DNA of 64,000 nt from positions 1 to 64,000 of the forward strand of contig NZ_BMHH01000015.1 in assembly GCF_014640615.1 (NCBI RefSeq), in the 5' to 3' direction. Both the position numbers and the translations under genes were made by a program. Within the stretch, counting starts at the first letter, position 1; every line of letters begins with the position of its first letter. Positions 1 through 64,000 of this stretch are shown here, piece after piece. This DNA comes from Paramesorhizobium endophyticum (lineage in GTDB: Bacteria; Pseudomonadota; Alphaproteobacteria; Rhizobiales; Rhizobiaceae). Below the pieces are notes generated by a model. That model was not told where the DNA came from. It saw nothing but the letters and a program-made list of their open reading frames with translations, and searched no databases.

Positions 1-55
1 CAAGATCAAAGGCAGACCGCCTTCGACTTTGCCTTGGGCTAAACCGGACAGTAGT

Positions 56-149
56 GGGCTTGTCCCGAGGATCTGCCATAAGAAAAAGATAAGCAATTAC
101 CGTCCTGACAGATTAAGCCACGGTAGATTCTCGGGACAAGCCCGAGAAT
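56..149. repeat. Inverted repeat at the left edge
   Basis: GGGCTTGTCCCGAG at 56-69 is an exact inverted copy of CTCGGGACAAGCCC at 130-143. The right copy is itself part of a tight hairpin (ATTCTCGGG/CCCGAGAAT, 5-base loop, 127-149). This is the style of short palindromic intergenic repeat common in Hyphomicrobiales. It lies downstream of the response regulator gene and could act as a transcript end, but no T-run follows. Confidence 0.6.
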
Positions 150-193
150 GACGGCTGAGAGGGGGCGCTGTTTCAAGCTGGTTCCGACAAACT

Positions 194-562
194 CTAGGCC
201 GCCTCGAAATAACAAGCGAACTGCGCCATCAGATAGGGCCGGTCGAATGGCTTCAGCATATAGCCGGAAGCCCCGGCGCGCTTGGCGCGCATGATCTTCG
301 TCACATCCACCTCATTGAGGCAGAGCACGATCCGTGCCTCCCTCCCCCCGGGCAGGCCTCTTATCGCGCCGATGATATCTGGCGTCGGCAGGTCCGGCAG
401 GTCACTGTCGAGCAGGATGACATCGGGCATTTCCGCCATGCATTGCTCGATAGCCTGCGAACCGCTCGCCGCTTCAGCGATTGCAAACGCGCTATCGGAG
501 AGTATCCGCCTGGCAACTTTTCTTATGACCGGTGAATCGTCCACGATCAGGCAGCGCGCCAT
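194..562 (-). CDS. Single-domain CheY-like response regulator
   Basis: A 122-residue stand-alone receiver domain with no output domain. The acidic pocket D8/D9 (VDDS), the phosphoacceptor D52 (ILLDSDLPD) and the conserved lysine K104 (LKPF) are visible. The usual switch Thr/Ser at the end of beta-4 appears to be Leu82 (IVLCLNE), so signalling may differ from classic CheY. It lies 900 bp from chpT on the same strand, which makes a role in the CtrA/ChpT cell-cycle relay plausible, but this is inference. A receiver of this size could instead serve chemotaxis or another phosphorelay. The ATG start is followed at once by the conserved hydrophobic beta-1 strand, so the start is secure. Confidence 0.88.
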   Translation of the reverse strand: MARCLIVDDSPVIRKVARRILSDSAFAIAEAASGSQAIEQCMAEMPDVILLDSDLPDLPTPDIIGAIRGLPGGREARIVLCLNEVDVTKIMRAKRAGASGYMLKPFDRPYLMAQFACYFEAA

Positions 563-692
563 TGTTTTCGTCCCCTCTGTTTGTTGCGAGGGAACCTAGC
601 CAATGCCCGTGAAAAAAGCTGAAAGCGGGAAGGTAAAGTTTTAGCTACCTGTGTTGGCGCCCAAAGATGGGCAACCTTGCTTTCTACCCAAT

Positions 693-738
693 TTCTGTAT
701 ATTCTGTATTTTCCAGAAAACAGGACAGATGCGAAGCC
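693..738 (+). promoter_or_regulatory. Repeat-rich promoter region of the toxin-antitoxin locus
   Basis: Just upstream of the antitoxin start the AT-rich sequence carries TTCTGTAT twice (693-700 and 702-709), followed by TTTTCCAGAAAA, whose CAGAAA mirrors the TTTCTG at 692. Phd/YefM-type antitoxins normally autoregulate through short palindromes or repeats here. The assignment as operator is inferred. Confidence 0.35.
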
Positions 739-1005
739 ATGAGCGACAAGACTATTTCTTCAGTTGAGTTCGTCCGGCATTTCGGACGGTATCATGATGA
801 GGCCATGCGGGAGCCGATTGTGCTTACCAAGCATGGCCGCGCTTCCGTGGTGGTTATGCCGGTCGATCTCTACGAGCGTATGAGAAGCGCGCAAGCCCCT
901 CGCCGTGCCTTTGGTCCGGGCGAAATGCCCCAGGATCTGGCGGATATGTTCCAGGCGCAGCTAGAGCAGGACTCCGCCGACTACCAAGCATCCAAGAATG
1001 ACTGA
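739..1005 (+). CDS. Phd/YefM-family type II antitoxin
   Basis: An 88-residue protein with the Phd/YefM N-terminal DNA-binding fold: SSVEFVRHFGRYHDEA, then the typical strand IVLTKHGRASVVVMPVDLYERM, ending in a charged, probably disordered tail that would wrap the toxin. The start is placed at ATG 739 because the 24 residues upstream of it in the same frame are not antitoxin-like. Its stop overlaps the start of the downstream toxin reading frame (ATG 998), as expected for an operon with translational coupling. In the family the protein neutralises its partner toxin and represses its own promoter. Here the partner is broken, so the antitoxin may be a solitary remnant. Confidence 0.8.
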   Translation: MSDKTISSVEFVRHFGRYHDEAMREPIVLTKHGRASVVVMPVDLYERMRSAQAPRRAFGPGEMPQDLADMFQAQLEQDSADYQASKND

Positions 1006-1416
1006 GCGGTTCGGCAAGGGGGACATTGTCCGCTATCCCTATCTTTGGCGCTGGCAAGATGAATTGGAGCGCGAGCACGGCGAGAAAGCCGCCCGGTTTG
1101 TCTCATCCTCACGTTGCGCGATGAAAAGGGCCTGACGCATATGCTGCTGTTGCCGATCTCATCGAAGCCGCTGCGTGATGGGCAGACCGCCCTTGAAATC
1201 CCGGCGCTCGAGTTGCGCAGGGCGAAGCTGACGGACTATGAGCACGGGTGGATCACCGTCAGCGAGTGCAATTACGATATCCTCGAACGGTCGTTCCACT
1301 TCGATGCCCGCCAAAAGCCGCAGGGCAAATTCAGCGGCATGTTCCTGGAGGAAGTGCGCAAAGCCTTTGCTCCCTTCCTCGCTGCGGGAACCGCCAAGAT
1401 CGACAGGACACGATAG
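998..1416 (+). pseudogene. Frameshifted toxin partner (PemK-like growth inhibitor)
   Basis: The frame starting at ATG 998 reads MTERFGKGDIVRYPYLW and terminates at about 1136. The remainder of an apparent single protein (CLILTLRDEKGLTHMLLLPI to the stop at 1416) continues in the next frame from about 1099. The break falls at GCCCGGTTTG (1091-1100). Restoring CCGG to give CCGGCCGG would join the frames and yield a natural AARPVCLILTLRDEKG, so a 4-bp deletion of a tandem CCGG is the simplest explanation. The opening (KGDIVRYPYLW, RPVCLIL) resembles PemK/MazF-like RNase toxins of Hyphomicrobiales, but the exact family is not certain. A sequencing error cannot be excluded. Confidence 0.65.
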
Positions 1417-1461
1417 GATAGCCGTGGGACGCTGCAAAAATCAGAGCCCCACGAACGTTCA

Positions 1462-2091
1462 TCAAGCCGCCGTAAACACAATCTCCTCCGCCGTCGCGTG
1501 GATGGAGATGGTCATCCCCGACTCCTGCGCCAGAAGCAGCGTGTAATAGGGCTGCACGGAATGGGCGTCGACGGGCTCCTCCGGTTCCTTGCCGCTATGC
1601 AGTTCCAGGAATTTCGGCGGCACGCGCAGCATCGGGCCCTTGGCCGTGATGACGAAGCGCAGGTCGGTTTCCGGATTTTCGATCGCCGCCGTCAGCGAGC
1701 CGCCGCGCGGAATCGCGCCATTGCCGATCAGGATCATGTTGAGCAGCAGCTTCACCTTGTTCTTCGGAAGCAGCACGCGGTTGCCTTCCCACGAGAATTC
1801 CGCCTTCTCGCCCTTCATATATTCGGTCGCGACATTCTGCGCGTCGCCCGTATCGATCTGCACCCCGGCGGACCCGGCGGCGCCAAAGGCGATGCGGGCG
1901 AATTGCAGGCGGGCCGAGGCGTTGCGCGCGCTCGCCTTGATCAGGTTCATCGCATCCTCGTCCGCGCCGCCTTCTTCCAGCAGCTCAAGGCCATTGTTGA
2001 TGGCGCCTACCGGCGAAATAATGTCGTGGCAGATGCGGCTGCACAGAAGCGCGGCAAGATCGGCGGCGGAAAGCTGGAATGGCAGGGACAT
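1462..2091 (-). CDS. chpT: ChpT histidine phosphotransferase
   Basis: A 209-residue dimeric phosphotransferase of the CckA-ChpT-CtrA/CpdR relay that passes phosphate from the hybrid kinase CckA to the master cell-cycle regulator CtrA. The motif LCSRICHDIISPVGAINNGLE carries the phosphorylated histidine. Starting at the ATG with GGAG eight bases upstream (2091) puts it at H22, the position reported for Brucella ChpT. The C-terminal half is the degenerate HATPase-like domain. The gene is divergent from eipA, the arrangement of Brucella abortus, where ctrA is also close by; ctrA is not in this window. A start 21 bases upstream is possible but has no spaced ribosome-binding site. Confidence 0.95.
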   Translation of the reverse strand: MSLPFQLSAADLAALLCSRICHDIISPVGAINNGLELLEEGGADEDAMNLIKASARNASARLQFARIAFGAAGSAGVQIDTGDAQNVATEYMKGEKAEFSWEGNRVLLPKNKVKLLLNMILIGNGAIPRGGSLTAAIENPETDLRFVITAKGPMLRVPPKFLELHSGKEPEEPVDAHSVQPYYTLLLAQESGMTISIHATAEEIVFTAA

Positions 2092-2353
2092 GCACATATC
2101 TCCGGACAGCATGGATTGCTCCGGGCCGAATCACCCGGGATGATCGTCTTTTGGATACACAGCGCTTGCAGCGACGGCAAGGAAAGCGGCCAACGCACCA
2201 AACCAGTCATCGAAACGCCAAGATCGAAACGTAAGGACTTTCGAAAGCATATCGTCGTTTGATAGCGATGATTCGGGCCGAAGCGGACGTCAGATCCGCG
2301 CATGCCCTCCAGGAGCATCAGACAGAGAAGCGAGCAGCCAGAAGGAACATTGA

Positions 2354-2938
2354 ATGGCCTCTCTATCCCTGTCCCCGTCCCGCCTGCGCTTGGCAGGCAT
2401 CTTCGTCGCATTGCTGATGGCGATGCTCGCGCTTGCGCCGCAGGCCCGCGCGAATGACACCTTCACAATGCAGGAGATCGTCGATTCCGGCCATCGCTTC
2501 TTCGGCTCGACCTCGGGCGGCCTTGCCTCGGCCATCGAGAAGATATTCCAGAGCTATGGCCTGCCCAATGGCTATATCCTCGGCGAAGAGGGCTCAGGCG
2601 CGCTCATCGGCGGCCTCACCTATGGCGAGGGCATGCTCTACACCAAGAATGCCGGCGACCATAAGACCTTCTGGCAAGGCCCCTCCATCGGCTGGGACTT
2701 CGGCGGGCAGGGCTCGCGCGTGATGATGCTCGTCTATAATCTCGACGATGTGCAGAACATGTATGGCCGCTATGCCGGCGTTTCCGGCTCGGCCTATGTC
2801 ATCGCCGGCGTCGGCTTCAACGTGCTGAAACGCGGCAATATGCTGCTCGTCCCGGTCCGCACGGGCGTCGGTGCGCGCCTCGGCGTCAATATCGGCTACC
2901 TCAAGCTGACACCGACCCCGACCTGGAACCCGTTTTAA
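2354..2938 (+). CDS. eipA: Envelope integrity protein EipA (DUF1134)
   Basis: A 194-residue periplasmic protein with a cleavable signal peptide (about residues 1-34, ending AQARA-ND) followed by a DUF1134 domain: a small beta-barrel rich in Gly and aromatics (GYILGEEGSGALIGGLTYGEG, WQGPSIGWDFGG). In Brucella, EipA supports cell-envelope integrity and virulence and its gene is controlled by CtrA. I saw no TTAA-N7-TTAA site by eye in the shared 260-bp intergenic region with chpT. The ATG has a good AAGGAA site upstream. The coiled-coil gene 108 bp downstream on the same strand is probably cotranscribed. Confidence 0.93.
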   Translation: MASLSLSPSRLRLAGIFVALLMAMLALAPQARANDTFTMQEIVDSGHRFFGSTSGGLASAIEKIFQSYGLPNGYILGEEGSGALIGGLTYGEGMLYTKNAGDHKTFWQGPSIGWDFGGQGSRVMMLVYNLDDVQNMYGRYAGVSGSAYVIAGVGFNVLKRGNMLLVPVRTGVGARLGVNIGYLKLTPTPTWNPF

Positions 2939-3046
2939 AACCTCGGACTCATTGGCATTGGATGGGCGGCAACGCTGGATTACCGCTCCCAGCTGTGTCA
3001 TTCTGTCCGCAATTCCTGAAAACCGGCAGCATCCTGGACCCCGGAA

Positions 3047-3958
3047 GTGATCGAGTCTGTTCTTTTCTTCATTCTCGGCTTCCTGAGCGCCGCGTTTCTC
3101 GTGGCGCTCGTCGCTCCATCCATATGGCGGCGGGCGGAGGTGCTGACGAGGCGGCGCATCGAGTCCGAGGTGCCGCTGACGCTCAATGAGATCGCGGCCG
3201 ACAAGGACGCGCTCCGGGCCGAACACGCCATGACGGTGCGCAAGCTCGAAATGCGGCTCAGGGAGCTCCAGGAAAAATATAACGAGCAGAAGCTCGCCTT
3301 CGGCGTCAATTATGAGAAGCTGCGGCAGCTTTCCCAAGTGGAGCGCGAGGTGCGCGAGTTGCGCAGCCGCCAGAACGAATGGGAAGAGACCGCAAGTGCG
3401 CTGGCGACGGCGGAACAGAGCCTCGGACAGGTGAAAGGCGAATTGCAGGCCCTGCAATCGGCTCACCACGAGCTCTCAAATCTCTCCGACACGCTGCGCA
3501 TCGAGTTGGCCGTGCGCGAGACCGAACTGGACAAGCTGATGGGAGAACTGGACGACATGCGCCACGACCGTCGCAACAAGGAGGCAGCGCAGCGCGAATT
3601 GTCCGCCGAGGCGAAAGCGGCCAAGGCGGAGCTCAACAGCGAGCGCAAGCGCAACGCCGCGCTGGAAAAGCGCCTGGCGCGCCTGCTCTCCGACCTCACG
3701 GACGCCAAGGAAAAGCTGGAGCGGCGCGAAGGCGAACTGGCGGCGCTGAAAAAAGGCGGAGCCAAGCCCTCAGCAGCCGCAGTGAAAATGGAAGCCGACC
3801 TGCGCGAGCAAATCCGCGACCTGGCGGCGGAAGTGGTGGCCGTGACGGCAGAACGCGAAGGCCCTGCTTCCCCGGTCTATCAGGCTTTGGACGAAGCGAA
3901 GGATGGGGGTGGCAAGGACAGCCTTGCAAAGCGGATAAGGCAGAAGAAGGGGGACTAG
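3047..3958 (+). CDS. Membrane-anchored coiled-coil protein of unknown function
   Basis: A 303-residue protein with one N-terminal membrane helix (ESVLFFILGFLSAAFLVALV, about residues 3-22), a basic patch, and then about 200 residues of heptad-rich helix full of Glu, Lys and Arg. It starts at GTG 3047; the membrane helix begins directly after, so an earlier start is unlikely. The motif PSIWRRAEVLTRRRIESEVP after the helix is recurrent in Hyphomicrobiales homologues, but I know of no assigned function. Position after eipA suggests an envelope or cell-division scaffold role (inference). The C-terminal 60 residues lose the coiled-coil pattern. Confidence 0.8.
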   Translation: MIESVLFFILGFLSAAFLVALVAPSIWRRAEVLTRRRIESEVPLTLNEIAADKDALRAEHAMTVRKLEMRLRELQEKYNEQKLAFGVNYEKLRQLSQVEREVRELRSRQNEWEETASALATAEQSLGQVKGELQALQSAHHELSNLSDTLRIELAVRETELDKLMGELDDMRHDRRNKEAAQRELSAEAKAAKAELNSERKRNAALEKRLARLLSDLTDAKEKLERREGELAALKKGGAKPSAAAVKMEADLREQIRDLAAEVVAVTAEREGPASPVYQALDEAKDGGGKDSLAKRIRQKKGD

Positions 3959-3975
3959 ACCGGTTCCCTTGTCGG

Positions 3976-4168
3976 AAACGGCGGGACAGCGCCCCCTCTG
4001 CCCTGCCGGGCATCTCCCCCGCAAGGGGGAGACTACGCTGTCATCTCCGCCTTCGCCAATCGCGGACGTTTCAAAATAAAATGCCTGTATCGATGAAGGT
4101 CAATCTCCCCCCTTGCGGGGGAGATGTCCGGCAGGACAGAGGGGGGCGCTGTCCCGCCAACGTTTCCC
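3976..4168. repeat. Palindromic intergenic element, copy 1
   Basis: Two inverted arms of the window's main repeat family. The left arm has GGGACAGCGCCCCCTCTGCC then GGGCATCTCCCCCGCAAGGG (3984-4028). The right arm is its reverse complement (about 4107-4158), ending TGTCCCGCCAACG. A variable centre of about 75 bp separates the arms. Four more copies lie at about 37.3, 39.9, 47.4 and 62.5 kb. It sits between two convergent genes and could form a large hairpin in either transcript. Confidence 0.85.
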
Positions 4169-4198
4169 ATTTCCACACTCGCCGAACAAAAAACTTCG

Positions 4199-4594
4199 TC
4201 ACGGCACCAGGTAATGCCCGCTCCACTCGCTGCGAGGCACGACCGCGCCCACCTTATAATCAAACGAGATGATCGACAGATTGTCGTCGGTTGTATGACA
4301 CGTATAGGACAAATGGTACCACTTGCCCTTGCTGCGGAAGGCGGCGCCGGGGGCTTTCATCGCGTGTTCGCTCTTGACCGTATCGGCAAAGGCATAGGCG
4401 ACGAGTTCGTCCGGCGCCATGCCCTTTTTCTCCCGCGAAATACTGCCCATGGCCTTGCCGTTGCACCGCTGCTCCATCCGGGTCTGCGGGTCGAGCTTGG
4501 CTATCTGCCTCTGGATGGCGGCGTTGTTGTCGGCGGCGAGGGAGGGGCCGGCGAGCCCCGCAGCGGCAAGAACAAGAACAGCCGGTCTGAGCAT
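4199..4594 (-). CDS. DUF930 family secreted protein
   Basis: A 131-residue protein with a signal peptide (about residues 1-20, GLAGPSLA-AD) and a DUF930 domain. The C-terminal block LSIISFDYKVGAVVPRSEW is typical of the family, and two cysteines (in RCNGKAMG and SYTCHTTD) probably form a disulfide in the periplasm. The family is widespread in Hyphomicrobiales and has no established function. It lies 24 bp downstream of the aminotransferase gene on the same strand but is probably functionally unrelated to it. Confidence 0.85.
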   Translation of the reverse strand: MLRPAVLVLAAAGLAGPSLAADNNAAIQRQIAKLDPQTRMEQRCNGKAMGSISREKKGMAPDELVAYAFADTVKSEHAMKAPGAAFRSKGKWYHLSYTCHTTDDNLSIISFDYKVGAVVPRSEWSGHYLVP

Positions 4595-4618
4595 CGATAG
4601 CCTCCCTATTTTCCGAAT

Positions 4619-5740
4619 CTATTTCTTTCCGTGGAACTCCCGGATAGCGTCGATGATACGACCCTGGTCAGCCTCGCTCAAGTACGGATGCATCGGCAGG
4701 CTCAGAATACGGTCCGGCAGCGCCTCGGACACCGGCAAGCCGCCCGGAGCCACAGGGTAATGCTTGTAGGCCGTCTGGAGATGCAAGGGCTTCACATAAT
4801 AGACGACCGAGGGAATGCCCGCCGCCGTCAGATGCGCCTTGAGGCCGTCGCGGTCGTCGCTCTCGATCGAATATTGCGCCCAGGCCGAGCGATAGCCCGA
4901 AGGCGTATGCGGCACCTTCACCACATCCTTCAAGCCCTCCGCGTAGCGCTTCGCCACCGCCTGCCGGGCTTCCATCTCGTCTTCGAGAATGGCGAGCTTT
5001 TCGATCAGGATCGCCGCCTGGATCGTGTCGAGGCGGGAGTTGAGGCCGATGCGCACATTGTCGTATTGCGTCTCGCCCTTGCCGTGAAACAGCACCGAGC
5101 GCAGCGTCTCCGCCAGTTCGGCGTCATTAGTGAACATCGCGCCGCCATCGCCATAGCAGCCGAGCGGCTTGGCGGGGTAAAAGCTCGTCGCCGCGACATG
5201 TCCGAACGCGCCGCACATCGCATTGTCGCGCTTGCCGCCGATGGACTGCGCCGCGTCCTCGATGACGAACAGCCCCTCACGCTCCGCCACCGCCATAGTG
5301 GCGTTATATTCAGCGGCAAGACCGAAAAGGTCGACGGGGATGATCGCCTTGGGCTGCAAACGCCCTTCCCGGCGGATCTCAGCGATGGCCGCCTCGAGCT
5401 GCGCCACATTCATGTTGTAGCTGTCGGGGTCGACATCGACAAAGACCGGCTCCGCGCCCACGAGCGCCACCACCTCGGCGGTCGCCGCGAAGGTGAAGCT
5501 CGGGCAGAACACCGCATCGCCCCGCCCGATGCCGCGCGCCATCAGCGGCATCAGCAGCGCGTCGGTCCCGTTGGCGCAGGCAATCACATGCTCGACGCCG
5601 ACATAATCCGCCAGCTTCTTTTCAAATTCGCCCACTTCCGGGCCGAGAATATAGCGCCCATCGGCCACCACTTTGGCGATGGCCTGGTTCAGCCGCTCTC
5701 CGATGCGCTCGCGCTGCGCCGCCAGATCGATGAATTGCAT
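4619..5740 (-). CDS. DegT/DnrJ/EryC1/StrS-family PLP aminotransferase
   Basis: A 373-residue type I-fold sugar aminotransferase. Visible marks are ANGTDALLMPLMARGIGRGD (cofactor phosphate contacts), IEDAAQSIGG (Asp to the PLP nitrogen) and FYPAKPLGCYGDGG with the Schiff-base lysine, full length for the family. It would transaminate a 3-keto nucleotide sugar. The upstream dehydrogenase gene (5953-6957) makes exactly such a ketone, so the pair should produce a 3-amino sugar nucleotide. Brucellaceae lipid A contains 2,3-diaminoglucose made by a GnnA/GnnB pair, and this locus is a candidate. O-antigen amino-sugar synthesis (WlbC/WbpE type) is the alternative. The start has GGAG nine bases upstream. 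Confidence 0.88.
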   Translation of the reverse strand: MQFIDLAAQRERIGERLNQAIAKVVADGRYILGPEVGEFEKKLADYVGVEHVIACANGTDALLMPLMARGIGRGDAVFCPSFTFAATAEVVALVGAEPVFVDVDPDSYNMNVAQLEAAIAEIRREGRLQPKAIIPVDLFGLAAEYNATMAVAEREGLFVIEDAAQSIGGKRDNAMCGAFGHVAATSFYPAKPLGCYGDGGAMFTNDAELAETLRSVLFHGKGETQYDNVRIGLNSRLDTIQAAILIEKLAILEDEMEARQAVAKRYAEGLKDVVKVPHTPSGYRSAWAQYSIESDDRDGLKAHLTAAGIPSVVYYVKPLHLQTAYKHYPVAPGGLPVSEALPDRILSLPMHPYLSEADQGRIIDAIREFHGKK

Positions 5741-5758
5741 GTCTGCTCCATGACGACT

Positions 5759-5823
5759 AGCATGATCCCGAACCGAAGGTCAGCTTTGGCAAACGCGGCA
5801 GGCTTTCGGGAATAGGATCATGC
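5759..5823. repeat. Palindromic repeat between the sugar genes
   Basis: AGCATGATCCCGAA at 5759-5772 is mirrored by TTCGGGAATAGGATCATGC ending at 5822, with a three-base insertion in the right arm. This pattern (GCATGATCC-CGAA) is a recurrent intergenic repeat in alphaproteobacteria. It lies in the 212-bp gap between the dehydrogenase and the aminotransferase and could modulate read-through. Confidence 0.65.
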
Positions 5824-5952
5824 GGCTAAAGAATTGATCCGCCGCCACCCGCGCGCGAATCCTGTGGGATTTGTCTAACGTCTCGCTCAGGCGGTTGCCA
5901 CCAGCCAATATTCAAAGATTGCTTGGGCTTTTAACAACGCTTGAGAGCATTG

Positions 5953-6957
5953 TCATCGCCCGCCGATCACATCCCTGTGTTGATATGGCTCAACCTCGCC
6001 CCGCTTGCCGTGATGCACAGTGCCGGCGGTCAAGATCCGCAGCACGCTGATCGCCTCCTCGCCATCGGTGCGAGGCTTGGCGCGAGTCTCGATGCAATCG
6101 ATGAAATGCTGGCACTCGCGCGTGAGCGGCATCCCCTCCCCGACCGGAATATAGGTCGGCTCCTCGGCGGTGAAGGCCCACTGCCCGTTATCCTGCCAGA
6201 CGGCATGGCGATAGACGGCAAGCTTGCGCTCCCATGGCTCGACATCGTCGAACACGGCCATCGCCTTGGTGCCCACCACCGTCAACCGGCGTTCGCGATA
6301 GGGATTGAGCCGCGAGGCGAAGAGATGGCCGCGCAGATCCCCCGGAAATTTCATATGCACATGCGCGAAGTCGCTGAGATGGTCGAGCACCGCCGCCCCC
6401 TCGCCCCGCACCTCGATGGGCTCGCAGCCGGTCAGCGCCAGGATCATCGAGAGATCGTGCGGCGCAAGATCCCACAGCGCGTCGTTCTCGGTGTGGAACT
6501 TGCCAAGCCCGATACGGTGCGAATGGATATAGCGCACCTCGCCCAGCTCGCCCGACTGCACCAGCTGAAGAAGCTTCTCGAAGGCGGGATGGAAGCGCAG
6601 CACATGGCCGACCATGAAGACGCGGCCATTATCGCGCGCGGCCTTGACCGCCGCCTCGGCGTCGGCGACCGTGAGCGCGATTGGCTTCTCGACGAGCACG
6701 TCCTTCCCATTGGTCACGGCGCGGATGGCGTTTTCGGCGTGAAACTGCGGCGGCAGCGCCAGCACGATGGCATCCACATCCTTATGGGTGAACAGCTCCT
6801 CGACCGGAATATGGAGAACGCCATGCTCAGCGGCAAAGCCGGAAGCCCGGTCACTGTTCTGGTCGGATACGGCATGGAGCGCGCCGAGGGATTTCAAGGT
6901 ACGGATATGGTTGCTGCCCCAATAGCCGCAACCCAATACTGCAATGCGGGGTGCCAT
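5953..6957 (-). CDS. Gfo/Idh/MocA-family sugar dehydrogenase
   Basis: A 334-residue NAD(P)-dependent oxidoreductase. The N-terminal Rossmann motif is IAVLGCGYWGSNHIRTL, the family motif DVLVEKPIALT contains the catalytic EKP lysine, and the helix with HDLSMIL supplies the likely catalytic His. These motifs are typical of the WlbA/GnnA branch acting on UDP-GlcNAc-derived sugars, where the enzyme oxidises C3 to a ketone that the downstream DegT aminotransferase then aminates. Start chosen at MAPRIAV (6957). An in-frame ATG three codons earlier (6966) is possible. Substrate (lipid A diaminoglucose versus O-antigen sugar) cannot be read from the sequence. Confidence 0.86.
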   Translation of the reverse strand: MAPRIAVLGCGYWGSNHIRTLKSLGALHAVSDQNSDRASGFAAEHGVLHIPVEELFTHKDVDAIVLALPPQFHAENAIRAVTNGKDVLVEKPIALTVADAEAAVKAARDNGRVFMVGHVLRFHPAFEKLLQLVQSGELGEVRYIHSHRIGLGKFHTENDALWDLAPHDLSMILALTGCEPIEVRGEGAAVLDHLSDFAHVHMKFPGDLRGHLFASRLNPYRERRLTVVGTKAMAVFDDVEPWERKLAVYRHAVWQDNGQWAFTAEEPTYIPVGEGMPLTRECQHFIDCIETRAKPRTDGEEAISVLRILTAGTVHHGKRGEVEPYQHRDVIGGR

Positions 6958-7143
6958 TAATTTCAACGCCTTCGATTTTGCTCCTCCCCTTATCGGTGCA
7001 AAAGACGGAAAACAAGTCTATTAGACGTTCAAGAACGCTTGACAGCCCCTCACTCCCCACCTTATACCCGCGCCGTTCCTGACAAGAACGGACGCATCGC
7101 TGGCAAGCTTCCATACGGGAAGCAAGCATGATGCGGGCTCCGG

Positions 7144-7220
7144 GGCGGAGTAGCTCAGTAGGTTAGAGCAGAGGAATCATAATCCTTGTGTCGGGGGTTC
7201 GAATCCCTCCTCCGCTACCA
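7144..7220 (+). tRNA. tRNA-Met (anticodon CAT, elongator type)
   Basis: A complete 77-nt cloverleaf including an encoded CCA. The acceptor stem is GGCGGAG/CTCCGCT (first pair G-T), the D-arm GCTC/GAGC, the anticodon stem GAGGA/TCCTT around loop ATCATAA with CAT at 34-36, and the T-arm GGGGG/CCCTC around TTCGAAT. The first acceptor pair is G-T rather than the mismatch of initiator tRNA and the anticodon stem lacks three consecutive G-C pairs, so this is an elongator Met tRNA (a tRNA-Ile with modified CAT is the other formal option). The 3' end borders a foreign-looking AT-rich islet. Confidence 0.96.
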
Positions 7221-7415
7221 TATAAACCTTTGGATTTTTTTGAATTATTTAAGATGAGTTGCTCCCAATTGCGATTTCAAAAATAGCAATTGGCAACCAA
7301 TAAGCATGTAGTTTGCCTTTAAGGATTGAATCAGTCATTAGTCAGCCAAAGCACGTTTTGGGGTTGCAGAAGTCTGGTAGCAGCATAGTGACCTACCATA
7401 GACTAGGAGGGGCGA

Positions 7416-8870
7416 ATGGCTATTCCGTCGATCGGAAACTATAAAAAGCAAAAAGTAGCAGTTGCGAATCTTCAGCTCGATTTGGAGAATTTCCGGACCG
7501 GAACGGTTTCCGATCAAACCGAAGCATTAGCAGCTCTAATCAACAGAAATGCCAATAAAATTAAGGGCATAATAACAAGCATAGCTCAAAATGGTTTCTT
7601 AGATTTGGAAACACCATGTGTATTCCCAGACCCTGCAAAGCCAGGAAAATTCATCGTCGCGGAAGGTAATCGGCGTATTTCCTCGCTTAAAATGCTGCGC
7701 ACACCTACCTTAGCTAAAAATACGCCCCTGATGGGGGAAATAAAGAAAATTAAAGAACAATATAAGACGAAGATACCTACAAGAATTGAGTGCGCCGTTT
7801 TTGGAAATAAAAAGGATTGCCTAGCTTATATTCTTATGCGTCACGGTTACGGTAACGACGGCGCGAGCGTAATTCAATGGAATTCGATAAGCAAACTGCG
7901 GGCACTTGCGTATGTGACTGGTACCGCCCCCCAAGAATTGCGCGTTCTGGATTTCGTTGCCGCCTCTGATTCTTTGCCGCAAAAGATGCGTGAAGTCATT
8001 GATGACGATGAAATCAACATCACCAACCTAGCCAGACTCACTGACGATGCAAACGTTAGAAGGTTACTGCAGATCATCGGACGGGATTGTATAAATAGCA
8101 CCAACGGGAAAGCGTGGATACTCAAAATCTGGCAACGCGTGGTGGAAATAATCATCGACGGCGAATATAAGGGAGAAAAATTCACCGTAGATAAAAATAT
8201 AAACACTACACAGCAACGTCAAGACTTCATAAAAGAAATAATCGCGGAATTTTCCCTTCCAAATTCCAGTGAAGGGCAGGCTACGCCCTATGACGGTAGC
8301 GCGGCAGCGAACAATTTGCCAAGCGCGGAAGCAGACGATGTAGGCAGCACAAATGACGGCACAGAAGCCAGCAATAGCAGTAACACCAGTGCTGCTAGCT
8401 CAGGGGGAAGCAGTAAAACTTCTAAAGTTCAGCCAACCAACAAACGAAACAGTCTTATTCCAAAAACTTTTAACGCACCCGGCCTTTCACCTCAAAAGGT
8501 CGTAAATATATGCGATGAGTTAAAAAAACTTGACATAAAGGCCTTTCGTCATTGCGTTGGAGCTATGTTTCGGGTGTTTGTTGAATTTGGCGTCGAAACC
8601 TACATAATAAATAATCCTATAATCAAACCGAAAAATGACAAACTTGTATCAAAAATCCAGGCTGTCATTGATCATATGCAGGCTAATAACATTCTCACGA
8701 ACAAACAGCTCAAACCTGTACGTGATATAATTAGCAAAGCGAGTCATCCAATTAGCACAGAAACGTTGAATGCCTATGTACATAATGCACACGTAAGCCC
8801 CGACTCAGAGACATTAAAAACTGAGTGGGACAATATTCAGCACTTCATGGAATTACTTTGGAAAAAATAG
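7416..8870 (+). CDS. ParB/Srx-like domain protein
   Basis: A 484-residue protein with no assigned function. The N-terminal ~100 residues look like a ParB/sulfiredoxin-like fold: LDLENFRTG (residues 22-30), a helix GIITSIAQNGF, and FIVAEGNRRISSLKML with the signature EGNRR (83-87) that corresponds to the nucleotide-binding GxxRR region of ParB. A helical middle follows, then a Ser/Asn/Gly/Thr-rich linker (about 285-345) and a helical C-terminal domain (about 350-484). AGGAGGGG sits just upstream of the ATG. The adenine methylase starts 15 bp after its stop, so the two are cotranscribed. No Walker motif or nuclease HNH/PD-ExK motif was seen. CTPase/nuclease or DNA-sensing roles are guesses. Confidence 0.75.
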   Translation: MAIPSIGNYKKQKVAVANLQLDLENFRTGTVSDQTEALAALINRNANKIKGIITSIAQNGFLDLETPCVFPDPAKPGKFIVAEGNRRISSLKMLRTPTLAKNTPLMGEIKKIKEQYKTKIPTRIECAVFGNKKDCLAYILMRHGYGNDGASVIQWNSISKLRALAYVTGTAPQELRVLDFVAASDSLPQKMREVIDDDEINITNLARLTDDANVRRLLQIIGRDCINSTNGKAWILKIWQRVVEIIIDGEYKGEKFTVDKNINTTQQRQDFIKEIIAEFSLPNSSEGQATPYDGSAAANNLPSAEADDVGSTNDGTEASNSSNTSAASSGGSSKTSKVQPTNKRNSLIPKTFNAPGLSPQKVVNICDELKKLDIKAFRHCVGAMFRVFVEFGVETYIINNPIIKPKNDKLVSKIQAVIDHMQANNILTNKQLKPVRDIISKASHPISTETLNAYVHNAHVSPDSETLKTEWDNIQHFMELLWKK

Positions 8871-8885
8871 CAGGAGATTCATGCT

Positions 8886-9749
8886 ATGCTCAACAGATTT
8901 TCACCACTCCGCTACCCCGGTGGAAAAGGGAAGCTCGCTGAATATGTACAGGCGATTTTCAATCAAAATAATTTAAATGATGGACATTACGTCGAACCAT
9001 ACGCAGGCGGTGCAGGGGTAGCGTTGGCACTTCTCTTCACGGGCAATGCATCCCGGGTGCATATCAACGACCTAAATACCGCTGTATATGCTTTTTGGCA
9101 TTCTGTACTCAACAACACTGATGAGTTTTGCAGAAAAGTATGGGACACAGAAATAAGCGTTGAGGAGTGGAATAAACAGAAACTTATCTTAAGAAATCCC
9201 AACGATAATTCCTCGATAGACGTCGGATATGCCATGTTTTTTCTAAACCGCACCAATAGGTCCGGTGTCATTAACGCCGGAATAATTGGCGGAAAGAATC
9301 AGACTGGGAAGTGGAAGATTGATGCGCGATATAATAAGAAGGAATTGGTTGAGCGCATTGAACGTATTACGTCATTTAACACGAAAATTAGCTTATATAA
9401 TTTAGATGCCTGTGCTTTGATAGAGAGGATACAGGATATCATCCCTAAAAAATCTTTGATATATTTTGATCCGCCGTATTACATGAAAGGGGATCGACTT
9501 TACGAAAATCACTATAAAGCAGATGACCACGCAGCGTTGGGTAAATTCATCCAAGAAAAAGTGCAACGGCCATGGATTGTATCCTACGATAATGTAGCCC
9601 AGATTCGGGAAATATATCGCGAACGGCGACAAAAAATATATGAAATTGGATATAGTGTTCGAAAAGTTTATAATGGGTCAGAGGTAATTGTTTTTAGTGA
9701 TGATATATCCGTTCCGGTTATTGAGAACCCGTTGAAAATTTCTGCTTGA
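8886..9749 (+). CDS. D12-class (Dam-like) DNA adenine N6-methyltransferase
   Basis: A 287-residue enzyme that transfers methyl from S-adenosylmethionine to N6 of adenine. RYPGGKGKL (residues 9-17) is motif X of the alpha-type (D12) class, YVEPYAGGAG (35-44) is the AdoMet-binding motif I, and DPPY (195-198) is the catalytic motif IV. The region between (target recognition) is not recognisably GATC-type, so the target site is unknown. Full length for the family and with all motifs, so probably active. AGGAG precedes the start. It is the partner of the upstream ParB-like gene. There is no restriction endonuclease gene next to it, making it an orphan methylase or part of an unusual modification-linked system. 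Confidence 0.92.
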   Translation: MLNRFSPLRYPGGKGKLAEYVQAIFNQNNLNDGHYVEPYAGGAGVALALLFTGNASRVHINDLNTAVYAFWHSVLNNTDEFCRKVWDTEISVEEWNKQKLILRNPNDNSSIDVGYAMFFLNRTNRSGVINAGIIGGKNQTGKWKIDARYNKKELVERIERITSFNTKISLYNLDACALIERIQDIIPKKSLIYFDPPYYMKGDRLYENHYKADDHAALGKFIQEKVQRPWIVSYDNVAQIREIYRERRQKIYEIGYSVRKVYNGSEVIVFSDDISVPVIENPLKISA

Positions 9750-9763
9750 GTATGTGATGACCG

Positions 9764-10807
9764 TTACGCCGACTCCCGCAGCATGATCTCCGCATTGAGC
9801 AGGATGCGCTCGCCCGGCGGCAGAGGGGCGGTTGCGGGGGAGGTTTCGCCCAGTTTGTGCAGGAGCAGCGCCATGGCCAGCCGGCCGATCTCGTTGTAAT
9901 TCTGCGCCACGGTGGTGATTGGCGGGCAGGCGTAGCGCGAGAGCGGATGGTCGTCATGCCCGGCGATACGCAGGTCGCAATCGGCCTCGCGTCCGACCTT
10001 CAGCCCAGCATGATAAGCGGCGGAAATCGCGCCGAACGCCACGCGGTCATTGGCGCAGAGCACCGTTTTCGTCGGAAGTTTCGACCCGTTTTTCAGAAGC
10101 TTCAGCATTTCGTCATAGCCGAACTTCTCGAAATCCCATGTATCCGCCTTGTCCGTCGGCAGCACCACCGGCTCCATCTTCAGCTGCTGCATCGCCTCGA
10201 TATAGGCCAGCTCGCGCGTTGTGGCGTTGGTGTTGACCGGCGGCATGCCGAGATAGCAGGGCGGCTCGCCGGAGCGGCAGAGATAATCGACGATGAGATG
10301 AAAGCTCTGGCGATTGTTGGTGCCGACGAAGGGCGACGTCTCGTTGAGCGGCGAGTCGACATAGATGAGCGGGATCGATGCGCCGAGCGAGAGAAGCTTC
10401 TCGTGATGCGACTGCGCGCCCAGCGGCGCGATGATGGCGCCCGCGACATTCATCGACTTGAACGTCTCGATCGCCCGCTCCTCGATCAGCGGATTGCCGT
10501 CCGAGGAGAGCACGAAGGCGAGAAATCCAGCCTCATTGGCGATGAGCTCCACCCGCCGCGTCAGCGCCATGTAGAACGGGTCGGTGGAATTGGGGACGAT
10601 GACGCCCAGAATGTTGGTGCGGCGGCGGTTGAGGTTGACCGCGAAGATATTCGGGCGGAACCCCGAATCCTTGATCGCCGCCTCGATCAGCTCGCGCGTC
10701 TTGCGGCGCACCGAACTGGGGTCGTTGAAGTATTTCGAGACGGTCGGGCGCGACAGCCCGACATACTCGGAAAAATCCTCCATCGTCCTGATCGGTTTGT
10801 GGGTCAC
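9764..10807 (-). CDS. LacI-family transcriptional regulator
   Basis: A 347-residue repressor. The helix-turn-helix is MEDFSEYVGLSRPTVSKYFN and the hinge LNRRRTNILGVIVPNSTDPFY leads into a periplasmic-binding-protein-like sugar sensor domain (about 65-340). It lies downstream of, and on the same strand as, the gatZ-kinase-ABC operon, so it very likely controls that operon in response to its sugar. The GTG start at 10807 has GGAG only one base upstream. ATG 10783, at MEDFSEYV, is an alternative start right at the HTH. Sequence is GC-rich, unlike the islet that ends 14 bp away. Confidence 0.9.
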   Translation of the reverse strand: MTHKPIRTMEDFSEYVGLSRPTVSKYFNDPSSVRRKTRELIEAAIKDSGFRPNIFAVNLNRRRTNILGVIVPNSTDPFYMALTRRVELIANEAGFLAFVLSSDGNPLIEERAIETFKSMNVAGAIIAPLGAQSHHEKLLSLGASIPLIYVDSPLNETSPFVGTNNRQSFHLIVDYLCRSGEPPCYLGMPPVNTNATTRELAYIEAMQQLKMEPVVLPTDKADTWDFEKFGYDEMLKLLKNGSKLPTKTVLCANDRVAFGAISAAYHAGLKVGREADCDLRIAGHDDHPLSRYACPPITTVAQNYNEIGRLAMALLLHKLGETSPATAPLPPGERILLNAEIMLRESA

Positions 10808-10852
10808 ACTCCGAATCCCTTGCCCCTGAGTCGGTCTAGAGCGGATGGTAAA

Positions 10853-10869
10853 TAGCGAATGGCTCGCTA
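10853..10869. promoter_or_regulatory. Candidate operator upstream of lacI
   Basis: A perfect inverted repeat TAGCGA-N5-TCGCTA lies 46 bp upstream of the lacI start, between lacI and gatZ. Size and symmetry suit a LacI-family dimer, suggesting autoregulation. I did not find the same half-sites in the 130 bp upstream of the binding-protein gene, so a regulon-wide role is unproven. Confidence 0.35.
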
Positions 10870-10885
10870 GTGCTAGTCCTATCGC

Positions 10886-12163
10886 TTAACCGCAAGCCTC
10901 GAAATAATCCTCCAGCACCTTGTCCACCGCCGCGAGCGCAAGCCCTGCCGCGGTGGGGATCGCCCTGCCCTGCCGTACCGCCGGATACAGGCCCGCGAGG
11001 TCCTGGCTGATAAGCGTCTCAGGGATCGTCAAACCGTCCAGCAGCGTGAACAATTCGTCCACTGCGGCCGTCACCTGCGGCTGCGGCCAGTAATAGCGGA
11101 TGCGGTCGCTGTAACTGAAATGGCGTTGCAGGTGCTGCTCGTCGGGCGACCCGTGGTAATATTTCTCCCAGTTCTTCGGTTCCACCGTCAGGACCCGCTC
11201 CATGGTCGCTTGCAGCGTTTCCTTTCGCTTGCCGGGAAAGAGGAATTCGGCAATCCGGTCGAGCCCGTAAAACGCCTCGCGCAGCGAGAAGGTAAGCCCC
11301 GGCCCGACTTTGAGAATGGCGAACCCGTCATTGACAAGGCTGCGCAAAGCCTCGCGCGTCTGGTAATCGGTGGAATGCGCCTCGAAGACGAGGCCGGGAA
11401 GCCGCTCGAGCGCGGCGCTCAAAGCCTTCGCCTTCGCCGGCTCATAGGCGATGATATTGTGATTGCCGAACTCCACGCCCGGCTGCACCACCACGCCGAC
11501 GACACGCGAGAAGGCATCCGCCGCCCCGGCCGCAGCGAATGCCTCGCGATGGACAGTCACCGTCTCCAGAGCCGCTTCCGGCCTGGTGACTTCCAGAACG
11601 TCCAGCTCTTCCATCGCGCCGCCGGGGATCGGAACCTCCGTGCCAACGATATAGACGGGCTTTACCGTACCGACGGGTACGGCTGCCTCCGCCACCGCCG
11701 CAAGGCTTGCCGCGCGCTCCGCCGTAACCGCATCGGGAAGCGCAACGGGTTCACCCGCGCAGCCCATGCTGGTGTCGAGATGCAGCTTGGTGAATCCTGC
11801 TTCCGCATAGGCGCGGATCATCACCCGCGCCTTCGCCATCGCCTCGCCGGGCGGCAGATGCTTCCACGGATTGGGGCCGAGATGGTCGCCGCCGAGGATC
11901 AGCTTTTCCATCGGAAAGCCGGTGCGCGCCGCAATCTCTTCCACGAAGCGGCGGAAATCCAGCGGCGTCATGCCGGTATAGCCGCCATCCTGATTGACCT
12001 GATTGCAGGTCGCCTCGACGAGCAGATGCGCGCCGCGCTTGAGCGCATGGCGCATCGCCGCCTCGATCACCATGGGATGGGCCGAGCAGATCGATGGAAT
12101 GCCGCGAATCCCGCTCTGCCGCGAGCGCCAACTGGCGATATCGGAAAGATGGTTCGTGCTCAT
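10886..12163 (-). CDS. GatZ/KbaZ-family tagatose-phosphate protein
   Basis: A 425-residue TIM-barrel protein of the D-tagatose-1,6-bisphosphate aldolase non-catalytic subunit family. Visible are PSICSAHPMVIEAAM, LLVEATCNQVNQDGGYTGM (metal and phosphate contacts), GGDHLGPNPW and TKLHLDTSMGCAGEP. In E. coli GatZ supports the aldolase GatY, but no GatY is encoded here. In Agrobacterium a GatZ homologue in a similar ABC-transporter operon acts as D-tagatose-6-phosphate 4-epimerase, and that role fits this operon best. Its start overlaps the kinase stop by 4 bp (ATGA), showing translational coupling. Substrate assignment rests on family and context. Confidence 0.85.
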   Translation of the reverse strand: MSTNHLSDIASWRSRQSGIRGIPSICSAHPMVIEAAMRHALKRGAHLLVEATCNQVNQDGGYTGMTPLDFRRFVEEIAARTGFPMEKLILGGDHLGPNPWKHLPPGEAMAKARVMIRAYAEAGFTKLHLDTSMGCAGEPVALPDAVTAERAASLAAVAEAAVPVGTVKPVYIVGTEVPIPGGAMEELDVLEVTRPEAALETVTVHREAFAAAGAADAFSRVVGVVVQPGVEFGNHNIIAYEPAKAKALSAALERLPGLVFEAHSTDYQTREALRSLVNDGFAILKVGPGLTFSLREAFYGLDRIAEFLFPGKRKETLQATMERVLTVEPKNWEKYYHGSPDEQHLQRHFSYSDRIRYYWPQPQVTAAVDELFTLLDGLTIPETLISQDLAGLYPAVRQGRAIPTAAGLALAAVDKVLEDYFEACG

Positions 12164-13113
12164 GCCGTCAATTCCTTCATTTGCGATGTGATCAAGACAT
12201 CGAGTTCAGCGCGGGTCGACGCGCCTTCCATGGGGCCGGCCCTGGTCACTGCCCGCGCGCCCGATGCATTGGCATAGGTCAGCGCCTCGCGCGGCTCCGC
12301 CCCCGCCAGCCAGAAGGTGACGAAGGTCGCGCCGAAGCAATCGCCCGCGCCGGTCGGGTCCACTTCCTCGACGATGAAGCCCGGCACGGTGAGCCGTGTC
12401 GCGGCGTCAAAATAGGTTGCGCCCTCGGCGCCGCGCTTGACCACGATGGCGCGGATGCCCGTGGCGAGCAGTTCGGCCGCCGCCTCGTCCTCCGTCTGCG
12501 CTTCGGCGAAGAGAAAAAGCTCCGGCCCGCTCGGCAGGAAAAGATCGGTCTTGGAAAGTACAGCCTTCAGCGCCTCGCGCATGCCTGGGCTGTCGAGGAT
12601 TTCGGGACGGATGTTCGGATCGAACGAAACGGTTCCGCCGCGCGCCTTGATGCGCTCCACCGCCGTCAAAATGCTCTTGATGAGGCTGCGCGAATAAAGC
12701 GCGCTTCCCATCACATGCAGATGCGTGCAGCCGTCTATGAGGTCCAGCGTCTGCGGCGTCAGCTTGATCCTGCCGCAGGCGCTGTGGCGGATATTGAAGA
12801 CGAAGGCGCGGCTGCCGTCCTCGCGATAGCGCACGAAGGCGCTGCCCGTCGTCCCCTGCGGCACCACTTCGATGCCTGAGATATCGACGTCATCCGCCTT
12901 CAGCCGGTCGAGATTGACATGGCCGAAATCATCGTCGCCGACGCGCGAGATGATGGCGCAATCCTGCCCGAGCTTGCCCACCTGGTCGATGAAGATGGCC
13001 GGCGCGCCTGACGGGAACGGGCCGATCAGCGGCACTGCCTCGCGAAAGCCATTGCCGCGCTTGGTCGCGACGATCTCCACCAGAACCTCGCCGATGGTGA
13101 GAATTTTTGACAT
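12160..13113 (-). CDS. PfkB-family sugar kinase (tagatose kinase-like)
   Basis: A 317-residue ribokinase-fold enzyme. The N-terminal signature is LTIGEVLVEIVATKRG, the substrate-binding glycines are in GAPAIFIDQVGKLG, and the C-terminal PfkB signature VDPTGAGDCFGATFVTFW contains the catalytic Asp and the anion hole. It phosphorylates the sugar imported by the neighbouring ABC system. Next to a GatZ-family gene, D-tagatose is the most likely substrate (as for TagK of Agrobacterium), with fructose or another ketohexose as alternatives. It is third from last in the operon and overlaps gatZ by 4 bp. The ribosome-binding site is weak (AGG nine bases upstream), consistent with coupling to the permease gene 18 bp upstream. 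Confidence 0.88.
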   Translation of the reverse strand: MSKILTIGEVLVEIVATKRGNGFREAVPLIGPFPSGAPAIFIDQVGKLGQDCAIISRVGDDDFGHVNLDRLKADDVDISGIEVVPQGTTGSAFVRYREDGSRAFVFNIRHSACGRIKLTPQTLDLIDGCTHLHVMGSALYSRSLIKSILTAVERIKARGGTVSFDPNIRPEILDSPGMREALKAVLSKTDLFLPSGPELFLFAEAQTEDEAAAELLATGIRAIVVKRGAEGATYFDAATRLTVPGFIVEEVDPTGAGDCFGATFVTFWLAGAEPREALTYANASGARAVTRAGPMEGASTRAELDVLITSQMKELTA

Positions 13114-13131
13114 GTGTATTGCCTGCTTTGA

Positions 13132-14088
13132 TTATTGCTTTGCCCGCTTCGCGCGCACATCGAGATAGACGGCGACGAGGATCACGAGGCCCTTGACGAT
13201 CAGCTGGTAGAAATAGGGCACGGAGAGCATGTTCATGCCGTTGTTCATGACGCCGATGATGAGCGCGCCAATCAGCGTGCCGACCATGGTGCCGACGCCG
13301 CCGGCAAGGCTGGTGCCGCCCAGCACCGCCGCAGCGATGGCGTCGAGCTCATAGCTCACCCCGGCATTGGTCTGCGCCGAGAAGAGACGTGCGGAAAGCA
13401 GGATGCCGCTGACCGCCGCCATGACGCCCGAGATCATGAAGATGATGATCTTCAGCCGGTCCACCTTGATGCCGGAATAGAGCGCCGCCTCGCGGTTGCC
13501 GCCGGTGAGATAGGCCCGCCGCCCGAAGGTGGTCTTGCTCAGCAGGATGTGGTTGACGATGAACAGCGCCGCGACGATCCAGATGATTATCGGTATGCCG
13601 AGGAAACTGTTCGTGCCGATGGCCGTCCAGCTCGAATCGGTAATCATTTCCGGCGCGCCATTGGTCGGCAGGCTGACGAGCCCGCGATAAATGCCCATCG
13701 TCGCAACCGTCACGATGAAGGACGGCAGCATCAGCTTGGCCGTCAGCGTACCGTTGATGAAGCCGAGAATCGCCCCGGTAAGGAGCGTCAGCGCGATGGC
13801 CGGCACGAAGCCGAGCCCAAAGACGAAGCACTGCGCCCCCACCATGCCCGCCACCGCGATGATCGAGCCGATGGAAAGGTCTATCTCGCCCAGCAGGATC
13901 ACCCATGTCATGCCGAAGGCGGCGATGGCGATGACCGACACCTGCTGCAGCACGTTGAGGAAATTCGCCACCGACATGAAGCGGGGATTGACCACTGAGA
14001 AGATGACGATGAGCACGATGAGCGACAGCAGAATGCCGCCATATTGCTTCGCCGCCCTCATCATCGTGGCGTTGGAAATGTTGCTCAT
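13132..14088 (-). CDS. Sugar ABC transporter permease (RbsC type)
   Basis: A 318-residue inner-membrane protein of the CUT2 (ribose/galactitol type) permease family with about 8-10 hydrophobic helices. Typical stretches are TWVILLGEIDLSIGSIIAVA (the LGEIDLS motif that contacts the ATPase) and AVLGGTSLAGGVGTMVGTLI near the C-terminus. It forms the homodimeric channel for the sugar delivered by the binding protein encoded at 15882-16775. Its start overlaps the stop of the ATPase gene by 4 bp, so subunits are made in step. Confidence 0.92.
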   Translation of the reverse strand: MSNISNATMMRAAKQYGGILLSLIVLIVIFSVVNPRFMSVANFLNVLQQVSVIAIAAFGMTWVILLGEIDLSIGSIIAVAGMVGAQCFVFGLGFVPAIALTLLTGAILGFINGTLTAKLMLPSFIVTVATMGIYRGLVSLPTNGAPEMITDSSWTAIGTNSFLGIPIIIWIVAALFIVNHILLSKTTFGRRAYLTGGNREAALYSGIKVDRLKIIIFMISGVMAAVSGILLSARLFSAQTNAGVSYELDAIAAAVLGGTSLAGGVGTMVGTLIGALIIGVMNNGMNMLSVPYFYQLIVKGLVILVAVYLDVRAKRAKQ

Positions 14089-15596
14089 GATGCGGAACCC
14101 GTTGCAAAAGTCATGATCTTTTCCGGCGTGCGGTCGCTGCCCGAAAGGGTGGTACTGAGCCGCCCCTCATGCATGACGGCGATGCGGTCGCTCATGCCGA
14201 TCACCTCCGGCAATTCGGAGGAGATGAGCAGGATCGCCGTGCCTTCCGCGGCCAGTTGGCGAATGATCTTGTAGATTTCGAATTTCGCGCCGACATCGAC
14301 GCCGCGCGTCGGCTCGTCGAGAACAAGGATTTTCGGGCGCGTCAGCAGCCATTTCGCCAGCACGATCTTCTGCTGGTTGCCGCCCGAAAGCGCCCCGGCG
14401 GGTGTTTCCAGCGAGGCGGTCTTGATCGCAAGCCGCTTGACCTCGCCATTGGCCGCCTCGCGCTCTTTGCTCCGGCGAAGAAAGCCGAAGAGATTGGAGA
14501 AAGCCTTCAACCCCACCATGGAGATATTGGAGGAGACGCTGTGGCTCAGCACCAGCCCCTCCTCCTTGCGGTTTTCGGTAACAAAGGCGATGCCCCGTCC
14601 AATCGCCTGCGCGGGAGAGGCAATCGAGACGGTGCTGCCGTCGATGGCGACGGTGCCCGACGAGGCCCGCTTGATGCCGAACAGCGTGTTCATCACCTCC
14701 GAGCGTCCAGAGCCGACAAGGCCGAAAAAGCCGAGGATCTCCCCTGCCCGCACCTCGAACGAAACCTTGTCGAACTCGCCTTCCCGCGAAAGACCATTTA
14801 CCTCCAGAACCGGCGTACCCGTCGGCACGGCCACGTCGCGTGCTGGATAAATCTCGTTCATGTCGCGCCCGACCATCAGCGCGATTAGCTCCTCGATGGT
14901 CGCGTCCTGCTTTTCGCGGGTGGCGATATAGCTTCCGTCACGCATAACGGTGATGTCGTCGCTGAGCCGCATGATCTCCTCCATGCGATGCGAGATGTAG
15001 ATGACCGCGACGCCCTTGCGCTTCAGCCTCTCGACGATGCCGAAAAGGATTTCCGCCTCGCTGTCGCTCAGGGAGGAGGTCGGCTCGTCGAGGATCACCA
15101 CCTTCGCCTCGATACTGAGCCCCTTGGCGATTTCCACCAATTGCCGCTGGGCGATGGAGAGATTGCCGACCTTTTCGGTCACATCGACGGGCAGGCCAAG
15201 CTCATCGACAAGCGCGGCAGCCTGGGCCACAAGCGCCCGGTCGTTGATGAAACCCGCCGTCGCCGGTTCGCGTGTCGCCAGGATGTTTTCGGCAACCGTC
15301 AGATTGTTGCAGAGGCTCAGTTCCTGAAAGACGATGGTCAGCCCCGCTCGCGCCGCCGCCTGCGGGTCGGCGGGCGCATAGGGCGTGCCGTCGAGCACGA
15401 TGCTGCCCGCGGTTGGCTGATAGACCCCGGCCAGGATCTTCATCAGCGTCGATTTGCCCGCGCCGTTCTCGCCGAGGATCGTATGAACCCGCCCGCGCCG
15501 GACCTGCAACTGCATGGATTTCAGCGCCGTCACCTGCCCGAAGGTTTTGGTGACGTCGCGAATATCCAGGATGATATCGTTACCGGAAGAAGCCAT
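14085..15596 (-). CDS. Sugar ABC transporter ATP-binding protein (RbsA type, two domains)
   Basis: A 503-residue protein with two fused nucleotide-binding domains, as in CUT2 importers. The first domain has Walker A GENGAGKST, signature LSIAQRQLVEIAKG and Walker B VVILDEPTSSLS. The second has a degenerate Walker A (GLVGSGRSE), signature LSGGNQQKIVLAKWL and Walker B LVLDEPTRGVD. Only the first P-loop is canonical, which is normal for the family. It energises uptake with the permease encoded downstream. A 285-bp gap holding a large palindromic repeat separates it from the binding-protein gene upstream. Confidence 0.93.
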   Translation of the reverse strand: MASSGNDIILDIRDVTKTFGQVTALKSMQLQVRRGRVHTILGENGAGKSTLMKILAGVYQPTAGSIVLDGTPYAPADPQAAARAGLTIVFQELSLCNNLTVAENILATREPATAGFINDRALVAQAAALVDELGLPVDVTEKVGNLSIAQRQLVEIAKGLSIEAKVVILDEPTSSLSDSEAEILFGIVERLKRKGVAVIYISHRMEEIMRLSDDITVMRDGSYIATREKQDATIEELIALMVGRDMNEIYPARDVAVPTGTPVLEVNGLSREGEFDKVSFEVRAGEILGFFGLVGSGRSEVMNTLFGIKRASSGTVAIDGSTVSIASPAQAIGRGIAFVTENRKEEGLVLSHSVSSNISMVGLKAFSNLFGFLRRSKEREAANGEVKRLAIKTASLETPAGALSGGNQQKIVLAKWLLTRPKILVLDEPTRGVDVGAKFEIYKIIRQLAAEGTAILLISSELPEVIGMSDRIAVMHEGRLSTTLSGSDRTPEKIMTFATGSAS

Positions 15597-15616
15597 GGAT
15601 TTATCCTTTGGGCCGG

Positions 15617-15835
15617 TGACCCTTCACCCTCGCCCTTCGAGGCTCGCTTCGCGAGCACCTCAGGATGAGGGTGAAGGGCCGCGTACCTCCACCAGGGTGA
15701 AGGAACGGCGCTTCAGCAGCCCTCGTCCAGAGGTGCTTTGTGAAGGGCAGCGGCGCTCCAGTAGTCCTCATCCTGAGGTGCGTAGTGAAGCGCAGCGTAA
15801 CGAAGCCTCGAAGGACGAGGGCGCTTGGTGAGCTT
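15617..15835. repeat. Palindromic repeat inside the sugar operon
   Basis: Inverted arms of a second repeat family. ACCCTCGCCCTTCGAGGCTC, then CGCGAGCACCTCAGGATGAG, occupies about 15627-15669. A diverged reverse copy (CCTCATCCTGAGGTGCGTAG, then GCCTCGAAGGACGAGGGCGC) occupies about 15767-15824. Another copy is at about 60.9-61.08 kb. It lies between the binding-protein and ATPase genes, a place where a hairpin would favour high expression of the binding protein relative to membrane subunits (inference). Confidence 0.8.
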
Positions 15836-15881
15836 TTCTCCGACAGAGAAAAGCGCGAGCCGCCGCACGGCCCTGACCGAA

Positions 15882-16775
15882 TTACTTCTTCTTCGTATAA
15901 ACGCCCGGCTCGATCGGCTGCTCGGCGGGGACCTTCTCCCCGGCGATCACCTTCACGGCCGTATCGACGGCGAGCTTGCCCATCTTGTCGGGGAACTGCT
16001 GGATGACGCCGACCATGTCGGGATCGGTATTCACAGCGTTTATCGCCTCGGGCATGCCGTCGAAGCCGATCACCTTCACCTTGCCGGTGAGGCCAGCCGA
16101 CTTGACCGCCACGGCGGCGGCAAGCGCCGCGTCGTCACCAAAGCCGAAGATGCCGTTGATATCAGGGTTGGCCTGCAACATGTTCTGCGCCGCCGCCAAG
16201 GCTTCGGCACGGGTGATGCCGGTCTGCTCGGCAACGACCTTGATGTTCGGATGCTTGGCGAGCGCGTCCTTGAAACCCTTGACACGGTTCACCACCGACT
16301 GCACGGTCGGATAATCGATGATCGCCACATTGCCCTTGTCGCCAAGTTCCTTGGCCATCAATTCGCCCGCCTTGACGCCGCCGGCATAATTGTCCGTGCC
16401 GATATGCGAGGTCACTTCGACGCCATCGACAGGCACGTCGACCGTGATGACCTTGATGCCCGCCGCTTCCGCGCGCTTGATCGCGGCGACCGCGCCCTTG
16501 CTATCGACAGGCGAGATGATCAGCACGTCGATGCCCTTGACGATGAAATCTTCCACGTCGGCGAGCTGCTTGTTCAGGTCCTGATTGGCGATGGAGATTT
16601 CGAGCGGCACATTTTTGGCCTTCGCCTCTTCGGTGATGGCCTTCGCCAGCTCGTTATAGAACGGATGCTGCTGCGTCAGCAGCGAGGCGCCTATGCCATC
16701 CGCATGGGCGGCAACCGTCATGAGAGAGATCGCCGCGGAAGCGAGCAGCGGCTTCAGGAAACGAGAAAGGGTCAC
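15882..16775 (-). CDS. Sugar ABC transporter substrate-binding protein (RbsB type)
   Basis: A 297-residue periplasmic protein. The signal peptide covers about residues 1-25 (SLMTVAAHA-DG), followed by a type I periplasmic-binding fold: LLTQQHPFYNELAKAITEEA, GIDVLIISPVDSKG, VITVDVPVDG and TDNYAGGVKAGEL. It captures the sugar for the RbsA/RbsC-type importer. It is the first gene of the operon, so the promoter should lie in 16776-16900. A GTG start is chosen because GGGAGGA is seven bases upstream. Ligand is not determined; kinase and GatZ context favours tagatose, galactitol or a related hexitol. Confidence 0.92.
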   Translation of the reverse strand: MTLSRFLKPLLASAAISLMTVAAHADGIGASLLTQQHPFYNELAKAITEEAKAKNVPLEISIANQDLNKQLADVEDFIVKGIDVLIISPVDSKGAVAAIKRAEAAGIKVITVDVPVDGVEVTSHIGTDNYAGGVKAGELMAKELGDKGNVAIIDYPTVQSVVNRVKGFKDALAKHPNIKVVAEQTGITRAEALAAAQNMLQANPDINGIFGFGDDAALAAAVAVKSAGLTGKVKVIGFDGMPEAINAVNTDPDMVGVIQQFPDKMGKLAVDTAVKVIAGEKVPAEQPIEPGVYTKKK

Positions 16776-16907
16776 GAAATCCTCCCGGGATTTATCGGAG
16801 CCGAATTATGAAACTCATCCGTGCTGACGGGCTCCCTATGCCAGCCGACAAGGGGAAGCCAACCACAAAACTTTCCGCGCGTCAAATTTAATTTCTGTGT
16901 ACGTAAA

Positions 16908-17321
16908 CTATTCGTGAGAACCAAACGGATTTCGTATCGTCACGCGCCCGTCGACGACGAGGTTATTCTGCATGTCTTCCGACCAGAGTGTTTCGCCGCC
17001 ATTTTGCAATGTGGCTGCGACCATGAGCGCATCGAAGATGGAGAAGCCATACCGTTCGGCCAATTCTATGGCATAAAAGTGGGTCTCCACTTTTAGGGGG
17101 ACGACCGTTCGGCAAAGGGTGTGAATATCATTGAGTGCCACGCCCATCTCCTGCCAGCTCATATTGAGCTTGCGGCGCGCGACATTGGCGAATTCATTTA
17201 AGACCTGAACGCTGATGGCGCAGCCGGTTGCTAGAAGCGATTGCGCGGCCTCGCTGCGAGGGTCATCGCTGAAGGCATAGACGACGACATTGGTGTCCAA
17301 AAACTCGCGAGAGCGGCTCAT
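16908..17321 (-). CDS. vapC: VapC-type PIN-domain toxin
   Basis: A 137-residue PIN-domain ribonuclease. The acidic active-site residues are visible: D9 (FLDTNVVVYAF), E43 (VLNEFANV), D97 (SIFDALMVAA) and E115/D116 (LWSEDM). VapC toxins typically cut tRNA or rRNA when released from their antitoxin. The start overlaps the antitoxin stop by 4 bp. All catalytic residues are present, so the toxin is probably active, unlike the broken toxin at 1 kb. The gene sits between the sugar operon and ftsK, on its own promoter with the antitoxin. Confidence 0.92.
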   Translation of the reverse strand: MSRSREFLDTNVVVYAFSDDPRSEAAQSLLATGCAISVQVLNEFANVARRKLNMSWQEMGVALNDIHTLCRTVVPLKVETHFYAIELAERYGFSIFDALMVAATLQNGGETLWSEDMQNNLVVDGRVTIRNPFGSHE

Positions 17322-17548
17322 CGGCTGTTCGCTTCGTCGCGGTCGAACTTCCAGCCGGCGGGAAGCTTCTTGCGAAACGAACGGATGCGCTCCAGCGCGT
17401 TTTCACGGCTCGTATCTCGCGCCACGCCGAAGGAGCCGTCTTCCTGAACATGAATATTGATCTCGTCGCCCTCCTTCAGATTCAGCGCCTCGACCACTGC
17501 CGAAGGTAATCTGACCGCCAAGCTGTTTCCCCATTTTGCAATCTGCAT
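17318..17548 (-). CDS. vapB: AbrB/MazE-family antitoxin of the VapBC pair
   Basis: A 76-residue antitoxin. The N-terminal AbrB-like swapped-hairpin domain MQIAKWGNSLAVRLPSAVVE (1-20) continues with LNLKEGDEINIHVQEDG and binds operator DNA; the basic C-terminal tail would block the VapC active site. The start is set at 17548 because GGAGG lies five bases upstream. The in-frame codons before it overlap that ribosome-binding site. The gene is translationally coupled to vapC by a 4-bp overlap. Confidence 0.9.
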   Translation of the reverse strand: MQIAKWGNSLAVRLPSAVVEALNLKEGDEINIHVQEDGSFGVARDTSRENALERIRSFRKKLPAGWKFDRDEANSR

Positions 17549-17558
17549 GCCAGCCTCC

Positions 17559-17585
17559 ATGATCTACATCTATTATGTATATCAT
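17559..17585. promoter_or_regulatory. Palindromic operator of vapBC
   Basis: An 11-bp inverted repeat with a 5-bp spacer: ATGATCTACAT at 17559-17569 and ATGTATATCAT at 17575-17585, with one mismatched pair. It sits immediately upstream of vapB, where VapBC complexes typically bind to repress their own promoter. Function is inferred from position and symmetry. Confidence 0.6.
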
Positions 17586-17719
17586 AAAGGAAGCATCCGT
17601 TTCAAGCGTCACCTCTTATGCCCTTATTTTCCCTCCTTTAAGGACACTATTAACCTTCATTTTTTATTGATTAGGGTAAGCCAAGCGGGCGATCTCCTAT
17701 TTGCGGGTTGCAGGGTAAC

Positions 17720-20347
17720 ATGCGTATTCAGAGAACAAATTTCCCTATCAATTCAAACGATTACGACGAACAAAGCGAAAGTCGGGACCATCTCCCGCCA
17801 GCTGGGCCGATCAGGACCGCTCCCGAATCCATCACTCCGTCCCACGCTCCGTCCGGTTCCCGCGGCCAGGCCGTCCGTCAGACCGCCCCGGGTGTCTATC
17901 AGCCGCTCCGTCCGGTCCAGCTTCAGCCGATCACGCCGCGTCCGGTGCAGTCGGTTGTCAGCAGCGTGCGGCCCGTCCCACAGCAACTGGCGGCATCTGG
18001 CCCGCGCACTGAGTACGCGAACCAATCCGGCTATCCGCCGGTGTGGAAGCACGCCTTTTCCATGGGCGAAAATGTGCGTTTCACCCGCACGCCGCAGATC
18101 GAACTGGAAAAGTCCAAGACACCGCCCGCCGATCCGCGCGCGAACGATCTGGTGCGCCCGAAGAAAGACGTTCCGGTTAAGCCCCAGCCGGCGGCAAGCG
18201 CTCCGGCTGCTGCGCCCACCCCTGCCCCGCAGGCGGTGGTCGTCACCCCTCGGCCCGTGGCCGCTGCTCCCATTGTGAAGCCGGCGCCGGTCAAGGCCGC
18301 CGCTCCCGCAAGCGAGGAGCAAACCGCGAGCCGACAGGAAACGCCTTTCAGCCATCTGTCCGATTTCGCCTTCTGGGAATCGGTCGATATCTTCGGCGAA
18401 CTGCCCGCCGCTCCGGTCGCCGCCCCCGCCCGGCCCAAGCCGCAGGCGACTGCAATCACCGAGCTCTTCCGCGTGCGCGAGTGGAAGCAGCCCGGCATGG
18501 CCGAGAAGGTAGCCGAAGCGCTGGCCGCGACCATGCCCGCGGCCGCCACGCCGGAGCCGGTCGCGCCCGTAGCGGAAGTTGTCGCGACGCCGGAAGCTGT
18601 ATCCGCCGAGTCGGAGACCGTGGAAGCGGTTGCCGAGGTCGTTCAGGATAACGAGCCGCAGGCCGAAGCGGCGGTGGAACCGGAAGCGGCGGTGGAAGAA
18701 GAAGCCGCCGTCGAGCCTGCGCCGGTGGCCGCCGCGCCGTCCACCAATGCCGTCGTCACCATGATGCCGCGCCGCGAGCAGTCCTTCACGCCCGCCCGCA
18801 TGGAGCTACGCCTGATGGGCGCCCAAGGCCAGCATGGCTACGAGCTGCCGCCGGTCGAGCTGCTGCAGGAGCCGCCCGCGCAGGAAGGCGAAGTCATCAC
18901 GCAGGAGATGCTTGAGCGCAAGGCGGGCCTTCTGGAAAGCGTGCTGGAAGATTTCGGCGTCAAGGGCGAGATCATCCATGTCCGCCCCGGCCCGGTGGTC
19001 ACGCTTTATGAATTTGAGCCCGCGCCGGGCATCAAATCCTCGCGCGTCATCGGCCTCGCCGACGATATCGCCCGCTCCATGTCGGCCCTTTCGGCCCGCG
19101 TGGCGGTGGTTCCGGGCCGAAATGTCATCGGCATCGAGCTTCCGAACGCTAATCGCGAGACGGTCTATTTCCGCGAGATGATCACCTCGGAGGATTTCCA
19201 GGACACCGACTACAAGCTGGCGCTCTGCCTCGGCAAGAGCATCGGCGGCGAGCCCGTTGTCGCGGAACTGGCCAAGATGCCGCATCTGCTCGTCGCCGGC
19301 ACCACCGGCTCCGGCAAGTCCGTGGCCATCAACACCATGATCCTGTCGCTCCTCTACCGCATGACGCCGGAAGAATGCCGCCTGATCATGGTCGATCCGA
19401 AAATGCTGGAGCTGTCGATCTATGACGGCATCCCGCACCTGCTGACGCCTGTCGTCACCGACCCGAAGAAGGCCGTCATGGCACTGAAATGGGCGGTCCG
19501 CGAGATGGAAGACCGCTATCGCAAGATGTCGGCGGTCGGCGTACGCAACATAGACGGCTTCAACACCCGCGTTGCCGCCGCCAAGGAAAAGGGCGAGGCG
19601 ATCGTCCGCACCGTCCAGACTGGCTTCGACAAGAACACCGGCGAGACCCTCTACGAGCAGGAGGAAATGGACCTCTCCCCCATGCCGTATATCGTCATCA
19701 TCGTCGACGAGATGGCCGACCTGATGATGGTGGCGGGCAAGGAAATCGAAGGCGCGATCCAGCGTCTCGCCCAGATGGCCCGCGCCGCCGGTATCCATCT
19801 GATCATGGCGACGCAACGTCCGTCCGTCGATGTCATCACCGGCACGATCAAGGCGAATTTCCCGACCCGCATCTCCTTCCAGGTCACGTCGAAGATCGAC
19901 AGCCGCACGATTCTCGGCGAGATGGGCGCGGAGCAGTTGCTCGGCCAGGGCGACATGCTGCACATGGTCGGCGGCGGCCGCATCTCCCGCGTCCACGGCC
20001 CCTTCGTCTCCGACGAGGAAGTGGAAAAGGTCGTCTCGCACCTGAAGCTGCAGGGCCGTCCGGACTACCTCAACACCGTTACCGCGGACGAAGAGGAAGA
20101 ATCGCCGGAGCCAGAGGATACCGCCGTATTCGACAAGACCGCCATGGCGGAGGAGGATGGCGACGACGATCTGTTCGCCCAGGCGGTCAAGGTGATCATG
20201 CGCGACAAGAAGTGTTCCACCTCCTATATCCAGCGCCGCCTCGGCATCGGCTACAACCGCGCCGCCTCGCTGGTGGAGCGCATGGAGAAGGAAGGGCTGG
20301 TCGGCCCGGCCAACCATGTCGGCAAGCGCGAAATCCTCTCCCAGTAA
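17720..20347 (+). CDS. ftsK: FtsK/SpoIIIE-family DNA translocase lacking membrane helices
   Basis: An 875-residue hexameric dsDNA motor for chromosome dimer resolution and segregation at the septum. A Pro/Ala/Glu-rich, probably disordered stretch (about 1-355) precedes the alpha/beta motor. Walker A is [14 protein letters not shown] (about residue 527) and Walker B is [14 protein letters not shown] (about 657). The C-terminal gamma winged helix (about 813-875, [20 protein letters not shown]) would read polar sequences and activate XerD. The N-terminal four-helix membrane anchor of standard FtsK is absent and no upstream frame supplies one. Hyphomicrobiales often carry a second, anchored FtsK elsewhere. 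ATG 17720 is preferred over TTG 17708. Confidence 0.92.
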
Positions 20348-20420
20348 TCGCGGCGGGGTGTTCCGCAACGAAGGGGACGATATCCACATTCCACCCTTTA
20401 GGCTCCTCTAGGCCCTCCTG

Positions 20421-20447
20421 CCCCGCTTCTCAGCGGGGCTTTTTTTA
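20421..20447 (+). terminator. Rho-independent terminator after ftsK
   Basis: Perfect 7-bp stem CCCCGCT/AGCGGGG with a TCTC loop, followed directly by eight T residues. Confidence 0.9.
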
Positions 20448-20572
20448 TGAAATTCATAATCACCCAAGTATCACTTCAAGGAGAGGCCGCGCGCGCAAGT
20501 ATTGTAGGAAAGCGAACGCGCGCCATATCTGCTCTTAAACAAGGCCAAATCTCCTTGGTGGGAGGCAGTATT

Positions 20573-21478
20573 ATGTCTATGAAATTCCTGCGTTTGGCGA
20601 CATTAATCGGCGTTGCGGGCCTTGCCTTATCCGGCTGCACCACGGCGGACGAGTACTACGACGGATATGACTGGCCTTCCTATACCGTCACGCCCTCCTA
20701 CAGCTCAAGCCGCTATTACGATAACCGTTATTACACGAATCGGTATTATAATAGCCGCTATTATAACGGATATTATTATCGCGATTACCGGGATCGTATT
20801 GTTCCCGGACGTCCCGTCTATACGGCGCCAGCCAATCCAGTCTACATTCCAGGACGCCCCGTCGATATTCCCGGCCGTCCTGTCTATAGTCCCGGTCGTC
20901 CCGCCTATCCGCTCTGGCCAAACCGTCCGCGTGGCGATCGCCCGGCCTTTCCTGCTCCCCGCGTTGGCGAAGGCGTGTCCGTCCAGCCGATACCGCCCCG
21001 GATCGGCGAGGGCGTGTCCGTCCAGCCGCCGCCCCCCCGTCCAGCCGACGTTCCGGGCCGCCCGATCGAGCCGTTCTCTTTCCCGCGCCACAACCATCCC
21101 GCGCCCCGCATCGGCGAGGGCGTGACCGTCCCGCCGACGCCGCCCCGTCCCGCCGACGTTCCGCACCGTTCATTGGAGCCGTTCTCCCATCCGCGCCCGA
21201 ATGCCAGCCGTCCGGAGCCATCCGCTCCACGGATCGGTGAGGGAGTGATCGTTCCACCGGTGCCGCCTCGCCCAGCCGATGTTCCGCCTCCCGCCCGTCC
21301 GAGCGAAAGCCGCCCAACCCCGCCGGTCCCCCGCATCGGCGAGGGTGTGATCGTTTCGCCCAGTCCGCCGAGCCCAGCCGCCGTTCCCGGCCGTCCTGCC
21401 GAGCCGGATGGCACCCGTCCGGGCCGACCCATTCGCCCGGTGATCGGGGAAGGCGCGACCGCTCCCGACGCTGGGTGA
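20573..21478 (+). CDS. Tyr/Pro-rich lipoprotein with RIGEGV repeats
   Basis: A 301-residue predicted lipoprotein of unknown function. The signal peptide ends in the lipobox LALSGC (lipidated Cys22). A tyrosine-rich stretch follows (about 25-75, with RYY/NRYY repeats), then GRPVY/PGRP repeats. Six imperfect repeats centred on P-R-[IV]-G-E-G-V come next, each joined to PPRPADVP-type proline segments, with a spacing of roughly 30-35 residues. Low complexity suggests an extended envelope or cell-wall-spanning stalk. The start is set at ATG 20573 because GGGAGG lies upstream and the signal peptide follows; the frame is open for 42 codons further upstream, back over the terminator. No homologous domain recognised. 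Confidence 0.72.
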   Translation: MSMKFLRLATLIGVAGLALSGCTTADEYYDGYDWPSYTVTPSYSSSRYYDNRYYTNRYYNSRYYNGYYYRDYRDRIVPGRPVYTAPANPVYIPGRPVDIPGRPVYSPGRPAYPLWPNRPRGDRPAFPAPRVGEGVSVQPIPPRIGEGVSVQPPPPRPADVPGRPIEPFSFPRHNHPAPRIGEGVTVPPTPPRPADVPHRSLEPFSHPRPNASRPEPSAPRIGEGVIVPPVPPRPADVPPPARPSESRPTPPVPRIGEGVIVSPSPPSPAAVPGRPAEPDGTRPGRPIRPVIGEGATAPDAG

Positions 21479-21619
21479 AACAAAGAATTAGCCCCGCTTC
21501 CTGAATCAAACCGGAAGATTTCCCGGCCTGCGCCTCCTGCGCAGGCCGGAACCAAACTCCCATACCAGCTGTTATCCTCCTCGCGGGTCGTAAACCACTG
21601 CGAACCCAAGGAGATAGCA

Positions 21620-22021
21620 ATGTCCATTCGCACCATGCTTTTCACCGCCGCGGCCATGGCGCTGTCGGTGCCGTTTGCCCATGCAGACAATAACCATGCC
21701 GGCGGCGCGATCCGCTCCATGGAAACGGCCAAGGGAGACATTCTCACCGACGCCAAGGGCATGACGCTCTATATCCATGCGAAAGACGGGGTAGGTAAGT
21801 CGGAATGTTATGATCAATGTGCCAAGGATTGGCCGCCCCTGACCGCACCCAAGGGCACCGTGTCGAACGATGACGATTTCACGCTCATCGAGCGCAAGGA
21901 CGGAACCCTGCAATGGGCGCATAATGGAAGGCCGCTCTATCTTTATATCAAGGACAAGAAGGCAGGCGAAACAACCGGTGACGGGGTCCACGGCGGCCAG
22001 TGGCACATCGCCAAGGAATAA
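21620..22021 (+). CDS. Secreted COG4315-type repeat protein
   Basis: A 133-residue periplasmic protein with a signal peptide (about 1-22, VPFAHA-DN). Two copies of the 'secreted repeat of unknown function' follow: LTDAKGMTLYIHAKDG with a Cys pair (SECYDQCAKDWPPL), then WAHNGRPLYLYIKDKKAGETTGDG. The family (Y-x-[FWY]-x-x-D repeats) occurs widely as small secreted or lipid-anchored proteins; its role is unknown. Here the repeat has Tyr/Ile/Lys variants. A hairpin follows the stop, so the gene is probably monocistronic. Confidence 0.82.
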   Translation: MSIRTMLFTAAAMALSVPFAHADNNHAGGAIRSMETAKGDILTDAKGMTLYIHAKDGVGKSECYDQCAKDWPPLTAPKGTVSNDDDFTLIERKDGTLQWAHNGRPLYLYIKDKKAGETTGDGVHGGQWHIAKE

Positions 22022-22027
22022 CAGATC

Positions 22028-22065
22028 GGGCGGGAGGGCGCTAATATACGCCTTCCCGCCCTTCC
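22028..22065 (+). terminator. Hairpin terminator after the secreted repeat gene
   Basis: A 13-bp stem (GGGCGGGAGGGCG with CGCCTTCCCGCCC, one G-T pair) with an 8-nt AT-rich loop, directly after the stop codon. The trailing T-run is weak. Confidence 0.6.
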
Positions 22066-22123
22066 CTGCCAGACGGGGCTCGGCTATCTTCAAGCCTGTC
22101 CAACGAAAAGCAGGTGCAGCGCC

Positions 22124-23494
22124 GTGTCCCATCAGCCCAATTCCACCGAAGCCCGTGACATCGCCTATCAGCTCCATTCCTACACCAACGCCCGCAAGCA
22201 GGAGGCGGAAGGTTCGCTCGTGATCGAGCGGGGCGAGGGCATTTATGTCTTCGATAACAATGGCAAGCGCTATATCGAGGGCATGGCCGGACTCTGGAGC
22301 GTCGCCGTCGGCTTTGGCGAAAAGCGGCTGGTCGAGGCCGCCGCGCGGCAGATGGAGAAGCTGCCCTATTACCACACCTTCACCCAGAAGACGCATGGCC
22401 CCTCGGTCGACCTGGCGGAAAAGCTGATCGCCATGGCCCCCGTGCCGATGTCGAAGGTCTATTTCACCAATTCCGGCTCCGAGGCCAACGACACGGTGGT
22501 GAAGATCGTCCGCTACCGCTCCAACGCGCTCGGCAAGCCGGAGAAGAAAAAGATCATCTCGCGCATGAAGGGCTATCACGGCGTCACGCTGGCGAGCGCC
22601 AGCCTCACCGGCCTGCCCAATAACCACCGCGCCTTCGACCTGCCGATGCCGGGCATTCTCCACACCACCTGCCCGCATTACCGCGCTGGCGCGGTCCCCG
22701 GCGAAAGCGAGTTGGAATTCGCCCAGCGCTGCGCCAAGGATCTGGAAGATTTGATCCTCGCGGAAGGACCGGAAACCATCGCCGCCTTCATCGGCGAGCC
22801 GGTCATGGGCGCGGGCGGCGTGATCGTGCCGCCGGCAGGCTATTGGCGGGGAATCCAGGCAGTGCTGAGGAAGTATGACATCCTGCTTATCGCTGACGAA
22901 GTCATCTGCGGCTTCGGACGCACCGGCGAGATGTTCGGCTCGACCAAATACGAGATCGAGCCTGACATCATGACCCTCTCCAAGCAGCTTTCGTCCTCTT
23001 ACCTGCCCATCTCCGCCGTGCTCATCAACGACCGGGTCTACCAGCCGCTCGCGGATCAATCCGCCGAAATCGGCACGTTCGGCCACGGCTTCACCGCCAG
23101 CGGCCATCCGGTCGCCGCCGCCGTGGCGCTGGAAAACCTCGCCATCATCGAGGAGCGCGATCTCGTGGGCAATGCCCGCAATCTGAGCCCGCATTTCCTC
23201 GCCCGCCTGCGCGCACTCGAAAGCCACCCGCTGGTGGTGGAAGCGCGCGGCGTCGGCCTCATCGGCGCGCTGGAGGTCTACCACGCCGCCTTCGCCGACA
23301 AGCCCGGCGCGCTCGGCCTTGCCATCAACCGCGCCATGCACGAGCGCGGCCTCATCGGGCGCAATGTCGGCGACGCCCTCGCCTTCTGCCCGCCGCTGAT
23401 CATTACCGAGGAGCAGATCGACCAGATGTTCGGCATCGCCGAAGCGGCGCTCAAGGCGGTGAGCGCAGCGGTTGAGAATGGCGGGGCGGGCTGA
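22124..23494 (+). CDS. Class III omega-aminotransferase
   Basis: A 456-residue PLP enzyme of the class III family. The marks are YFTNSGSEANDTVVKIVRY (cofactor phosphate), GYHGVTLASASLTGLP, IADEVICGFGRTG (Asp to the pyridine nitrogen) and MTLSKQLSSSYLPISAV with the Schiff-base lysine. Such enzymes move an amino group from a terminal amine (putrescine, gamma-aminobutyrate, beta-alanine, taurine) to pyruvate or 2-oxoglutarate; the exact donor cannot be told. It starts at GTG 22124 and appears monocistronic. A second class III enzyme of a different subgroup is encoded at 40116. Confidence 0.9.
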   Translation: MSHQPNSTEARDIAYQLHSYTNARKQEAEGSLVIERGEGIYVFDNNGKRYIEGMAGLWSVAVGFGEKRLVEAAARQMEKLPYYHTFTQKTHGPSVDLAEKLIAMAPVPMSKVYFTNSGSEANDTVVKIVRYRSNALGKPEKKKIISRMKGYHGVTLASASLTGLPNNHRAFDLPMPGILHTTCPHYRAGAVPGESELEFAQRCAKDLEDLILAEGPETIAAFIGEPVMGAGGVIVPPAGYWRGIQAVLRKYDILLIADEVICGFGRTGEMFGSTKYEIEPDIMTLSKQLSSSYLPISAVLINDRVYQPLADQSAEIGTFGHGFTASGHPVAAAVALENLAIIEERDLVGNARNLSPHFLARLRALESHPLVVEARGVGLIGALEVYHAAFADKPGALGLAINRAMHERGLIGRNVGDALAFCPPLIITEEQIDQMFGIAEAALKAVSAAVENGGAG

Positions 23495-23702
23495 GAGCCG
23501 CTTCCATCACAGTAAGAGAAAGCTAAGGTATCTGTTCCCACGCGCCCCAATAAAAACTTACGCGTGCATTGACCGAAGGTATAGCACGCTATAAGTTCTA
23601 TAGAAAACAATCCATAAGGTTTCCCAAGAGCTATTACCGCTTATTGGGTTTGTCGCACCGCATAATTGCAGCAAAACAAATATTGATACAAGGACGATTT
23701 AA

Positions 23703-24596
23703 ATGGGTGACACTCTGAAATGGACTTCCGCATCTCTCGAGGCTTTCCCGGACTTGTCCTGGAATCAGGGGAAGGACGGTCCCGGTTCCAGTGCCGTTAC
23801 GCCGGCTGTAGCCGCTACGTTCAACAGCAACGGTGATCCGGATAAGGTGTGGTGCGTGTTTCGCGGTGCTGGAGCGGACTTATCCATGTATGCCGCGACC
23901 TATACCAGCCTCCCCGGCTGGCAAGGAAATTGGCAAATTTCCGGCGGCCAGCTGACCTACGAATCCCCCGCCTTGACAGCATTCCCGCAGGCAGACCCAT
24001 TTTGCGTATATCGCGGCACCGACAACGGATTTTATGCCACCAAGAGCACCGATGGTCATACTTGGACCTACCATCACCCACCCTATTGGAATTTCACGGG
24101 ACCGGCATTGGCAACATACAAAGGCCGGTTGTGGTGCGTTTACACGAGCTATTCGGATAAAAAGCTTTATTGTGTAAGCACCTCCAACGATCAAGACTGG
24201 GGGATATCTCATCCGCTAAACGTGGAGACGGAGAAGGCAACCGCATTGATCGCCTTCAAAGGCCGGTTATGGTGCATGTACCAAGGCGCGGGCGATGTCC
24301 TGTATGTTACGACAAGTGCCGATGGTGTGACGTGGTCTCCACCGGCATCGACGGGACAATCGAGCGACTGCGCGCCTGCCTTGACCTGGGAACCGTCCAA
24401 TGACGCCCTTATATGCGTGTATGGCAACACGAAGGACAAATCGTCATTCAACTATATGTGCACCACCGTTGACGACCCCAAGAATTGGACGGCCCCCAAG
24501 CCAATAGGAAATGGGAACCTGCGCGCGTCGGGAGACGGCGCGGGGATCGCATATTACAATAATAGTATTTACTGCGTCTATCGAGGCAACCAGTAA
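23703..24596 (+). CDS. Beta-propeller protein, paralogue 1
   Basis: A 297-residue protein of unknown function made of about six repeats of 45-50 residues, each with a core like PAL-x-x-[FY]-x-G-x-LWCVYRG and an S/T-DG-x-x-W turn (e.g. ALIAFKGRLWCMYQG, TTSADGVTWSPP). The N-terminal LKWTSASLEAF can close the last repeat (GIAYYNNSIYCVYRG) as a velcro strand, giving a probable five- or six-bladed propeller similar in style to sialidase or lectin propellers. No signal peptide, no transmembrane helix, and no sialidase catalytic Arg triad/FRIP motif. AAGGA precedes the ATG. Two closer paralogues lie at 28142 and 29078. Sugar binding is a guess. Confidence 0.72.
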   Translation: MGDTLKWTSASLEAFPDLSWNQGKDGPGSSAVTPAVAATFNSNGDPDKVWCVFRGAGADLSMYAATYTSLPGWQGNWQISGGQLTYESPALTAFPQADPFCVYRGTDNGFYATKSTDGHTWTYHHPPYWNFTGPALATYKGRLWCVYTSYSDKKLYCVSTSNDQDWGISHPLNVETEKATALIAFKGRLWCMYQGAGDVLYVTTSADGVTWSPPASTGQSSDCAPALTWEPSNDALICVYGNTKDKSSFNYMCTTVDDPKNWTAPKPIGNGNLRASGDGAGIAYYNNSIYCVYRGNQ

Positions 24597-24616
24597 CTGA
24601 GTAGCAGCAGCAATAC

Positions 24617-24687
24617 AGGTGAGCGAGGCTTTCGGCAAACCCCGCTCACCTCATCGGGTCCCGGTATGCCATCCCAGATACCGGGAC
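24617..24687. terminator. Two adjacent hairpins after propeller gene 1
   Basis: The first hairpin is AGGTGAGCGAGG paired with CCCCGCTCACCT (24617-24651, one mismatch). The second is a perfect 10-bp stem GTCCCGGTAT/ATACCGGGAC (24658-24687). They lie between convergent genes and could end transcripts from both sides, though neither has a strong T-run. Confidence 0.5.
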
Positions 24688-24709
24688 TGGCATGTCTCCC
24701 TTTGTATCT

Positions 24710-25744
24710 TCAAATCACCGGCGGGTTCAGCCTCGCAAAGCCCGCCTGCCGGCGATAAGGGAAATAGGGATAGGGCGCGGTGACGGCGCTGGCCTCGTCG
24801 AGCCGGGCGACCTGTTCCGCCGTCAAGGACCAGCCGACAGCGCCCAGATTCTGGCGCAACTGCTCCTCATTGCGCGCACCAATGATCACTGACGACACCG
24901 TAGGACGGCTCAGCAGCCAGTTGAGCGCGATTTGCGGAATGGTCTTCCCGGTTTCCGCGGCGATCGCGTCCAGCACATCGATGATGCGGTAGAGCCTTTC
25001 GTCATCCACCGGCGGCCCATATTCCGCCGTTTGGTGCAGGCGACTCTGCTCGGGCAGCGGCTGGCCGCGGCGGATTTTGCCGGTGAGCCGTCCCCAGCCC
25101 AGCGGGCTCCACACCAGCGCGCCGACGCCTTGGTCGAGACCGAGCGGCATCAGTTCCCATTCATAGTCCCGCCCAACCAGCGAGTAATAGGCCTGATGCG
25201 CGACATAGCGCGGATAGCCATGCTTCTCCGCCACTGCGAGCGATTTCATGAGTTCCCAGCCCGCGAAATTGGAAACGCCTGCATAGCGGATCTTCCCGGC
25301 CCGGATCAGATCGTCAAGCGTCGACAGCACCTCCTCGACCGGCGTTCCGGCATCGAAAGCGTGCAGTTGCAGAAGGTCGATATAGTCGGTGCCGAGCCGC
25401 CGCAGCGCGTCCTCGACCGCCTTGATCAACCGGCTGCGCGAGGTGCCCGCATCGTTCGGCCCTTCGCCCATCGGCAGGCCGGTCTTGGTCGAGATAATCA
25501 CCTGATCGCGACGGCCCCGGATCGCCTCGCCCAGCACCTCCTCCGAAGCGCCGTTCGAATAAACGTCGGCAGTGTCGAACAGATTGACGCCCGCTTCCAG
25601 GCAGATATCGACGAGCCGCCGCGCCTCGTCCGCATCCGTATTGCCCCAGGCACTAAAGAGCGGCCCCTGCCCGCCGAATGTTCCCGCGCCGAAGCTGAGG
25701 ACGGGAACCTTCAGGCCCGATTTACCCAAATATCTGTATTCCAT
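24710..25744 (-). CDS. Aldo/keto reductase
   Basis: A 344-residue NADPH-dependent oxidoreductase of the voltage-gated K+ channel beta-subunit/YghZ-like branch. The catalytic tetrad is visible: D57 (NLFDTADVY), Y62, K87 (IISTKTG) and H128 (LLQLHAFD). The NADPH-binding C-terminal segment is VIIGARNEEQLRQNL. The substrate is unknown; these enzymes reduce aldehydes and keto-sugars broadly. It lies 39 bp upstream of the end of the MFS gene on the same strand, so the two may be cotranscribed. Confidence 0.9.
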   Translation of the reverse strand: MEYRYLGKSGLKVPVLSFGAGTFGGQGPLFSAWGNTDADEARRLVDICLEAGVNLFDTADVYSNGASEEVLGEAIRGRRDQVIISTKTGLPMGEGPNDAGTSRSRLIKAVEDALRRLGTDYIDLLQLHAFDAGTPVEEVLSTLDDLIRAGKIRYAGVSNFAGWELMKSLAVAEKHGYPRYVAHQAYYSLVGRDYEWELMPLGLDQGVGALVWSPLGWGRLTGKIRRGQPLPEQSRLHQTAEYGPPVDDERLYRIIDVLDAIAAETGKTIPQIALNWLLSRPTVSSVIIGARNEEQLRQNLGAVGWSLTAEQVARLDEASAVTAPYPYFPYRRQAGFARLNPPVI

Positions 25745-25783
25745 GATTAATTTTGCCTTCTGATGTTGAGGAATAATAGAGTT

Positions 25784-26962
25784 TCATGCGCTGGCAGGCG
25801 CCCCGGCCGGTACGCCCCGCCGGTCCATGCGAATGCTGATTACCGCGATAGCGAGCCCGCCCAGCGTGATGAGCGCGGCGACAACAGGGATGGCGCCAAG
25901 CCCCGGCCCGTAATCGATCACCGCGCCCCCGGCCCACGCGCCGAGCGCATTGCCAAGATTGAAGGCGGCGATGTTGAAGCTGGAGGCGAGGCTCTGGCCC
26001 GCACCCTCCGCCTTGGACAGCACCCACATCTGCAGCGGCGCGACGGTGGCGAAGGCGCTCGCGCCGAGAAGCCCGACGAAGGCAATGGCGGCGATCTTTT
26101 CATGAAGCGCGAAGGTCATGAGGCCGAGCACTGCGGCAAGCACCACCAGCGTGCCGACAACGGTCCTGACCAGATGCCGGTCGGCAAGCTTGCCGCCGAC
26201 GAGATTGCCCACGATCAGCCCGCCGCCGAAGACGAGCAGGATCGGCGACACCGCACCTTCCGAAAAGCCTGTGATACGCGTCAGCGCCGGGGCGATATAG
26301 GTGAACACCGCGAAGACACCGGCATAGCCCAGCACCGTCGTGAGGAACCCGAGCAGCACCGGACGACGCGCAAGCGCCTTCAAGTCCGCGCGCCAGTCGC
26401 CCGCCTCGGGCGCAGTCTTGTCACGCGGCACGAGCAGCGCGATGATGACGAGCGCGACGGCCCCGACCAGCGCCACCGCCCAGAAAGTAGCGCGCCAGCC
26501 GAATTGCTGCCCGAGCCAGGTGCCGAAGGGAACGCCGAGGATATTGGCCACAGTCAGCCCCGTGAACATGATGGCGATGGCTGAGGCACGCTTGTCCGGC
26601 GCGACGAGATTGGTCGCCACCACCGAGCCGACGCCGAAGAAGGTGCCGTGCGCAAAGGCAGTCAGCACCCGCGCCGCCATCAGGAAGCCATAGCCGGGCG
26701 CGAGCGCGCAGGCGACATTGCCGATGGTGAAGATCAGCATCAGGCCGAGAAGCACGGTCTTGCGCGGCCACCTTCCGGTCAGGATGGTCATGACAGGCGC
26801 GCCGACGACGACGCCCAGCGCATAGCCTGATATGAGCAGGCCCGCCATGGCGATGGAGACGCCGAGATCGGCGCTCACCTCCAGCAGCAGTCCCATGATG
26901 ACGAATTCCGTGACACCGATGCCGAACGCACCGGCAGTCAGGGCATAAAGAGCCAAAGGCAT
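25784..26962 (-). CDS. MFS transporter, DHA1 (AraJ-like) family
   Basis: A 392-residue inner-membrane exporter with 12 hydrophobic helices. The MFS loop motif is visible as TGRWPRKTVLLGLM between helices 2 and 3, and motif-C-like GALLG/GGLIVGN stretches suggest a proton-driven drug or metabolite efflux function. The start is placed at MPLALYALTAGAFG (26962), with GGAAGAGG nine bases upstream. A start at 26989 is possible. The frame remains open far upstream, but that part is antisense to the divergent lysR gene. Probably regulated by that LysR protein, with its product limiting some small molecule acted on by the downstream aldo/keto reductase (inference). Confidence 0.88.
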   Translation of the reverse strand: MPLALYALTAGAFGIGVTEFVIMGLLLEVSADLGVSIAMAGLLISGYALGVVVGAPVMTILTGRWPRKTVLLGLMLIFTIGNVACALAPGYGFLMAARVLTAFAHGTFFGVGSVVATNLVAPDKRASAIAIMFTGLTVANILGVPFGTWLGQQFGWRATFWAVALVGAVALVIIALLVPRDKTAPEAGDWRADLKALARRPVLLGFLTTVLGYAGVFAVFTYIAPALTRITGFSEGAVSPILLVFGGGLIVGNLVGGKLADRHLVRTVVGTLVVLAAVLGLMTFALHEKIAAIAFVGLLGASAFATVAPLQMWVLSKAEGAGQSLASSFNIAAFNLGNALGAWAGGAVIDYGPGLGAIPVVAALITLGGLAIAVISIRMDRRGVPAGAPASA

Positions 26963-27049
26963 TTGATCGAGCCTCTTCCATTGTTGCATTGGCCCGGAAT
27001 ATGGACGAGCGCCATACGATGATGTAGAGAGCATTGAGGAACAGGATTT

Positions 27050-27064
27050 GTGAATTGAATTCAC
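27050..27064. promoter_or_regulatory. Palindrome overlapping the lysR ribosome-binding region
   Basis: Perfect 7-bp inverted repeat GTGAATT-G-AATTCAC ending one base before the lysR ATG, in the divergent lysR/MFS promoter region. It fits an autorepression site of a LysR regulator, although LysR boxes usually lie further upstream. Confidence 0.4.
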
Positions 27065-27065
27065 C

Positions 27066-27971
27066 ATGAGCCGCATCGACATCAACCGCTTCGGCGAGAT
27101 GGAAGTCTTCGTCCGCGTGGTGGAAATGGGCGGCTTTTCCGCTGCAGCCCGTAGCCAACGCATGACGCCGTCGGCGGTGAGCAAGCTCATCACCCGGCTG
27201 GAGACGCGCCTTGGCACAAGACTCGTCAACCGCTCGACACGCAAGCTGCAGCTAACCCCCGAGGGCACGGCCTTCTACGAACGCAGCACCCGTATCCTCG
27301 CCGATCTCGACGAGGCTGAGCGCAGCGCCTCGACCGGCGAAAAGCCCGCCGGGCGCATCCGGCTCAACACCAACGCCTCCTTCGCCACCCATATCCTCGC
27401 GCCGATCCTGCCGGAATTCCTGGCGATGTATCCCGGTGTGGCGCTCGACATGGTGCAGACGGATGCGGTGATCGACCTTTTGGCGGAGCGCACCGATGTC
27501 GCCGTGCGCGCCGGGCCGCTGAAAAGCTCCAACCTCATCGCCCGCAAGCTCGGCGCGACGCGCATGGTCATCGTCGCCTCGCCCGATTATCTCAAACGCT
27601 TCGGCGAGCCGAAGACCGTCCTGGAGCTCGAAGGGCACACTTGCATCGCCTTCTGCTATGCCAGGACCGTCAAGGGATGGCCGCTCATCCATGAAGGCAG
27701 GACCGTCACCTTCCCCGCCACCGGCGCGGTGCAGGTTAACGACGGCGAGGCCATGCGGCATATGGTGGTGTCAGGCGTCGGCCTCGCCCGCCTCGCCGCC
27801 TTCGCCGTCCGCAAAGATATCGAAGCGGGTCGCCTCGTGCCGGTGCTGGAAGATTGCAATCCCGGCGATCTGGAAGAGGTCCACGCCGTCTATGTCGGCC
27901 AGGGTGGCCCCCTACCCACCCGTGTGCGCGCATTGCTCGATTTTCTAGCCGAGCGCGCACGGGTCAGATAG
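27066..27971 (+). CDS. LysR-family transcriptional regulator
   Basis: A 301-residue regulator. The winged helix-turn-helix is at residues about 9-65 (MGGFSAAARSQRMTPSAVSKLITRLETRLGTRL, read as separate helices), and the effector domain (about 95-295) has a periplasmic-binding fold. It is divergent from the MFS transporter with 100 bp between the genes, the classic LysR arrangement. It probably activates or represses the MFS-aldo/keto reductase unit. The effector is unknown. It belongs to the DNA-binding subgroup close to CrgA/AaeR-type regulators by its RLGTRLVNRSTRKLQLTPEG segment. Confidence 0.9.
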   Translation: MSRIDINRFGEMEVFVRVVEMGGFSAAARSQRMTPSAVSKLITRLETRLGTRLVNRSTRKLQLTPEGTAFYERSTRILADLDEAERSASTGEKPAGRIRLNTNASFATHILAPILPEFLAMYPGVALDMVQTDAVIDLLAERTDVAVRAGPLKSSNLIARKLGATRMVIVASPDYLKRFGEPKTVLELEGHTCIAFCYARTVKGWPLIHEGRTVTFPATGAVQVNDGEAMRHMVVSGVGLARLAAFAVRKDIEAGRLVPVLEDCNPGDLEEVHAVYVGQGGPLPTRVRALLDFLAERARVR

Positions 27972-28141
27972 AAATTAATGCTCCATTAACCGACCGTTAC
28001 AACACACATTGACATTCAACCGGAGGTAGCGGTAAAGCTGCTAATATTAAATGATTACGCCACATTATGGCTGCCGCATTAGACACCGAACTCTGCCTAT
28101 AGTTGTATTATCCGTTTCCGTCTCGATAATAGGATTTTTCA

Positions 28142-29050
28142 ATGAGTGACGTTTTGAAATGGGCCGTGGGAACATTCAACACCAGTTTCCCCGGTATTAA
28201 CTGGCACCCGCCGCAGGATTTCCCAACGCCATGTTACAGCTCTGCGACACCCGCGCTATGCGCCTTTATGGGGAAGCTGTGGCTCATGCACCGTGGCGGC
28301 GGGACCAATCCCAATATTTTCTACACATATTACGCGCCAACTTCCACTTCGGCAGGCGAATGGACGAATACAGAGCCATGGCTGATTCCCGGTAAGAACG
28401 CCGGCACCGGCCCTACCATGGCTGTGTACGGCTGCCAGCTATACTCCGCATACCTCGACGATATCGGAGCCATCTCAAACTTTGTAAGCAATCTTCAAAC
28501 AAACGATGGCAGCTTAAACTGGAGTCCTGTTCCTTCAGGGATAGGCATTTCCTGGATAGCGCCTAAATTTGCCGCTTACGGAAACGCGCTGTGGTGCGCC
28601 TATTCCGATTCCGGCAACAAGGGCCTCCGTTTCTCAAAAAATAGCATGGATGGCAACGGATGGGGTAACGAATCGACGGGACCGATAACGTCCGCCTCAC
28701 CGGGCTTTGCCGCATATCATAACAAACTATGGTGCGTATATCGCGACGAAGGCTCCAACCTCTGGGTTACCACAAGCACAGACGGCAGGAGCTGGGAAAT
28801 GCCCGTTTTGCTGGGAGGCCAAACCAGCGATAGCGACCCAACTCTCTGTTATATACCTGATCTCGACATACTTGCCTGTGTATACGGAGACAGTAAGGGT
28901 CTTCAAAAATTCTACTTTACCTACACCCTCGGCAGGCCCGACGCATGGTCATACCCGATACCGATAGACGGAGTCGCTCGGGCCCCGGGTGCAGGTGCGG
29001 GCATGGCATATTACCAAAACAAGTTTTTTCTCGCCTACCGTTCAGCATAA
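28142..29050 (+). CDS. Beta-propeller protein, paralogue 2
   Basis: A 302-residue relative of the proteins at 23703 and 29078. It opens with VLKWAVGTFNTSFPGINWHP and then shows five to six repeats: ATPALCAFMGKLWLMHRG, APKFAAYGNALWCAYSD, SPGFAAYHNKLWCVYRDEG, TTSTDGRSWEMPVLLGG and GMAYYQNKFFLAYRSA. No signal peptide, membrane segment or catalytic motif was found. The next paralogue begins 27 bp after its stop, so these two form an operon and probably arose by tandem duplication; they are closer to each other than to paralogue 1. Function unknown; soluble carbohydrate-binding is a structural guess only. Confidence 0.72.
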   Translation: MSDVLKWAVGTFNTSFPGINWHPPQDFPTPCYSSATPALCAFMGKLWLMHRGGGTNPNIFYTYYAPTSTSAGEWTNTEPWLIPGKNAGTGPTMAVYGCQLYSAYLDDIGAISNFVSNLQTNDGSLNWSPVPSGIGISWIAPKFAAYGNALWCAYSDSGNKGLRFSKNSMDGNGWGNESTGPITSASPGFAAYHNKLWCVYRDEGSNLWVTTSTDGRSWEMPVLLGGQTSDSDPTLCYIPDLDILACVYGDSKGLQKFYFTYTLGRPDAWSYPIPIDGVARAPGAGAGMAYYQNKFFLAYRSA

Positions 29051-29077
29051 TCATCGCAAACATTCAGGAGAAATACG

Positions 29078-30010
29078 ATGAAAGAAATTTTGAAATGGAC
29101 CTCGGCTGATTTCGATCTTTACTCACTGACCTGGAAGAAAGCGCAAGACTTCCCATCGTCCTACCGCAGCTCAGCAACGCCCGCACTGTGCAGCCATGGA
29201 ACTAAGCTGTGGCTCATGCATCGCGGCGATACGACGAACCAGAATATTTTCTATACATCTTACGAGGAAACCACCGGTTCGAATGGCTGGAACCCGAGGG
29301 AATGGTCGATCGCCTCTGGAGACACCTTTGCGAACCCTGCTAATGCGAGCCCCGCCATGGCCGTGTATAATCAAAATTTAGTCTGCGCGTTTAATAGCAA
29401 CAAGATAGACATACTTTCGTACGCTGCCATCTCCGAAAATAACGACGGAAGTATAAATTGGAAACTCATGGATGGAATTCCAGGAACTTCGCTGATAGGA
29501 CCGTCATTAGCTGAATTTAATGGAGTACTATGGTGCGCATTTTGCGAGGATGGGGACAACACGCTGTTGATCGCGCCTTGCAGAGATATTACGAAGGGTT
29601 GGCAAGATGGCGCCTGGTCCGTGGGGCCAAAAACATCCATGGCACCCGCGTTGGCTGTATTCAAGAACGAGCTATGGTGTGTATACGTTGGCGATAACCG
29701 CGCGCTTATGATCACAACCAGCAAAAACGGAACGGACTGGACGACACCAATACCGCTCGGGGGGCACACCAGCGATAGCCCGCCGACTCTTTGCTGGATC
29801 GAAGAACAAGGCGTAATCGCATGCGTCTATGGAGACAGCACAGGCCGGCCGATACTTTATCTGACCTATACCAACTTCAAAGTCGACGCCTGGTCTTGGG
29901 CCATGCCGATAAGCAACAACCCGCGAATTCCGAAAACGGGCGGTGCTCTTGGATATCATTATGGGAAATATTTCGTCGCCTATCACAGCGAAGTACTTAC
30001 GGAAGATTGA
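29078..30010 (+). CDS. Beta-propeller protein, paralogue 3
   Basis: A 310-residue paralogue with the same architecture: EILKWTSADFDLYSLTWKKA at the start, then ATPALCSHGTKLWLMHRG, SLAEFNGVLWCAFCEDG, ALAVFKNELWCVYVGDN, TTSKNGTDWTTPIPLGG and a closing strand ALGYHYGKYFVAYHSE. The ribosome-binding site AGGAG is strong. It is cotranscribed with paralogue 2 and convergent with the mechanosensitive channel gene, 45 bp away. It has a six-residue acidic tail absent from the others. Base composition of the three genes is somewhat less GC-rich than their neighbours, hinting at acquisition. Confidence 0.72.
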   Translation: MKEILKWTSADFDLYSLTWKKAQDFPSSYRSSATPALCSHGTKLWLMHRGDTTNQNIFYTSYEETTGSNGWNPREWSIASGDTFANPANASPAMAVYNQNLVCAFNSNKIDILSYAAISENNDGSINWKLMDGIPGTSLIGPSLAEFNGVLWCAFCEDGDNTLLIAPCRDITKGWQDGAWSVGPKTSMAPALAVFKNELWCVYVGDNRALMITTSKNGTDWTTPIPLGGHTSDSPPTLCWIEEQGVIACVYGDSTGRPILYLTYTNFKVDAWSWAMPISNNPRIPKTGGALGYHYGKYFVAYHSEVLTED

Positions 30011-30055
30011 ATAACGCCCCAGGCCGCATAGGGAGCGTGAAGCGGGCGATATGGG

Positions 30056-32623
30056 CTACCCATTTGCCCGCGCGCTCTTTTTCCCCGGCTTGCTGCCGAG
30101 CAGCTTCCAGCGCGATTGGCGGGGAGAGCGCCCCGCATTTTGAACCGAGAGCGGTGAGGACGCATGCACCGACCCCTCCGGCGGATAGGACAGCGTATCG
30201 CTTATCTGCGCCTTGTCATCGTCGGAAAAATCCGGGAATGGCAGCTTCTCCCCCTTGCGCCATGCCGCGACCCTTCGCTCCGCCTCCGCCTGCTTTTCCA
30301 TGTCGATCGGCAGATCCTCCAGCCCGTATTGGACCGATGACGGGAAGGCGAACTGGACGCCGGCTTCGTCGACGATTTTCATGATATGCAGCAGGATATC
30401 CTCGCGGATCGCCAGGAACTCATCACCATTGTTGGTGCGGATATAGGCGGTGATCTCGACATCGAGCGAATATTCGCCGAACCCGACGAAGCGCACGACC
30501 GGATCCTCCATCACCCGCGGATGGGCGATGAGCAAATGGCGCAATTGCGCAATGACGTAGCGCAATTGGTCGGCGGTCGTCTCGCAGCGCAATTGCAGGG
30601 TCGTGTTGAAGCGAATGCGGTCGCGCCGGGAATAGTTCTCGATCTTCATATCGGCAAATTCCGAGTTCGGTATCGAGAACACCGTGCGGTCGAGCGAGCG
30701 CACCCGCGTCGAGCGCATGCCGATATGCTCCACGGTGCCGTGCGTGTCGTCGAACTTGCAGAAATCGCCGACGCTGACCGGTCGGTCCGCATAGAGCGTG
30801 AGGCCGGAGAGAAAATTCTGCAAGGTCGGCTGCGCCGCGAGCGCCACGGCGAGGCCGCCAATGCCAAGCCCCGCCAGTACATGCTCATAGGGCAGCTGGA
30901 ACACCTGTGCCAGCGCCAGGAAGGCGAAGAGGACGATAGCGGCGCGGGCAACGCCGGTCAAAAGCGCGATCAGCGTCTCATGATAGCCCGGAACGGGCCA
31001 GCGGCTACGGTAGACATCTCCGGCTTTACCGACGAGATGCCAGAGGATCGGCACAGCGCCGAGCAGGATCGCCGCCCAGCCCAGCGCCTTCACCGGCGTC
31101 GCCACCATGCTAGGCAGGCCCAGCAGACGCAAGGCCGCCAGCAGGAAGAGACCCAGAACGATGACCCGCACCGACCATCCGACGGCATGCGGCAGCGCGG
31201 GCTGTTCTTCCGGCAACACCGCCGTACCACGCCGGTGAAAGGCGAAGAGAAGTCCCTTGGCGATGAAACCACCGACAATGCCGAGCGCACCCAGAATGCC
31301 CAGCATCAGCCATTGCCACCAATCCACGGGACCGGCGCGTTGAAGCAGGGCCGGGCTGAGCGACCGGGCAAAGGACCGTATTTTGAAATAGACGTCATCG
31401 CCCGCGGTGGCCGAGAATTCCGGCGCCACCGGCACATCCTCGACGGATGCATAGAGCGAGCGGATATGGTGCAGCGTATCCGGCGTGAACTGCCAGATCA
31501 CGCCCTTGTCCGTCTCGACCGGCCCAACCGCGATATTGCCCGCCGGATGCTGGAAGAACACATAAGGCGCCTTGCTCTTGGGATCGTCGGGTATCTCCTG
31601 CCAATAGACATAGCCGATCCGGTCGATCACCTTCTTGAGGTAGCGGGTGAAGAGCGGCGCTTCGTCCGCGCGCACGGCGGCGGGAATGCCCTGCATGTTG
31701 AGCGTGCTCTCCGCCGGCGCATCGCTGCCGCCGCTGAAGCTGCCGAGCAGCACCTTGAAGGCATCGCGCGGCGTGCGCAATTTCTCCGGCTCGCTCACCG
31801 TATCCACCGGCTCGCCGCGCGCCTTGGAAAGCTCCGCCAGCTTCGCCTTCAAATCATCGAGCGGCGGCCCGACGATGAACCACTTGCCGTCCTTGCGGCG
31901 GAAATTGACGTCATAGGTCACATCAGTATCGAATTGGCCGAGCCGCGCCGTCGCCTCATCGGTTTTGATCGTCCTGTGCGGCAGGTTGGAAAGGCGGAAG
32001 GTGAGCTTGTCGATGACCGCATAAAGCTCATGCACATAATCATTGATGTTGTGGCCGCCCCGGTCCGTGTCGGCGACGTCAACCACGCTCGCCGCCTTGC
32101 CGACCAGCGCCATGCCGCCCCCTGCGGCCCGCGAAATATTGTCCGCGCCGCTTTCGTTCATCGCCTTCAGGAAGGTGGCCATCGTGGCCATCGGGCTCGA
32201 TTGGTCCACGGGCACACTCTGATAGAGCGCGGCATCGGCCCGAACACCGGTCCACCATTCCGCCATGGCATCGCCGAAACGGCCCATGAAGCTGGATCCA
32301 TCCGGCGACTGGACGAACAGGAAGTCGCCATGACGATCCCCCTCGGTCCAGCGGCCGATCAGCTGGTTACCGACAACCTTCGCCTCGATGCGCCCATTGT
32401 AAAGGGGATAGCGCCCCGTCACCTGCTCTCCGTTCTGCTCGAACGTGACGGGAGCCGCGCCATAGGCCCATTTCGTATTCCAGGTGCCCGTCCAGTTGGC
32501 GGTTGCTTGCGATTGCGCCTCGGAGACGAGAAACATGAGGCTGAGCAACGAAAGCACGAAAAGAAGAAAGGGAGAACGCCATCCCACCCGCAACAATCCT
32601 CTGTAATTCTTCTTTCTCTGCAT
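30056..32623 (-). CDS. Large MscS-family mechanosensitive channel
   Basis: An 855-residue inner-membrane channel. The signal peptide/first helix spans residues about 15-40, followed by a roughly 390-residue periplasmic domain whose first part looks like a small beta-barrel (WTGTWNTKWAYGAAPVTFEQNG). Several helices follow (LMLGILGALGIVGGFIAKGL and others), then the MscS core: pore helix GLGIGGLAVALAAQPTLQNF with the Gly/Ala packing pattern, the beta domain (VGDFCKFDDTHGTVEHIGMR) and the cytosolic vestibule. It opens under membrane tension to release solutes. The long periplasmic domain puts it near the MscK/YbdG-like large channels. It stands alone. Confidence 0.88.
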   Translation of the reverse strand: MQRKKNYRGLLRVGWRSPFLLFVLSLLSLMFLVSEAQSQATANWTGTWNTKWAYGAAPVTFEQNGEQVTGRYPLYNGRIEAKVVGNQLIGRWTEGDRHGDFLFVQSPDGSSFMGRFGDAMAEWWTGVRADAALYQSVPVDQSSPMATMATFLKAMNESGADNISRAAGGGMALVGKAASVVDVADTDRGGHNINDYVHELYAVIDKLTFRLSNLPHRTIKTDEATARLGQFDTDVTYDVNFRRKDGKWFIVGPPLDDLKAKLAELSKARGEPVDTVSEPEKLRTPRDAFKVLLGSFSGGSDAPAESTLNMQGIPAAVRADEAPLFTRYLKKVIDRIGYVYWQEIPDDPKSKAPYVFFQHPAGNIAVGPVETDKGVIWQFTPDTLHHIRSLYASVEDVPVAPEFSATAGDDVYFKIRSFARSLSPALLQRAGPVDWWQWLMLGILGALGIVGGFIAKGLLFAFHRRGTAVLPEEQPALPHAVGWSVRVIVLGLFLLAALRLLGLPSMVATPVKALGWAAILLGAVPILWHLVGKAGDVYRSRWPVPGYHETLIALLTGVARAAIVLFAFLALAQVFQLPYEHVLAGLGIGGLAVALAAQPTLQNFLSGLTLYADRPVSVGDFCKFDDTHGTVEHIGMRSTRVRSLDRTVFSIPNSEFADMKIENYSRRDRIRFNTTLQLRCETTADQLRYVIAQLRHLLIAHPRVMEDPVVRFVGFGEYSLDVEITAYIRTNNGDEFLAIREDILLHIMKIVDEAGVQFAFPSSVQYGLEDLPIDMEKQAEAERRVAAWRKGEKLPFPDFSDDDKAQISDTLSYPPEGSVHASSPLSVQNAGRSPRQSRWKLLGSKPGKKSARANG

Positions 32624-33120
32624 CGAATCCTCGTAAATTCGATGTAAATATTAATTAATATTTACAATATTTCTATAGCTACAGTAAATTATAAATAGTA
32701 TTTAGATTACCTACAGAAATAAATGAAATATTTAATGTAAAATATTATAACTACTTAATAATTAGCGAAATCTAATAGAAATCAGAAGCAACCATCCCGC
32801 TCGCCCAATATAAAAATCTCGTCTATAGATTTTCCGTCGAAGGTTGAAAGCAGACGTGTCAGTCCAGGGGCACACTGGCGATAAGGGGGCAGCGCCAGCC
32901 AATCGGCAAGAGGCCCCAATCTTCGAAAGGAGAAAGCTACAATGTGGTATCCGCCAATTTGGTCAATACCGATCATTGTCACCTTTGAGATAAAAAAGAC
33001 CCGCACCACCTGGTCAGTGACGGTGCGGATCCGATTCATCACGTAAGGTATCGAGGGGCAGGAGGTCGCACTCCTGCTTCTCGCTCCTTTAATCTATAAC
33101 ACCGCCCTCTTCTTTTCAAG
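32624..33120. other. AT-rich intergenic region with no supported gene
   Basis: About 500 bp between the MscS gene and the end of the RND operon. The first 140 bp are extremely AT-rich (long A/T runs) and probably hold the MscS promoter. The rest contains the RND-operon terminator (32991-33028). An 86-codon frame at 32782-33042 on the minus strand runs through that terminator and is not credible. Confidence 0.6.
32991..33028 (-). terminator. Terminator of the RND efflux operon
   Basis: Read on the minus strand: a 7-bp stem CCGCACC/GGTGCGG with a 14-base loop, a GTC triplet and then six T residues. It lies about 95 bp beyond the pump gene stop. Confidence 0.7.
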
Positions 33121-36100
33121 CTATGCTTGCGCCTCACCTTCCGGTTCCTTCACCCGAAACCACGCTACATACAGCGCGGGCAGGAACAGGAGAGTGATGG
33201 CCGTGCCGGCGATGATGCCGCCCATCATGGCATAGGCCATCGGCCCCCAGAACACCTCGCGCGCGATAGGGATGAGCGCCAGGCTCGCCGCCGCCGCCGT
33301 GAGCGCGATGGGGCGCATGCGGTGCTGCGTCGCCTCGATCACTGCATCCCACGGATGCACGCCCTCCTTGATCAGATCTTCCACCTGCACGATCAGGATC
33401 ACCGAATTGCGGATCAGGATGCCGATCAGCGCCAGCACGCCGAGAATGGCGACGAAGCCAAGCGGTGCGCCGGAAGGCAGCAGCGCCGCCACCACGCCGA
33501 TAAGCCCCAGCGGCGCCACGGCGACGACGAGGAAGAGCCGCTGAAAGCTCTGCAACTGCACCATCAGGATCGTCGCGATGACGAACAGCATCAGCGGCAC
33601 GACGGCGATGATGGGCCCCTGGCTCTTGGCGCTTTCTTCGACCGTGCCCGCCGTTTCGATCTTGTAGCCATCAGGCAGCTTTGCCGCGAAGGCATCGATC
33701 TTCGGCGCGAGTTCATCAACCACCGTCATTGGCATCACGCCGTCATTGATGCCCGCCGACACGGTGATGGTGGGAATGCGGTCGCGCCGCCATACCACCG
33801 GCTGCTCCAGCTCGTAGCGGAAATTGGCGATCGAGGCGAGCGGGATGGATTCGCCCGCGCCGGTGGCGATCTGGAGATTGCGCAGCGTCTCGATGGAGCC
33901 ACGCTCCTTCGCATCGGCCCTGGCGATGACATTGATGAGATAGGTCGCGTCGCGCACCTGCGTGATGGTGACGCCGCCCACCACGCTGTTGAGCGCCGTC
34001 GCGATGGATTTGGACGTGACGCCCAATTGCCGCGCCTTGTCCTGCATTACGTCGACCTTGATCATGCGGGCAGGCTCGTTCCAATCATAGGCGACAATGC
34101 CCAGATGCGGATCGATGCTCATGAGGCCCGCCAGGTCCTGCGCATAACCGCGCAAGTGCTGGATATCCGGCCCGCTGATGCGATATTGCACCGGCCTGCC
34201 TACAGGAGGCCCAAGCTCGAGGAACTTCACAAAGGTATCCGTCCCGACATAATCCTTCCGCAGCACCCTGTCGAACTCCGCCTTCAGCCGGTTGCGCGCC
34301 TCGATATTCTTCGCGACGATAATCATCTGGCCGAAATAGGGATTCGCCGGCTGCACGTCGAAGGTCAGCACGAAGCGCACCGCGCCCTGCCCGATATAGC
34401 TGCTCCAATGGTCGATATCAGGGTTGCCGGCGAGCATCGTCTTCTCGAAGCGCTCCATCTGCGCCTTGGTCTCGGCGATGGAGGCGCTTTCCGGCAGCTT
34501 CCAGTCGATCACCAGTTCCGGCCGGTCGGATGACGGGAAGAACTGCTGCTCGATGAAGCGCATGCCCACGACCGACACGGCAAAGGCCAGCACCGTGGCG
34601 ATGATGGTGAGCCAGTGATGCCGAACGGAGAAGCGCAGCACGCGCGAGAAGGCCATGAAGAAGCGGCGCGGCTTCTCGTCGTGATGCGCCATCTTCGCGG
34701 GCAGGAACGTCACGCCGAGCAATGGTGCGAACAGCACCGCCACGATCCACGACACGATCAGAGACACGGCGATGACGACGAACAGCGTGAACGTATATTC
34801 GCCCGCCTGGCTGGAATTAAGCCCGATGGGCATGAAGCCGGCAATCGTCACCAGCGTCCCCGTCAGCATGGGAAAGGCGGTGTGGGTGTAGACATAGGTC
34901 GCCGCCTTGTTGAGCGGGTCGCCCTGTTCCAGCCGCGCCACCATCATTTCGACGGCAATCATCGCATCGTCCACCAGCAGGCCCAGCGCGATGATCAACG
35001 CGCCGAGCGAGACGCGCTGCAGCGAGATGTCGAGATAGCTCATGGTGAGGAAGGTGATGGCCAGCACCAGCGGGATTGACAGCGACACCACGAAACCGGC
35101 CCGCAAACCGAGGCTGATGAAGCTCACGACCAGCACAATGGCGATGGCCTCGAACAACGCGCGCGTAAATCCTGATACCGCTTCCTCCACCACCACCGGC
35201 TGGTTCGCCACCTGATGCACGCCGACGCCCACGGGAAGTTCCGCGACCGCCTTATTCATCGTCTCCCGCAGCGCCTCGCCGAATTCCAGGAGATTGCCGT
35301 TCGGCTTCATGCCGATGGCAAGCCCGATGGCATCCTTGCCGTTAAAGCGGAAGAGGGAGGTGGGCGGATCGGCATAGCCGCGCGTGACGGTCGCCACATC
35401 GGTCAGCCGGAAGAAGCGGTTGTTCACCCGCAAATTCACCGCGCGAAGACTATCTTCGGAGGTGAACTGCCCGTTGACCCGAACGCTCACCCGCTCCGGC
35501 CCCGCCTCGATGACGCCGGAGGGGGTGATGGCGTTCTGGTCCTGCAGGCTTTGCAGGATCGCCTGCTCGTCCAGCCCGAGGGCGGCGAGCTGCCGCGTCG
35601 AGAATTCCAGATAGATCGCCTCGTCCTGCGCGCCGACGAGATCGACCTTGCCGGCATTGGGCACGGTCAGAACCTTGGTCCGCACATCCTCGACATAATC
35701 GCGCAATTGCCGCTGCGTCAGCCCATCGGCGGTAAAGGCGTAGATGTTTCCGTAGACATCCCCGAAACGGTCGTTGAAGAACGGCCCGAGCACTCCCTCG
35801 GGGAAGGACGAGCGGATGTCGTTCATCATGTTGCGCACCCGCACCCATGTCGCCTCGACATCCCGCCCCTTGGTGGTCGCTTTCAGATTGACAAAGACGA
35901 TGGTCTTGCCCGCCGTGGTGACGCTTCGGGTGAAATCGAGATCGTCCAGTTCCTCCAGCTTCTTCTCGATGCGGTCGGTGACCTGATTGATCGTCTCATC
36001 GACCGATGCGCCGGGCCAATTGGCCTGCACCAGCATGGTCTTGATCGTGAAGGCCGGGTCTTCCTCGCGGCCGAGGTCGATATAGGAAACGACGCCGGCG

Positions 36101-36177
36101 ACAAGGAACACCAGCATGAAATACCAGACGAGCGAGCGGTGATTGAGAGCCCAGTCGGAGAGATTGAAATTCTTCAC
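33121..36177 (-). CDS. RND efflux pump inner-membrane transporter
   Basis: A 1018-residue proton/drug antiporter of the AcrB/HAE1 superfamily. The first helix (WYFMLVFLVAGVVSYIDLGR) and the helix-4 motif ALGLLVDDAMIAVEMM, with the paired proton-relay aspartates, are clear; two large periplasmic loops and twelve helices are in place. Its start overlaps the upstream adaptor stop by 4 bp. With two adaptor lipoproteins encoded in the same operon it should form a tripartite pump with an outer-membrane TolC-like channel encoded elsewhere. Sequence features such as YIDLGREEDPAFTIKTM suggest the subgroup with paired adaptors rather than the Brucella BepE/BepG pumps. Substrate unknown. Confidence 0.92.
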   Translation of the reverse strand: MKNFNLSDWALNHRSLVWYFMLVFLVAGVVSYIDLGREEDPAFTIKTMLVQANWPGASVDETINQVTDRIEKKLEELDDLDFTRSVTTAGKTIVFVNLKATTKGRDVEATWVRVRNMMNDIRSSFPEGVLGPFFNDRFGDVYGNIYAFTADGLTQRQLRDYVEDVRTKVLTVPNAGKVDLVGAQDEAIYLEFSTRQLAALGLDEQAILQSLQDQNAITPSGVIEAGPERVSVRVNGQFTSEDSLRAVNLRVNNRFFRLTDVATVTRGYADPPTSLFRFNGKDAIGLAIGMKPNGNLLEFGEALRETMNKAVAELPVGVGVHQVANQPVVVEEAVSGFTRALFEAIAIVLVVSFISLGLRAGFVVSLSIPLVLAITFLTMSYLDISLQRVSLGALIIALGLLVDDAMIAVEMMVARLEQGDPLNKAATYVYTHTAFPMLTGTLVTIAGFMPIGLNSSQAGEYTFTLFVVIAVSLIVSWIVAVLFAPLLGVTFLPAKMAHHDEKPRRFFMAFSRVLRFSVRHHWLTIIATVLAFAVSVVGMRFIEQQFFPSSDRPELVIDWKLPESASIAETKAQMERFEKTMLAGNPDIDHWSSYIGQGAVRFVLTFDVQPANPYFGQMIIVAKNIEARNRLKAEFDRVLRKDYVGTDTFVKFLELGPPVGRPVQYRISGPDIQHLRGYAQDLAGLMSIDPHLGIVAYDWNEPARMIKVDVMQDKARQLGVTSKSIATALNSVVGGVTITQVRDATYLINVIARADAKERGSIETLRNLQIATGAGESIPLASIANFRYELEQPVVWRRDRIPTITVSAGINDGVMPMTVVDELAPKIDAFAAKLPDGYKIETAGTVEESAKSQGPIIAVVPLMLFVIATILMVQLQSFQRLFLVVAVAPLGLIGVVAALLPSGAPLGFVAILGVLALIGILIRNSVILIVQVEDLIKEGVHPWDAVIEATQHRMRPIALTAAAASLALIPIAREVFWGPMAYAMMGGIIAGTAITLLFLPALYVAWFRVKEPEGEAQA

Positions 36178-37310
36178 TGGCCTGTCCCCTCTTGCGGCAA
36201 GCTGACCTTCTGGCCTTCTCCGAGGCTATGGACGCCCGCCGTCACCACATAAGCGCCATCGGCAATATTCCCCGCCGTAAAGCTCGAGCCATTGCGCGCC
36301 ACCACATCCACCGCCTGCCGGGTAACCGTCCCCGTCCTGGGATCGGCAATCCAGACAAAACTCTTGCCGCCTTCCTCAAGCAGCGCCGAGAGCGGCAGTA
36401 CCACCGAGGGCTTCGTCGTTACATGCCGTGTCGCAGATATCATCGAGCCGAGCCGGAACGCCGGCGGCGGATTGTCGAGCGTGATGCGGACGCGCCGTGT
36501 GCGCGTGGCAGGGTCGGATTGCGGGGCGATCTGCCGTACCCGCCCGTTCGCCCGGATGGAGGGGGCTGATTGCAGGATGACGTCGAAAGGCATCCCCTCG
36601 GGAATATCGCCGATCATGCTGTCGGGTATATCCACCACCGCCTCGCGTATATCCGAGCGCGCGACGGTCAGCACCGTCTGCCCGGCCGCGACCACCTGCC
36701 CGACTTCCGCGCTTACCGACGACACCACGCCGTCGAAATCCGATTTCAGCTGCGCATAGCTCCGCTGGTCCTGCGCCTGGGCGAGCGCGGCCTGCGCCTT
36801 TTCCACCTGCGCGCTCGCCGCGTCCCTTCCTTGCGTCGCCGCGTCCAGCATCGCCTGCGAGATATTGCCCTGTCCGAACAGCGTGCGCTGCCGCTCTTCG
36901 CTGGCCGCGGCATTGGCGAACTGCGCTTCCGCGCTCGCCAGATCCGCCCGCGCCGCCTGTAGCGCCAGATCGAGCGAGGTCGGGTCGATGGCGGCGACCG
37001 TCTCGCCCTTTTGGATAGTATCCCCCACATCCGCATCCCGGCTGATGACCCGCCCCAGCACCCGGAAGGCGAGGTTCGTGCTGTAGCGCGGCTCGACCGT
37101 GCCGACGAAACCATATGCGCGCTGCACCTGGGGTTCGGCCTTGATGTAGAGGACGGGGCGGATGGGCTCGGGCTGCTGCTGATGCTGCTCGCTACAGGCG
37201 GTGAGGAGGAGGGTGGCGAGGCTTAGGAAGGCTGCTCGTTTGAAAAAGCAGAGGGTCCGGAACCGCCGCTCACCCCCCTCTGCCCTCCTGAGCTTGTCGA
37301 AGGGCGGCAT
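36174..37310 (-). CDS. RND periplasmic adaptor lipoprotein 1 (repeat at its 5' end)
   Basis: A membrane-fusion protein of the HlyD/AcrA type. A lipoprotein signal ends in SLATLLLTAC, followed by a lipoyl/barrel half (GRVISRDADVGDTIQKGETV), an alpha-hairpin rich in Ala/Gln, and the second half SDFDGVVSSVSAEVGQVVAA. It bridges the pump and outer-membrane channel. The start is uncertain. The frame is open from ATG 37484, which overlaps the stop of adaptor 2 (ATGA), but the first about 70 codons are a palindromic repeat. The ATG at 37310 inside the repeat gives a shorter, lipoprotein-like N-terminus and is used here. If 37484 is used the signal peptide is buried behind a long extension. Confidence 0.85.
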   Translation of the reverse strand: MPPFDKLRRAEGGERRFRTLCFFKRAAFLSLATLLLTACSEQHQQQPEPIRPVLYIKAEPQVQRAYGFVGTVEPRYSTNLAFRVLGRVISRDADVGDTIQKGETVAAIDPTSLDLALQAARADLASAEAQFANAAASEERQRTLFGQGNISQAMLDAATQGRDAASAQVEKAQAALAQAQDQRSYAQLKSDFDGVVSSVSAEVGQVVAAGQTVLTVARSDIREAVVDIPDSMIGDIPEGMPFDVILQSAPSIRANGRVRQIAPQSDPATRTRRVRITLDNPPPAFRLGSMISATRHVTTKPSVVLPLSALLEEGGKSFVWIADPRTGTVTRQAVDVVARNGSSFTAGNIADGAYVVTAGVHSLGEGQKVSLPQEGTGQ

Positions 37311-37462
37311 CTCCCCCACAAGGGGGGAGATTACGCCTTCACGACTGCTCGGCACCGATCGCGAACGTTGAAAGAGAAGAGGCGTGGCGCGTGTCAGCCA
37401 ATCTCCCCCCTTGTGGGGGAGATGCCGCCCTTCGACAAGCTCAGGAGGGCAGAGGGGGGTGT
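37262..37462. repeat. Palindromic element, copy 2, at the adaptor gene junction
   Basis: Inverted arms CCCCCCTCTGCCCTCCTGAG, then GGCGGCATCTCCCCCACAAG (about 37273-37330), and their mirror image (about 37405-37460). This copy carries a variant (CCTGAGCTTGTCGAAGGGCG) in place of the CTGCCGGGC of the other copies, on both arms. It falls in coding frame at the beginning of adaptor 1, with no stop codon across its whole length. Confidence 0.85.
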
Positions 37463-37480
37463 TATAGCGCAACCGTCTCT

Positions 37481-38578
37481 TCATTCCCCCGCCCCCTCGA
37501 CCACATCCACCACTTCCCCCGCTCGCAGCAATTGCGTCCCCTTGGTCACCACGCGCTGGCCTTCCTCAACCCCGCTGACTATCACGACCCGCTCACGCTC
37601 ATAGCTCAGCACCTTCACCGGAGCGAGCGCGGCGACATTCCCCTCCCCCAGCACAAACACCGCCGGGCGCCCTGCATCTGAAGTAAGCGCGCTCCAGGGC
37701 AGTACCGCCGCGCGCTGCGGCTCAAGCTGCATGGTGCCGGTGATGGGCGCACCGAGCGCCATCTCGCGCGGCGTATCGCTGATCCCGACTTTGACGCGAA
37801 CCGTGCCGGTGGCCGGATTGACGACGGGCGACACCTCGCGCACCTGCCCCTTCGCCTGAACTTTCGGATTGGCGATGAGGCTCACCGTCACCTCTTCGCC
37901 CGCCTTGCCCTTCGCCACCAGCGTCTCCTGCACGTCAAACACCGCGTCGCGCGGGCCGTCTTCGGCGATGGTGAAGGCGGTTTCCGTCGCCTGCACCACC
38001 TGCCCCACCTCGATGTTGCGCGCGGTGATCACGCCGGAAATCCCGGCCCGCAATTGGGTGTAGGAAAGCTCGTCCCTGGCATTGGCAAGCTGGCTTTCCG
38101 CCACGGCCACCGCGCTTTGCGCCGTCCGCAGGCTCTGTTGCGCTTCGTCGAATTGCCGCCGCGTCGTAAAACCCCGGTCGAGCAGCACCTGCTGCCGCTC
38201 GAAGGCGGAGCCCGCCTGCGTCAGTTGTGATTTCGCCGCGTCGAGGGAGGCTTGCGCCGTGCGGATATTGACCTGCTGCGTGGAGGGATCGAGCTTCGCC
38301 AATACTTGCGTTCCCGTGACATGCTGGCCGACATCGGCGTCGCGCTCGGTCACCTGCCCGCCGACGCGGAAGGACAGGTTGGTGAGGGTGCGCGCCGCGA
38401 TGGCCCCGGTCAGCACGATCTCCGGCGCATAATCAGCATAATGGACGGTTTCGACGGCGACCGCGACGGTATCCTCGCCTTTCGCGACCTCTCCCTGCCG
38501 TTCGCAGGCCGAAAGCGCCACGACGATAAGCCCCAGGCCGACAAGCCGTCTCCAGCCAGACGCTGCAAAATGGCGCAT
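37481..38578 (-). CDS. RND periplasmic adaptor lipoprotein 2
   Basis: A 365-residue membrane-fusion protein and first gene of the pump operon. The lipoprotein signal ends GLIVVALSAC (Cys25). The lipoyl-type motif GGQVTERDADVGQHVTGTQV, the hairpin region with repeated Ala/Gln and a barrel domain (VREVSPVVNPATGTVRVKVG) follow. It is related to adaptor 1 and probably duplicated; the two may form a hetero-hexamer. The start at 38578 has GGAGAGGG eight bases upstream. The frame continues far upstream, but only as antisense of the lactate dehydrogenase gene. It is divergent from that gene with 160 bp between them. Confidence 0.88.
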   Translation of the reverse strand: MRHFAASGWRRLVGLGLIVVALSACERQGEVAKGEDTVAVAVETVHYADYAPEIVLTGAIAARTLTNLSFRVGGQVTERDADVGQHVTGTQVLAKLDPSTQQVNIRTAQASLDAAKSQLTQAGSAFERQQVLLDRGFTTRRQFDEAQQSLRTAQSAVAVAESQLANARDELSYTQLRAGISGVITARNIEVGQVVQATETAFTIAEDGPRDAVFDVQETLVAKGKAGEEVTVSLIANPKVQAKGQVREVSPVVNPATGTVRVKVGISDTPREMALGAPITGTMQLEPQRAAVLPWSALTSDAGRPAVFVLGEGNVAALAPVKVLSYERERVVIVSGVEEGQRVVTKGTQLLRAGEVVDVVEGAGE

Positions 38579-38740
38579 GCCACCGTCCCTCTCCATGCCT
38601 GTCATCCAGTCCCCCCGGCACTCCTGTCCCGGAAGAGATAAGTCATCCGCGTCAATATGCAACGCAATAATGATACTTGATTCCGCTGCCGCAATCCGCC
38701 ATGCCGGAAGGGTGAGGAATGCATAAAGGGTGGGAGAGAG

Positions 38741-39877
38741 ATGACGATCCATGACATCGCGGATTTGAAGGAACTGGCGCGCCGCCGCGTCCCGAAAATG
38801 TTCTTCGATTATGCCGATTCCGGCGCCTGGACGGAGAGCACCTACCGCGCCAACGAGGAAGACTTCAAGAAAATCCAGCTGCGCCAGCGCATTCTGGTCG
38901 ATATGACCGACCGCTCGCTGGAGAGCACCATGATCGGCCAGAAGGTCTCCATGCCCGTGGCCCTCGCCCCGACCGGCCTCACCGGCATGCAGCACGCCAA
39001 CGGCGAGATGCTGGCGGCACAGGCCGCGGAAGAGTTCGGCGTTCCCTTCACCCTCTCCACCATGAGCATCTGCTCCATCGAAGACGTGGCCTCGGTGACG
39101 AAGAAACCGTTCTGGTTCCAGCTCTACGTGATGCGCGACCGCGATTTCGTGAAGAATCTGATCGACCGCGCCAAGGCCGCCAAATGCTCGGCCCTCGTCC
39201 TCACCCTCGACCTGCAGATCCTCGGCCAGCGCCACAAGGATTTGCGCAATGGCCTCTCCGCCCCGCCGAAATTCACCCCAAAGCATATCTGGCAGATGGC
39301 GACCCGGCCCGCCTGGTGCATGGGCATGCTCGGCACGCAGCGCCGCACCTTCCGCAACATCGTGGGCCACGCCAAGGGCGCGACCGACCTCTCCTCCCTC
39401 TCCGCCTGGACCGCCGAGCAGTTCGACCCGCGCCTCAATTGGAGCGATGTCGAATGGATCAAGCAGCACTGGGGCGGACCGCTGATTTTAAAGGGTATCC
39501 TCGACGTCGAGGACGCAAAGATGGCGGCGCAATCGGGCGCGGATGCCATCGTCGTCTCCAACCATGGCGGCCGCCAGCTCGACGGTGCCCCCTCCTCCAT
39601 CTCGATGCTGCCGAAGATCGTCGATGCGGTCGGCGACAAGATCGAAATCCATATGGATGGCGGCGTCCGCTCGGGCCAGGACGTGCTGAAGGCGCTGGCG
39701 CTTGGCGCGCAAGGCGTCTTCATCGGGCGTCCTTTCCTCTACGGCCTCGGCGCGATGGGCAAAGAGGGCGTCACCCTCGCGCTCGACATCATCCGCAAGG
39801 AACTCGACATCACCATGGCGCTTTGTGGCAAGCGCCGCGTGACCGATATCGGGCAGGATGTGCTTTATAGGGAGTAG
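38741..39877 (+). CDS. lldD: FMN-dependent alpha-hydroxy-acid dehydrogenase (L-lactate dehydrogenase LldD type)
   Basis: A 378-residue TIM-barrel flavoenzyme that oxidises L-lactate to pyruvate, passing electrons to the respiratory quinone pool. Visible are MFFDYADSGAWTE near the start, PVALAPTGLTGMQHANGE (FMN), VVSNHGGRQLDGAPSS with the catalytic His and substrate Arg, and DGGVRSGQDVLKALALGA (FMN phosphate). Full length. Related hydroxy-acid oxidases (glycolate, mandelate) share these motifs, so the substrate is probable rather than certain. It is monocistronic, preceded by AGAGAG near the ATG and followed by a palindromic element. Confidence 0.88.
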   Translation: MTIHDIADLKELARRRVPKMFFDYADSGAWTESTYRANEEDFKKIQLRQRILVDMTDRSLESTMIGQKVSMPVALAPTGLTGMQHANGEMLAAQAAEEFGVPFTLSTMSICSIEDVASVTKKPFWFQLYVMRDRDFVKNLIDRAKAAKCSALVLTLDLQILGQRHKDLRNGLSAPPKFTPKHIWQMATRPAWCMGMLGTQRRTFRNIVGHAKGATDLSSLSAWTAEQFDPRLNWSDVEWIKQHWGGPLILKGILDVEDAKMAAQSGADAIVVSNHGGRQLDGAPSSISMLPKIVDAVGDKIEIHMDGGVRSGQDVLKALALGAQGVFIGRPFLYGLGAMGKEGVTLALDIIRKELDITMALCGKRRVTDIGQDVLYRE

Positions 39878-39904
39878 TGCTGGTCACGCAGAATGACCTG
39901 CGCT

Positions 39905-40085
39905 TCAGACACCCCCCTCTGCCCTGCCGGGCATCTCCCCCACAAGGGGGGAGATTGGCTGTAAGGTTCGCTTTCGCTAATCTCACACCTCGGCGATTGT
40001 GTGCCGTCATGAATGAAGGCCGATCTCCCCCCCTTGTGGGGGAGATGCCCGGCAGGGCAGAGGGGGGTTACTGTCCCGCCAACCT
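39905..40085. repeat. Palindromic element, copy 3
   Basis: Arms ACCCCCCTCTGCCCTGCCGG then CATCTCCCCCACAAGGGGGG (39908-39953) and the mirror image (40023-40085, ending GTCCCGCCAAC). It lies between lldD and the aminotransferase gene and ends 30 bp before the latter's start. Here it is out of frame with the downstream gene. Confidence 0.85.
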
Positions 40086-40115
40086 TTCATATCAAAACGC
40101 CCCAGGAGCACGCCC

Positions 40116-41438
40116 ATGCGCAACACCCCCCGCCTTGAAAACTACTGGATGCCCTTTACCGCCAACCGGCAGTTCAAGGCCGCGCCGCGCCTGCTCGCCT
40201 CTGCCGAAGGCATGTATTACACCGATGTGGACGGCAACAAGGTGCTGGACGGCACATCCGGCCTCTGGTGCGTCAATGCCGGCCACGGCCGCAAACGCAT
40301 TGCGCAAGCGGTGGAGCGGCAGCTCACCACCATGGACTACGCACCCTCCTTCCAGATGGGCCACCCCGTCGCCTTCGAATTCGCCGAAAAGCTGGCGGCA
40401 AAGGCCCCCGGTGGCGAGGGCGCGCAGCTCGACCGGGTTTTCTTCACCGGCTCCGGCTCGGAATCCGTCGATACGGCCCTGAAAATCGCCATCGCCTATC
40501 AGCGCGCCATCGGCCAGGGAACGCGCACTCGCGTCATCGGTCGTGAGCGCGGCTATCACGGCGTCGGTTTCGGCGGCATTTCGGTCGGCGGCCTCGTCAA
40601 CAACCGCCGCGTTTTCCCCACCCTCCCCGGCACGGACCATCTGCGCCATACCCATGATCCCGCGCGCAACAGCTTCGTCAAGGGCCTCCCCGCCCATGGC
40701 GCGGAACTGGCCGACGATCTGGAGCGCCTCGTCGCACTCCACGGCGCGGAAACCATCGCCGCCGTCATCGTCGAGCCCGTCGCGGGTTCCACAGGCGTGC
40801 TGCTCCCGCCGCAAAATTATCTGGAGCGCCTGCGCGCCATCGCCGACAAGCACGGCATCCTCCTGATCTTCGACGAGGTTATCACCGGCTTCGGTCGTCT
40901 CGGCACACCCTTCGCGGTCGATTATTTCGGCGTCGTCCCCGACCTCGTCACCACTGCCAAGGGCCTGACCAATGGCGCGATCCCCATGGGCGCGGTCTTT
41001 GCCAGCCGCAAGGTCCACGACGCGCTGATGCAGGGGCCGGAAAGCCAGATCGAGCTTTTCCACGGCTATACCTATTCCGGCCACCCCGTCGCCTGCGCGG
41101 CAGGTCTGGCAACGCTCGAAATCTACGAGGACGAAGGGCTGCTCACCCGCGGCGCGGAACTGGCCGATTACTGGCAGGAGGCGATCCATTCGCTGAAGGG
41201 CCTGCCTGACATCATCGACATCCGCACCATCGGCCTCGTCGCGGGCATCGAGCTTGCTTCCCGTGACGGCGCGCCGGGCGCCCGCGCTTACGAGGTTTTC
41301 ACCGATTGCTTTAATAAAGGCTTGCTCATTCGCGTAACTGGCGACATCATTGCCCTCTCACCGCCCTTGATTGTCGAGCGCGATGAGATCGACACAATGG
41401 TTTCGATGCTTGGAGAGAGTATTAAGCAGGCAGCATAG
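40116..41438 (+). CDS. Omega-amino acid:pyruvate aminotransferase (class III)
   Basis: A 440-residue PLP enzyme of the beta-alanine:pyruvate aminotransferase subgroup. It opens with the typical LENYWMPFTANRQFK, then VFFTGSGSESVDTALKIAIA (phosphate site), GRERGYHGVGFGGISVGG, LIFDEVITGFGRLG (Asp to pyridine nitrogen) and TTAKGLTNGAIPMGAV with the Schiff-base lysine. It converts omega-amino acids or amines plus pyruvate to the aldehyde plus alanine. Start ATG 40116, 13 bases after a CAGGAG. Different subgroup from the class III enzyme at 22124. Confidence 0.92.
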   Translation: MRNTPRLENYWMPFTANRQFKAAPRLLASAEGMYYTDVDGNKVLDGTSGLWCVNAGHGRKRIAQAVERQLTTMDYAPSFQMGHPVAFEFAEKLAAKAPGGEGAQLDRVFFTGSGSESVDTALKIAIAYQRAIGQGTRTRVIGRERGYHGVGFGGISVGGLVNNRRVFPTLPGTDHLRHTHDPARNSFVKGLPAHGAELADDLERLVALHGAETIAAVIVEPVAGSTGVLLPPQNYLERLRAIADKHGILLIFDEVITGFGRLGTPFAVDYFGVVPDLVTTAKGLTNGAIPMGAVFASRKVHDALMQGPESQIELFHGYTYSGHPVACAAGLATLEIYEDEGLLTRGAELADYWQEAIHSLKGLPDIIDIRTIGLVAGIELASRDGAPGARAYEVFTDCFNKGLLIRVTGDIIALSPPLIVERDEIDTMVSMLGESIKQAA

Positions 41439-41520
41439 TAAAACGCGAAATATTCCTCTTTCCACCGGCATTATACTCGCTTAAACTTCGAATAACTTAG
41501 GCGAGCGGGGAAGGTCGCTG

Positions 41521-42294
41521 ATGAATATTTTTCGGTCGTTGGGGCTGGCCAAGGCCCCGCAGAGGCCGGCCAGGCAAAGGCTGACGCTGGATATCTCGCA
41601 CATCGCGGTTTACGCCATCGGCGATGTGCATGGCTGCTATGACCAGCTCCTGGCGCTGGAGCGCATCATCGCGGCCGATGCAAGCCGCCTGCCCGATCCC
41701 AAGCTCATCGTCATGCTCGGCGATTACATCGATCGCGGCCCTGCCCCGGCGGAGGTGATCGAGCACCTGATCGGTCCGCCGCCGGATGGCTTTTACCGCA
41801 TCTGCCTCATGGGCAATCATGAAATGGCGATGCTGGATTATCTCGACGGGCAATTGTCGCTGAAGGACTGGCTGAAGCTCGGCGCCGCCGCCACGCTTTT
41901 TTCCTATGGCATCGACGTCGACCAACTGAAGAAGACTCATCGCACGGCCAAGAAGCTGAACGAGGCCATCCAATCCGCCATACCGGAAAGCCATGTGGAG
42001 TTTCTACGGTCCCTGCCGATCATGATCGATTCCGGCTTCTTCGTCTTCGCCCATGCCGGCATCCGCCCGGGCACGCTTCCCGCCGAACAGACCGATGAGG
42101 ATCTCGTCACCATCCGCGAGGACTTCTTCGCCAGCGCCCACCTCCTCGACCGTTGGGTCGTCCACGGCCATACTCCGGTGGAGGCGGCAGGGCCCGTGGG
42201 ACGCCGCATCAATGTCGACACCGGCGCGTTCTTCTCCGACAAGCTCAGCGCGGTGCGGCTGTGGAACCGCAAGGGACGCATACTCTCTACGTAA
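41521..42294 (+). CDS. Calcineurin-like Ser/Thr protein phosphatase
   Basis: A 257-residue metallophosphoesterase of the PrpA/ApaH-like group. All metal and catalytic motifs are in order: GDVHG (about residue 36), GDYIDRG (about 66), GNHE (about 100), HAGI (about 179) and HGH (about 220). The enzyme would use two metal ions to remove phosphate from proteins or from diadenosine tetraphosphate. Bacterial members usually counter a Hanks-type kinase or act in stress signalling; no kinase is nearby. It lies alone between the aminotransferase and a GNAT gene. Confidence 0.9.
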   Translation: MNIFRSLGLAKAPQRPARQRLTLDISHIAVYAIGDVHGCYDQLLALERIIAADASRLPDPKLIVMLGDYIDRGPAPAEVIEHLIGPPPDGFYRICLMGNHEMAMLDYLDGQLSLKDWLKLGAAATLFSYGIDVDQLKKTHRTAKKLNEAIQSAIPESHVEFLRSLPIMIDSGFFVFAHAGIRPGTLPAEQTDEDLVTIREDFFASAHLLDRWVVHGHTPVEAAGPVGRRINVDTGAFFSDKLSAVRLWNRKGRILST

Positions 42295-42366
42295 TATGGC
42301 TGCTTGCGCTTGGGCAGGAATGGCGCTTTATTGAGCGGAAGATGCCCATTCGCGGCGTCCTTCCCC

Positions 42367-42930
42367 ATGGAGCCTTCCTTGCCTGCCCTCAACATTGCCA
42401 ATGAACTGACCGTGCGCGACTGCCAACTCGCCGATATTCCTGAAATCACAGCCATCTATGCCCATGCGGTGCGCACCGGCACGGCGAGTTTTGAGCTTGA
42501 GCCGCCATCCGAAGCGGAGATGGCGAGACGCCGCGAAACGCTCGTCGCCGGGGATTTTCCCTATGTCGTCGCGGTTATCGGCGGCAAGATCGCGGGTTAT
42601 GCTTATGCGGGACCACACCGGGCGCGTCCGGCCTATGACGACACCGTGGAGAACTCGGTCTATGTGCACAAGGATTTCCATGGCCGCGGCATCGGCAAGG
42701 CACTGATGATGGAGGTGATCGAGCAGGCGGAAGAGCGCGGGTACCGCCAAATGGTCGCCGTCATCGGCGATTCCGCCAACACCGCCTCCATTCGCCTGCA
42801 CGAGAGCCTGGGCTTCCAGATCATCGGCACGCTGAAATCGGTCGGCTGGAAGCATGGTCGCTGGCTCGATACCGTGCTGGCGCAGCGCGCGCTGGGTCCC
42901 GGCGATGGGACGCCGCCATCAGACAGATAA
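42367..42930 (+). CDS. GNAT N-acetyltransferase (phosphinothricin acetyltransferase-like)
   Basis: A 187-residue acetyl-CoA-dependent acetyltransferase. Marks are LTVRDCQLADIPEITAIYAH at the start, ENSVYVHKDFHGRGIGKALM (acetyl-CoA pyrophosphate loop, R/Q-x-x-G-x-G/A type) and MVAVIGDSANTASIRLHESL, close to Bar/Pat and MddA enzymes that acetylate phosphinothricin or methionine sulfone/sulfoximine. The start is uncertain: ATG 42367 gives a family-length protein but has a poor ribosome-binding site. An ORF start at 42304 is possible. Downstream gene is convergent. Confidence 0.85.
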   Translation: MEPSLPALNIANELTVRDCQLADIPEITAIYAHAVRTGTASFELEPPSEAEMARRRETLVAGDFPYVVAVIGGKIAGYAYAGPHRARPAYDDTVENSVYVHKDFHGRGIGKALMMEVIEQAEERGYRQMVAVIGDSANTASIRLHESLGFQIIGTLKSVGWKHGRWLDTVLAQRALGPGDGTPPSDR

Positions 42931-42944
42931 CGCCCCAGCAGTTT

Positions 42945-43652
42945 TCAAATCGCCTTCAAATTCACCCGCGCTTCAAGCTTCGCCGCGTCTTCCTTGCGCT
43001 CGCTGTAGCGGTTGGTGAGGTAGCCGGAAACATCGCGCGTCAGAAGCGTGAATTTGACTAGCTCCTCCATCACATCGACAACCCGGTCGTAATAGGATGA
43101 AGGCTTCATCCGGCCCGCCTCGTCGAATTCCTGAAAGGCTTTCGCCACCGAGGACTGGTTGGGAATGGTGATCATCCGCATCCAGCGACCAAGCACGCGC
43201 ATCTGGTTAACCGCATTGAAGCTCTGGGAACCGCCGCTCACCTGCATAACGGCGAGCGTGCGCCCCTGTGTCGGACGGATGGAGCCGACGGAAAGCGGTA
43301 TCCAGTCGATTTGCGCCTTGAGAACGCCGCTCATCGCCCCGTGGCGTTCGGGGCTGACCCACACTTGCCCTTCCGACCATTCGGAAAGTTGGCGCAACTC
43401 CTGCACCTTCGGATGATCCGCCGGCGCGCTATCCGGCATCGGCAAGCCAGTCGGGTCGTAGATGCGTGTCTCCGCCCCGAAATGCTCCAGAAGCCGGGCG
43501 GCTTCCTGCGCCAACAGGCGGCTATAGGAGCGCTCGCGCAATGAGCCGTAGAGCAGCAATATGCGTGGCCGATGGGTGGAAGGGGGAGACGAAAGCCTTG
43601 CCGGATCGGGTATGTCGAGAATATCCACGCTGACGTTTGGCAAATCAGACAA
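42945..43652 (-). CDS. arsH: Arsenical resistance flavoprotein ArsH
   Basis: A 235-residue NADPH-dependent FMN oxidoreductase. [20 protein letters not shown] binds the FMN phosphate, and [20 protein letters not shown] and [16 protein letters not shown] are diagnostic of ArsH, which oxidises trivalent organoarsenicals. A TTG start at 43652 is chosen: GGAGGG lies eight bases upstream within the end of arsC, and the two genes overlap by 8 bp. The long open frame upstream of it is just the alternate frame of arsC. Last gene of arsR-acr3-arsC-arsH. Confidence 0.93.
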
Positions 43653-44067
43653 TGCGTTTTCCCTCCTGATCGACGACAGCCTCACCGTCCTCCTTCGTAA
43701 ACGCCCCCTGCTGCGGCAGAGGCAGGATGTCAAGGACAACCTCCGACGGACGGCATAGGCGGACACCGAGCGGGGTGACGACGAACGGGCGGTTGATCAG
43801 GATCGGATGCTCCAGCATCGCGTTGAGAAGCTGCTCGTCGTCAAGCGCGGGATCGTCCAGCCCAAGCTCCGCATAGGGCGTGCCCTTTTGCCGGATCGCC
43901 TCGCGGACGCTCAAACCGGCCTTGGCGATCATATCCTTGAGTTCCTCCCGGCTGGGCGGCGTCTTCAGATATTCGATCACATCAGGCTCGATCCCGGCAT
44001 TGCGGATCATGGCCAGCGCATTGCGCGACGTGCCGCAGGCAGGATTGTGGTAGATCGTAACGTCCAT
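43645..44067 (-). CDS. arsC: Glutaredoxin-coupled arsenate reductase ArsC
   Basis: A 140-residue thioredoxin-fold arsenate reductase of the E. coli R773 type. The active-site Cys11 sits in [13 protein letters not shown], and [17 protein letters not shown] supplies the arginines that bind arsenate. It reduces As(V) to As(III) with glutathione and glutaredoxin for export by the Acr3 pump encoded just upstream; the two genes share one base (TGATG-like junction at 44067). Full length. Confidence 0.95.
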
Positions 44068-45128
44068 CAGAGCGTCCTTTCCAGTTCGTTGCTATTGCGG
44101 ACCGAAGCACCGCGCTCGTACCAGCCCTTGCTGTTGTTGACGATCCAGACCACGGAAAGCATCACGGGCACCTCGACCAGCACACCGACCACGGTTGCGA
44201 GCGCCGCACCGGAATTGAAACCGAACAGGCTGATGGCAGCGGCAACCGCGAGCTCGAAGAAATTGCTGGCGCCAATCAGTGCGGAAGGCCCCGCCACGCA
44301 ATGCTGCTCGCCGGAGATGCGGTTGAGAAGGTAAGCAAGACCCGAATTGAAATAAACCTGGATCAGGATCGGCACCGCCAGAAGCGCGATCACCAGCGGC
44401 TGCGCAATGATCTGCTCGCCCTGGAAGCCGAACAGCATGATGAGCGTTGCGAGCAGCGCGACCAGCGACAGCGGTTGCAACATGGCAAGCAGGCGGTCGA
44501 GCGCCGCCTGCCCGCTGACAGCGAGAAGGCGGTTGCGCACCACCTGCGCGATGATCACGGGAATAACGATATAGAGCACCACCGAAAGCACCAGCGTGTT
44601 CCAAGGCACCGTAATGGCCGAGAGCCCCAGCAGCAGGCCGACGATCGGCGCGAAGGCGACGACCATGACGGCGTCGTTGAGCGCCACCTGCGACAGGGTG
44701 AAATGCGGCTCGCCCCTGGTCAGGCTCGACCAGACGAACACCATTGCGGTGCATGGCGCGGCGGCGAGGATGATAAGCCCCGCAATATAGGAATCGATCT
44801 GCATTGCCGGCAGATAAGGGCGGAACAGCCAGCCGATGAAGAGCCACCCGAGCAGCGCCATCGAAAATGGCTTTACCGCCCAATTGATGAACAGCGTGAC
44901 GCCGATGCCCCGCCAGAAGGCGCCAACCTCGCGAAGCGCCGCAAAATCGATGCGCAGCAGCATCGGGATGATCATCAGCCAGATCAGCACAGCCATCGGG
45001 ATATTGACCTTGGCGATCTCCAGCGCTCCGACCGCGTGGAAGAGGCCGGGCGCCAGATGGCCCAGCGCGACGCCCGCGACGATGCACAATGCGACCCAGA
45101 TGGTAAGGTAACGTTCGAAAATCGACAT
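44067..45128 (-). CDS. acr3: Arsenite efflux transporter Acr3
   Basis: A 353-residue inner-membrane protein with ten hydrophobic helices of the bile/arsenite/riboflavin transporter superfamily. The conserved cysteine of Acr3 is in AAPCTAMVFVWSSLTRGEP. It exports As(III) produced by ArsC. The start at 45128 is two bases before the end of arsR and has GAGGACT upstream; an earlier ATG at 45146 lies inside arsR. A second hallmark, LIGASNFFELAVAAAISLFG, is present near the C-terminus. Confidence 0.94.
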   Translation of the reverse strand: MSIFERYLTIWVALCIVAGVALGHLAPGLFHAVGALEIAKVNIPMAVLIWLMIIPMLLRIDFAALREVGAFWRGIGVTLFINWAVKPFSMALLGWLFIGWLFRPYLPAMQIDSYIAGLIILAAAPCTAMVFVWSSLTRGEPHFTLSQVALNDAVMVVAFAPIVGLLLGLSAITVPWNTLVLSVVLYIVIPVIIAQVVRNRLLAVSGQAALDRLLAMLQPLSLVALLATLIMLFGFQGEQIIAQPLVIALLAVPILIQVYFNSGLAYLLNRISGEQHCVAGPSALIGASNFFELAVAAAISLFGFNSGAALATVVGVLVEVPVMLSVVWIVNNSKGWYERGASVRNSNELERTL

Positions 45129-45129
45129 A

Positions 45130-45510
45130 TCAGTCAAAGTCCTCAAGCTTGCCGATGCTGCCGGCCCCCTCTTTGGGCGGACAGCATGGAATGATATCGG
45201 CTATCAAAGGCGCACAAATATCGGGATGGCCGGCGCAGCAATCCTTGAGCAGGTAGGTGAGTGCACTGTGAATACCCTCGAAACGCACACGATAGATAAT
45301 CGAACGGCCCTGCCGCTCGGAAAAGATGAGCCCGGCGCGGGTGAGAATTGCCAGATGCGTCGACATCGTATTCTGGGGCGTGTCGAGGAGGCGTGAGATT
45401 TCACCTGCAGGCAGCCCCTCCGGCTCGTGCATCACAAGGAGCTTGAAAGCATCCATGCGCGTCGGCTGGGCCAAGGCTGAGAAAGCTTCGATGGCAAGAT
45501 TTTTTTTCAT
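45130..45510 (-). CDS. arsR: ArsR-family arsenic-responsive repressor
   Basis: A 126-residue winged-helix repressor. The DNA-binding helix is in LLDTPQNTMSTHLAILTRAG. Instead of the classic ELCVCDLC motif, the C-terminal region carries DCCAGHPDIC and IPCCPP (Cys91, 92, 99, 109, 110), the likely As(III) site, as in the Agrobacterium/Acidithiobacillus-type ArsR. It represses the four-gene ars operon until arsenite binds. First gene of the operon, with a perfect palindrome just upstream. Confidence 0.93.
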   Translation of the reverse strand: MKKNLAIEAFSALAQPTRMDAFKLLVMHEPEGLPAGEISRLLDTPQNTMSTHLAILTRAGLIFSERQGRSIIYRVRFEGIHSALTYLLKDCCAGHPDICAPLIADIIPCCPPKEGAGSIGKLEDFD

Positions 45511-45518
45511 ATTTCGAG

Positions 45519-45532
45519 ATATATCGATATAT
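45519..45532. promoter_or_regulatory. Palindromic ArsR operator candidate
   Basis: A perfect 14-bp palindrome ATATATCGATATAT, nine bases upstream of the arsR start codon. Position and symmetry fit a homodimeric ArsR operator overlapping the promoter/ribosome-binding region. Confidence 0.6.
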
Positions 45533-45588
45533 AATCCTACGTCAAGAGCCAGCCCGATAAGGCCAGCGTGAAAACCCCTTCTTGAGCG

Positions 45589-46359
45589 TTATCCCTGTGC
45601 CCCGAGATAATGGATATGCAGCCGCCCGTGATGCGGCGAGCGGTCGATGAAGGCTTTCACGCCGAACACCTCCGCGACAAGCTCCTGCGTCAGCACCGCC
45701 TCCGGCGCGCCTGCGGTCACCACGCGGCCATGCTGCAGAACGGCGATCCGGTCGCAGAACATGGCGGCGAGGTTGAGATCGTGCAACGCCACCACGCTCG
45801 TCACCGGCAGTTTTGAAACCAGCGACAGGATCTCCAATTGGTGCTGGATGTCCAGATGGTTTGTCGGCTCGTCGAGGATGAGCTCCGTCGGCGTCTGCGC
45901 CAGCGCCCTTGCGATATGGACGCGCTGACGCTCGCCGCCCGAGAGCGTGTGCCAGGATTGCGCCCGCTTGTGCATCATGCCGACGCTGGCGAGCGCATGG
46001 GCGACCGCCTCCTCGTCCCGTGCCGTCCAGGGCGTGAGCGGCCCACGATGCGGCGTGCGCCCAAGCCGCACCACATCCTCGACGCTGATGGGCGCGTCCG
46101 TCGTTGCCTGCTGTTCCACCAGCGCGATCCGGCGCGAAAGCATCGCGCGGGACATGCCGCCGATTTCGTCATTACCGAGCGTGATGACGCCGCTATCCAC
46201 GCGCCGGAGTCCGCAGATCAGCCGCAGCAGGCTCGATTTGCCCGAGCCATTCGGCCCGAGCAATCCCAGCATCTGTCCCGGCTCGATATGGAGCGTGACA
46301 TCGTCGACGATGGTCTTGCCTGACGCCGCCCAGCATGCAGCCTTGACGGATATGCTCAT
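45589..46359 (-). CDS. btuD: Corrinoid ABC importer ATPase (BtuD/FecE type)
   Basis: A 256-residue ATPase. Walker A is GLLGPNGSGKSSLLRL, the Q-loop VEQQATTDAPISVEDVV, the signature TLSGGERQRVHIARAL, and Walker B TELILDEPTNHLDI. It powers uptake through the FecCD-type permease whose stop it overlaps by 4 bp. Iron-siderophore and cobalamin importers share this type; the cobalamin riboswitch upstream of the operon points to a corrinoid (B12, cobinamide). Full length. Confidence 0.9.
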   Translation of the reverse strand: MSISVKAACWAASGKTIVDDVTLHIEPGQMLGLLGPNGSGKSSLLRLICGLRRVDSGVITLGNDEIGGMSRAMLSRRIALVEQQATTDAPISVEDVVRLGRTPHRGPLTPWTARDEEAVAHALASVGMMHKRAQSWHTLSGGERQRVHIARALAQTPTELILDEPTNHLDIQHQLEILSLVSKLPVTSVVALHDLNLAAMFCDRIAVLQHGRVVTAGAPEAVLTQELVAEVFGVKAFIDRSPHHGRLHIHYLGAQG

Positions 46360-47414
46360 ACCGCCCTCCTCGCCCGATAGAGAATGAATGCAAATGCCGG
46401 CGCGCCAAACAGCGCCGTCACCACGCCGATGGGCAATATCTGCTGCGGAATGATGATCCGCGAGACGATATCCGCCAACACCATGAAGATCGCCCCCGCC
46501 ATGGCCGAGGCGGGGATGAGCCGCAAATGCCCCGGCCCGACGATGAACCGCGCCGCATGGGGAATGACCAGCCCGACAAAGCCGATGGAGCCGACAATGC
46601 TGACCATCGTCGCCGTCAGCAGCGAGGTGAGGCCGATGAGGACAACACGCACCCGCGCGACCGGCACGCCCAGCGTCGCCGCCGCATCGGCGCCGAAGGT
46701 GAAGGCATCGAGCGCGCGGGCGTAGAAGAGGCAGACCACAAACCCGACAAGCGCCACCGGCGCGGCGAGATACACATCGGGCCAGCGCACGCCGCCAAGG
46801 CTGCCGAGGAGCCAGAACATGACGCCCCGCGCCTGCTCCGCATTGGCGGAGGTGGTGACAATGTAGGAGGTCAGCGCATTGAAGAGCTGCGACCCGGCCA
46901 CCCCGGCAAGGATGATCCGTTCATGGCTTCCGCCGGAGCCTGCCGCCAGCACCGAAACCAGCAGGAAGGCGATGATCGCGCCGATGAATGCCCCGCTCGA
47001 AAGGGTCAGCACGCCGTAACCGAGCCCCAGGATCATCACCGCGACGGCTCCTGTGGACGCACCCGCCGAAATGCCGAGCACATAGGGCTCCGCCAGCGGA
47101 TTGCGCAGCAGCGCCTGCAGGATGACGCCCGAAAGCGCCAGCGCCGCCCCGCAAGAAGCCGCCACCAGCGCCCGGCTCATCCGGTAATCCCAGATGATGC
47201 CCGCCTGAATACCGCTCACCGCGAAATCCGCGCCGAACAGCCGGTTGGCGAGGGCCTTGAAAGTGGTCGCGAGCGGGATCGTCATTTCGCCTATGGAGAC
47301 CGCCATGGCGATGGAGAGGAGGAGGGCGGCAATGGATAGAAGGGCGAGGAGGATGAGAGTGGTTTCGGCTTTAAGGGAAGCGCGAGGCCTACCCCCCTCT
47401 GCCCTACCGGGCAT
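46356..47414 (-). CDS. btuC: Corrinoid ABC importer permease (BtuC/FecCD type), repeat at its 5' end
   Basis: A FecCD-family permease with about ten helices; conserved stretches are WDYRMSRALVAASCGAALAL, LLRNPLAEPYVLGISAGAS and GSIGFVGLVIPHAARF. The start is uncertain. The frame is open from GTG 47585, which overlaps the binding-protein stop (GTGA), but the first ~65 codons are a palindromic repeat. ATG 47414 inside the repeat leaves a normal-length protein (352 residues) and is used here. Translation from 47585 would add 57 repeat-encoded residues to the cytoplasmic N-terminus. The same arrangement is seen in the RND adaptor gene at 37.3 kb. Confidence 0.88.
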   Translation of the reverse strand: MPGRAEGGRPRASLKAETTLILLALLSIAALLLSIAMAVSIGEMTIPLATTFKALANRLFGADFAVSGIQAGIIWDYRMSRALVAASCGAALALSGVILQALLRNPLAEPYVLGISAGASTGAVAVMILGLGYGVLTLSSGAFIGAIIAFLLVSVLAAGSGGSHERIILAGVAGSQLFNALTSYIVTTSANAEQARGVMFWLLGSLGGVRWPDVYLAAPVALVGFVVCLFYARALDAFTFGADAAATLGVPVARVRVVLIGLTSLLTATMVSIVGSIGFVGLVIPHAARFIVGPGHLRLIPASAMAGAIFMVLADIVSRIIIPQQILPIGVVTALFGAPAFAFILYRARRAV

Positions 47415-47572
47415 CTCCCCCTCAAGGGGGGAGATTGGCTGACACGGTTGGCTATATTCACCTTGCACCGTTTGCGATTGATACCGAGCGGCCATAACAG
47501 CGTGATCTCCCCCCTTGGGGGGGAGATGTCCGGCAGGACAGAGGGGGGTACTGTCCCGCTGCCGTTTCCATT
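47389..47572. repeat. Palindromic element, copy 4, at the btuF-btuC junction
   Basis: Arms ACCCCCCTCTGCCCTACCGG then CATCTCCCCCTCAAGGGGGG (47392-47437) and the mirror image (47508-47570, GTCCGGCAGGACAGAGGGGG then GTACTGTCCCGC). It inserts between the coupled stop/start of the binding protein and permease genes and is free of stop codons in the permease frame. Confidence 0.85.
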
Positions 47573-47581
47573 TAAAATGTA

Positions 47582-48643
47582 TCACTTCGCCAACCCGAAC
47601 GTCTTGATTCCCGCCGCCAGCGCCTCGATCCCGTCTATCGTACGGATCGTCGGGTTCATCGCCTGCGCATCCATCATGACAAAATGCTTCTGCTTCACCA
47701 CATCGAGCTGGCTCACCACAGGATCGGTTTCAAGAAAATTGACCTTCACCGCCGGATCGTCAGCGGCATAGCGGCGGCGGGTCATTTCGCCGATGACGAT
47801 CACCGCAGGGTTCTTCGCGGCGATGGTTTCCCAGCTCACCAGCGGCCATTCCTCATTGGTGTCGATGATGTTGTCAGCGCCGAGCACCCGCAGCATATAG
47901 GCCGGAGCGCCGTTCCTGCCCGCCACAAACGCATCGCCCTTCACATCCTTGCTGGAGAACCAGAAGACGACGGGCAGGCCGGTACCCTTCTCGCCCGCGA
48001 CCGAGGCGATGGCGTCCGCCTCGCGCTTCTTCAATTCCGCCACCAGCTTCTCCCCGCGCTCCTGCACGTCGAAGATTTCCGCCAGTTCCCGGATCTCCTG
48101 ATAGACGAGATCCATCGTGAACGGCTCCTTGCGCACCCCGTCGCCGCCGCCGGAATTGTCCTTGGCGACGCAATCGGCGGGCGAGATATAGGTGGGGATG
48201 CCCAAGTCGCCGAATTGCCGGCGCGTGCCCACCGCTCCCTGCGGGCCGACATCCCACTCGAACTGCGCGGCAACGAGATCAGGCTCCTGCCCCACGACCG
48301 ATTCGAAGCTCGGGCTGTTGTCGGCAAGCCGCTTGATCCTGGCGTTTTCGCTCTCAAAAGGCTTCAGCACCGGCCCGACCCAGACGGCGGTGCCGGCGAT
48401 CTTGTCGGCAAGGCCGAGCGACAGCAGAATTTCCGTCGAGTTCTGGCCGATGGCCACCGCCCGCTGCGGTGCCTTGTCGAAGGTGACGGAAACGCCGCAA
48501 TTGCGTAGCGTCAGCGGGTATTTGGTATGTTCGGCCGCCTGGGAAACCGTAGCGCCGGCGAGAAGCCCCAGAGCGAACGCCCCAAATACGCCCGCAATGA
48601 CGAAGACGCCCCCACGGGCGCGCCGCCGAGTGATATCCAGCAT
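47582..48643 (-). CDS. btuF: Corrinoid ABC importer substrate-binding protein (BtuF/FepB type)
   Basis: A 353-residue periplasmic class III binding protein. A signal peptide with a Tat-like arginine-rich start (ITRRRARGG) ends near ATVSQAAEH. Then come PQRAVAIGQNSTEILLSLGL, LGLADKIAGTAVWVGP and the inter-lobe helix. Members bind siderophores, haem or corrinoids through two lobes joined by a rigid helix. The cobalamin riboswitch in the leader assigns it to corrinoids. The start at 48643 has GGAGAGG eight bases upstream; the ATG at 48664 lies before that site. First gene of the operon. Confidence 0.88.
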   Translation of the reverse strand: MLDITRRRARGGVFVIAGVFGAFALGLLAGATVSQAAEHTKYPLTLRNCGVSVTFDKAPQRAVAIGQNSTEILLSLGLADKIAGTAVWVGPVLKPFESENARIKRLADNSPSFESVVGQEPDLVAAQFEWDVGPQGAVGTRRQFGDLGIPTYISPADCVAKDNSGGGDGVRKEPFTMDLVYQEIRELAEIFDVQERGEKLVAELKKREADAIASVAGEKGTGLPVVFWFSSKDVKGDAFVAGRNGAPAYMLRVLGADNIIDTNEEWPLVSWETIAAKNPAVIVIGEMTRRRYAADDPAVKVNFLETDPVVSQLDVVKQKHFVMMDAQAMNPTIRTIDGIEALAAGIKTFGLAK

Positions 48644-48689
48644 GATTGTTTCCTCTCCGGGCAACCCCGCCCGCGATTATGGACTCTGA

Positions 48690-48925
48690 TTCGACGGCAG
48701 GTCTCCTGGCTCGCGGATATCTGCTTCACATCTGCCTTCCCGCCATCCGTCTCCGGACCGGCAGTGGCATGGCGCCTCACGAGGAGACGCCACAAGGACG
48801 TTCGGCAATCCGCCTACAGTTGCGGGGGCAGCCACGGTCTTGGTCCCATTTGGGTCGTCCGCACCGTGTTCCCTATTAATCCCCTGGGAGTCATCCTTCG
48901 GGGAACCGTCACCGTGATTCTTAAA
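48690..48925 (-). ncRNA. Cobalamin riboswitch
   Basis: Read on the minus strand the leader contains, in order, the hallmarks of the AdoCbl riboswitch: a GGGATTAATAGGGAACACGG segment, GGACGACCC, the GGGGCTGCCCCCGCAAC-type core (here GGCTGCCCCCGCAACTGTAG), GGCGGATTG, GCCACTGCC, and the B12 box AGCCAGGAGACCTGCC at about 48697-48712. It ends 47 bp before the btuF start and would shut off expression when B12 is plentiful. Exact ends are approximate. Confidence 0.93.
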
Positions 48926-49272
48926 GTGGCCGGGAGGCTCCCGTCAAGTGACCGAAGCCGAACGCGCTTTTCGTAATGTAATAACGTTACAAACGTCAAG
49001 CACTAAAATGCCACAGCACCGGACGCATGATGCCGCAAGTTGCAAAGCTTTGACGGGGAGATCCTGCCGCCAAAACAACGGCTTAAGGAAACTTATCTTG
49101 CCTGGACTGTCTCACGCCCTGCTCTCATATACAAAAGAACTGGAATAAGCTTGGCGACGGGTTCGGACACTGTGTCCACCGCAAATATCGTAGTTCAACG
49201 CTGGATAGCGGAAATCCTATTGACTCTTTAACTATAGTACTATTTATCTCTCGCAACTTTTAGGGGGACCCC
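48926..49272. other. Intergenic region, promoter of the btu leader
   Basis: About 350 bp upstream of the riboswitch. It must contain the promoter for the corrinoid operon on the minus strand. Moderately AT-rich. No gene, repeat or clear hairpin was seen; the 61-66 codon frames here overlap one another and lack ribosome-binding sites. Confidence 0.5.
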
Positions 49273-49386
49273 ATGCACAATGCAAACGATCGCGGCTTGA
49301 AGGATGTTTTGCTCTGGCTGAGCTATGCCTTCCTGTTCGTCGTGATCTGCCTCGTGGTGAACGAACTGCGCGGCGTGCTCGTTTGA
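49273..49386 (+). CDS. Small single-helix membrane protein (37 residues)
   Basis: A short frame MHNANDRGLKDVLLWLSYAF continuing with a hydrophobic stretch (LFVVICLVV) and ending NELRGVLV. It would place one membrane helix (about residues 13-30) between a polar N-terminus and a short basic tail. TAGGGGGA lies seven bases upstream of the ATG. Codon use is GC-rich in the third position, unlike random frames nearby. Function unknown; small membrane peptides of this kind often modulate transporters or stress responses. Evidence is limited to these features. Confidence 0.45.
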   Translation: MHNANDRGLKDVLLWLSYAFLFVVICLVVNELRGVLV

Positions 49387-49635
49387 AATCTTCCGCAGTA
49401 TATAACCAGTCAAAGCGAAGCGAAGCATAGATCGCAAAGCTTTCTTGATATTTCCTTTTGCCGACATGCTCGGGAAAATCACGACTCACCGAGCCCCAAA
49501 TCCAATTATACTTCGGTCTATAATCCCTGACCGCAAAGCCCGCATGCTTAGCCTCGCTTTCCCTAAACAATCTTCCGGAACAATACGCGCCCTCGGCGGT
49601 TAATCGGGTGGTGCATTGCAAAGGAGATTTGAGAC

Positions 49636-50145
49636 ATGTCGAACATGGACGAATGGGTGAACCAATGGCTACGTGACGCGCACGCCATGGAAGAGCAGGC
49701 GGAGCAGATGCTGAGCGCGCAGGCGAGCCGCCTGGAGAATTACCCTCAGTTGCGCGCCCGCATCGAGCAGCATCTGGCCGAGACGAAATCCCAGCGCGAA
49801 CGGATCGCCCGCTGCATCGAGCAGCGCGGAGGCTCCACCTCCACCATCAAGGACGCCGCTGGCAAGCTAACCGCGATGATGCAAGGGCTGGGCGGTGTCA
49901 TGGCTGGCGACGAAGTCGTCAAGGGCACGCTGGCGAGCTATACGTTCGAGCACATGGAAATCGCCTCCTACCGCATTTTGGTCGCTGCCGCGAAGGCTGC
50001 AGGCGACATGACCACAGCGCGGGTCTGCGAAGAGATTTGCCGCGAGGAAGAGGCCATGGCCGAGTGGCTCGCGGATCATGCCAATGGCATCACCCAGGAA
50101 TATCTGCGGCGCGATTCCGCCGAACTCGAAACGGCCAAGCGTTAG
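49636..50145 (+). CDS. YciF/DUF892-type ferritin-like protein
   Basis: A 169-residue all-helical protein of the YciE/YciF (DUF892) ferritin-like family. Helices carry the Glu/His pattern of a di-iron site: AHAMEEQAEQML, EQHLAETKSQRERI, YTFEHMEIASYRILVAAA and CEEICREEEAMAEWLADH. Members form dimers, bind iron in a four-helix bundle and are induced by stress. The ribosome-binding site AAGGAG is strong. It probably acts in the cytosol against oxidative stress. Monocistronic; upstream 250 bp contain nothing else recognisable. Confidence 0.86.
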   Translation: MSNMDEWVNQWLRDAHAMEEQAEQMLSAQASRLENYPQLRARIEQHLAETKSQRERIARCIEQRGGSTSTIKDAAGKLTAMMQGLGGVMAGDEVVKGTLASYTFEHMEIASYRILVAAAKAAGDMTTARVCEEICREEEAMAEWLADHANGITQEYLRRDSAELETAKR

Positions 50146-50379
50146 TTTCTCGCTGGAAATCCAATCGAGCAGCCGGGTGGAGATCACCCGGCGCCACCTA
50201 TTTGCCCAGCGCACCGCACATTAGCGCGGTTGAATCATATGGCAATTGCAACCTACTGAATTATTTACGATATTTTAAAGGGTTTGACTCCGTTACCCGA
50301 CCGGACCACACTTCCAGACCTAGGCACTCCCGTCATTTGGGCTTATTTCGTAGCCTGGTTAAGCTAAACGGAGAATCAC

Positions 50380-50640
50380 ATGCCTATTAGGGGTGAATAT
50401 CCAGGTCCCGGTTCTGCCTATAGCGGTGAAGACTGGCGCGTCATGCAAACCGCCTATCACAGGGCAGCCGCCATCCTGGAGCACGGTCCCAATGACAGCT
50501 GGAAGGCGAATCGCCTGGCACGAGAAGTCATGCGACTCTTTAATCTCGGCTATCGCGACGTGGAAGCCCTTGCTTTTGCCGCCGCCGACAGCGAGAGCAA
50601 CCGCATAGACCAGGAAAGAAAGTTTCCTGTCGCCATGTGA
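50380..50640 (+). CDS. Conserved-looking small hypothetical protein
   Basis: An 86-residue soluble protein with no recognised domain. It has one amphipathic core (DWRVMQTAYHRAAAILEHG, then ANRLAREVMRLFNLGYRDVE) and an acidic helix AFAAADSESN. Residues about 40-70 read like a small helical bundle. ACGGAGAATCACATG gives a good ribosome-binding site, codon use is host-like, and a terminator follows, so it is likely a real gene. I cannot assign a function. Confidence 0.65.
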   Translation: MPIRGEYPGPGSAYSGEDWRVMQTAYHRAAAILEHGPNDSWKANRLAREVMRLFNLGYRDVEALAFAAADSESNRIDQERKFPVAM

Positions 50641-50716
50641 ACTGATTGGCTCCGGGGAGGATAGCCTTCCATGGGCCTGCCTCTAGACTTCGAAAGAGGT
50701 TGAGGTGACCGCAATC

Positions 50717-50746
50717 ATCCCGGCTGGGCATCCCAGCCGGGATTTT
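50717..50746 (+). terminator. Terminator after the 86-residue gene
   Basis: A perfect 12-bp stem ATCCCGGCTGGG/CCCAGCCGGGAT with a CAT loop, followed by a short T-run. Confidence 0.85.
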
Positions 50747-50812
50747 CTGTTAGCGTGTTTCACCTTTTGATGGAAACAGCCGCTCATTCTTTACCATTAT
50801 GGCCATGTCACC

Positions 50813-50861
50813 GTAGAGGAATGGATCCCAGTGACACAAGCACTGGGATCCATTCCTCTAC
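50813..50861. repeat. Perfect 21-bp inverted repeat
   Basis: Left arm 50813-50833 (GTAGAGGAATGGATCCCAGT plus G) is exactly mirrored by the right arm 50841-50861, with a 7-nt loop ACACAAG. No T-run follows. An extremely stable hairpin; it resembles short mobile palindromes scattered in alphaproteobacterial genomes. Confidence 0.8.
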
Positions 50862-51360
50862 CTCTCCATAACGACAAGGGTCCCAAATCAGAATTCAAGC
50901 GATTCCATCAACTCATGAACCGCTCTAAATCCAGTGCAGGACGGATGTTCCGATTCAGCCCCAGATTCGCTGGGAATTCTGGAGCCACCGATACTCCAGC
51001 GGACACCTGAGCATCAGAATTTTCCCAAATAAACTCTTGTTCGGCGTACCGCCCCAACTTTCCGCCGGAGATATTCTTCGATTTCCTGTTAGAAATGAAT
51101 GGCTTAGCCGATATCGTCAATTTTAGCTAAATTAGTGCAAATTGCTCCCCATTTGTTAGGGTTGCGACTCACCCATTTTTTAGCGCACAAATTGCATGCC
51201 GGATGTTCCATCGGCACTGAGGCCCGACCCCCACCCGCAACCATCATCCAGGTCGGGCCTCTTCCCTTCCCTTCGACAAGGCAGCACAAATTCTCCGGCA
51301 GATAAGCCCCTGCGGCTTTATGCGCCGGCACAGTCAATATCGGGCGGTCGATACACCAAA

Positions 51361-51395
51361 GCAAAACGGCGGGCCCCGTGATGGCAGCCCGCCGT
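51361..51395 (-). terminator. Terminator of the Val/Arg-repeat gene
   Basis: Minus-strand stem ACGGCGGGC/GCCCGCCGT (9 bp) followed by TTTTGC, 29 bp beyond the stop codon at 51424. Confidence 0.8.
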
Positions 51396-51423
51396 CTTGT
51401 AAGAGCGCCAGTAAGCGCGTCTC

Positions 51424-52137
51424 TTAGTAGTCGGTCTCGTAGTCCGTGTCGTTATAGAGGCGCTTGGTGCCGCGATATTCGGTTCCGCCATTGATGCGAA
51501 CCGTCTTCGAAGTATGGATGCGGCGCTCCGGCAGAACCTCCGTGCGATGGACGTACTGGTTACGGGTCACGACCCGCGGACGCTCATGAATGCGCGTCAC
51601 GACGTTCTCGCGAACAACCGGTTGCACGCGGTCAACCCGGACGATCCGGTTGACGTGACGCACATAGCGGGTGTTGTTGACGTCACGATAGCGCGTCATG
51701 TTCTTGACGTTGCGGACGGTCTTGTAACGATAAACCGTTTCCGCGGTCGGAGCTACATGGGCGCGATTCACGATCGTCTTGGAAGTACGGACGTGACGGG
51801 TCGGCAGCATCTCTGTCCGGTTGCCATAACGGTTCTCACGGATCACCGCGGTCTTGTTATGAACGCGCGTCACCGTATTGACCCGCGTGACGGGCTGGAC
51901 GCGCGTCACGTTCACAATGCGCTTGGTATGCGTCACGACGCGAGGACGCTCAACATCACGATAGCGCGTGACATTGCGCACCTGGCGCTTGACATTCCCC
52001 TCACGATAGGTCGTCTCGACCTTGGTCGTGGGGATATTTCTCCTTGCTTCCTGCGCTTCCGCGGCAACCGTGATGGCGACCATCGAAGCGCTTGCCAGGG
52101 CGGCAATAGCAAAGAGATTTTTGAAGGACTTCATCAT
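51424..52137 (-). CDS. Secreted Arg/Val-rich protein with a 91-residue internal duplication
   Basis: A 237-residue exported protein (signal peptide about 1-29, VAAEAQ-EA) of unknown function. The mature part consists of two tandem copies offset by exactly 91 residues: TRYRDV at 57 and 148, RVQPV at 79 and 170, TEMLP/TEVLP at 108 and 199, TSKT at 118 and 209. Extremely rich in Arg, Val, Thr and Asn with almost no acidic residues until the tail (NDTDYETDY), so very basic: a possible binder of LPS, peptidoglycan or nucleic acid. AGGAG lies eight bases before the ATG. Monocistronic with its own terminator. Confidence 0.72.
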   Translation of the reverse strand: MMKSFKNLFAIAALASASMVAITVAAEAQEARRNIPTTKVETTYREGNVKRQVRNVTRYRDVERPRVVTHTKRIVNVTRVQPVTRVNTVTRVHNKTAVIRENRYGNRTEMLPTRHVRTSKTIVNRAHVAPTAETVYRYKTVRNVKNMTRYRDVNNTRYVRHVNRIVRVDRVQPVVRENVVTRIHERPRVVTRNQYVHRTEVLPERRIHTSKTVRINGGTEYRGTKRLYNDTDYETDY

Positions 52138-52422
52138 GACTCTGTCTCCTAGAGTTACACAAGCTACACATCATTGAACTAAGCCCTCAGTTTCCCCCTA
52201 CTGAAAAGACCTAACGCAGCGAAATCTAATCGAGAATACTTACGAATGTACAAAGGAAAACCCAAACACTACTATTCTACTTTAAAATATTGCCGATAAT
52301 TTTTACTAAGTTTGTAAGTAACTTAGGATTTTCTGTTATTTTACTTGGCCACTATCCAGACAAATTCATATGCATTCTTTGTTTATCTTCCTAAAATTCT
52401 AAATATTATAAGGAACGAAAAT
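52138..52422. other. AT-rich divergent promoter region
   Basis: 285 bp between the divergent Arg/Val-repeat and HExxH genes, strongly AT-rich. It should hold both promoters. No repeat or small gene was recognised. Confidence 0.5.
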
Positions 52423-53247
52423 ATGAGAGCGACAATAAGAGTGGGCGCGGTTCTTCTGGCCTTGCTTGGACTTTCCGGGGCGGCTTCAGCAGCGCCGAAT
52501 ACTGACTGCCGTCCGGCGGCCCTTCGCAGTCTTCAGAAGCTGTCTCCCGACGGCTATGCGATATACCGGGCAATGCAGGACAAGGAGCAGTTCATGACCT
52601 GGATCACCTGCGAGGATGTGCAGCTCGATCTTGCGACGGCGGTTCATGAATCCGTGCATACGCTGACGGAGGAGCAGGATGCCTATCCGCTCATCGGCGG
52701 CAGCAGCCTCCCGCGCCCGCATGAAACCGAGAGCTTCTTCCCGCCGCGGGAAATTGCCGGCCAGATGGCGCGAAGATTCAAGGACCCGCTCTTCATCGAC
52801 ACCTATCTGAAGCCGGGCGCAGCATCCTCGGCGGATAATTTCATGGTGCTCCTGGATGAGCTCAACGCGTTCAGCCATGACCTTAACTCCGCTGTCCGGC
52901 TTACCTCCGTCCATACCGGCGGCAACCGGCCCGACCATCGCGACGGCCTCGCCGCCATGATGGCGTTCGTGACGGCCTATGCGGACGAAGCGCGAAAGAG
53001 CCATCCCGAAACATGGCAAGGGCTGAACGAGCCGAAGACCGCGAAGATCATCAGCACGCTCTGGAAACAGGCCGAAACCGCGATGACCTCCTCTTGCGGC
53101 ATAGCGGAATTCGGAACGAATGACCGCGATTACCTGAGCTATGTCGCGAATACCGAGAATTCAGCGGCCCTCGGCGATATCATCGGCCGCGCCCCTGCCC
53201 GCCTCACGGCCTGCCTCTCCGCTCCGGTCACCGCCGCGACGCAATGA
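52423..53247 (+). CDS. Secreted protein with HExxH zinc-protease motif
   Basis: A 274-residue exported protein (signal peptide about 1-23, SGAASA-AP). It contains TAVHESVHTLTEEQ, a canonical HExxH (His75, Glu76, His79), and 67 residues later a helix LLDELNAFSHDLN in which Glu146 could be the third zinc ligand, as in gluzincins. Four cysteines (CRPA, TCED, SSCG, TACL) suggest disulfides in the periplasm or outside. No family recognised. The start at ATG 52423 has AAGGAA upstream and begins the signal peptide; the frame is open 26 codons further. A protease role is inferred only from these motifs. Confidence 0.72.
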   Translation: MRATIRVGAVLLALLGLSGAASAAPNTDCRPAALRSLQKLSPDGYAIYRAMQDKEQFMTWITCEDVQLDLATAVHESVHTLTEEQDAYPLIGGSSLPRPHETESFFPPREIAGQMARRFKDPLFIDTYLKPGAASSADNFMVLLDELNAFSHDLNSAVRLTSVHTGGNRPDHRDGLAAMMAFVTAYADEARKSHPETWQGLNEPKTAKIISTLWKQAETAMTSSCGIAEFGTNDRDYLSYVANTENSAALGDIIGRAPARLTACLSAPVTAATQ

Positions 53248-53259
53248 TCCCGTCTCTTG

Positions 53260-53312
53260 GGCAGGCCTCGGGCAAAGCTGCCCAGGGCCTGCCATCTCGG
53301 CGCCCTTTTTTG
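53260..53312 (+). terminator. Terminator after the HExxH gene
   Basis: Imperfect long stem GGCAGGCC-x-x-GGGCA with TGCCC-x-GGGCCTGCC and an AAGC loop, followed within 10 bases by six T residues. Confidence 0.6.
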
Positions 53313-53688
53313 CCGCCAAGGACACATGAATCTTTTTTAATTTAGCGATTGCAGCTTCATCAGCCTCTACCTATTTCATTGCATGAGGCCACTGCATTTC
53401 AGCTGTTTTGTTTACCTGGGAAGAATGCAGAGATGGCCGGATCAAGTGGAAATGCGGCCCACTGCCCGGCTTAAACCATGTGTATACCGAGTTTATCGTT
53501 TTTACTGCGATAGAATTGCTCGCAAAGCCATATAAAGGGCCACATTTCCGTATTACCACTAGGGCTAGCAGATTCGCGTTTACTGGCTGATAAGAACACT
53601 GGGAACATTCCTCTTGCCCCGTTGCGCGGACTGCTGAAAACTATTACGTGCATGCCACAAAACAATAATGATTCTAGAGGAGCCTAAA
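53313..53688. other. Intergenic region with an inverted repeat, upstream of mucR
   Basis: About 375 bp. GGAAATGCGGCCC (53448-53460) pairs with GGGCCACATTTCC (53537-53549), with one G-T, around a roughly 76-bp partly self-complementary centre. As a result, both strands show mirror-image short frames with GPHF/KCGPL. These frames are by-products of the palindrome. The mucR promoter should lie in the last 100 bp. Confidence 0.5.
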
Positions 53689-54129
53689 ATGTTGGAAGAA
53701 AAGAACCAGAACGAAATCATCGAGTTCACCGCCGAGATCGTCACGGCCTATGTGGCCAACAATTCGGTAGCGGCGAATGACCTGCCATCCCTCATCGCTG
53801 AGATCCATGCCTCCCTGTCCGGTCTGATGACGGAGACGGTTGCCATGCCCGCGGAGAAGCCCACCCCCGCAGTATCGATCAAGAAGTCCGTCACGGACGA
53901 CTACATCATCTGCCTGGAAGACGGGAAGAAGTTCAAGTCGCTCAAGCGCCATTTGATGACCCATTACGGGATGACGCCTGAGGAATACCGCGCGAAGTGG
54001 GACCTCCCGTCCGATTACCCGATGGTCGCCCCAAACTATGCGGCGACCCGCTCGAACCTTGCCAAGCAGATGGGCTTGGGACGCAAGGCGAAGGCGGAGC
54101 TGGAAAAGCCGCGCAAGAAGGCCGCTTGA
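53689..54129 (+). CDS. mucR: MucR/Ros-family zinc-finger regulator
   Basis: A 146-residue global regulator. The C-terminal half contains the prokaryotic zinc finger with ligands Cys75, Asp78, His88 and His92 ([18 protein letters not shown]) followed by [20 protein letters not shown] and the basic tail [18 protein letters not shown]. In Brucella and Sinorhizobium MucR binds AT-rich DNA in an H-NS-like way and represses surface, exopolysaccharide and virulence genes. The AT-rich intergenic stretches in this window are natural targets (inference). ATG 53689 has AGGAG eight bases upstream; the earlier in-frame ATG at 53668 precedes that site. Confidence 0.94.
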
Positions 54130-54380
54130 TAAGCTGGAAATCCGGGACCGGGCATTTCCGAAACACATATTGCTGAAAAAAGGGGGTAGGATATCCGTCT
54201 GGCGTGATCCTGCTCTCGTCCCCGAAAATGCTGATCGCGCGTCTCATGACGGCGTGGATCGAAACGGGGTAAAATATGCGTGAAAGAGGAAAACCGGCGC
54301 TCTCGGGTCCGATCAGCGTTCGCGTCGTATCCGGAAATTTATGTCTTCTTCCGATTGCGAGGCACACGAACGGCATATTC

Positions 54381-54416
54381 AAAGCCCCTCCCTTCTTCAG
54401 AGGGAGGGGCTTTTTG
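54381..54416. terminator. Bidirectional terminator between mucR and the DUF992 gene
   Basis: A stem AAAGCCCCTCCC/GGGAGGGGCTTT with a 9-nt loop. T residues follow on the plus strand and A residues precede it, so it can stop transcripts from both convergent genes. The 250 bp between mucR and this hairpin show no gene. Confidence 0.85.
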
Positions 54417-54426
54417 TGGCCCGAAC

Positions 54427-54969
54427 TTAGCCCGCAGGCGCCACGGCGGGCGTGAGCGTCACGGAAGTTCCCGTGGCGGCGATGTTGAGACCCTTCACGC
54501 CGGTAACGCTGACCGTCTGCAGCTGGATGGAACCAGCGGTGCCTCCGGTAAGCACATTCACTCCGGCGCCCAGACCCACGCTGGCTTCCGCCGTAAGGCC
54601 CTGATAGAGGCCCGCGAGCGACCCATGGTGATAACCGGCGGTGGGGGCGAAAACGGCCCAGATCAGCCGTCCTTCGGTCGTAAAGCCGAGATCGACACCC
54701 ATTTTGCGGATAACGCCGGTGTAATGGTCGAGCGGCTGCGCGCCACCCATGGTCGACTTGAAGACGCAATCCATCTCCTTCGCCGATCCCAGGACATAGC
54801 CGACACCACCGCTGATGTGACAATCGAGATAACCGATGCGAACGCCATCGCGCTGGTCAGGCACAGTCTCCTGGATCGGCGCCTGGCGAATCATATCGGC
54901 CGCAAGGGCGGTCCCGCCGAATGCCAGAACCGGAAGAGCGGCAAGCGCTGCGGCAACAATCTTCTTCAT
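54427..54969 (-). CDS. DUF992 family exported protein
   Basis: A 180-residue periplasmic or surface protein with a signal peptide (about 1-23, GGTALA-AD). The DUF992 hallmark RIGYLDCHISGGVGYVLGSA leads to EMDCVFKS; the two cysteines probably pair. The remainder is Gly-rich beta-strand (GLYQGLTAEASVGLGAGVNV) like a small beta barrel or sandwich. Common in Hyphomicrobiales; function unknown. Monocistronic and convergent with mucR. The start at ATG 54969 opens directly into the signal peptide. Confidence 0.87.
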   Translation of the reverse strand: MKKIVAAALAALPVLAFGGTALAADMIRQAPIQETVPDQRDGVRIGYLDCHISGGVGYVLGSAKEMDCVFKSTMGGAQPLDHYTGVIRKMGVDLGFTTEGRLIWAVFAPTAGYHHGSLAGLYQGLTAEASVGLGAGVNVLTGGTAGSIQLQTVSVTGVKGLNIAATGTSVTLTPAVAPAG

Positions 54970-55586
54970 TTCCCTGTAACTCCTTCAAGTACTTTTGTGG
55001 CCCGTCCATTTTTTCGAGTCTGTTCGAACGAGCCGGACGGCTATGGGCCACACATGTGGCGGAAGAATGATTGAACGTGTGAGCGCACAAATTGTTGCAT
55101 TTGTTGCCCGCAACCTCATTCTCGCCTCACGGCGGCGTGAGCGACAGCTGCATGGCGGAACGATGAAATTCAGCCGTGAACTCTGCACATCCTGAAGCGC
55201 AACCGAAAAGGCGGAGGCACCCTCAACAGAGGGCGAGGATCAAAACGGCTTCGACCCGGCGAGTTGATCGCGGTCAACTTGTCGCCCTCCCCGTCCGCGC
55301 GGATCGAACCACCTGAAAGCGCGCGTTAAGACGCGTTAAGAAAAGCCTCTTCCGCGCAAGCGCCACGAATCGAATCCCGCCCGGCGGCGCGCTGCCTGTC
55401 CTCGCTGCGGTCTTCCTTTCCCTTTATCCACAACCTTCGTCAACCATTTCGCAACCATACGCTAATTGAGCCTTCGATACTTTAGGGACGGCCGTTACAT
55501 CACAACGTCCTGTTGCAGAAATGTGACAGACTTTTGAAGCAAAGCAGACTAGATGAGCGACGTTAAATTCAACTTTGGGGTTTGAA
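54970..55586. other. Divergent intergenic region upstream of the Omp31-like gene
   Basis: About 615 bp without a supported gene. It contains TTAA-GACGCG-TTAA at about 55326-55339 (six-base spacing rather than the seven of a CtrA site) and AT-rich stretches close to 55500. It presumably holds the promoters and long leader of the Omp31-like gene and of the DUF992 gene. Sixty-codon frames here look random. Confidence 0.5.
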
Positions 55587-56321
55587 ATGAAAGCTGTACT
55601 TCTGGCTTCCGTAGCTGCGCTGTTTGCGACTTCCGCCATGGCTGCGGACGCTATTGTTTCGGAGCCGACGCCGCCCGCCGCTGCTGTCGACACCTTCTCC
55701 TGGACCGGCGGCTACATCGGTTTGAATGCGGGCTATGCCGGCGGCAAGTTCAAGCATCCGGTCACGCTTACCGATGAACTGACCGGCGCATCGGCTTCCG
55801 ACTCGATCGATTTCGATGCCGATGGCTTTGTCGGCGGCCTGCAGGCCGGCTACAACTACCAGCTGGGCAACGGCATCGTTCTGGGCGCGGAAGCCGATTT
55901 CCAGGGCTCGACCGTCAAGGGTGACGATTCCTGGGATCTGGGCAGCGGCATCACCGCCAAGGGCGAGACCGAGGTCGAGTGGTTCGGCACCGTGCGCGCA
56001 CGCCTGGGCTACACGCCGGTCGAACGCCTCCTCGTTTACGCCACCGGCGGTCTGGCCTATGGCAAGGTCAAGTCGTCCTATAGCCTGACCGACGGTGTCG
56101 ACGAAATCGGCGAATCTGCCTCCAAGACGAAGGCTGGCTGGACCGTTGGCGCCGGCGCGGAATACGCGCTCAACAATCATTGGACAGTCAAGGGCGAGTA
56201 TCTCTACACCGATCTCGGCAAGCGCACGCTGGTTGACTACACCGCCGGCGACCTCAACCTGAACCTCAAGAACGACGTAACGTTCCACACCATCCGCGTC
56301 GGCGTGAACTACAAGTTCTAG
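55587..56321 (+). CDS. Omp25/Omp31-family outer-membrane beta-barrel protein
   Basis: A 244-residue outer-membrane protein. The signal peptide (about 1-19, ATSAMA-AD) precedes a Pro-rich linker and the family opening FSWTGGYIGLNAGYAGGKF. Alternating hydrophobic strands form an eight-stranded barrel (VGGLQAGYNYQLGNGIVLGA, GTVRARLGYTPVERLLVYAT, KGEYLYTDLGKRTL), ending VGVNYKF with the C-terminal Phe recognised by the BAM machinery. Close in layout to Brucella Omp31/Omp25, which stabilise the envelope and bind haem in some cases. The start at 55587 opens the signal peptide; GGGG lies upstream. Confidence 0.92.
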   Translation: MKAVLLASVAALFATSAMAADAIVSEPTPPAAAVDTFSWTGGYIGLNAGYAGGKFKHPVTLTDELTGASASDSIDFDADGFVGGLQAGYNYQLGNGIVLGAEADFQGSTVKGDDSWDLGSGITAKGETEVEWFGTVRARLGYTPVERLLVYATGGLAYGKVKSSYSLTDGVDEIGESASKTKAGWTVGAGAEYALNNHWTVKGEYLYTDLGKRTLVDYTAGDLNLNLKNDVTFHTIRVGVNYKF

Positions 56322-56345
56322 GCCTTACGCCACAAACGGATAAGA

Positions 56346-56376
56346 AGCCGCCCTTCTCCAGTCGGGCGGCTTTTTC
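56346..56376 (+). terminator. Terminator after the Omp31-like gene
   Basis: An 8-bp stem AGCCGCCC/GGGCGGCT with a 10-nt loop, followed by TTTTTC. Confidence 0.88.
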
Positions 56377-56497
56377 TTTGGGCGCAATGGTGGGTTGGAA
56401 AGCCATTGCCGCGCCGTTTTACACGCCCGCAATTCTGTCTGGAACACTCGCCTCCCCACGGAGTTCCCCTACGGTATTCCCAACCAAGGAGGCCGAT

Positions 56498-57358
56498 ATG
56501 GAAACCCCGTACCCTACCCCGCCATTCGACACCCCGCACCAACCGATGCCCGGCATGACGGATGCGATGAATCCCAAGCCGGATCATGGCGAGAACAGCT
56601 ATCGCGGCTCGGGCAAGCTCATGGGCAAAAAGGCCATCATCACCGGCGGCGATAGCGGCATCGGCCGCGCAGTCGCGATTGCGTTTGCCCGGGAAGGCGC
56701 GGATGTGCTCATTGCCTATGTGCAGGAAGACGAAGACGCGGAAGATACCTGCGCGCTCATCGAGGCCGAGGGGCGCAAGGCCGTCGCCGTGAAATGCGAC
56801 CTGCAATATGCCGCGTCCTGCCGCGATGTGGTGCGCGCCGCCGCGAACGAACTGGGCGGCATCGACATCCTCGTCAACAATGCCGCGCATCAGGCAAGCT
56901 TCTCGAACCTCGAGGACATAACGGACGAGGAATGGGAGCTGACCTTCCGCGTCAACATCCACGCAATGTTCTATCTGGTGAAGGCCGCCCTGCCCTACAT
57001 GAAGCCCGGTTCCTCCATAATCAACACCGCCTCGATCAATTCCGACATGCCGAACCCGACGCTTCTGGCCTATGCGACCACCAAGGGCGCGATCCAGAAT
57101 TTCACCGCAGGGCTGGCGCAGATGCTGGCCGAAAAGGGCGTTCGGGTGAACACGGTTGCGCCAGGGCCGGTCTGGACGCCGCTCATCCCCTCCACGCTTC
57201 CGGATGAGTCGGTTGCGAATTTCGGCAAGCAGGTGCCGATGAAGCGCCCGGCTCAGCCTGCGGAACTGGCCTCCGCCTATGTCATGCTGGCCGATCCACT
57301 GTCGAGCTACACCTCCGGCGCCACCATCGCCGTGACAGGCGGAAAGCCCATTCTCTAA
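56498..57358 (+). CDS. SDR-family oxidoreductase (YghA-like)
   Basis: A 286-residue short-chain dehydrogenase. After a Pro-rich N-terminal extension (about 1-40) come the cofactor motif IITGGDSGIGRAVAIAFARE, the structural NNAA (VNNAAHQA), and the catalytic Ser-Tyr-Lys in NTASINS and YATTKGA. C-terminal GATIAVTGGKPIL closes the Rossmann fold. The extension is typical of the YghA/glucose-1-dehydrogenase-like group linked to general stress. Substrate unknown. AAGGAGG lies just upstream of ATG 56498; the open frame before it is not used. A good terminator follows. Confidence 0.9.
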   Translation: METPYPTPPFDTPHQPMPGMTDAMNPKPDHGENSYRGSGKLMGKKAIITGGDSGIGRAVAIAFAREGADVLIAYVQEDEDAEDTCALIEAEGRKAVAVKCDLQYAASCRDVVRAAANELGGIDILVNNAAHQASFSNLEDITDEEWELTFRVNIHAMFYLVKAALPYMKPGSSIINTASINSDMPNPTLLAYATTKGAIQNFTAGLAQMLAEKGVRVNTVAPGPVWTPLIPSTLPDESVANFGKQVPMKRPAQPAELASAYVMLADPLSSYTSGATIAVTGGKPIL

Positions 57359-57381
57359 TCAGACCATCCACTCCACGATAC

Positions 57382-57418
57382 TTTGCAGCCGGTGTTCATC
57401 ATCCGGCTGCAAATTTTT
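57382..57418 (+). terminator. Terminator after the SDR gene
   Basis: A perfect 11-bp stem TTTGCAGCCGG/CCGGCTGCAAA with a 10-nt loop followed by TTTTT. Confidence 0.9.
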
Positions 57419-57439
57419 ATCGCCGCTAATCCCACAAAA

Positions 57440-57467
57440 AAAACGCCCGCCATCTGGCGGGCGTTTC
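57440..57467 (-). terminator. Terminator of the KGG-protein gene
   Basis: On the minus strand: a stem AACGCCCGCC/GGCGGGCGTT with a 4-nt loop followed by a run of eight T residues. Confidence 0.9.
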
Positions 57468-57485
57468 GTTGGGAGCGTGCATCAA

Positions 57486-57704
57486 TTAGTGCTCGCCGCC
57501 CTTGCGACCGGCTTCGGCAGCGCGTTCACGGTCGTTCTTGAAGTTACCGCCAGAAACCTGGCCACCCTTGTGGCCAGCTTCAGCGGCGCGCTCGGGATCG
57601 TTCTTGAAGTTGCCTCCCGAGGCACGTCCGCCCTTCGCGGCGATCTCGCGCTGCTTGTTCTCGTCCATGGAAGCAAAACCGCGGTTGGAAGTGTTATCAG
57701 CCAT
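57486..57704 (-). CDS. KGG-domain stress protein
   Basis: A 72-residue hydrophilic, Gly/Lys-rich protein of the stress-induced KGG (GsiB/con-10-like) family. Three KGG motifs are visible (AAKGGRASGGNF, HKGGQVSGGNF, RKGGEH), with the unit SGGNFKNDxERAAEAG repeated twice. Members are intrinsically disordered and accumulate in general stress, desiccation or stationary phase; in alphaproteobacteria they are commonly under the EcfG/PhyR response. AAAGGAG lies five to eight bases before the ATG. Confidence 0.92.
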   Translation of the reverse strand: MADNTSNRGFASMDENKQREIAAKGGRASGGNFKNDPERAAEAGHKGGQVSGGNFKNDRERAAEAGRKGGEH

Positions 57705-57796
57705 TGTCTTTCTCCTTTAGCTGGTGAAACACACCTTGTTAACCAGTGAATAGGGATGATGTTCCCGGCTGAATCTGTTTTTCTTAAAAGTTGATT

Positions 57797-58702
57797 TCAG
57801 TCCGCTGCGTGTGCTTTCAAGCGCCTTTTTGCTACGGCTGGCTTGCTCTGGACGAGCACGATCCCCGCAATCGTCATGCCCCCGCCGATGAGGTGATAGA
57901 CATGCAGCGCCTCATTGAGAAACAGCGACGCGACCACTGCTGTGATGACCGGAATGAGATTCATGAAGATCGCCGTGCGCCCGGCGCCTAGATGCTTCAC
58001 CGCCGTCATCCAGACGAAGGGGGCGATGATCGAGCCGGGAATGGCGGTGTAGAGGATCATGGTCGCATTGGCCGGCGTGAAGCTCGCCGCGCCTTCCATG
58101 AGATAGCCGGGCAGCAGCAGCACGACGGCGGCGCCCATCTGCACATAGAGCGAAGTCCAGACGCCAAGCGGGATGGACCATTTCTTCAGGAGAATGCCAT
58201 AGCCGGCATAAGCGAGAACCGCGATCAGCATGATCGCATCGCCCCGTCCCACCCCTTGCCAGAGGAGCAGCGACAGGTCGCCTTTGCCGAGCACGACGAA
58301 GATGCCGCAAAGCGAGAGCACGCCGCCCAGCATGGCAAGCGATGACGGCTTCTCGCTGAGGAAAAGCGCGCTCAGCATCAGCGTCAGGAGCGGCACCAGC
58401 GAAAGCAGGATCGCCATGTTGGTGGCGAAGGTGAAGCTCGCCGCATAATAGCCAAGGCCCTGGCATACGGCCATGCCGAGCAGTCCGAGAATGGCGAGCT
58501 TCGGCAGATATTTGCCGATGGTCTTCCTGTGCCGCCAGGCGTCTTTGGCCACGAAAGGCGTGAGCAGCAGGAAGGCCAGGAACCAGCGGTCGAAGGCGAT
58601 CACGCCGGGCGGAATGGCCCCGGCGGCGAGCTTGCTGACGATGGTGTTCCCCGCCCAGATAGCGACGGCGACGAGCGAAAAGAGGATATATTTGGCAGGC
58701 AT
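57797..58702 (-). CDS. DMT-superfamily (EamA) transporter
   Basis: A 301-residue inner-membrane protein with ten helices in two EamA repeats (about 5-135 and 150-295): AIWAGNTIVSKLAAGAIPPG and YTAIPGSIIAPFVWMTAVKH are typical. Members export amino acids, nucleotides or other metabolites; which one is not evident. It is divergent from the AraC regulator gene, whose start is 104 bp away, and so may be under its control. Start ATG 58702 with GGAG eight bases upstream. A TTG at 58708 is the alternative. Confidence 0.88.
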   Translation of the reverse strand: MPAKYILFSLVAVAIWAGNTIVSKLAAGAIPPGVIAFDRWFLAFLLLTPFVAKDAWRHRKTIGKYLPKLAILGLLGMAVCQGLGYYAASFTFATNMAILLSLVPLLTLMLSALFLSEKPSSLAMLGGVLSLCGIFVVLGKGDLSLLLWQGVGRGDAIMLIAVLAYAGYGILLKKWSIPLGVWTSLYVQMGAAVVLLLPGYLMEGAASFTPANATMILYTAIPGSIIAPFVWMTAVKHLGAGRTAIFMNLIPVITAVVASLFLNEALHVYHLIGGGMTIAGIVLVQSKPAVAKRRLKAHAAD

Positions 58703-58806
58703 CGGCAATGCTCCGGTTTTTCAGAATTGCCTTGGGCCTACCAAATGGCGGATTATCGTTATATAGCGTTTTCCGGAAAGCCTCTTGCGATGATCGGACA
58801 CCGAGC

Positions 58807-59574
58807 ATGAACCACCTCATCCCCGAGGGCGAACGCCCCGCCCCCCTGTCGTTTCGCACCGAGAGCTATGAAGCGGGCGGCATATTCGAGATGCGCCGCC
58901 AGCCCTGGGGCAAGATCGGCTATGCGGTGCGAGGCGTCATGGAGGCGACCGTAGAGGGACGCCGGTTCCTCTGCCCGCCGCATTACGCGGCCTGGATACC
59001 CGCCGATACGCTGCATTGCTGCCACAACCGGCAGAACGTGAAATTCGTTTCCGTCTATATCGAGCGGGAGCTTTGCGCCGGCATGCCGCAGATGCCCTGC
59101 ACGCTCGCCATGAGCCCGCTCGTCAAGGCCATCCTCGCCGATTTCGCCGCCCGGGAGATCAAGGTGCCGCGGACCGAGGCGGATATCCGGCTTGCTCTGG
59201 TGCTGGTTGACCAGTTGCTGCAAGCGCCCCGCCGGGAAAGCTATCTGCCCGTATCGGATGACAAATTGCTGCAACCCGTCATCGAAGCGCTGCAGGCCCA
59301 GCCCGACGACAGAAGATCGCTGGCTGAATGGGCGCGCTGCCTGAGCACGACAGAGAGAACCCTCTCCCGGCGTTTCCACGGCGCGCTCGGAATATCCTTC
59401 AACGAATGGCGGCAAAGGCTGAAGCTGGTCGCCTCCCTCTCCATGATCGAGGAGGGCACGCCGGTACAGGAAATAGCGGAGGCGCTCGGCTATTCGAGCC
59501 CCTCCGCCTTCATCGCCATGTTCCGCCGGCAGACGGGCGTCAGCCCCACCCATCTGTCATCCGTCAGTGGCTAG
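58807..59574 (+). CDS. AraC-family transcriptional regulator
   Basis: A 255-residue regulator with an N-terminal cupin-like sensor (about 15-110; GKIGYAVRGVMEATVEGRRF, PPHYAAWIPADTLHCC) and a C-terminal double helix-turn-helix (about 160-252): SLAEWARCLSTTERTLSRRF and VQEIAEALGYSSPSAFIAMF. It is divergent from the EamA transporter gene and probably activates it in response to the transported molecule. The frame is open further upstream, but that portion overlaps the transporter's promoter and start; ATG 58807 is preferred. Confidence 0.9.
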   Translation: MNHLIPEGERPAPLSFRTESYEAGGIFEMRRQPWGKIGYAVRGVMEATVEGRRFLCPPHYAAWIPADTLHCCHNRQNVKFVSVYIERELCAGMPQMPCTLAMSPLVKAILADFAAREIKVPRTEADIRLALVLVDQLLQAPRRESYLPVSDDKLLQPVIEALQAQPDDRRSLAEWARCLSTTERTLSRRFHGALGISFNEWRQRLKLVASLSMIEEGTPVQEIAEALGYSSPSAFIAMFRRQTGVSPTHLSSVSG

Positions 59575-59666
59575 AGCATTTCTTTCTTTGACAGAACCGC
59601 CAAGTGACGGGCAACGGGATGAAGGGATGCTGGGCGTTTCCATCCAAAGTGAAATATTCTAACCCG

Positions 59667-60851
59667 TCACGCCGCCGCATCGCCCTCCACCCGTCGCGTC
59701 GTGATGGCCATCCACAGACCGAGCGTGGCGGCGAGGCCGCCGATCAGGAACACGAACGAATAGCCCCATGAATCCGCCAGAATGCCGGCCACGGGTCCCG
59801 TCGCGCCATAGGCAAGGTCCTGGAAAGCGGCGAAGCCGCCCAGCGCCGTGCCGCGCAGATGCGGGGGCACCTGCTTGACCACTTCGGAGCCCATGGCGGG
59901 AAACACCAGCGAGCAGCCGAGCCCGGTCAGCAGCGCCCCGGCGAGGGCCGCATAGGGCCCTGGCGCCATCCACAGCAGATATTGGCCGCAGGCTTCCACC
60001 GCGAGCGAGACGATGGCGACGGGCGCTCCGCCGATCCGGTCCGGCAGATGGCCGCCGAGAAGCCGCATCAGCACGAACCCCACACCGAAGCAGGTAAGGC
60101 CAAGCCCGGCATGGGGCCAGCCACGGCTGAGGAAATAGAGCGAGAAGAATGCGCCCAGCGCCGCAAAGCCGACCCCTTGCAACCCCACGGCGGCGCCCGG
60201 ACGCCAGATGCGCCCGATGATCCGCCAGAACGGCTCGCGCTTGCCCGCCTGCGGCGCAACAGCCGGAAGCCAGTGGATGGCAACGAGCCCGGCGAGCGGC
60301 AGGGCCGCCGTCACCGCCATCAGCCCGCCAAAGCCCAGCCGGTCGAGCAGCATCAGCCCCAGCGGGCCGCCCAAGGCGAAAGCGCCATACATGCCCATGC
60401 CGACCAGCGCCATCACCTGGCCCGAGCGGGCATGGCCCATCAGGCCGATGCCCCAGCTGATCATGCCGACCATGGCCACGCTTTCGCCGAGCCCGAGGAG
60501 AAGCCGCCCGAGGATCAGCACCGTATAGCTCGCTCCGGCGGTAAGCCCCGGCCAGCTCGCCAGCAGGCAGATCACCCCCGCCGCCGCATAGATGACAAGG
60601 CCGCGCTGCATGCAGAGCTTGCCGCCGAGCCTGTCCGCCCATGCCCCGGCGCGCCCGCGCGTCAGGATCGTGGAGAGGAAGGCAATGCCGACCGCGAGGC
60701 CGCCATAGGCATTGTCGAGGCCGAGCCCCTGCACGACATGCACAGGCACTGCCGGAAGCGCCATGGCGACGCTGAGATAAGAAAGAAAAAGCGCCGCCGT
60801 CAGCGCGACGACGCGGCGATAGGCCAGATCTGGCCGGGTGGTATCATGCAT
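59667..60851 (-). CDS. MFS transporter (YfcJ/YhhS-like arabinose-efflux group)
   Basis: A 394-residue inner-membrane transporter with 12 helices. The loop between helices 2 and 3 has GRAGAWADRLGGKLCMQRG, a variant of the MFS motif A, and helix 5 shows GLGESVAMVGMISWGIGLMG. The second half repeats the pattern with GGHLPDRIGGAPVAIVSL. Probably a proton-driven exporter of a sugar or drug; the substrate is unknown. It is convergent with the AraC gene and followed by no obvious partner. Confidence 0.88.
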   Translation of the reverse strand: MHDTTRPDLAYRRVVALTAALFLSYLSVAMALPAVPVHVVQGLGLDNAYGGLAVGIAFLSTILTRGRAGAWADRLGGKLCMQRGLVIYAAAGVICLLASWPGLTAGASYTVLILGRLLLGLGESVAMVGMISWGIGLMGHARSGQVMALVGMGMYGAFALGGPLGLMLLDRLGFGGLMAVTAALPLAGLVAIHWLPAVAPQAGKREPFWRIIGRIWRPGAAVGLQGVGFAALGAFFSLYFLSRGWPHAGLGLTCFGVGFVLMRLLGGHLPDRIGGAPVAIVSLAVEACGQYLLWMAPGPYAALAGALLTGLGCSLVFPAMGSEVVKQVPPHLRGTALGGFAAFQDLAYGATGPVAGILADSWGYSFVFLIGGLAATLGLWMAITTRRVEGDAAA

Positions 60852-60904
60852 CGTTGCATACTCTTGATTTAGAGCGTTTCACGGTTTGATGGAAACTGTT
60901 GCTA

Positions 60905-61078
60905 CCGTGACCCCTTCACCCTCGCCCTTCGAGGCTCGCTACGCGAGCACCTCAGGATGAGGGTGAAGAGGCGTCGGCGTTTCAATAGCCCTCATGGTGA
61001 GGTGCGATTGGACCCTGATGAGCGAGCGTAGCGAGCCCCGAAGGGGGAATGAGCCTCGAACCACGAGGGCGCTTGGCG
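60905..61078. repeat. Palindromic repeat, second family, copy 2
   Basis: CACCCTCGCCCTTCGAGGCT, then GCGAGCACCTCAGGATGAGG (about 60917-60962), pairs with a partial, diverged reverse arm around 61025-61071 (CGAGCCCCGAAGG, CCTCGAACCACGAGGGCGCT). It is flanked on both sides by a short inverted pair: CGTTTCACGGTTTGATGGAAAC at about 60876 and GTTTCCATCAAAACATGAACG at about 61080. Same family as 15.6-15.8 kb. Confidence 0.75.
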
Positions 61079-61131
61079 CTGTTTCCATCAAAACATGAAC
61101 GGCTCTAGTCTGGTTGGTTTTCAGTACCGCG

Positions 61132-61788
61132 TCACCCGATACGCATGGAAAGCTCGATATCCTCGGCGAACGGCACCGACATGTAGCCATTGCCGGGCGA
61201 GCGGACATGCTCGAGATATTCAGGACAATAGTCGGCATTGTCGGCGACGATGAATGCGCCGGGGCGCAGGCGGTCTTCGACGAGCCGCAGGATTTCCGGA
61301 TAGAGCGACTTTGCGCCGTCGAGCAGCAGCAGGTCGACCGTTTCAGGGAGATCGGCGCTCAGCGTCTTGAGCGCGTCGCCTTCGCGGATTTCGACGAGAT
61401 CGATAAGCCCGCCTTCCGTCAGGTGCTGCCGCGCCCGCTTGACTTTCGACGGCTCGAACTCGCTGGTGATGAGCCGCCCGCCGCCATTGTCGCGCAAGGC
61501 CGCGGCGAGGTGCAGGGTCGAGATGCCGAAGGAGGTGCCGAACTCGAGGATTGTCCTCGCCCTTGAGCCGCGCGCCAGCATATAAAGCAGCAGCCCGGTT
61601 TCGCGCGAGACGGGCAGCCATAGATCCTTGAGGCGTCCATAAAGGTCGAGATATTCGGTCTTGCTGCGCATAAGGCGCTCCCGCTCGGCGCAGGATATTG
61701 CGGCGAGCGCCGGGCTCGTCGCCCTCTCGGCTTCGTCAAACAGGCGGTCGAGAAGCGGCGCCAGCGGCGCGGTGGTAAGCGTGGTCAT
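61132..61788 (-). CDS. SAM-dependent O-methyltransferase (class I, CCoAOMT-like)
   Basis: A 218-residue methyltransferase. Visible are the AdoMet motif ILEFGTSFGISTLHLAAALR, the acidic ribose contact RLITSEFEPSKV, the ETVDLLLLDGAKSLYPEILR motif and FIVADNADYC, the pattern of the caffeoyl-CoA/catechol O-methyltransferase family (Methyltransf_24). Substrate unknown. It is divergent from the TetR regulator gene with 94 bp between, so probably the regulated target. Start ATG 61788 (MTTLTTAP), with GGAG six bases upstream; the longer upstream frame overlaps the regulator gene and is not credible. Confidence 0.88.
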   Translation of the reverse strand: MTTLTTAPLAPLLDRLFDEAERATSPALAAISCAERERLMRSKTEYLDLYGRLKDLWLPVSRETGLLLYMLARGSRARTILEFGTSFGISTLHLAAALRDNGGGRLITSEFEPSKVKRARQHLTEGGLIDLVEIREGDALKTLSADLPETVDLLLLDGAKSLYPEILRLVEDRLRPGAFIVADNADYCPEYLEHVRSPGNGYMSVPFAEDIELSMRIG

Positions 61789-61837
61789 CATATTCTCCGT
61801 TAGCAAGGAACACAGCTCTTGTGCCGGGCCGGAAAAT

Positions 61838-61850
61838 ACGAATAATTCGT
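61838..61850. promoter_or_regulatory. Palindromic operator candidate in the tetR/methyltransferase promoter
   Basis: A perfect 6-bp inverted repeat ACGAAT-A-ATTCGT in the 94-bp divergent region, 33 bp before the TetR start and 50 bp before the methyltransferase start. Well placed for a TetR dimer controlling both genes. Confidence 0.5.
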
Positions 61851-61882
61851 CGCGTTTCCTATTCGCATTGGTGGAGCGTGTG

Positions 61883-62515
61883 ATGAGCGGTGGCCATAAA
61901 ACACTGGTATCATTGAGAAAACAGCCGAAACAGGCCCGCTCCAGCGAGCTTGTTTCGGCCATTTTGCAAGCCGCTGTTCAGGTTTTGACGCAGGAAGGCG
62001 CACAGCGTTTTACCACCGCGCGCGTGGCGGAAAGGGCCGGCATCAGCATCGGCTCGCTCTATCAATATTTTCCGAACAAGGCGTCCATCCTGTTCCGGCT
62101 CCAATGCGACGAGTGGCGGCAGACGGCCCGCATGTTGCGCCAGATCCTGGAAGAGAGGGAGAAGCCGCCGCTCGACCGGCTGCGGACGCTGGTGCACGCC
62201 TTCCTGCGGTCCGAATGCGAGGAGGCCGAGGTTCGCGTGGCCCTCGACGACGCGGCTCCGCTCTATCGCGATGCGCCCGAGGCTGAGACGGCTCGGGCCG
62301 AAGCGGACCGGGTCCTGACGGATTTCATGCACGACCTGCTCCCCGCCGCATCGGCGGATATCCGGGAGCGGGCCGGAGACCTGATCATGACGACGATGAC
62401 CGCGGTCGGAAAGCAATTCTCGGAAACGCCGCGAACCGAGGCCGAAATCGTGGCTTACGCAAACGCCATGGCCGATATGCTCCGCGCCTATGTGGTGGAT
62501 TTAAAGCGGGGTTGA
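61883..62515 (+). CDS. TetR-family transcriptional regulator
   Basis: A 210-residue repressor. The N-terminal helix-turn-helix is ARVAERAGISIGSLYQYFPN (about residues 46-65) in a TetR_N domain, followed by a helical ligand-binding domain (about 80-205). It is divergent from the O-methyltransferase gene and likely represses it and itself. Start ATG 61883 with GGAG eight bases upstream; the open frame further upstream is antisense to the methyltransferase gene. The helix LVSLRKQPKQARSSELVSAI is the usual N-terminal arm that contacts DNA. Confidence 0.9.
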   Translation: MSGGHKTLVSLRKQPKQARSSELVSAILQAAVQVLTQEGAQRFTTARVAERAGISIGSLYQYFPNKASILFRLQCDEWRQTARMLRQILEEREKPPLDRLRTLVHAFLRSECEEAEVRVALDDAAPLYRDAPEAETARAEADRVLTDFMHDLLPAASADIRERAGDLIMTTMTAVGKQFSETPRTEAEIVAYANAMADMLRAYVVDLKRG

Positions 62516-62546
62516 AATCCAAATGGATTTAACGGAAGCGCGAGGC

Positions 62547-62722
62547 GCCCCCCTCTGCCCTGCCGGGCATCTCCCCCGCAAGGGGGGAGATGAGCCTTCA
62601 TCGGCGCTTGGCACCAGTCGCAAGCGTTACAGGATGAAGCCGGAGCGTCGTGTCAGCCAATCTCCCCCCTTGTGGGGGAGATGCCCGGCAGGGCAGAGGG
62701 GGGTTACTGTCCCGCCAACGCC
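62547..62722. repeat. Palindromic element, copy 5
   Basis: Arms CGCCCCCCTCTGCCCTGCCG then GCATCTCCCCCGCAAGGGGG (62547-62590) and the mirror image (62662-62722, GTTACTGTCCCGCCAACG). It lies between convergent tetR and ubiV and is not in coding frame with either. Confidence 0.85.
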
Positions 62723-62739
62723 TCCGTCAAAAAAACGCC

Positions 62740-63663
62740 CTACCCCACAGCCCGCTCATACGCCGCACCATAAGCACCCGCCAGGAAGCCGTTGGAGAAG
62801 GCCGCGCCGGGCAGAAGCGCGGCAAGATCGTGCGCGGCCTCCTGTCCATCCATTCCGGCATCCAGAACCCGGCGGAAGATCGTGGCGACCGCGACCATGT
62901 CCGTGCCATGCGGCGAGAGGCGGAACGAGGTGACGCCCGCGGCGGTCAGTTGCCCGATATCATCAAGAAGATTGCAATAGGTAGACGACAGCGTCTGCAC
63001 GCCGTTGACCGCAAGGAAGGATTCGCCGTCGAGCGTACCCACCTCCAGCCCGTCCGGATCCTCGCCGCAGACGAACTGGCAATTATCCTTGGCCAGCCCA
63101 TGCACCCGCGCATGATAGCAGCGGCCGGAAATGGCGAGCGGCACACGTCCGAAAGCCCAGACCTCCGGCTCGATGCCGTGGAACGCCGCCTCCCGCGCCA
63201 GAAGCTCGATGGACGCGAGCGGCAGTTCGGGCGGCAGACAGACGCGCGTGGCGCCGCGCCGCGCCAGATGCGCAAGCGTGCCTTCATTATAGACATTGAC
63301 CAGCGGGCCGACCGTGAAACGCCGTCCGGGGTCCATATGCGCCAGCATGGTCAGGTCGTTGACCTCCACTTCCATGCCGTCATTGGCCGTGAGGTCCACG
63401 CACATCTGCCGCTCGCGCTTCAGCGTGACCAGCGCCAGCGAGGAAAGGATCACCTTCTTGCCCGCGCGCTCGAGCCGCTCGATGGCCTCGGGAATGCGGT
63501 CGATATAGAATGGCAGCCGCTTGGAGCAGACCACTTCGCCGAGGCATACCCGGTCAACCGGCGCTTCGTCCGCGATGCGGGCATAGAAATCGCTCCATTG
63601 ATCCGCCGTCCAGTTGAAGAGCAGCGGCCCGAGCGTGATGGAGGTTTTTTCTGTCATAGCCAT
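62740..63663 (-). CDS. ubiV: UbiV, U32-family ubiquinone hydroxylation protein
   Basis: A 307-residue U32 peptidase-family protein. With UbiU it carries a [4Fe-4S] cluster and hydroxylates ubiquinone precursors without oxygen, using prephenate as donor. Candidate cluster cysteines are Cys40 (VCLGEVVC) and Cys182, Cys195 and Cys199 (GRCYHARVHGL, DNCQFVC). The ubiU gene ends 11 bp upstream on the same strand, the normal operon order. Its presence implies the organism respires without oxygen, e.g. by denitrification, which suits Ochrobactrum/Brucella. All key cysteines are present and the length fits. Confidence 0.92.
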   Translation of the reverse strand: MAMTEKTSITLGPLLFNWTADQWSDFYARIADEAPVDRVCLGEVVCSKRLPFYIDRIPEAIERLERAGKKVILSSLALVTLKRERQMCVDLTANDGMEVEVNDLTMLAHMDPGRRFTVGPLVNVYNEGTLAHLARRGATRVCLPPELPLASIELLAREAAFHGIEPEVWAFGRVPLAISGRCYHARVHGLAKDNCQFVCGEDPDGLEVGTLDGESFLAVNGVQTLSSTYCNLLDDIGQLTAAGVTSFRLSPHGTDMVAVATIFRRVLDAGMDGQEAAHDLAALLPGAAFSNGFLAGAYGAAYERAVG

Positions 63664-63673
63664 GTCCTCACCT

Positions 63674-64000
63674 TCATCGCCACGTTTTGCGATAGGCGCC
63701 TGCGGTTGTCGTCTGTCCCTCGCTCAAATGCTGGAGCACACCGGCGGGGATCGGCTCGCCCGCCATTTGCGCATCGACCGCACGGCGGAAGCTCGCCACC
63801 ACGTCGCGGATATAGGACCGGCTTCGCTGGCGCCCCTCGATCTTGAAGGCGCTGACCCCAGCCTGCACGAGTTGCGGGATGAGCGTTGCGGCATCGAGAC
63901 TCACCGGATCCTCGAAGACATGGCCGCGATAGTCCCCCGCCGAGAAACAACCCTTGCACAGCGTCGGGTAAGGCGCGGGCTGATGCTTCGGCACGCGGTC
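63674..64000 (-). CDS. ubiU: UbiU, C-terminal part (runs off the window)
   Basis: The last 108 residues of UbiU, the U32-family partner of UbiV. PTLCKGCFSAGDYRGHVFED carries two of its [4Fe-4S] cysteines, and AGVSAFKIEGRQRSRSYIRD is the family C-terminal motif. The frame is open to the window edge, so the 5' two-thirds lies to the right. The stop is 11 bp upstream of the ubiV start. ubiT, the usual SCP2-domain partner, would be expected further right but is not seen here. Confidence 0.9.
   Translation of the reverse strand, partial: DRVPKHQPAPYPTLCKGCFSAGDYRGHVFEDPVSLDAATLIPQLVQAGVSAFKIEGRQRSRSYIRDVVASFRRAVDAQMAGEPIPAGVLQHLSEGQTTTAGAYRKTWR

Follow-up and report, generated by a model that had tools for sequence, protein, structure and literature searches.

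A PD-λ-5-type gene pair in a low-GC islet behind tRNA-Met of a Paramesorhizobium-like genome

PD-λ-5 came out of a functional selection in Escherichia coli and is reported as a validated, broad anti-phage system of a compacted RM+Abi kind (Vassallo 2022, PMC9519451). In that study only one of ten phages showed no effect on plating or plaque size, protection was stronger against T-even phages than against λvir, and an mrr-deleted E. coli host was used (PMC9519451). A later survey places its discovery site in a P2-like prophage (PMC10482375). In the literature searched, a scope that left out bioRxiv and most subscription journals, no paper on the mechanism of PD-λ-5 was recognized.

Layout and identity of the islet genes

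A low-GC islet of 2.5 kb with two genes (7,221-9,763, forward strand) lies directly 3' of a tRNA-Met gene in the 64,000-nt stretch of DNA that was analyzed, hereafter the window. The tRNA (CAT, 7144-7220, forward strand) is complete by ARAGORN and by Rfam RF00005 (66.9 bits), and forms the left border of the islet. The foreign character of 7221-9763 is visible in its composition and in the comparison of its flanks with those of relatives. The islet has 41.8% G+C versus 60.2% for the whole window, and the lowest other stretch of 2,543 bases outside 6500-10500, sampled in steps of 100, reaches 53.0%. Third-position G+C (GC3) is 0.42 and 0.41 in the two genes versus 0.81-0.84 in three neighboring genes.

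The first gene, A (7416-8870, forward strand), starts with ATG, encodes 484 amino acids and is preceded by the Shine-Dalgarno sequence AGGAGG at 7405-7410. The second gene, B (8886-9749), follows on the same strand after a 15-nt gap, has AGGAG at 8872-8876 and encodes a 287-residue D12-class DNA methyltransferase. Both open reading frames are complete. In the PADLOC scan, A was matched by PD-Lambda-5_A (PDLC03998, 7e-107), residues 11-483 aligning with positions 4-465 of the 466-residue model, and B by PD-Lambda-5_B (1.2e-122, residues 1-281). Judged from these matches, the pair almost certainly belongs to the PD-λ-5-type anti-phage systems.

The islet is an intact member of an already known anti-phage system, and what is new is its host and setting. 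The initial annotation had placed two genes of foreign composition right behind the tRNA, which coordinates, G+C and GC3 bear out, and had suggested a minimal modification-linked defense unit, which is what the pair looks like as a PD-λ-5 homolog. It had also put the pair forward as a candidate for an undescribed system; that proposal is ruled out by the PADLOC matches of both genes together with the validation published in 2022 (PMC9519451).

The locus resembles PD-λ-5 in having both PADLOC gene families, side by side on one strand in the order A-B. It differs in sequence, A and B of the window being about 23% and 45% identical, respectively, to the type found in E. coli P2 prophages, a homolog assumed to be close to the allele tested by Vassallo 2022. 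At such low identity, conserved activity in the branch of the window is an assumption. It differs also in setting: the window pair stands behind a tRNA with no prophage recognized, and the E. coli system is typically, though not definingly, found in a prophage. The best explanation for the locus is that A and B form an intact operon, acquired horizontally, behind tRNA-Met in a Paramesorhizobium-like genome.

Architecture of the two proteins

B is the only gene of the pair recognized by Pfam (MethyltransfD12, 82.4 bits, cut-off 22), and by its family name it is predicted to be an N6-adenine methyltransferase. In a seven-sequence alignment the motifs RYPGGK (8910-8927) and DPPY (9468-9479) are invariant; EPYAGGAG (8994-9017) was located in the same alignment, all three lying on the forward strand. 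We take EPYAGGAG to be the SAM-binding motif and DPPY to be the catalytic one. The intact D12-class methylase of the initial annotation is thereby confirmed, motifs included. Like a methyltransferase of type II restriction-modification, B also matches PADLOC models of that class (best 4.3e-98); unlike in such systems, no restriction endonuclease family was matched in its partner A. The same holds for nuclease families generally in Pfam and PADLOC scans with A and in the PDB search with its C-terminal profile.

Protein A was analyzed through an alignment of 49 rows. Its residues 11-94 (7446-7697, forward strand) align with ParB_N in a profile-profile comparison (hhalign probability 96.9, E 1.6e-10), with the EGNRR motif (residues 83-87, 7662-7676, forward strand) falling on the GERR motif of that family; the C-terminal part of A, run as a control against the same ParB_N domains, reached a probability of 0.1. 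This match makes A a member of the ParB/Srx superfamily by homology, and its N-terminus a ParB/Srx-like domain, as the initial annotation had proposed. In other members of the superfamily this domain binds nucleotide. Single-sequence Pfam scans were weak, with ParB_N touched by 3 of 49 A relatives (best E 0.0025) and no match over the Pfam cut-off for A itself. NCBIfam parB_part scored 17.4 bits against A, far under its cut-off of 58.45, and the alignment of GNRR with the GERR motif of Noc came from a PDB match of only E 0.041. PHROGs family phrog_9592, of unknown function, matched A at 3.2e-55.

Behind this region follow a variable linker rich in Ser, Ala, Gly and Asn (8256-8435, forward strand, by composition and alignment), with 13 Ser in residues 285-340, and a C-terminal domain (8433-8867, forward strand) with R386, E390 and H456. 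The 484-residue length, EGNRR motif, Ser/Asn-rich linker and tail noted earlier are all present. Residues N25, R27, G84, N85, R86, R87, H143, W155, R207 and H456 are invariant (49 of 49 rows); R386 is kept in 42 rows, and position 390 holds E in 39 rows and D in the other 10. The status of H456 depends somewhat on the alignment, a 53-row version having it in 47 rows with 6 gaps.

For the C-terminal domain, Pfam searches with A and its 49 relatives gave nothing credible, and the same holds for solved structures. The PDB search with its profile returned three chains, the best being a C-type lectin (E 0.0013) with zero stretches passing alone, which is read as a chance match. Weak PHROGs matches were to a family annotated 'DNA binding protein' (residues 333-439, E 0.0033) and to one annotated 'toxin' (residues 405-440, E 0.068). 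Profile-profile comparison with four HEPN_RiboL-PSP and three Abi_C sequences, which form very shallow profiles, gave no match.

A resembles chromosomal and plasmid ParB in the ParB_N alignment of residues 11-94 and differs in having another C-terminal part and no parA seen adjoining. An identity as a partition ParB was considered and rejected, given the missing ParB_N match over the Pfam cut-off and the absence, by eye, of parA beside A. With the ParB/Srx defense proteins GmrS/DUF262 and DndB, A has in common a ParB/Srx-like N-terminus with a conserved arginine-bearing motif. That motif is GNRR in A and is quoted as DGQQR for GmrS; in addition, A has no HNH/DUF1524 match, and GmrSD_N was weakly matched in 1 of 49 relatives (E 0.025).

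Pairing, co-divergence and other partners of A

Viral contigs searched with the A alignment yielded 54 loci. At 39 of them, including several near-identical prophages, B lay on the same strand at most 200 nt behind A; at the remainder, B was elsewhere in the locus (6), was not found with at least 1 kb of room (7), or the contig ended first (2). Among 297 genomes of the order, nine including the window's own had B at E 1e-60 or better, and A directly adjoined it in eight. At the family level any A-like match was present in 12 of 199 genomes and B was adjacent in only two, the window's own and one other, as judged in flanks of up to 1.5 kb; the other matches were mostly shorter or belonged to an unpaired clade. 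In the class, A-like matches reaching E 1e-6 were present in 13 of 385 genomes.

Plasmids contributed 57 records with a B match, nine of which were examined closely. A stood beside B in four (Mesorhizobium, Kosakonia, Vibrio and Burkholderia), and the A profile detected no A-like ORF in the other five (A. baumannii, S. hominis, Planococcus, Psychrobacter and Mycobacterium), two of these stretches being cut by the record start. The family of B therefore extends beyond the pair. Both genes are also present in a Pseudomonas phage, where B is encoded on the opposite strand.

In E. coli, a homologous pair of one type occurred in 22 of 5426 genomes. The one copy examined lies between the replication endonuclease and portal genes of a P2 prophage, a position described as a P2 defense hotspot in Vassallo 2022 (PMC9519451). 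E. coli searched with the pair of the Pseudomonas phage gave no match, and with the Kosakonia pair three short matches to the methylase only. A scan for related loci using A alone returned no relative.

Distances among A proteins followed those among B proteins, with a Mantel r of 0.92 for 46 adjacent pairs and 0.70 for 33 non-redundant pairs, and 0 of 5000 permutations were as high in either set. Identity to the window proteins is 17-26% for A and 36-54% for B, so A is much the more divergent, as would fit an immune effector. From these comparisons the pair is a conserved unit, though pairing is not universal from the side of B. Lack of conservation elsewhere had been named in advance as one finding that would reduce the pair to decayed cargo; the survey found it conserved, in 39 of 54 viral-contig loci and, within the order, in eight of the nine genomes with B. 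The residues invariant among relatives are present in A and in B.

Eight full-length A-like loci without B were found in alphaproteobacteria, one of them on contig C18 of the window's genome, each with at least about 1.5 kb of flank unless a contig ended; the neighbors of seven of the eight were examined further. One locus adjoins Gabija (GajA, 8e-225; GajB, 7e-205). In another, the A-like gene is inside a type I R-M system, between HsdS and HsdR, with a weakly SMC_N-like gene between A and HsdR. A HEPN_Cthe2314-like protein is encoded next to or one gene from A in three loci (E 1.2e-6, over the Pfam cut-off; 5e-4 and 0.085, under it), and a T5orf172/MUG113-type neighbor occurs in three (two over the cut-off, one at 0.063). 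The copy on C18 keeps all invariant residues and has no B neighbor and no Gabija, R-M, HEPN or T5orf172-type partner, and for an A-like copy on an Azospirillum plasmid a methylase is absent among the annotated neighbors within 5 kb. The unpaired clade is uncommon (6 of 385 class genomes and 3 viral-contig loci).

Since A-like proteins occur with other partners or alone, the methyltransferase is only one of several partners, and a model limited to A reading the methylation made by B is not secure. A possible reading, held tentatively, is that A may be a portable ParB/Srx-plus-C-terminal immune module coupled to different self/non-self systems, which would either sense a signal common to infections or stand guard over its partner, instead of reading methylation alone. 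Under that reading the partner may be the D12 methyltransferase, Gabija, type I R-M or a HEPN_Cthe2314-like protein, the last with a T5orf172-type protein or without one, and the module may also stand alone. Both the methyltransferase-paired and the solitary form are found in the window's genome.

Proposed mechanism, genomic setting and alternatives

The overall explanation favored, with a probability of about 0.7, is a PD-λ-5-type defense with B marking and A acting. B would methylate adenine at its own motif and thereby mark host DNA as self, and A would survey DNA through its ParB/Srx domain. Once DNA appears that is unmarked or foreign in some other way, its C-terminal domain would block infection by direct attack or by abortive infection. 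The division of labor itself, with B marking self and A sensing and acting, is roughly an even bet. In its favor are the validated homolog, the co-divergence of A with B and the quicker evolution of A. Mrr attacks foreign adenine methylation, so the use of an mrr-deleted host for PD-λ-5 is consistent with such methylation. The cytosines of T-even phages are modified, and together with the stronger protection against these phages this means that a classical endonuclease acting at unmarked sites does not readily explain the system. Against the mechanism stand the lack of a recognizable nuclease in A and the extent of the A and B families, each wider than the pair.

An unlikely alternative is a guard resembling a toxin-antitoxin system, with A as a toxin that is inhibited by B or by the methylation it makes and is freed when a phage blocks B or degrades host DNA, giving pure abortive infection. 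The co-divergence of the pairs and the RM+Abi description of PD-λ-5 in PMC9519451 agree with it. The A-like proteins that have no B neighbor, at C18 with all invariant residues and on the Azospirillum plasmid, count against it, as such solitary copies suggest that the A fold does not obviously kill in the absence of B.

The setting of the pair was analyzed by comparison with five other genomes of the genus. All five keep the left flank and the tRNA, at 83-85%, as far as the tRNA 3' end; the tRNA is identical in four, and none has islet-like sequence within the next 6 kb. Homology of the right flank to relatives ends at about 9764-9768. Behind the tRNA, genomes G142 and G201 share most sequence (80-88% identity) and the other three share short pieces only. 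In four relatives, a match to window positions 18755-20340, ftsK by eye, shares a contig with the tRNA and lies 3.1 to 8.7 kb behind it; in the window this stretch is 11.5 kb behind the tRNA, and in the fifth genome, G199, it is on a different contig from the tRNA. The interval in the window holds the defense pair followed, judging by eye, by a gene for a LacI-like regulator and by sugar genes. Two relatives, G201 and G142, have a long collinear match to this right flank, in both cases on other contigs. For the LacI-like protein, the nearest named genomes are those of Paramesorhizobium deserti (94%) and Mesorhizobium sp. RMAD-H1 (91%). The pair is located in a variable interval anchored at the tRNA.

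The locus bears no mark of how the pair arrived. No clean empty site was found among the five relatives. When the window's genome was queried with 6000-11500, the only further match to the tRNA 3' end was one of 57 bases and 77% in contig C6. In G199 the tRNA 3' end recurs at C2:3005-3050 (46 bases, 98%), on the contig that also carries its tRNA and at a distance of about 332 kb; the opposite orientation means that the two are not a simple att pair. Tandem arrays were not found in 6900-10000, and a repeat search of 6900-10100 gave only four imperfect two-copy direct families, all of them internal to the islet and not at its flanks. By eye, the ORFs of 1-20000 include neither an integrase-like gene nor a phage gene, the islet being flanked by tRNA-Met on the left and the LacI-like regulator on the right; this is consistent with the lack of an integrase noted in the initial annotation. 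A tRNA association was also considered as a rule of the family and rejected, a tRNA being detected by ARAGORN anywhere in only 4 of 35 paired or B-bearing loci.

That no integrase was seen nearby by eye, and that no repeat flanks the islet, speaks for decayed cargo of a departed integrative element. That origin is very improbable for the pair, both ORFs being complete with Shine-Dalgarno sites and the residues invariant among relatives being present. Equally doubtful is an anti-restriction or self-marking module that protects a mobile element rather than the host. The relatives on prophages, phages and plasmids, and the five plasmids with B and no detectable A, are in its favor; methylation alone would not need A, however, and for PD-λ-5 the measured effect was protection from incoming phage (PMC9519451). 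The epigenetic switch raised by the initial annotation, in which B and A would regulate host genes through methylation and ParB-like binding, takes up the combination of an adenine methylase with a ParB-fold partner and no recognized restriction enzyme, and is the least credible reading in view of the match to a validated defense system, the E. coli homolog in the P2 defense hotspot, the A-like proteins adjoining Gabija and type I R-M, and the low-GC foreign setting.

As a PD-λ-5-type defense, the islet places a system validated in E. coli in the Rhizobiaceae, outside a recognizable prophage. The named system itself is not novel; the interest for specialists lies in the mechanism of PD-λ-5 and in the partner-swapping of the A family. 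At the level of sequence A and B co-diverge as a unit, and the question narrows to what A senses and does, for which the A-like relatives in other defense loci offer a comparative handle. If A works without a methyltransferase, methylation would not be its sole trigger.

The interval behind tRNA-Met and other features of the window

The window stretch from tRNA-Met to ftsK (positions 7221-18755, ftsK recognized by eye) differed from the corresponding interval in all five genus relatives compared, two of which resemble each other here. In one relative, G199, 46 bases of the tRNA 3' end recur on the same contig, about 332 kb away and in the opposite orientation. An overlapping pair at 16908-17560 resembled, by eye, a PIN-domain toxin with an AbrB-type antitoxin (VapBC-like). 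Farther along, at 28142-30010, two neighboring proteins of 302 and 310 amino acids appeared mutually alike by eye, and the G+C content of the stretch holding them was lowered to 50-52%.

The two genes in another arrangement or apart

On the viral contigs L177, L182, L183, L184, and L188, a shorter homolog of the ParB/Srx-like protein PD-Lambda-5_A (A-like; 371-386 amino acids) is encoded convergently to the PD-Lambda-5_B-like methyltransferase gene, approximately 1 kb apart, which is a second arrangement of the two genes. Relatives of the methyltransferase with 34-48% identity were carried by the plasmid records L226, L272, L273, L274, and L275, in which the A profile detected no A-like open reading frame (ORF); these are possibly orphan methyltransferases, or are paired with another or a too-diverged partner. 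The window's own genome encodes a second A-like protein (contig C18, locus L132:7923-9260, best model 7.5e-69), flanked on one side by an Lrp-like regulator, assigned by eye, and on the other by an ORF matching DUF4287; no B-like methyltransferase was found in the 16-kb stretch that contains it.

A-like genes among known and candidate defense genes

An A-like gene directly adjoined a Gabija gajA/gajB pair (L230:1714-6937), and another was contained in a type I restriction-modification locus (L233:3834-11543), between HsdS and HsdR. Among seven opened loci of a clade of full-length A-like proteins from Alphaproteobacteria with no methyltransferase neighbor, a HEPN_Cthe2314-like protein adjoined the A-like gene or lay one gene off in three (one above the Pfam cut-off), and a T5orf172/MUG113-type protein did so in three (two above a cut-off). 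Such neighbors were recorded in L228, L229, L231, and L232; in L228, neither neighbor of the A-like gene had a PADLOC match at 1e-5. The unpaired A-like genes together with their HEPN_Cthe2314-like or T5orf172/MUG113-type neighbors are a candidate for an unnamed defense cassette.
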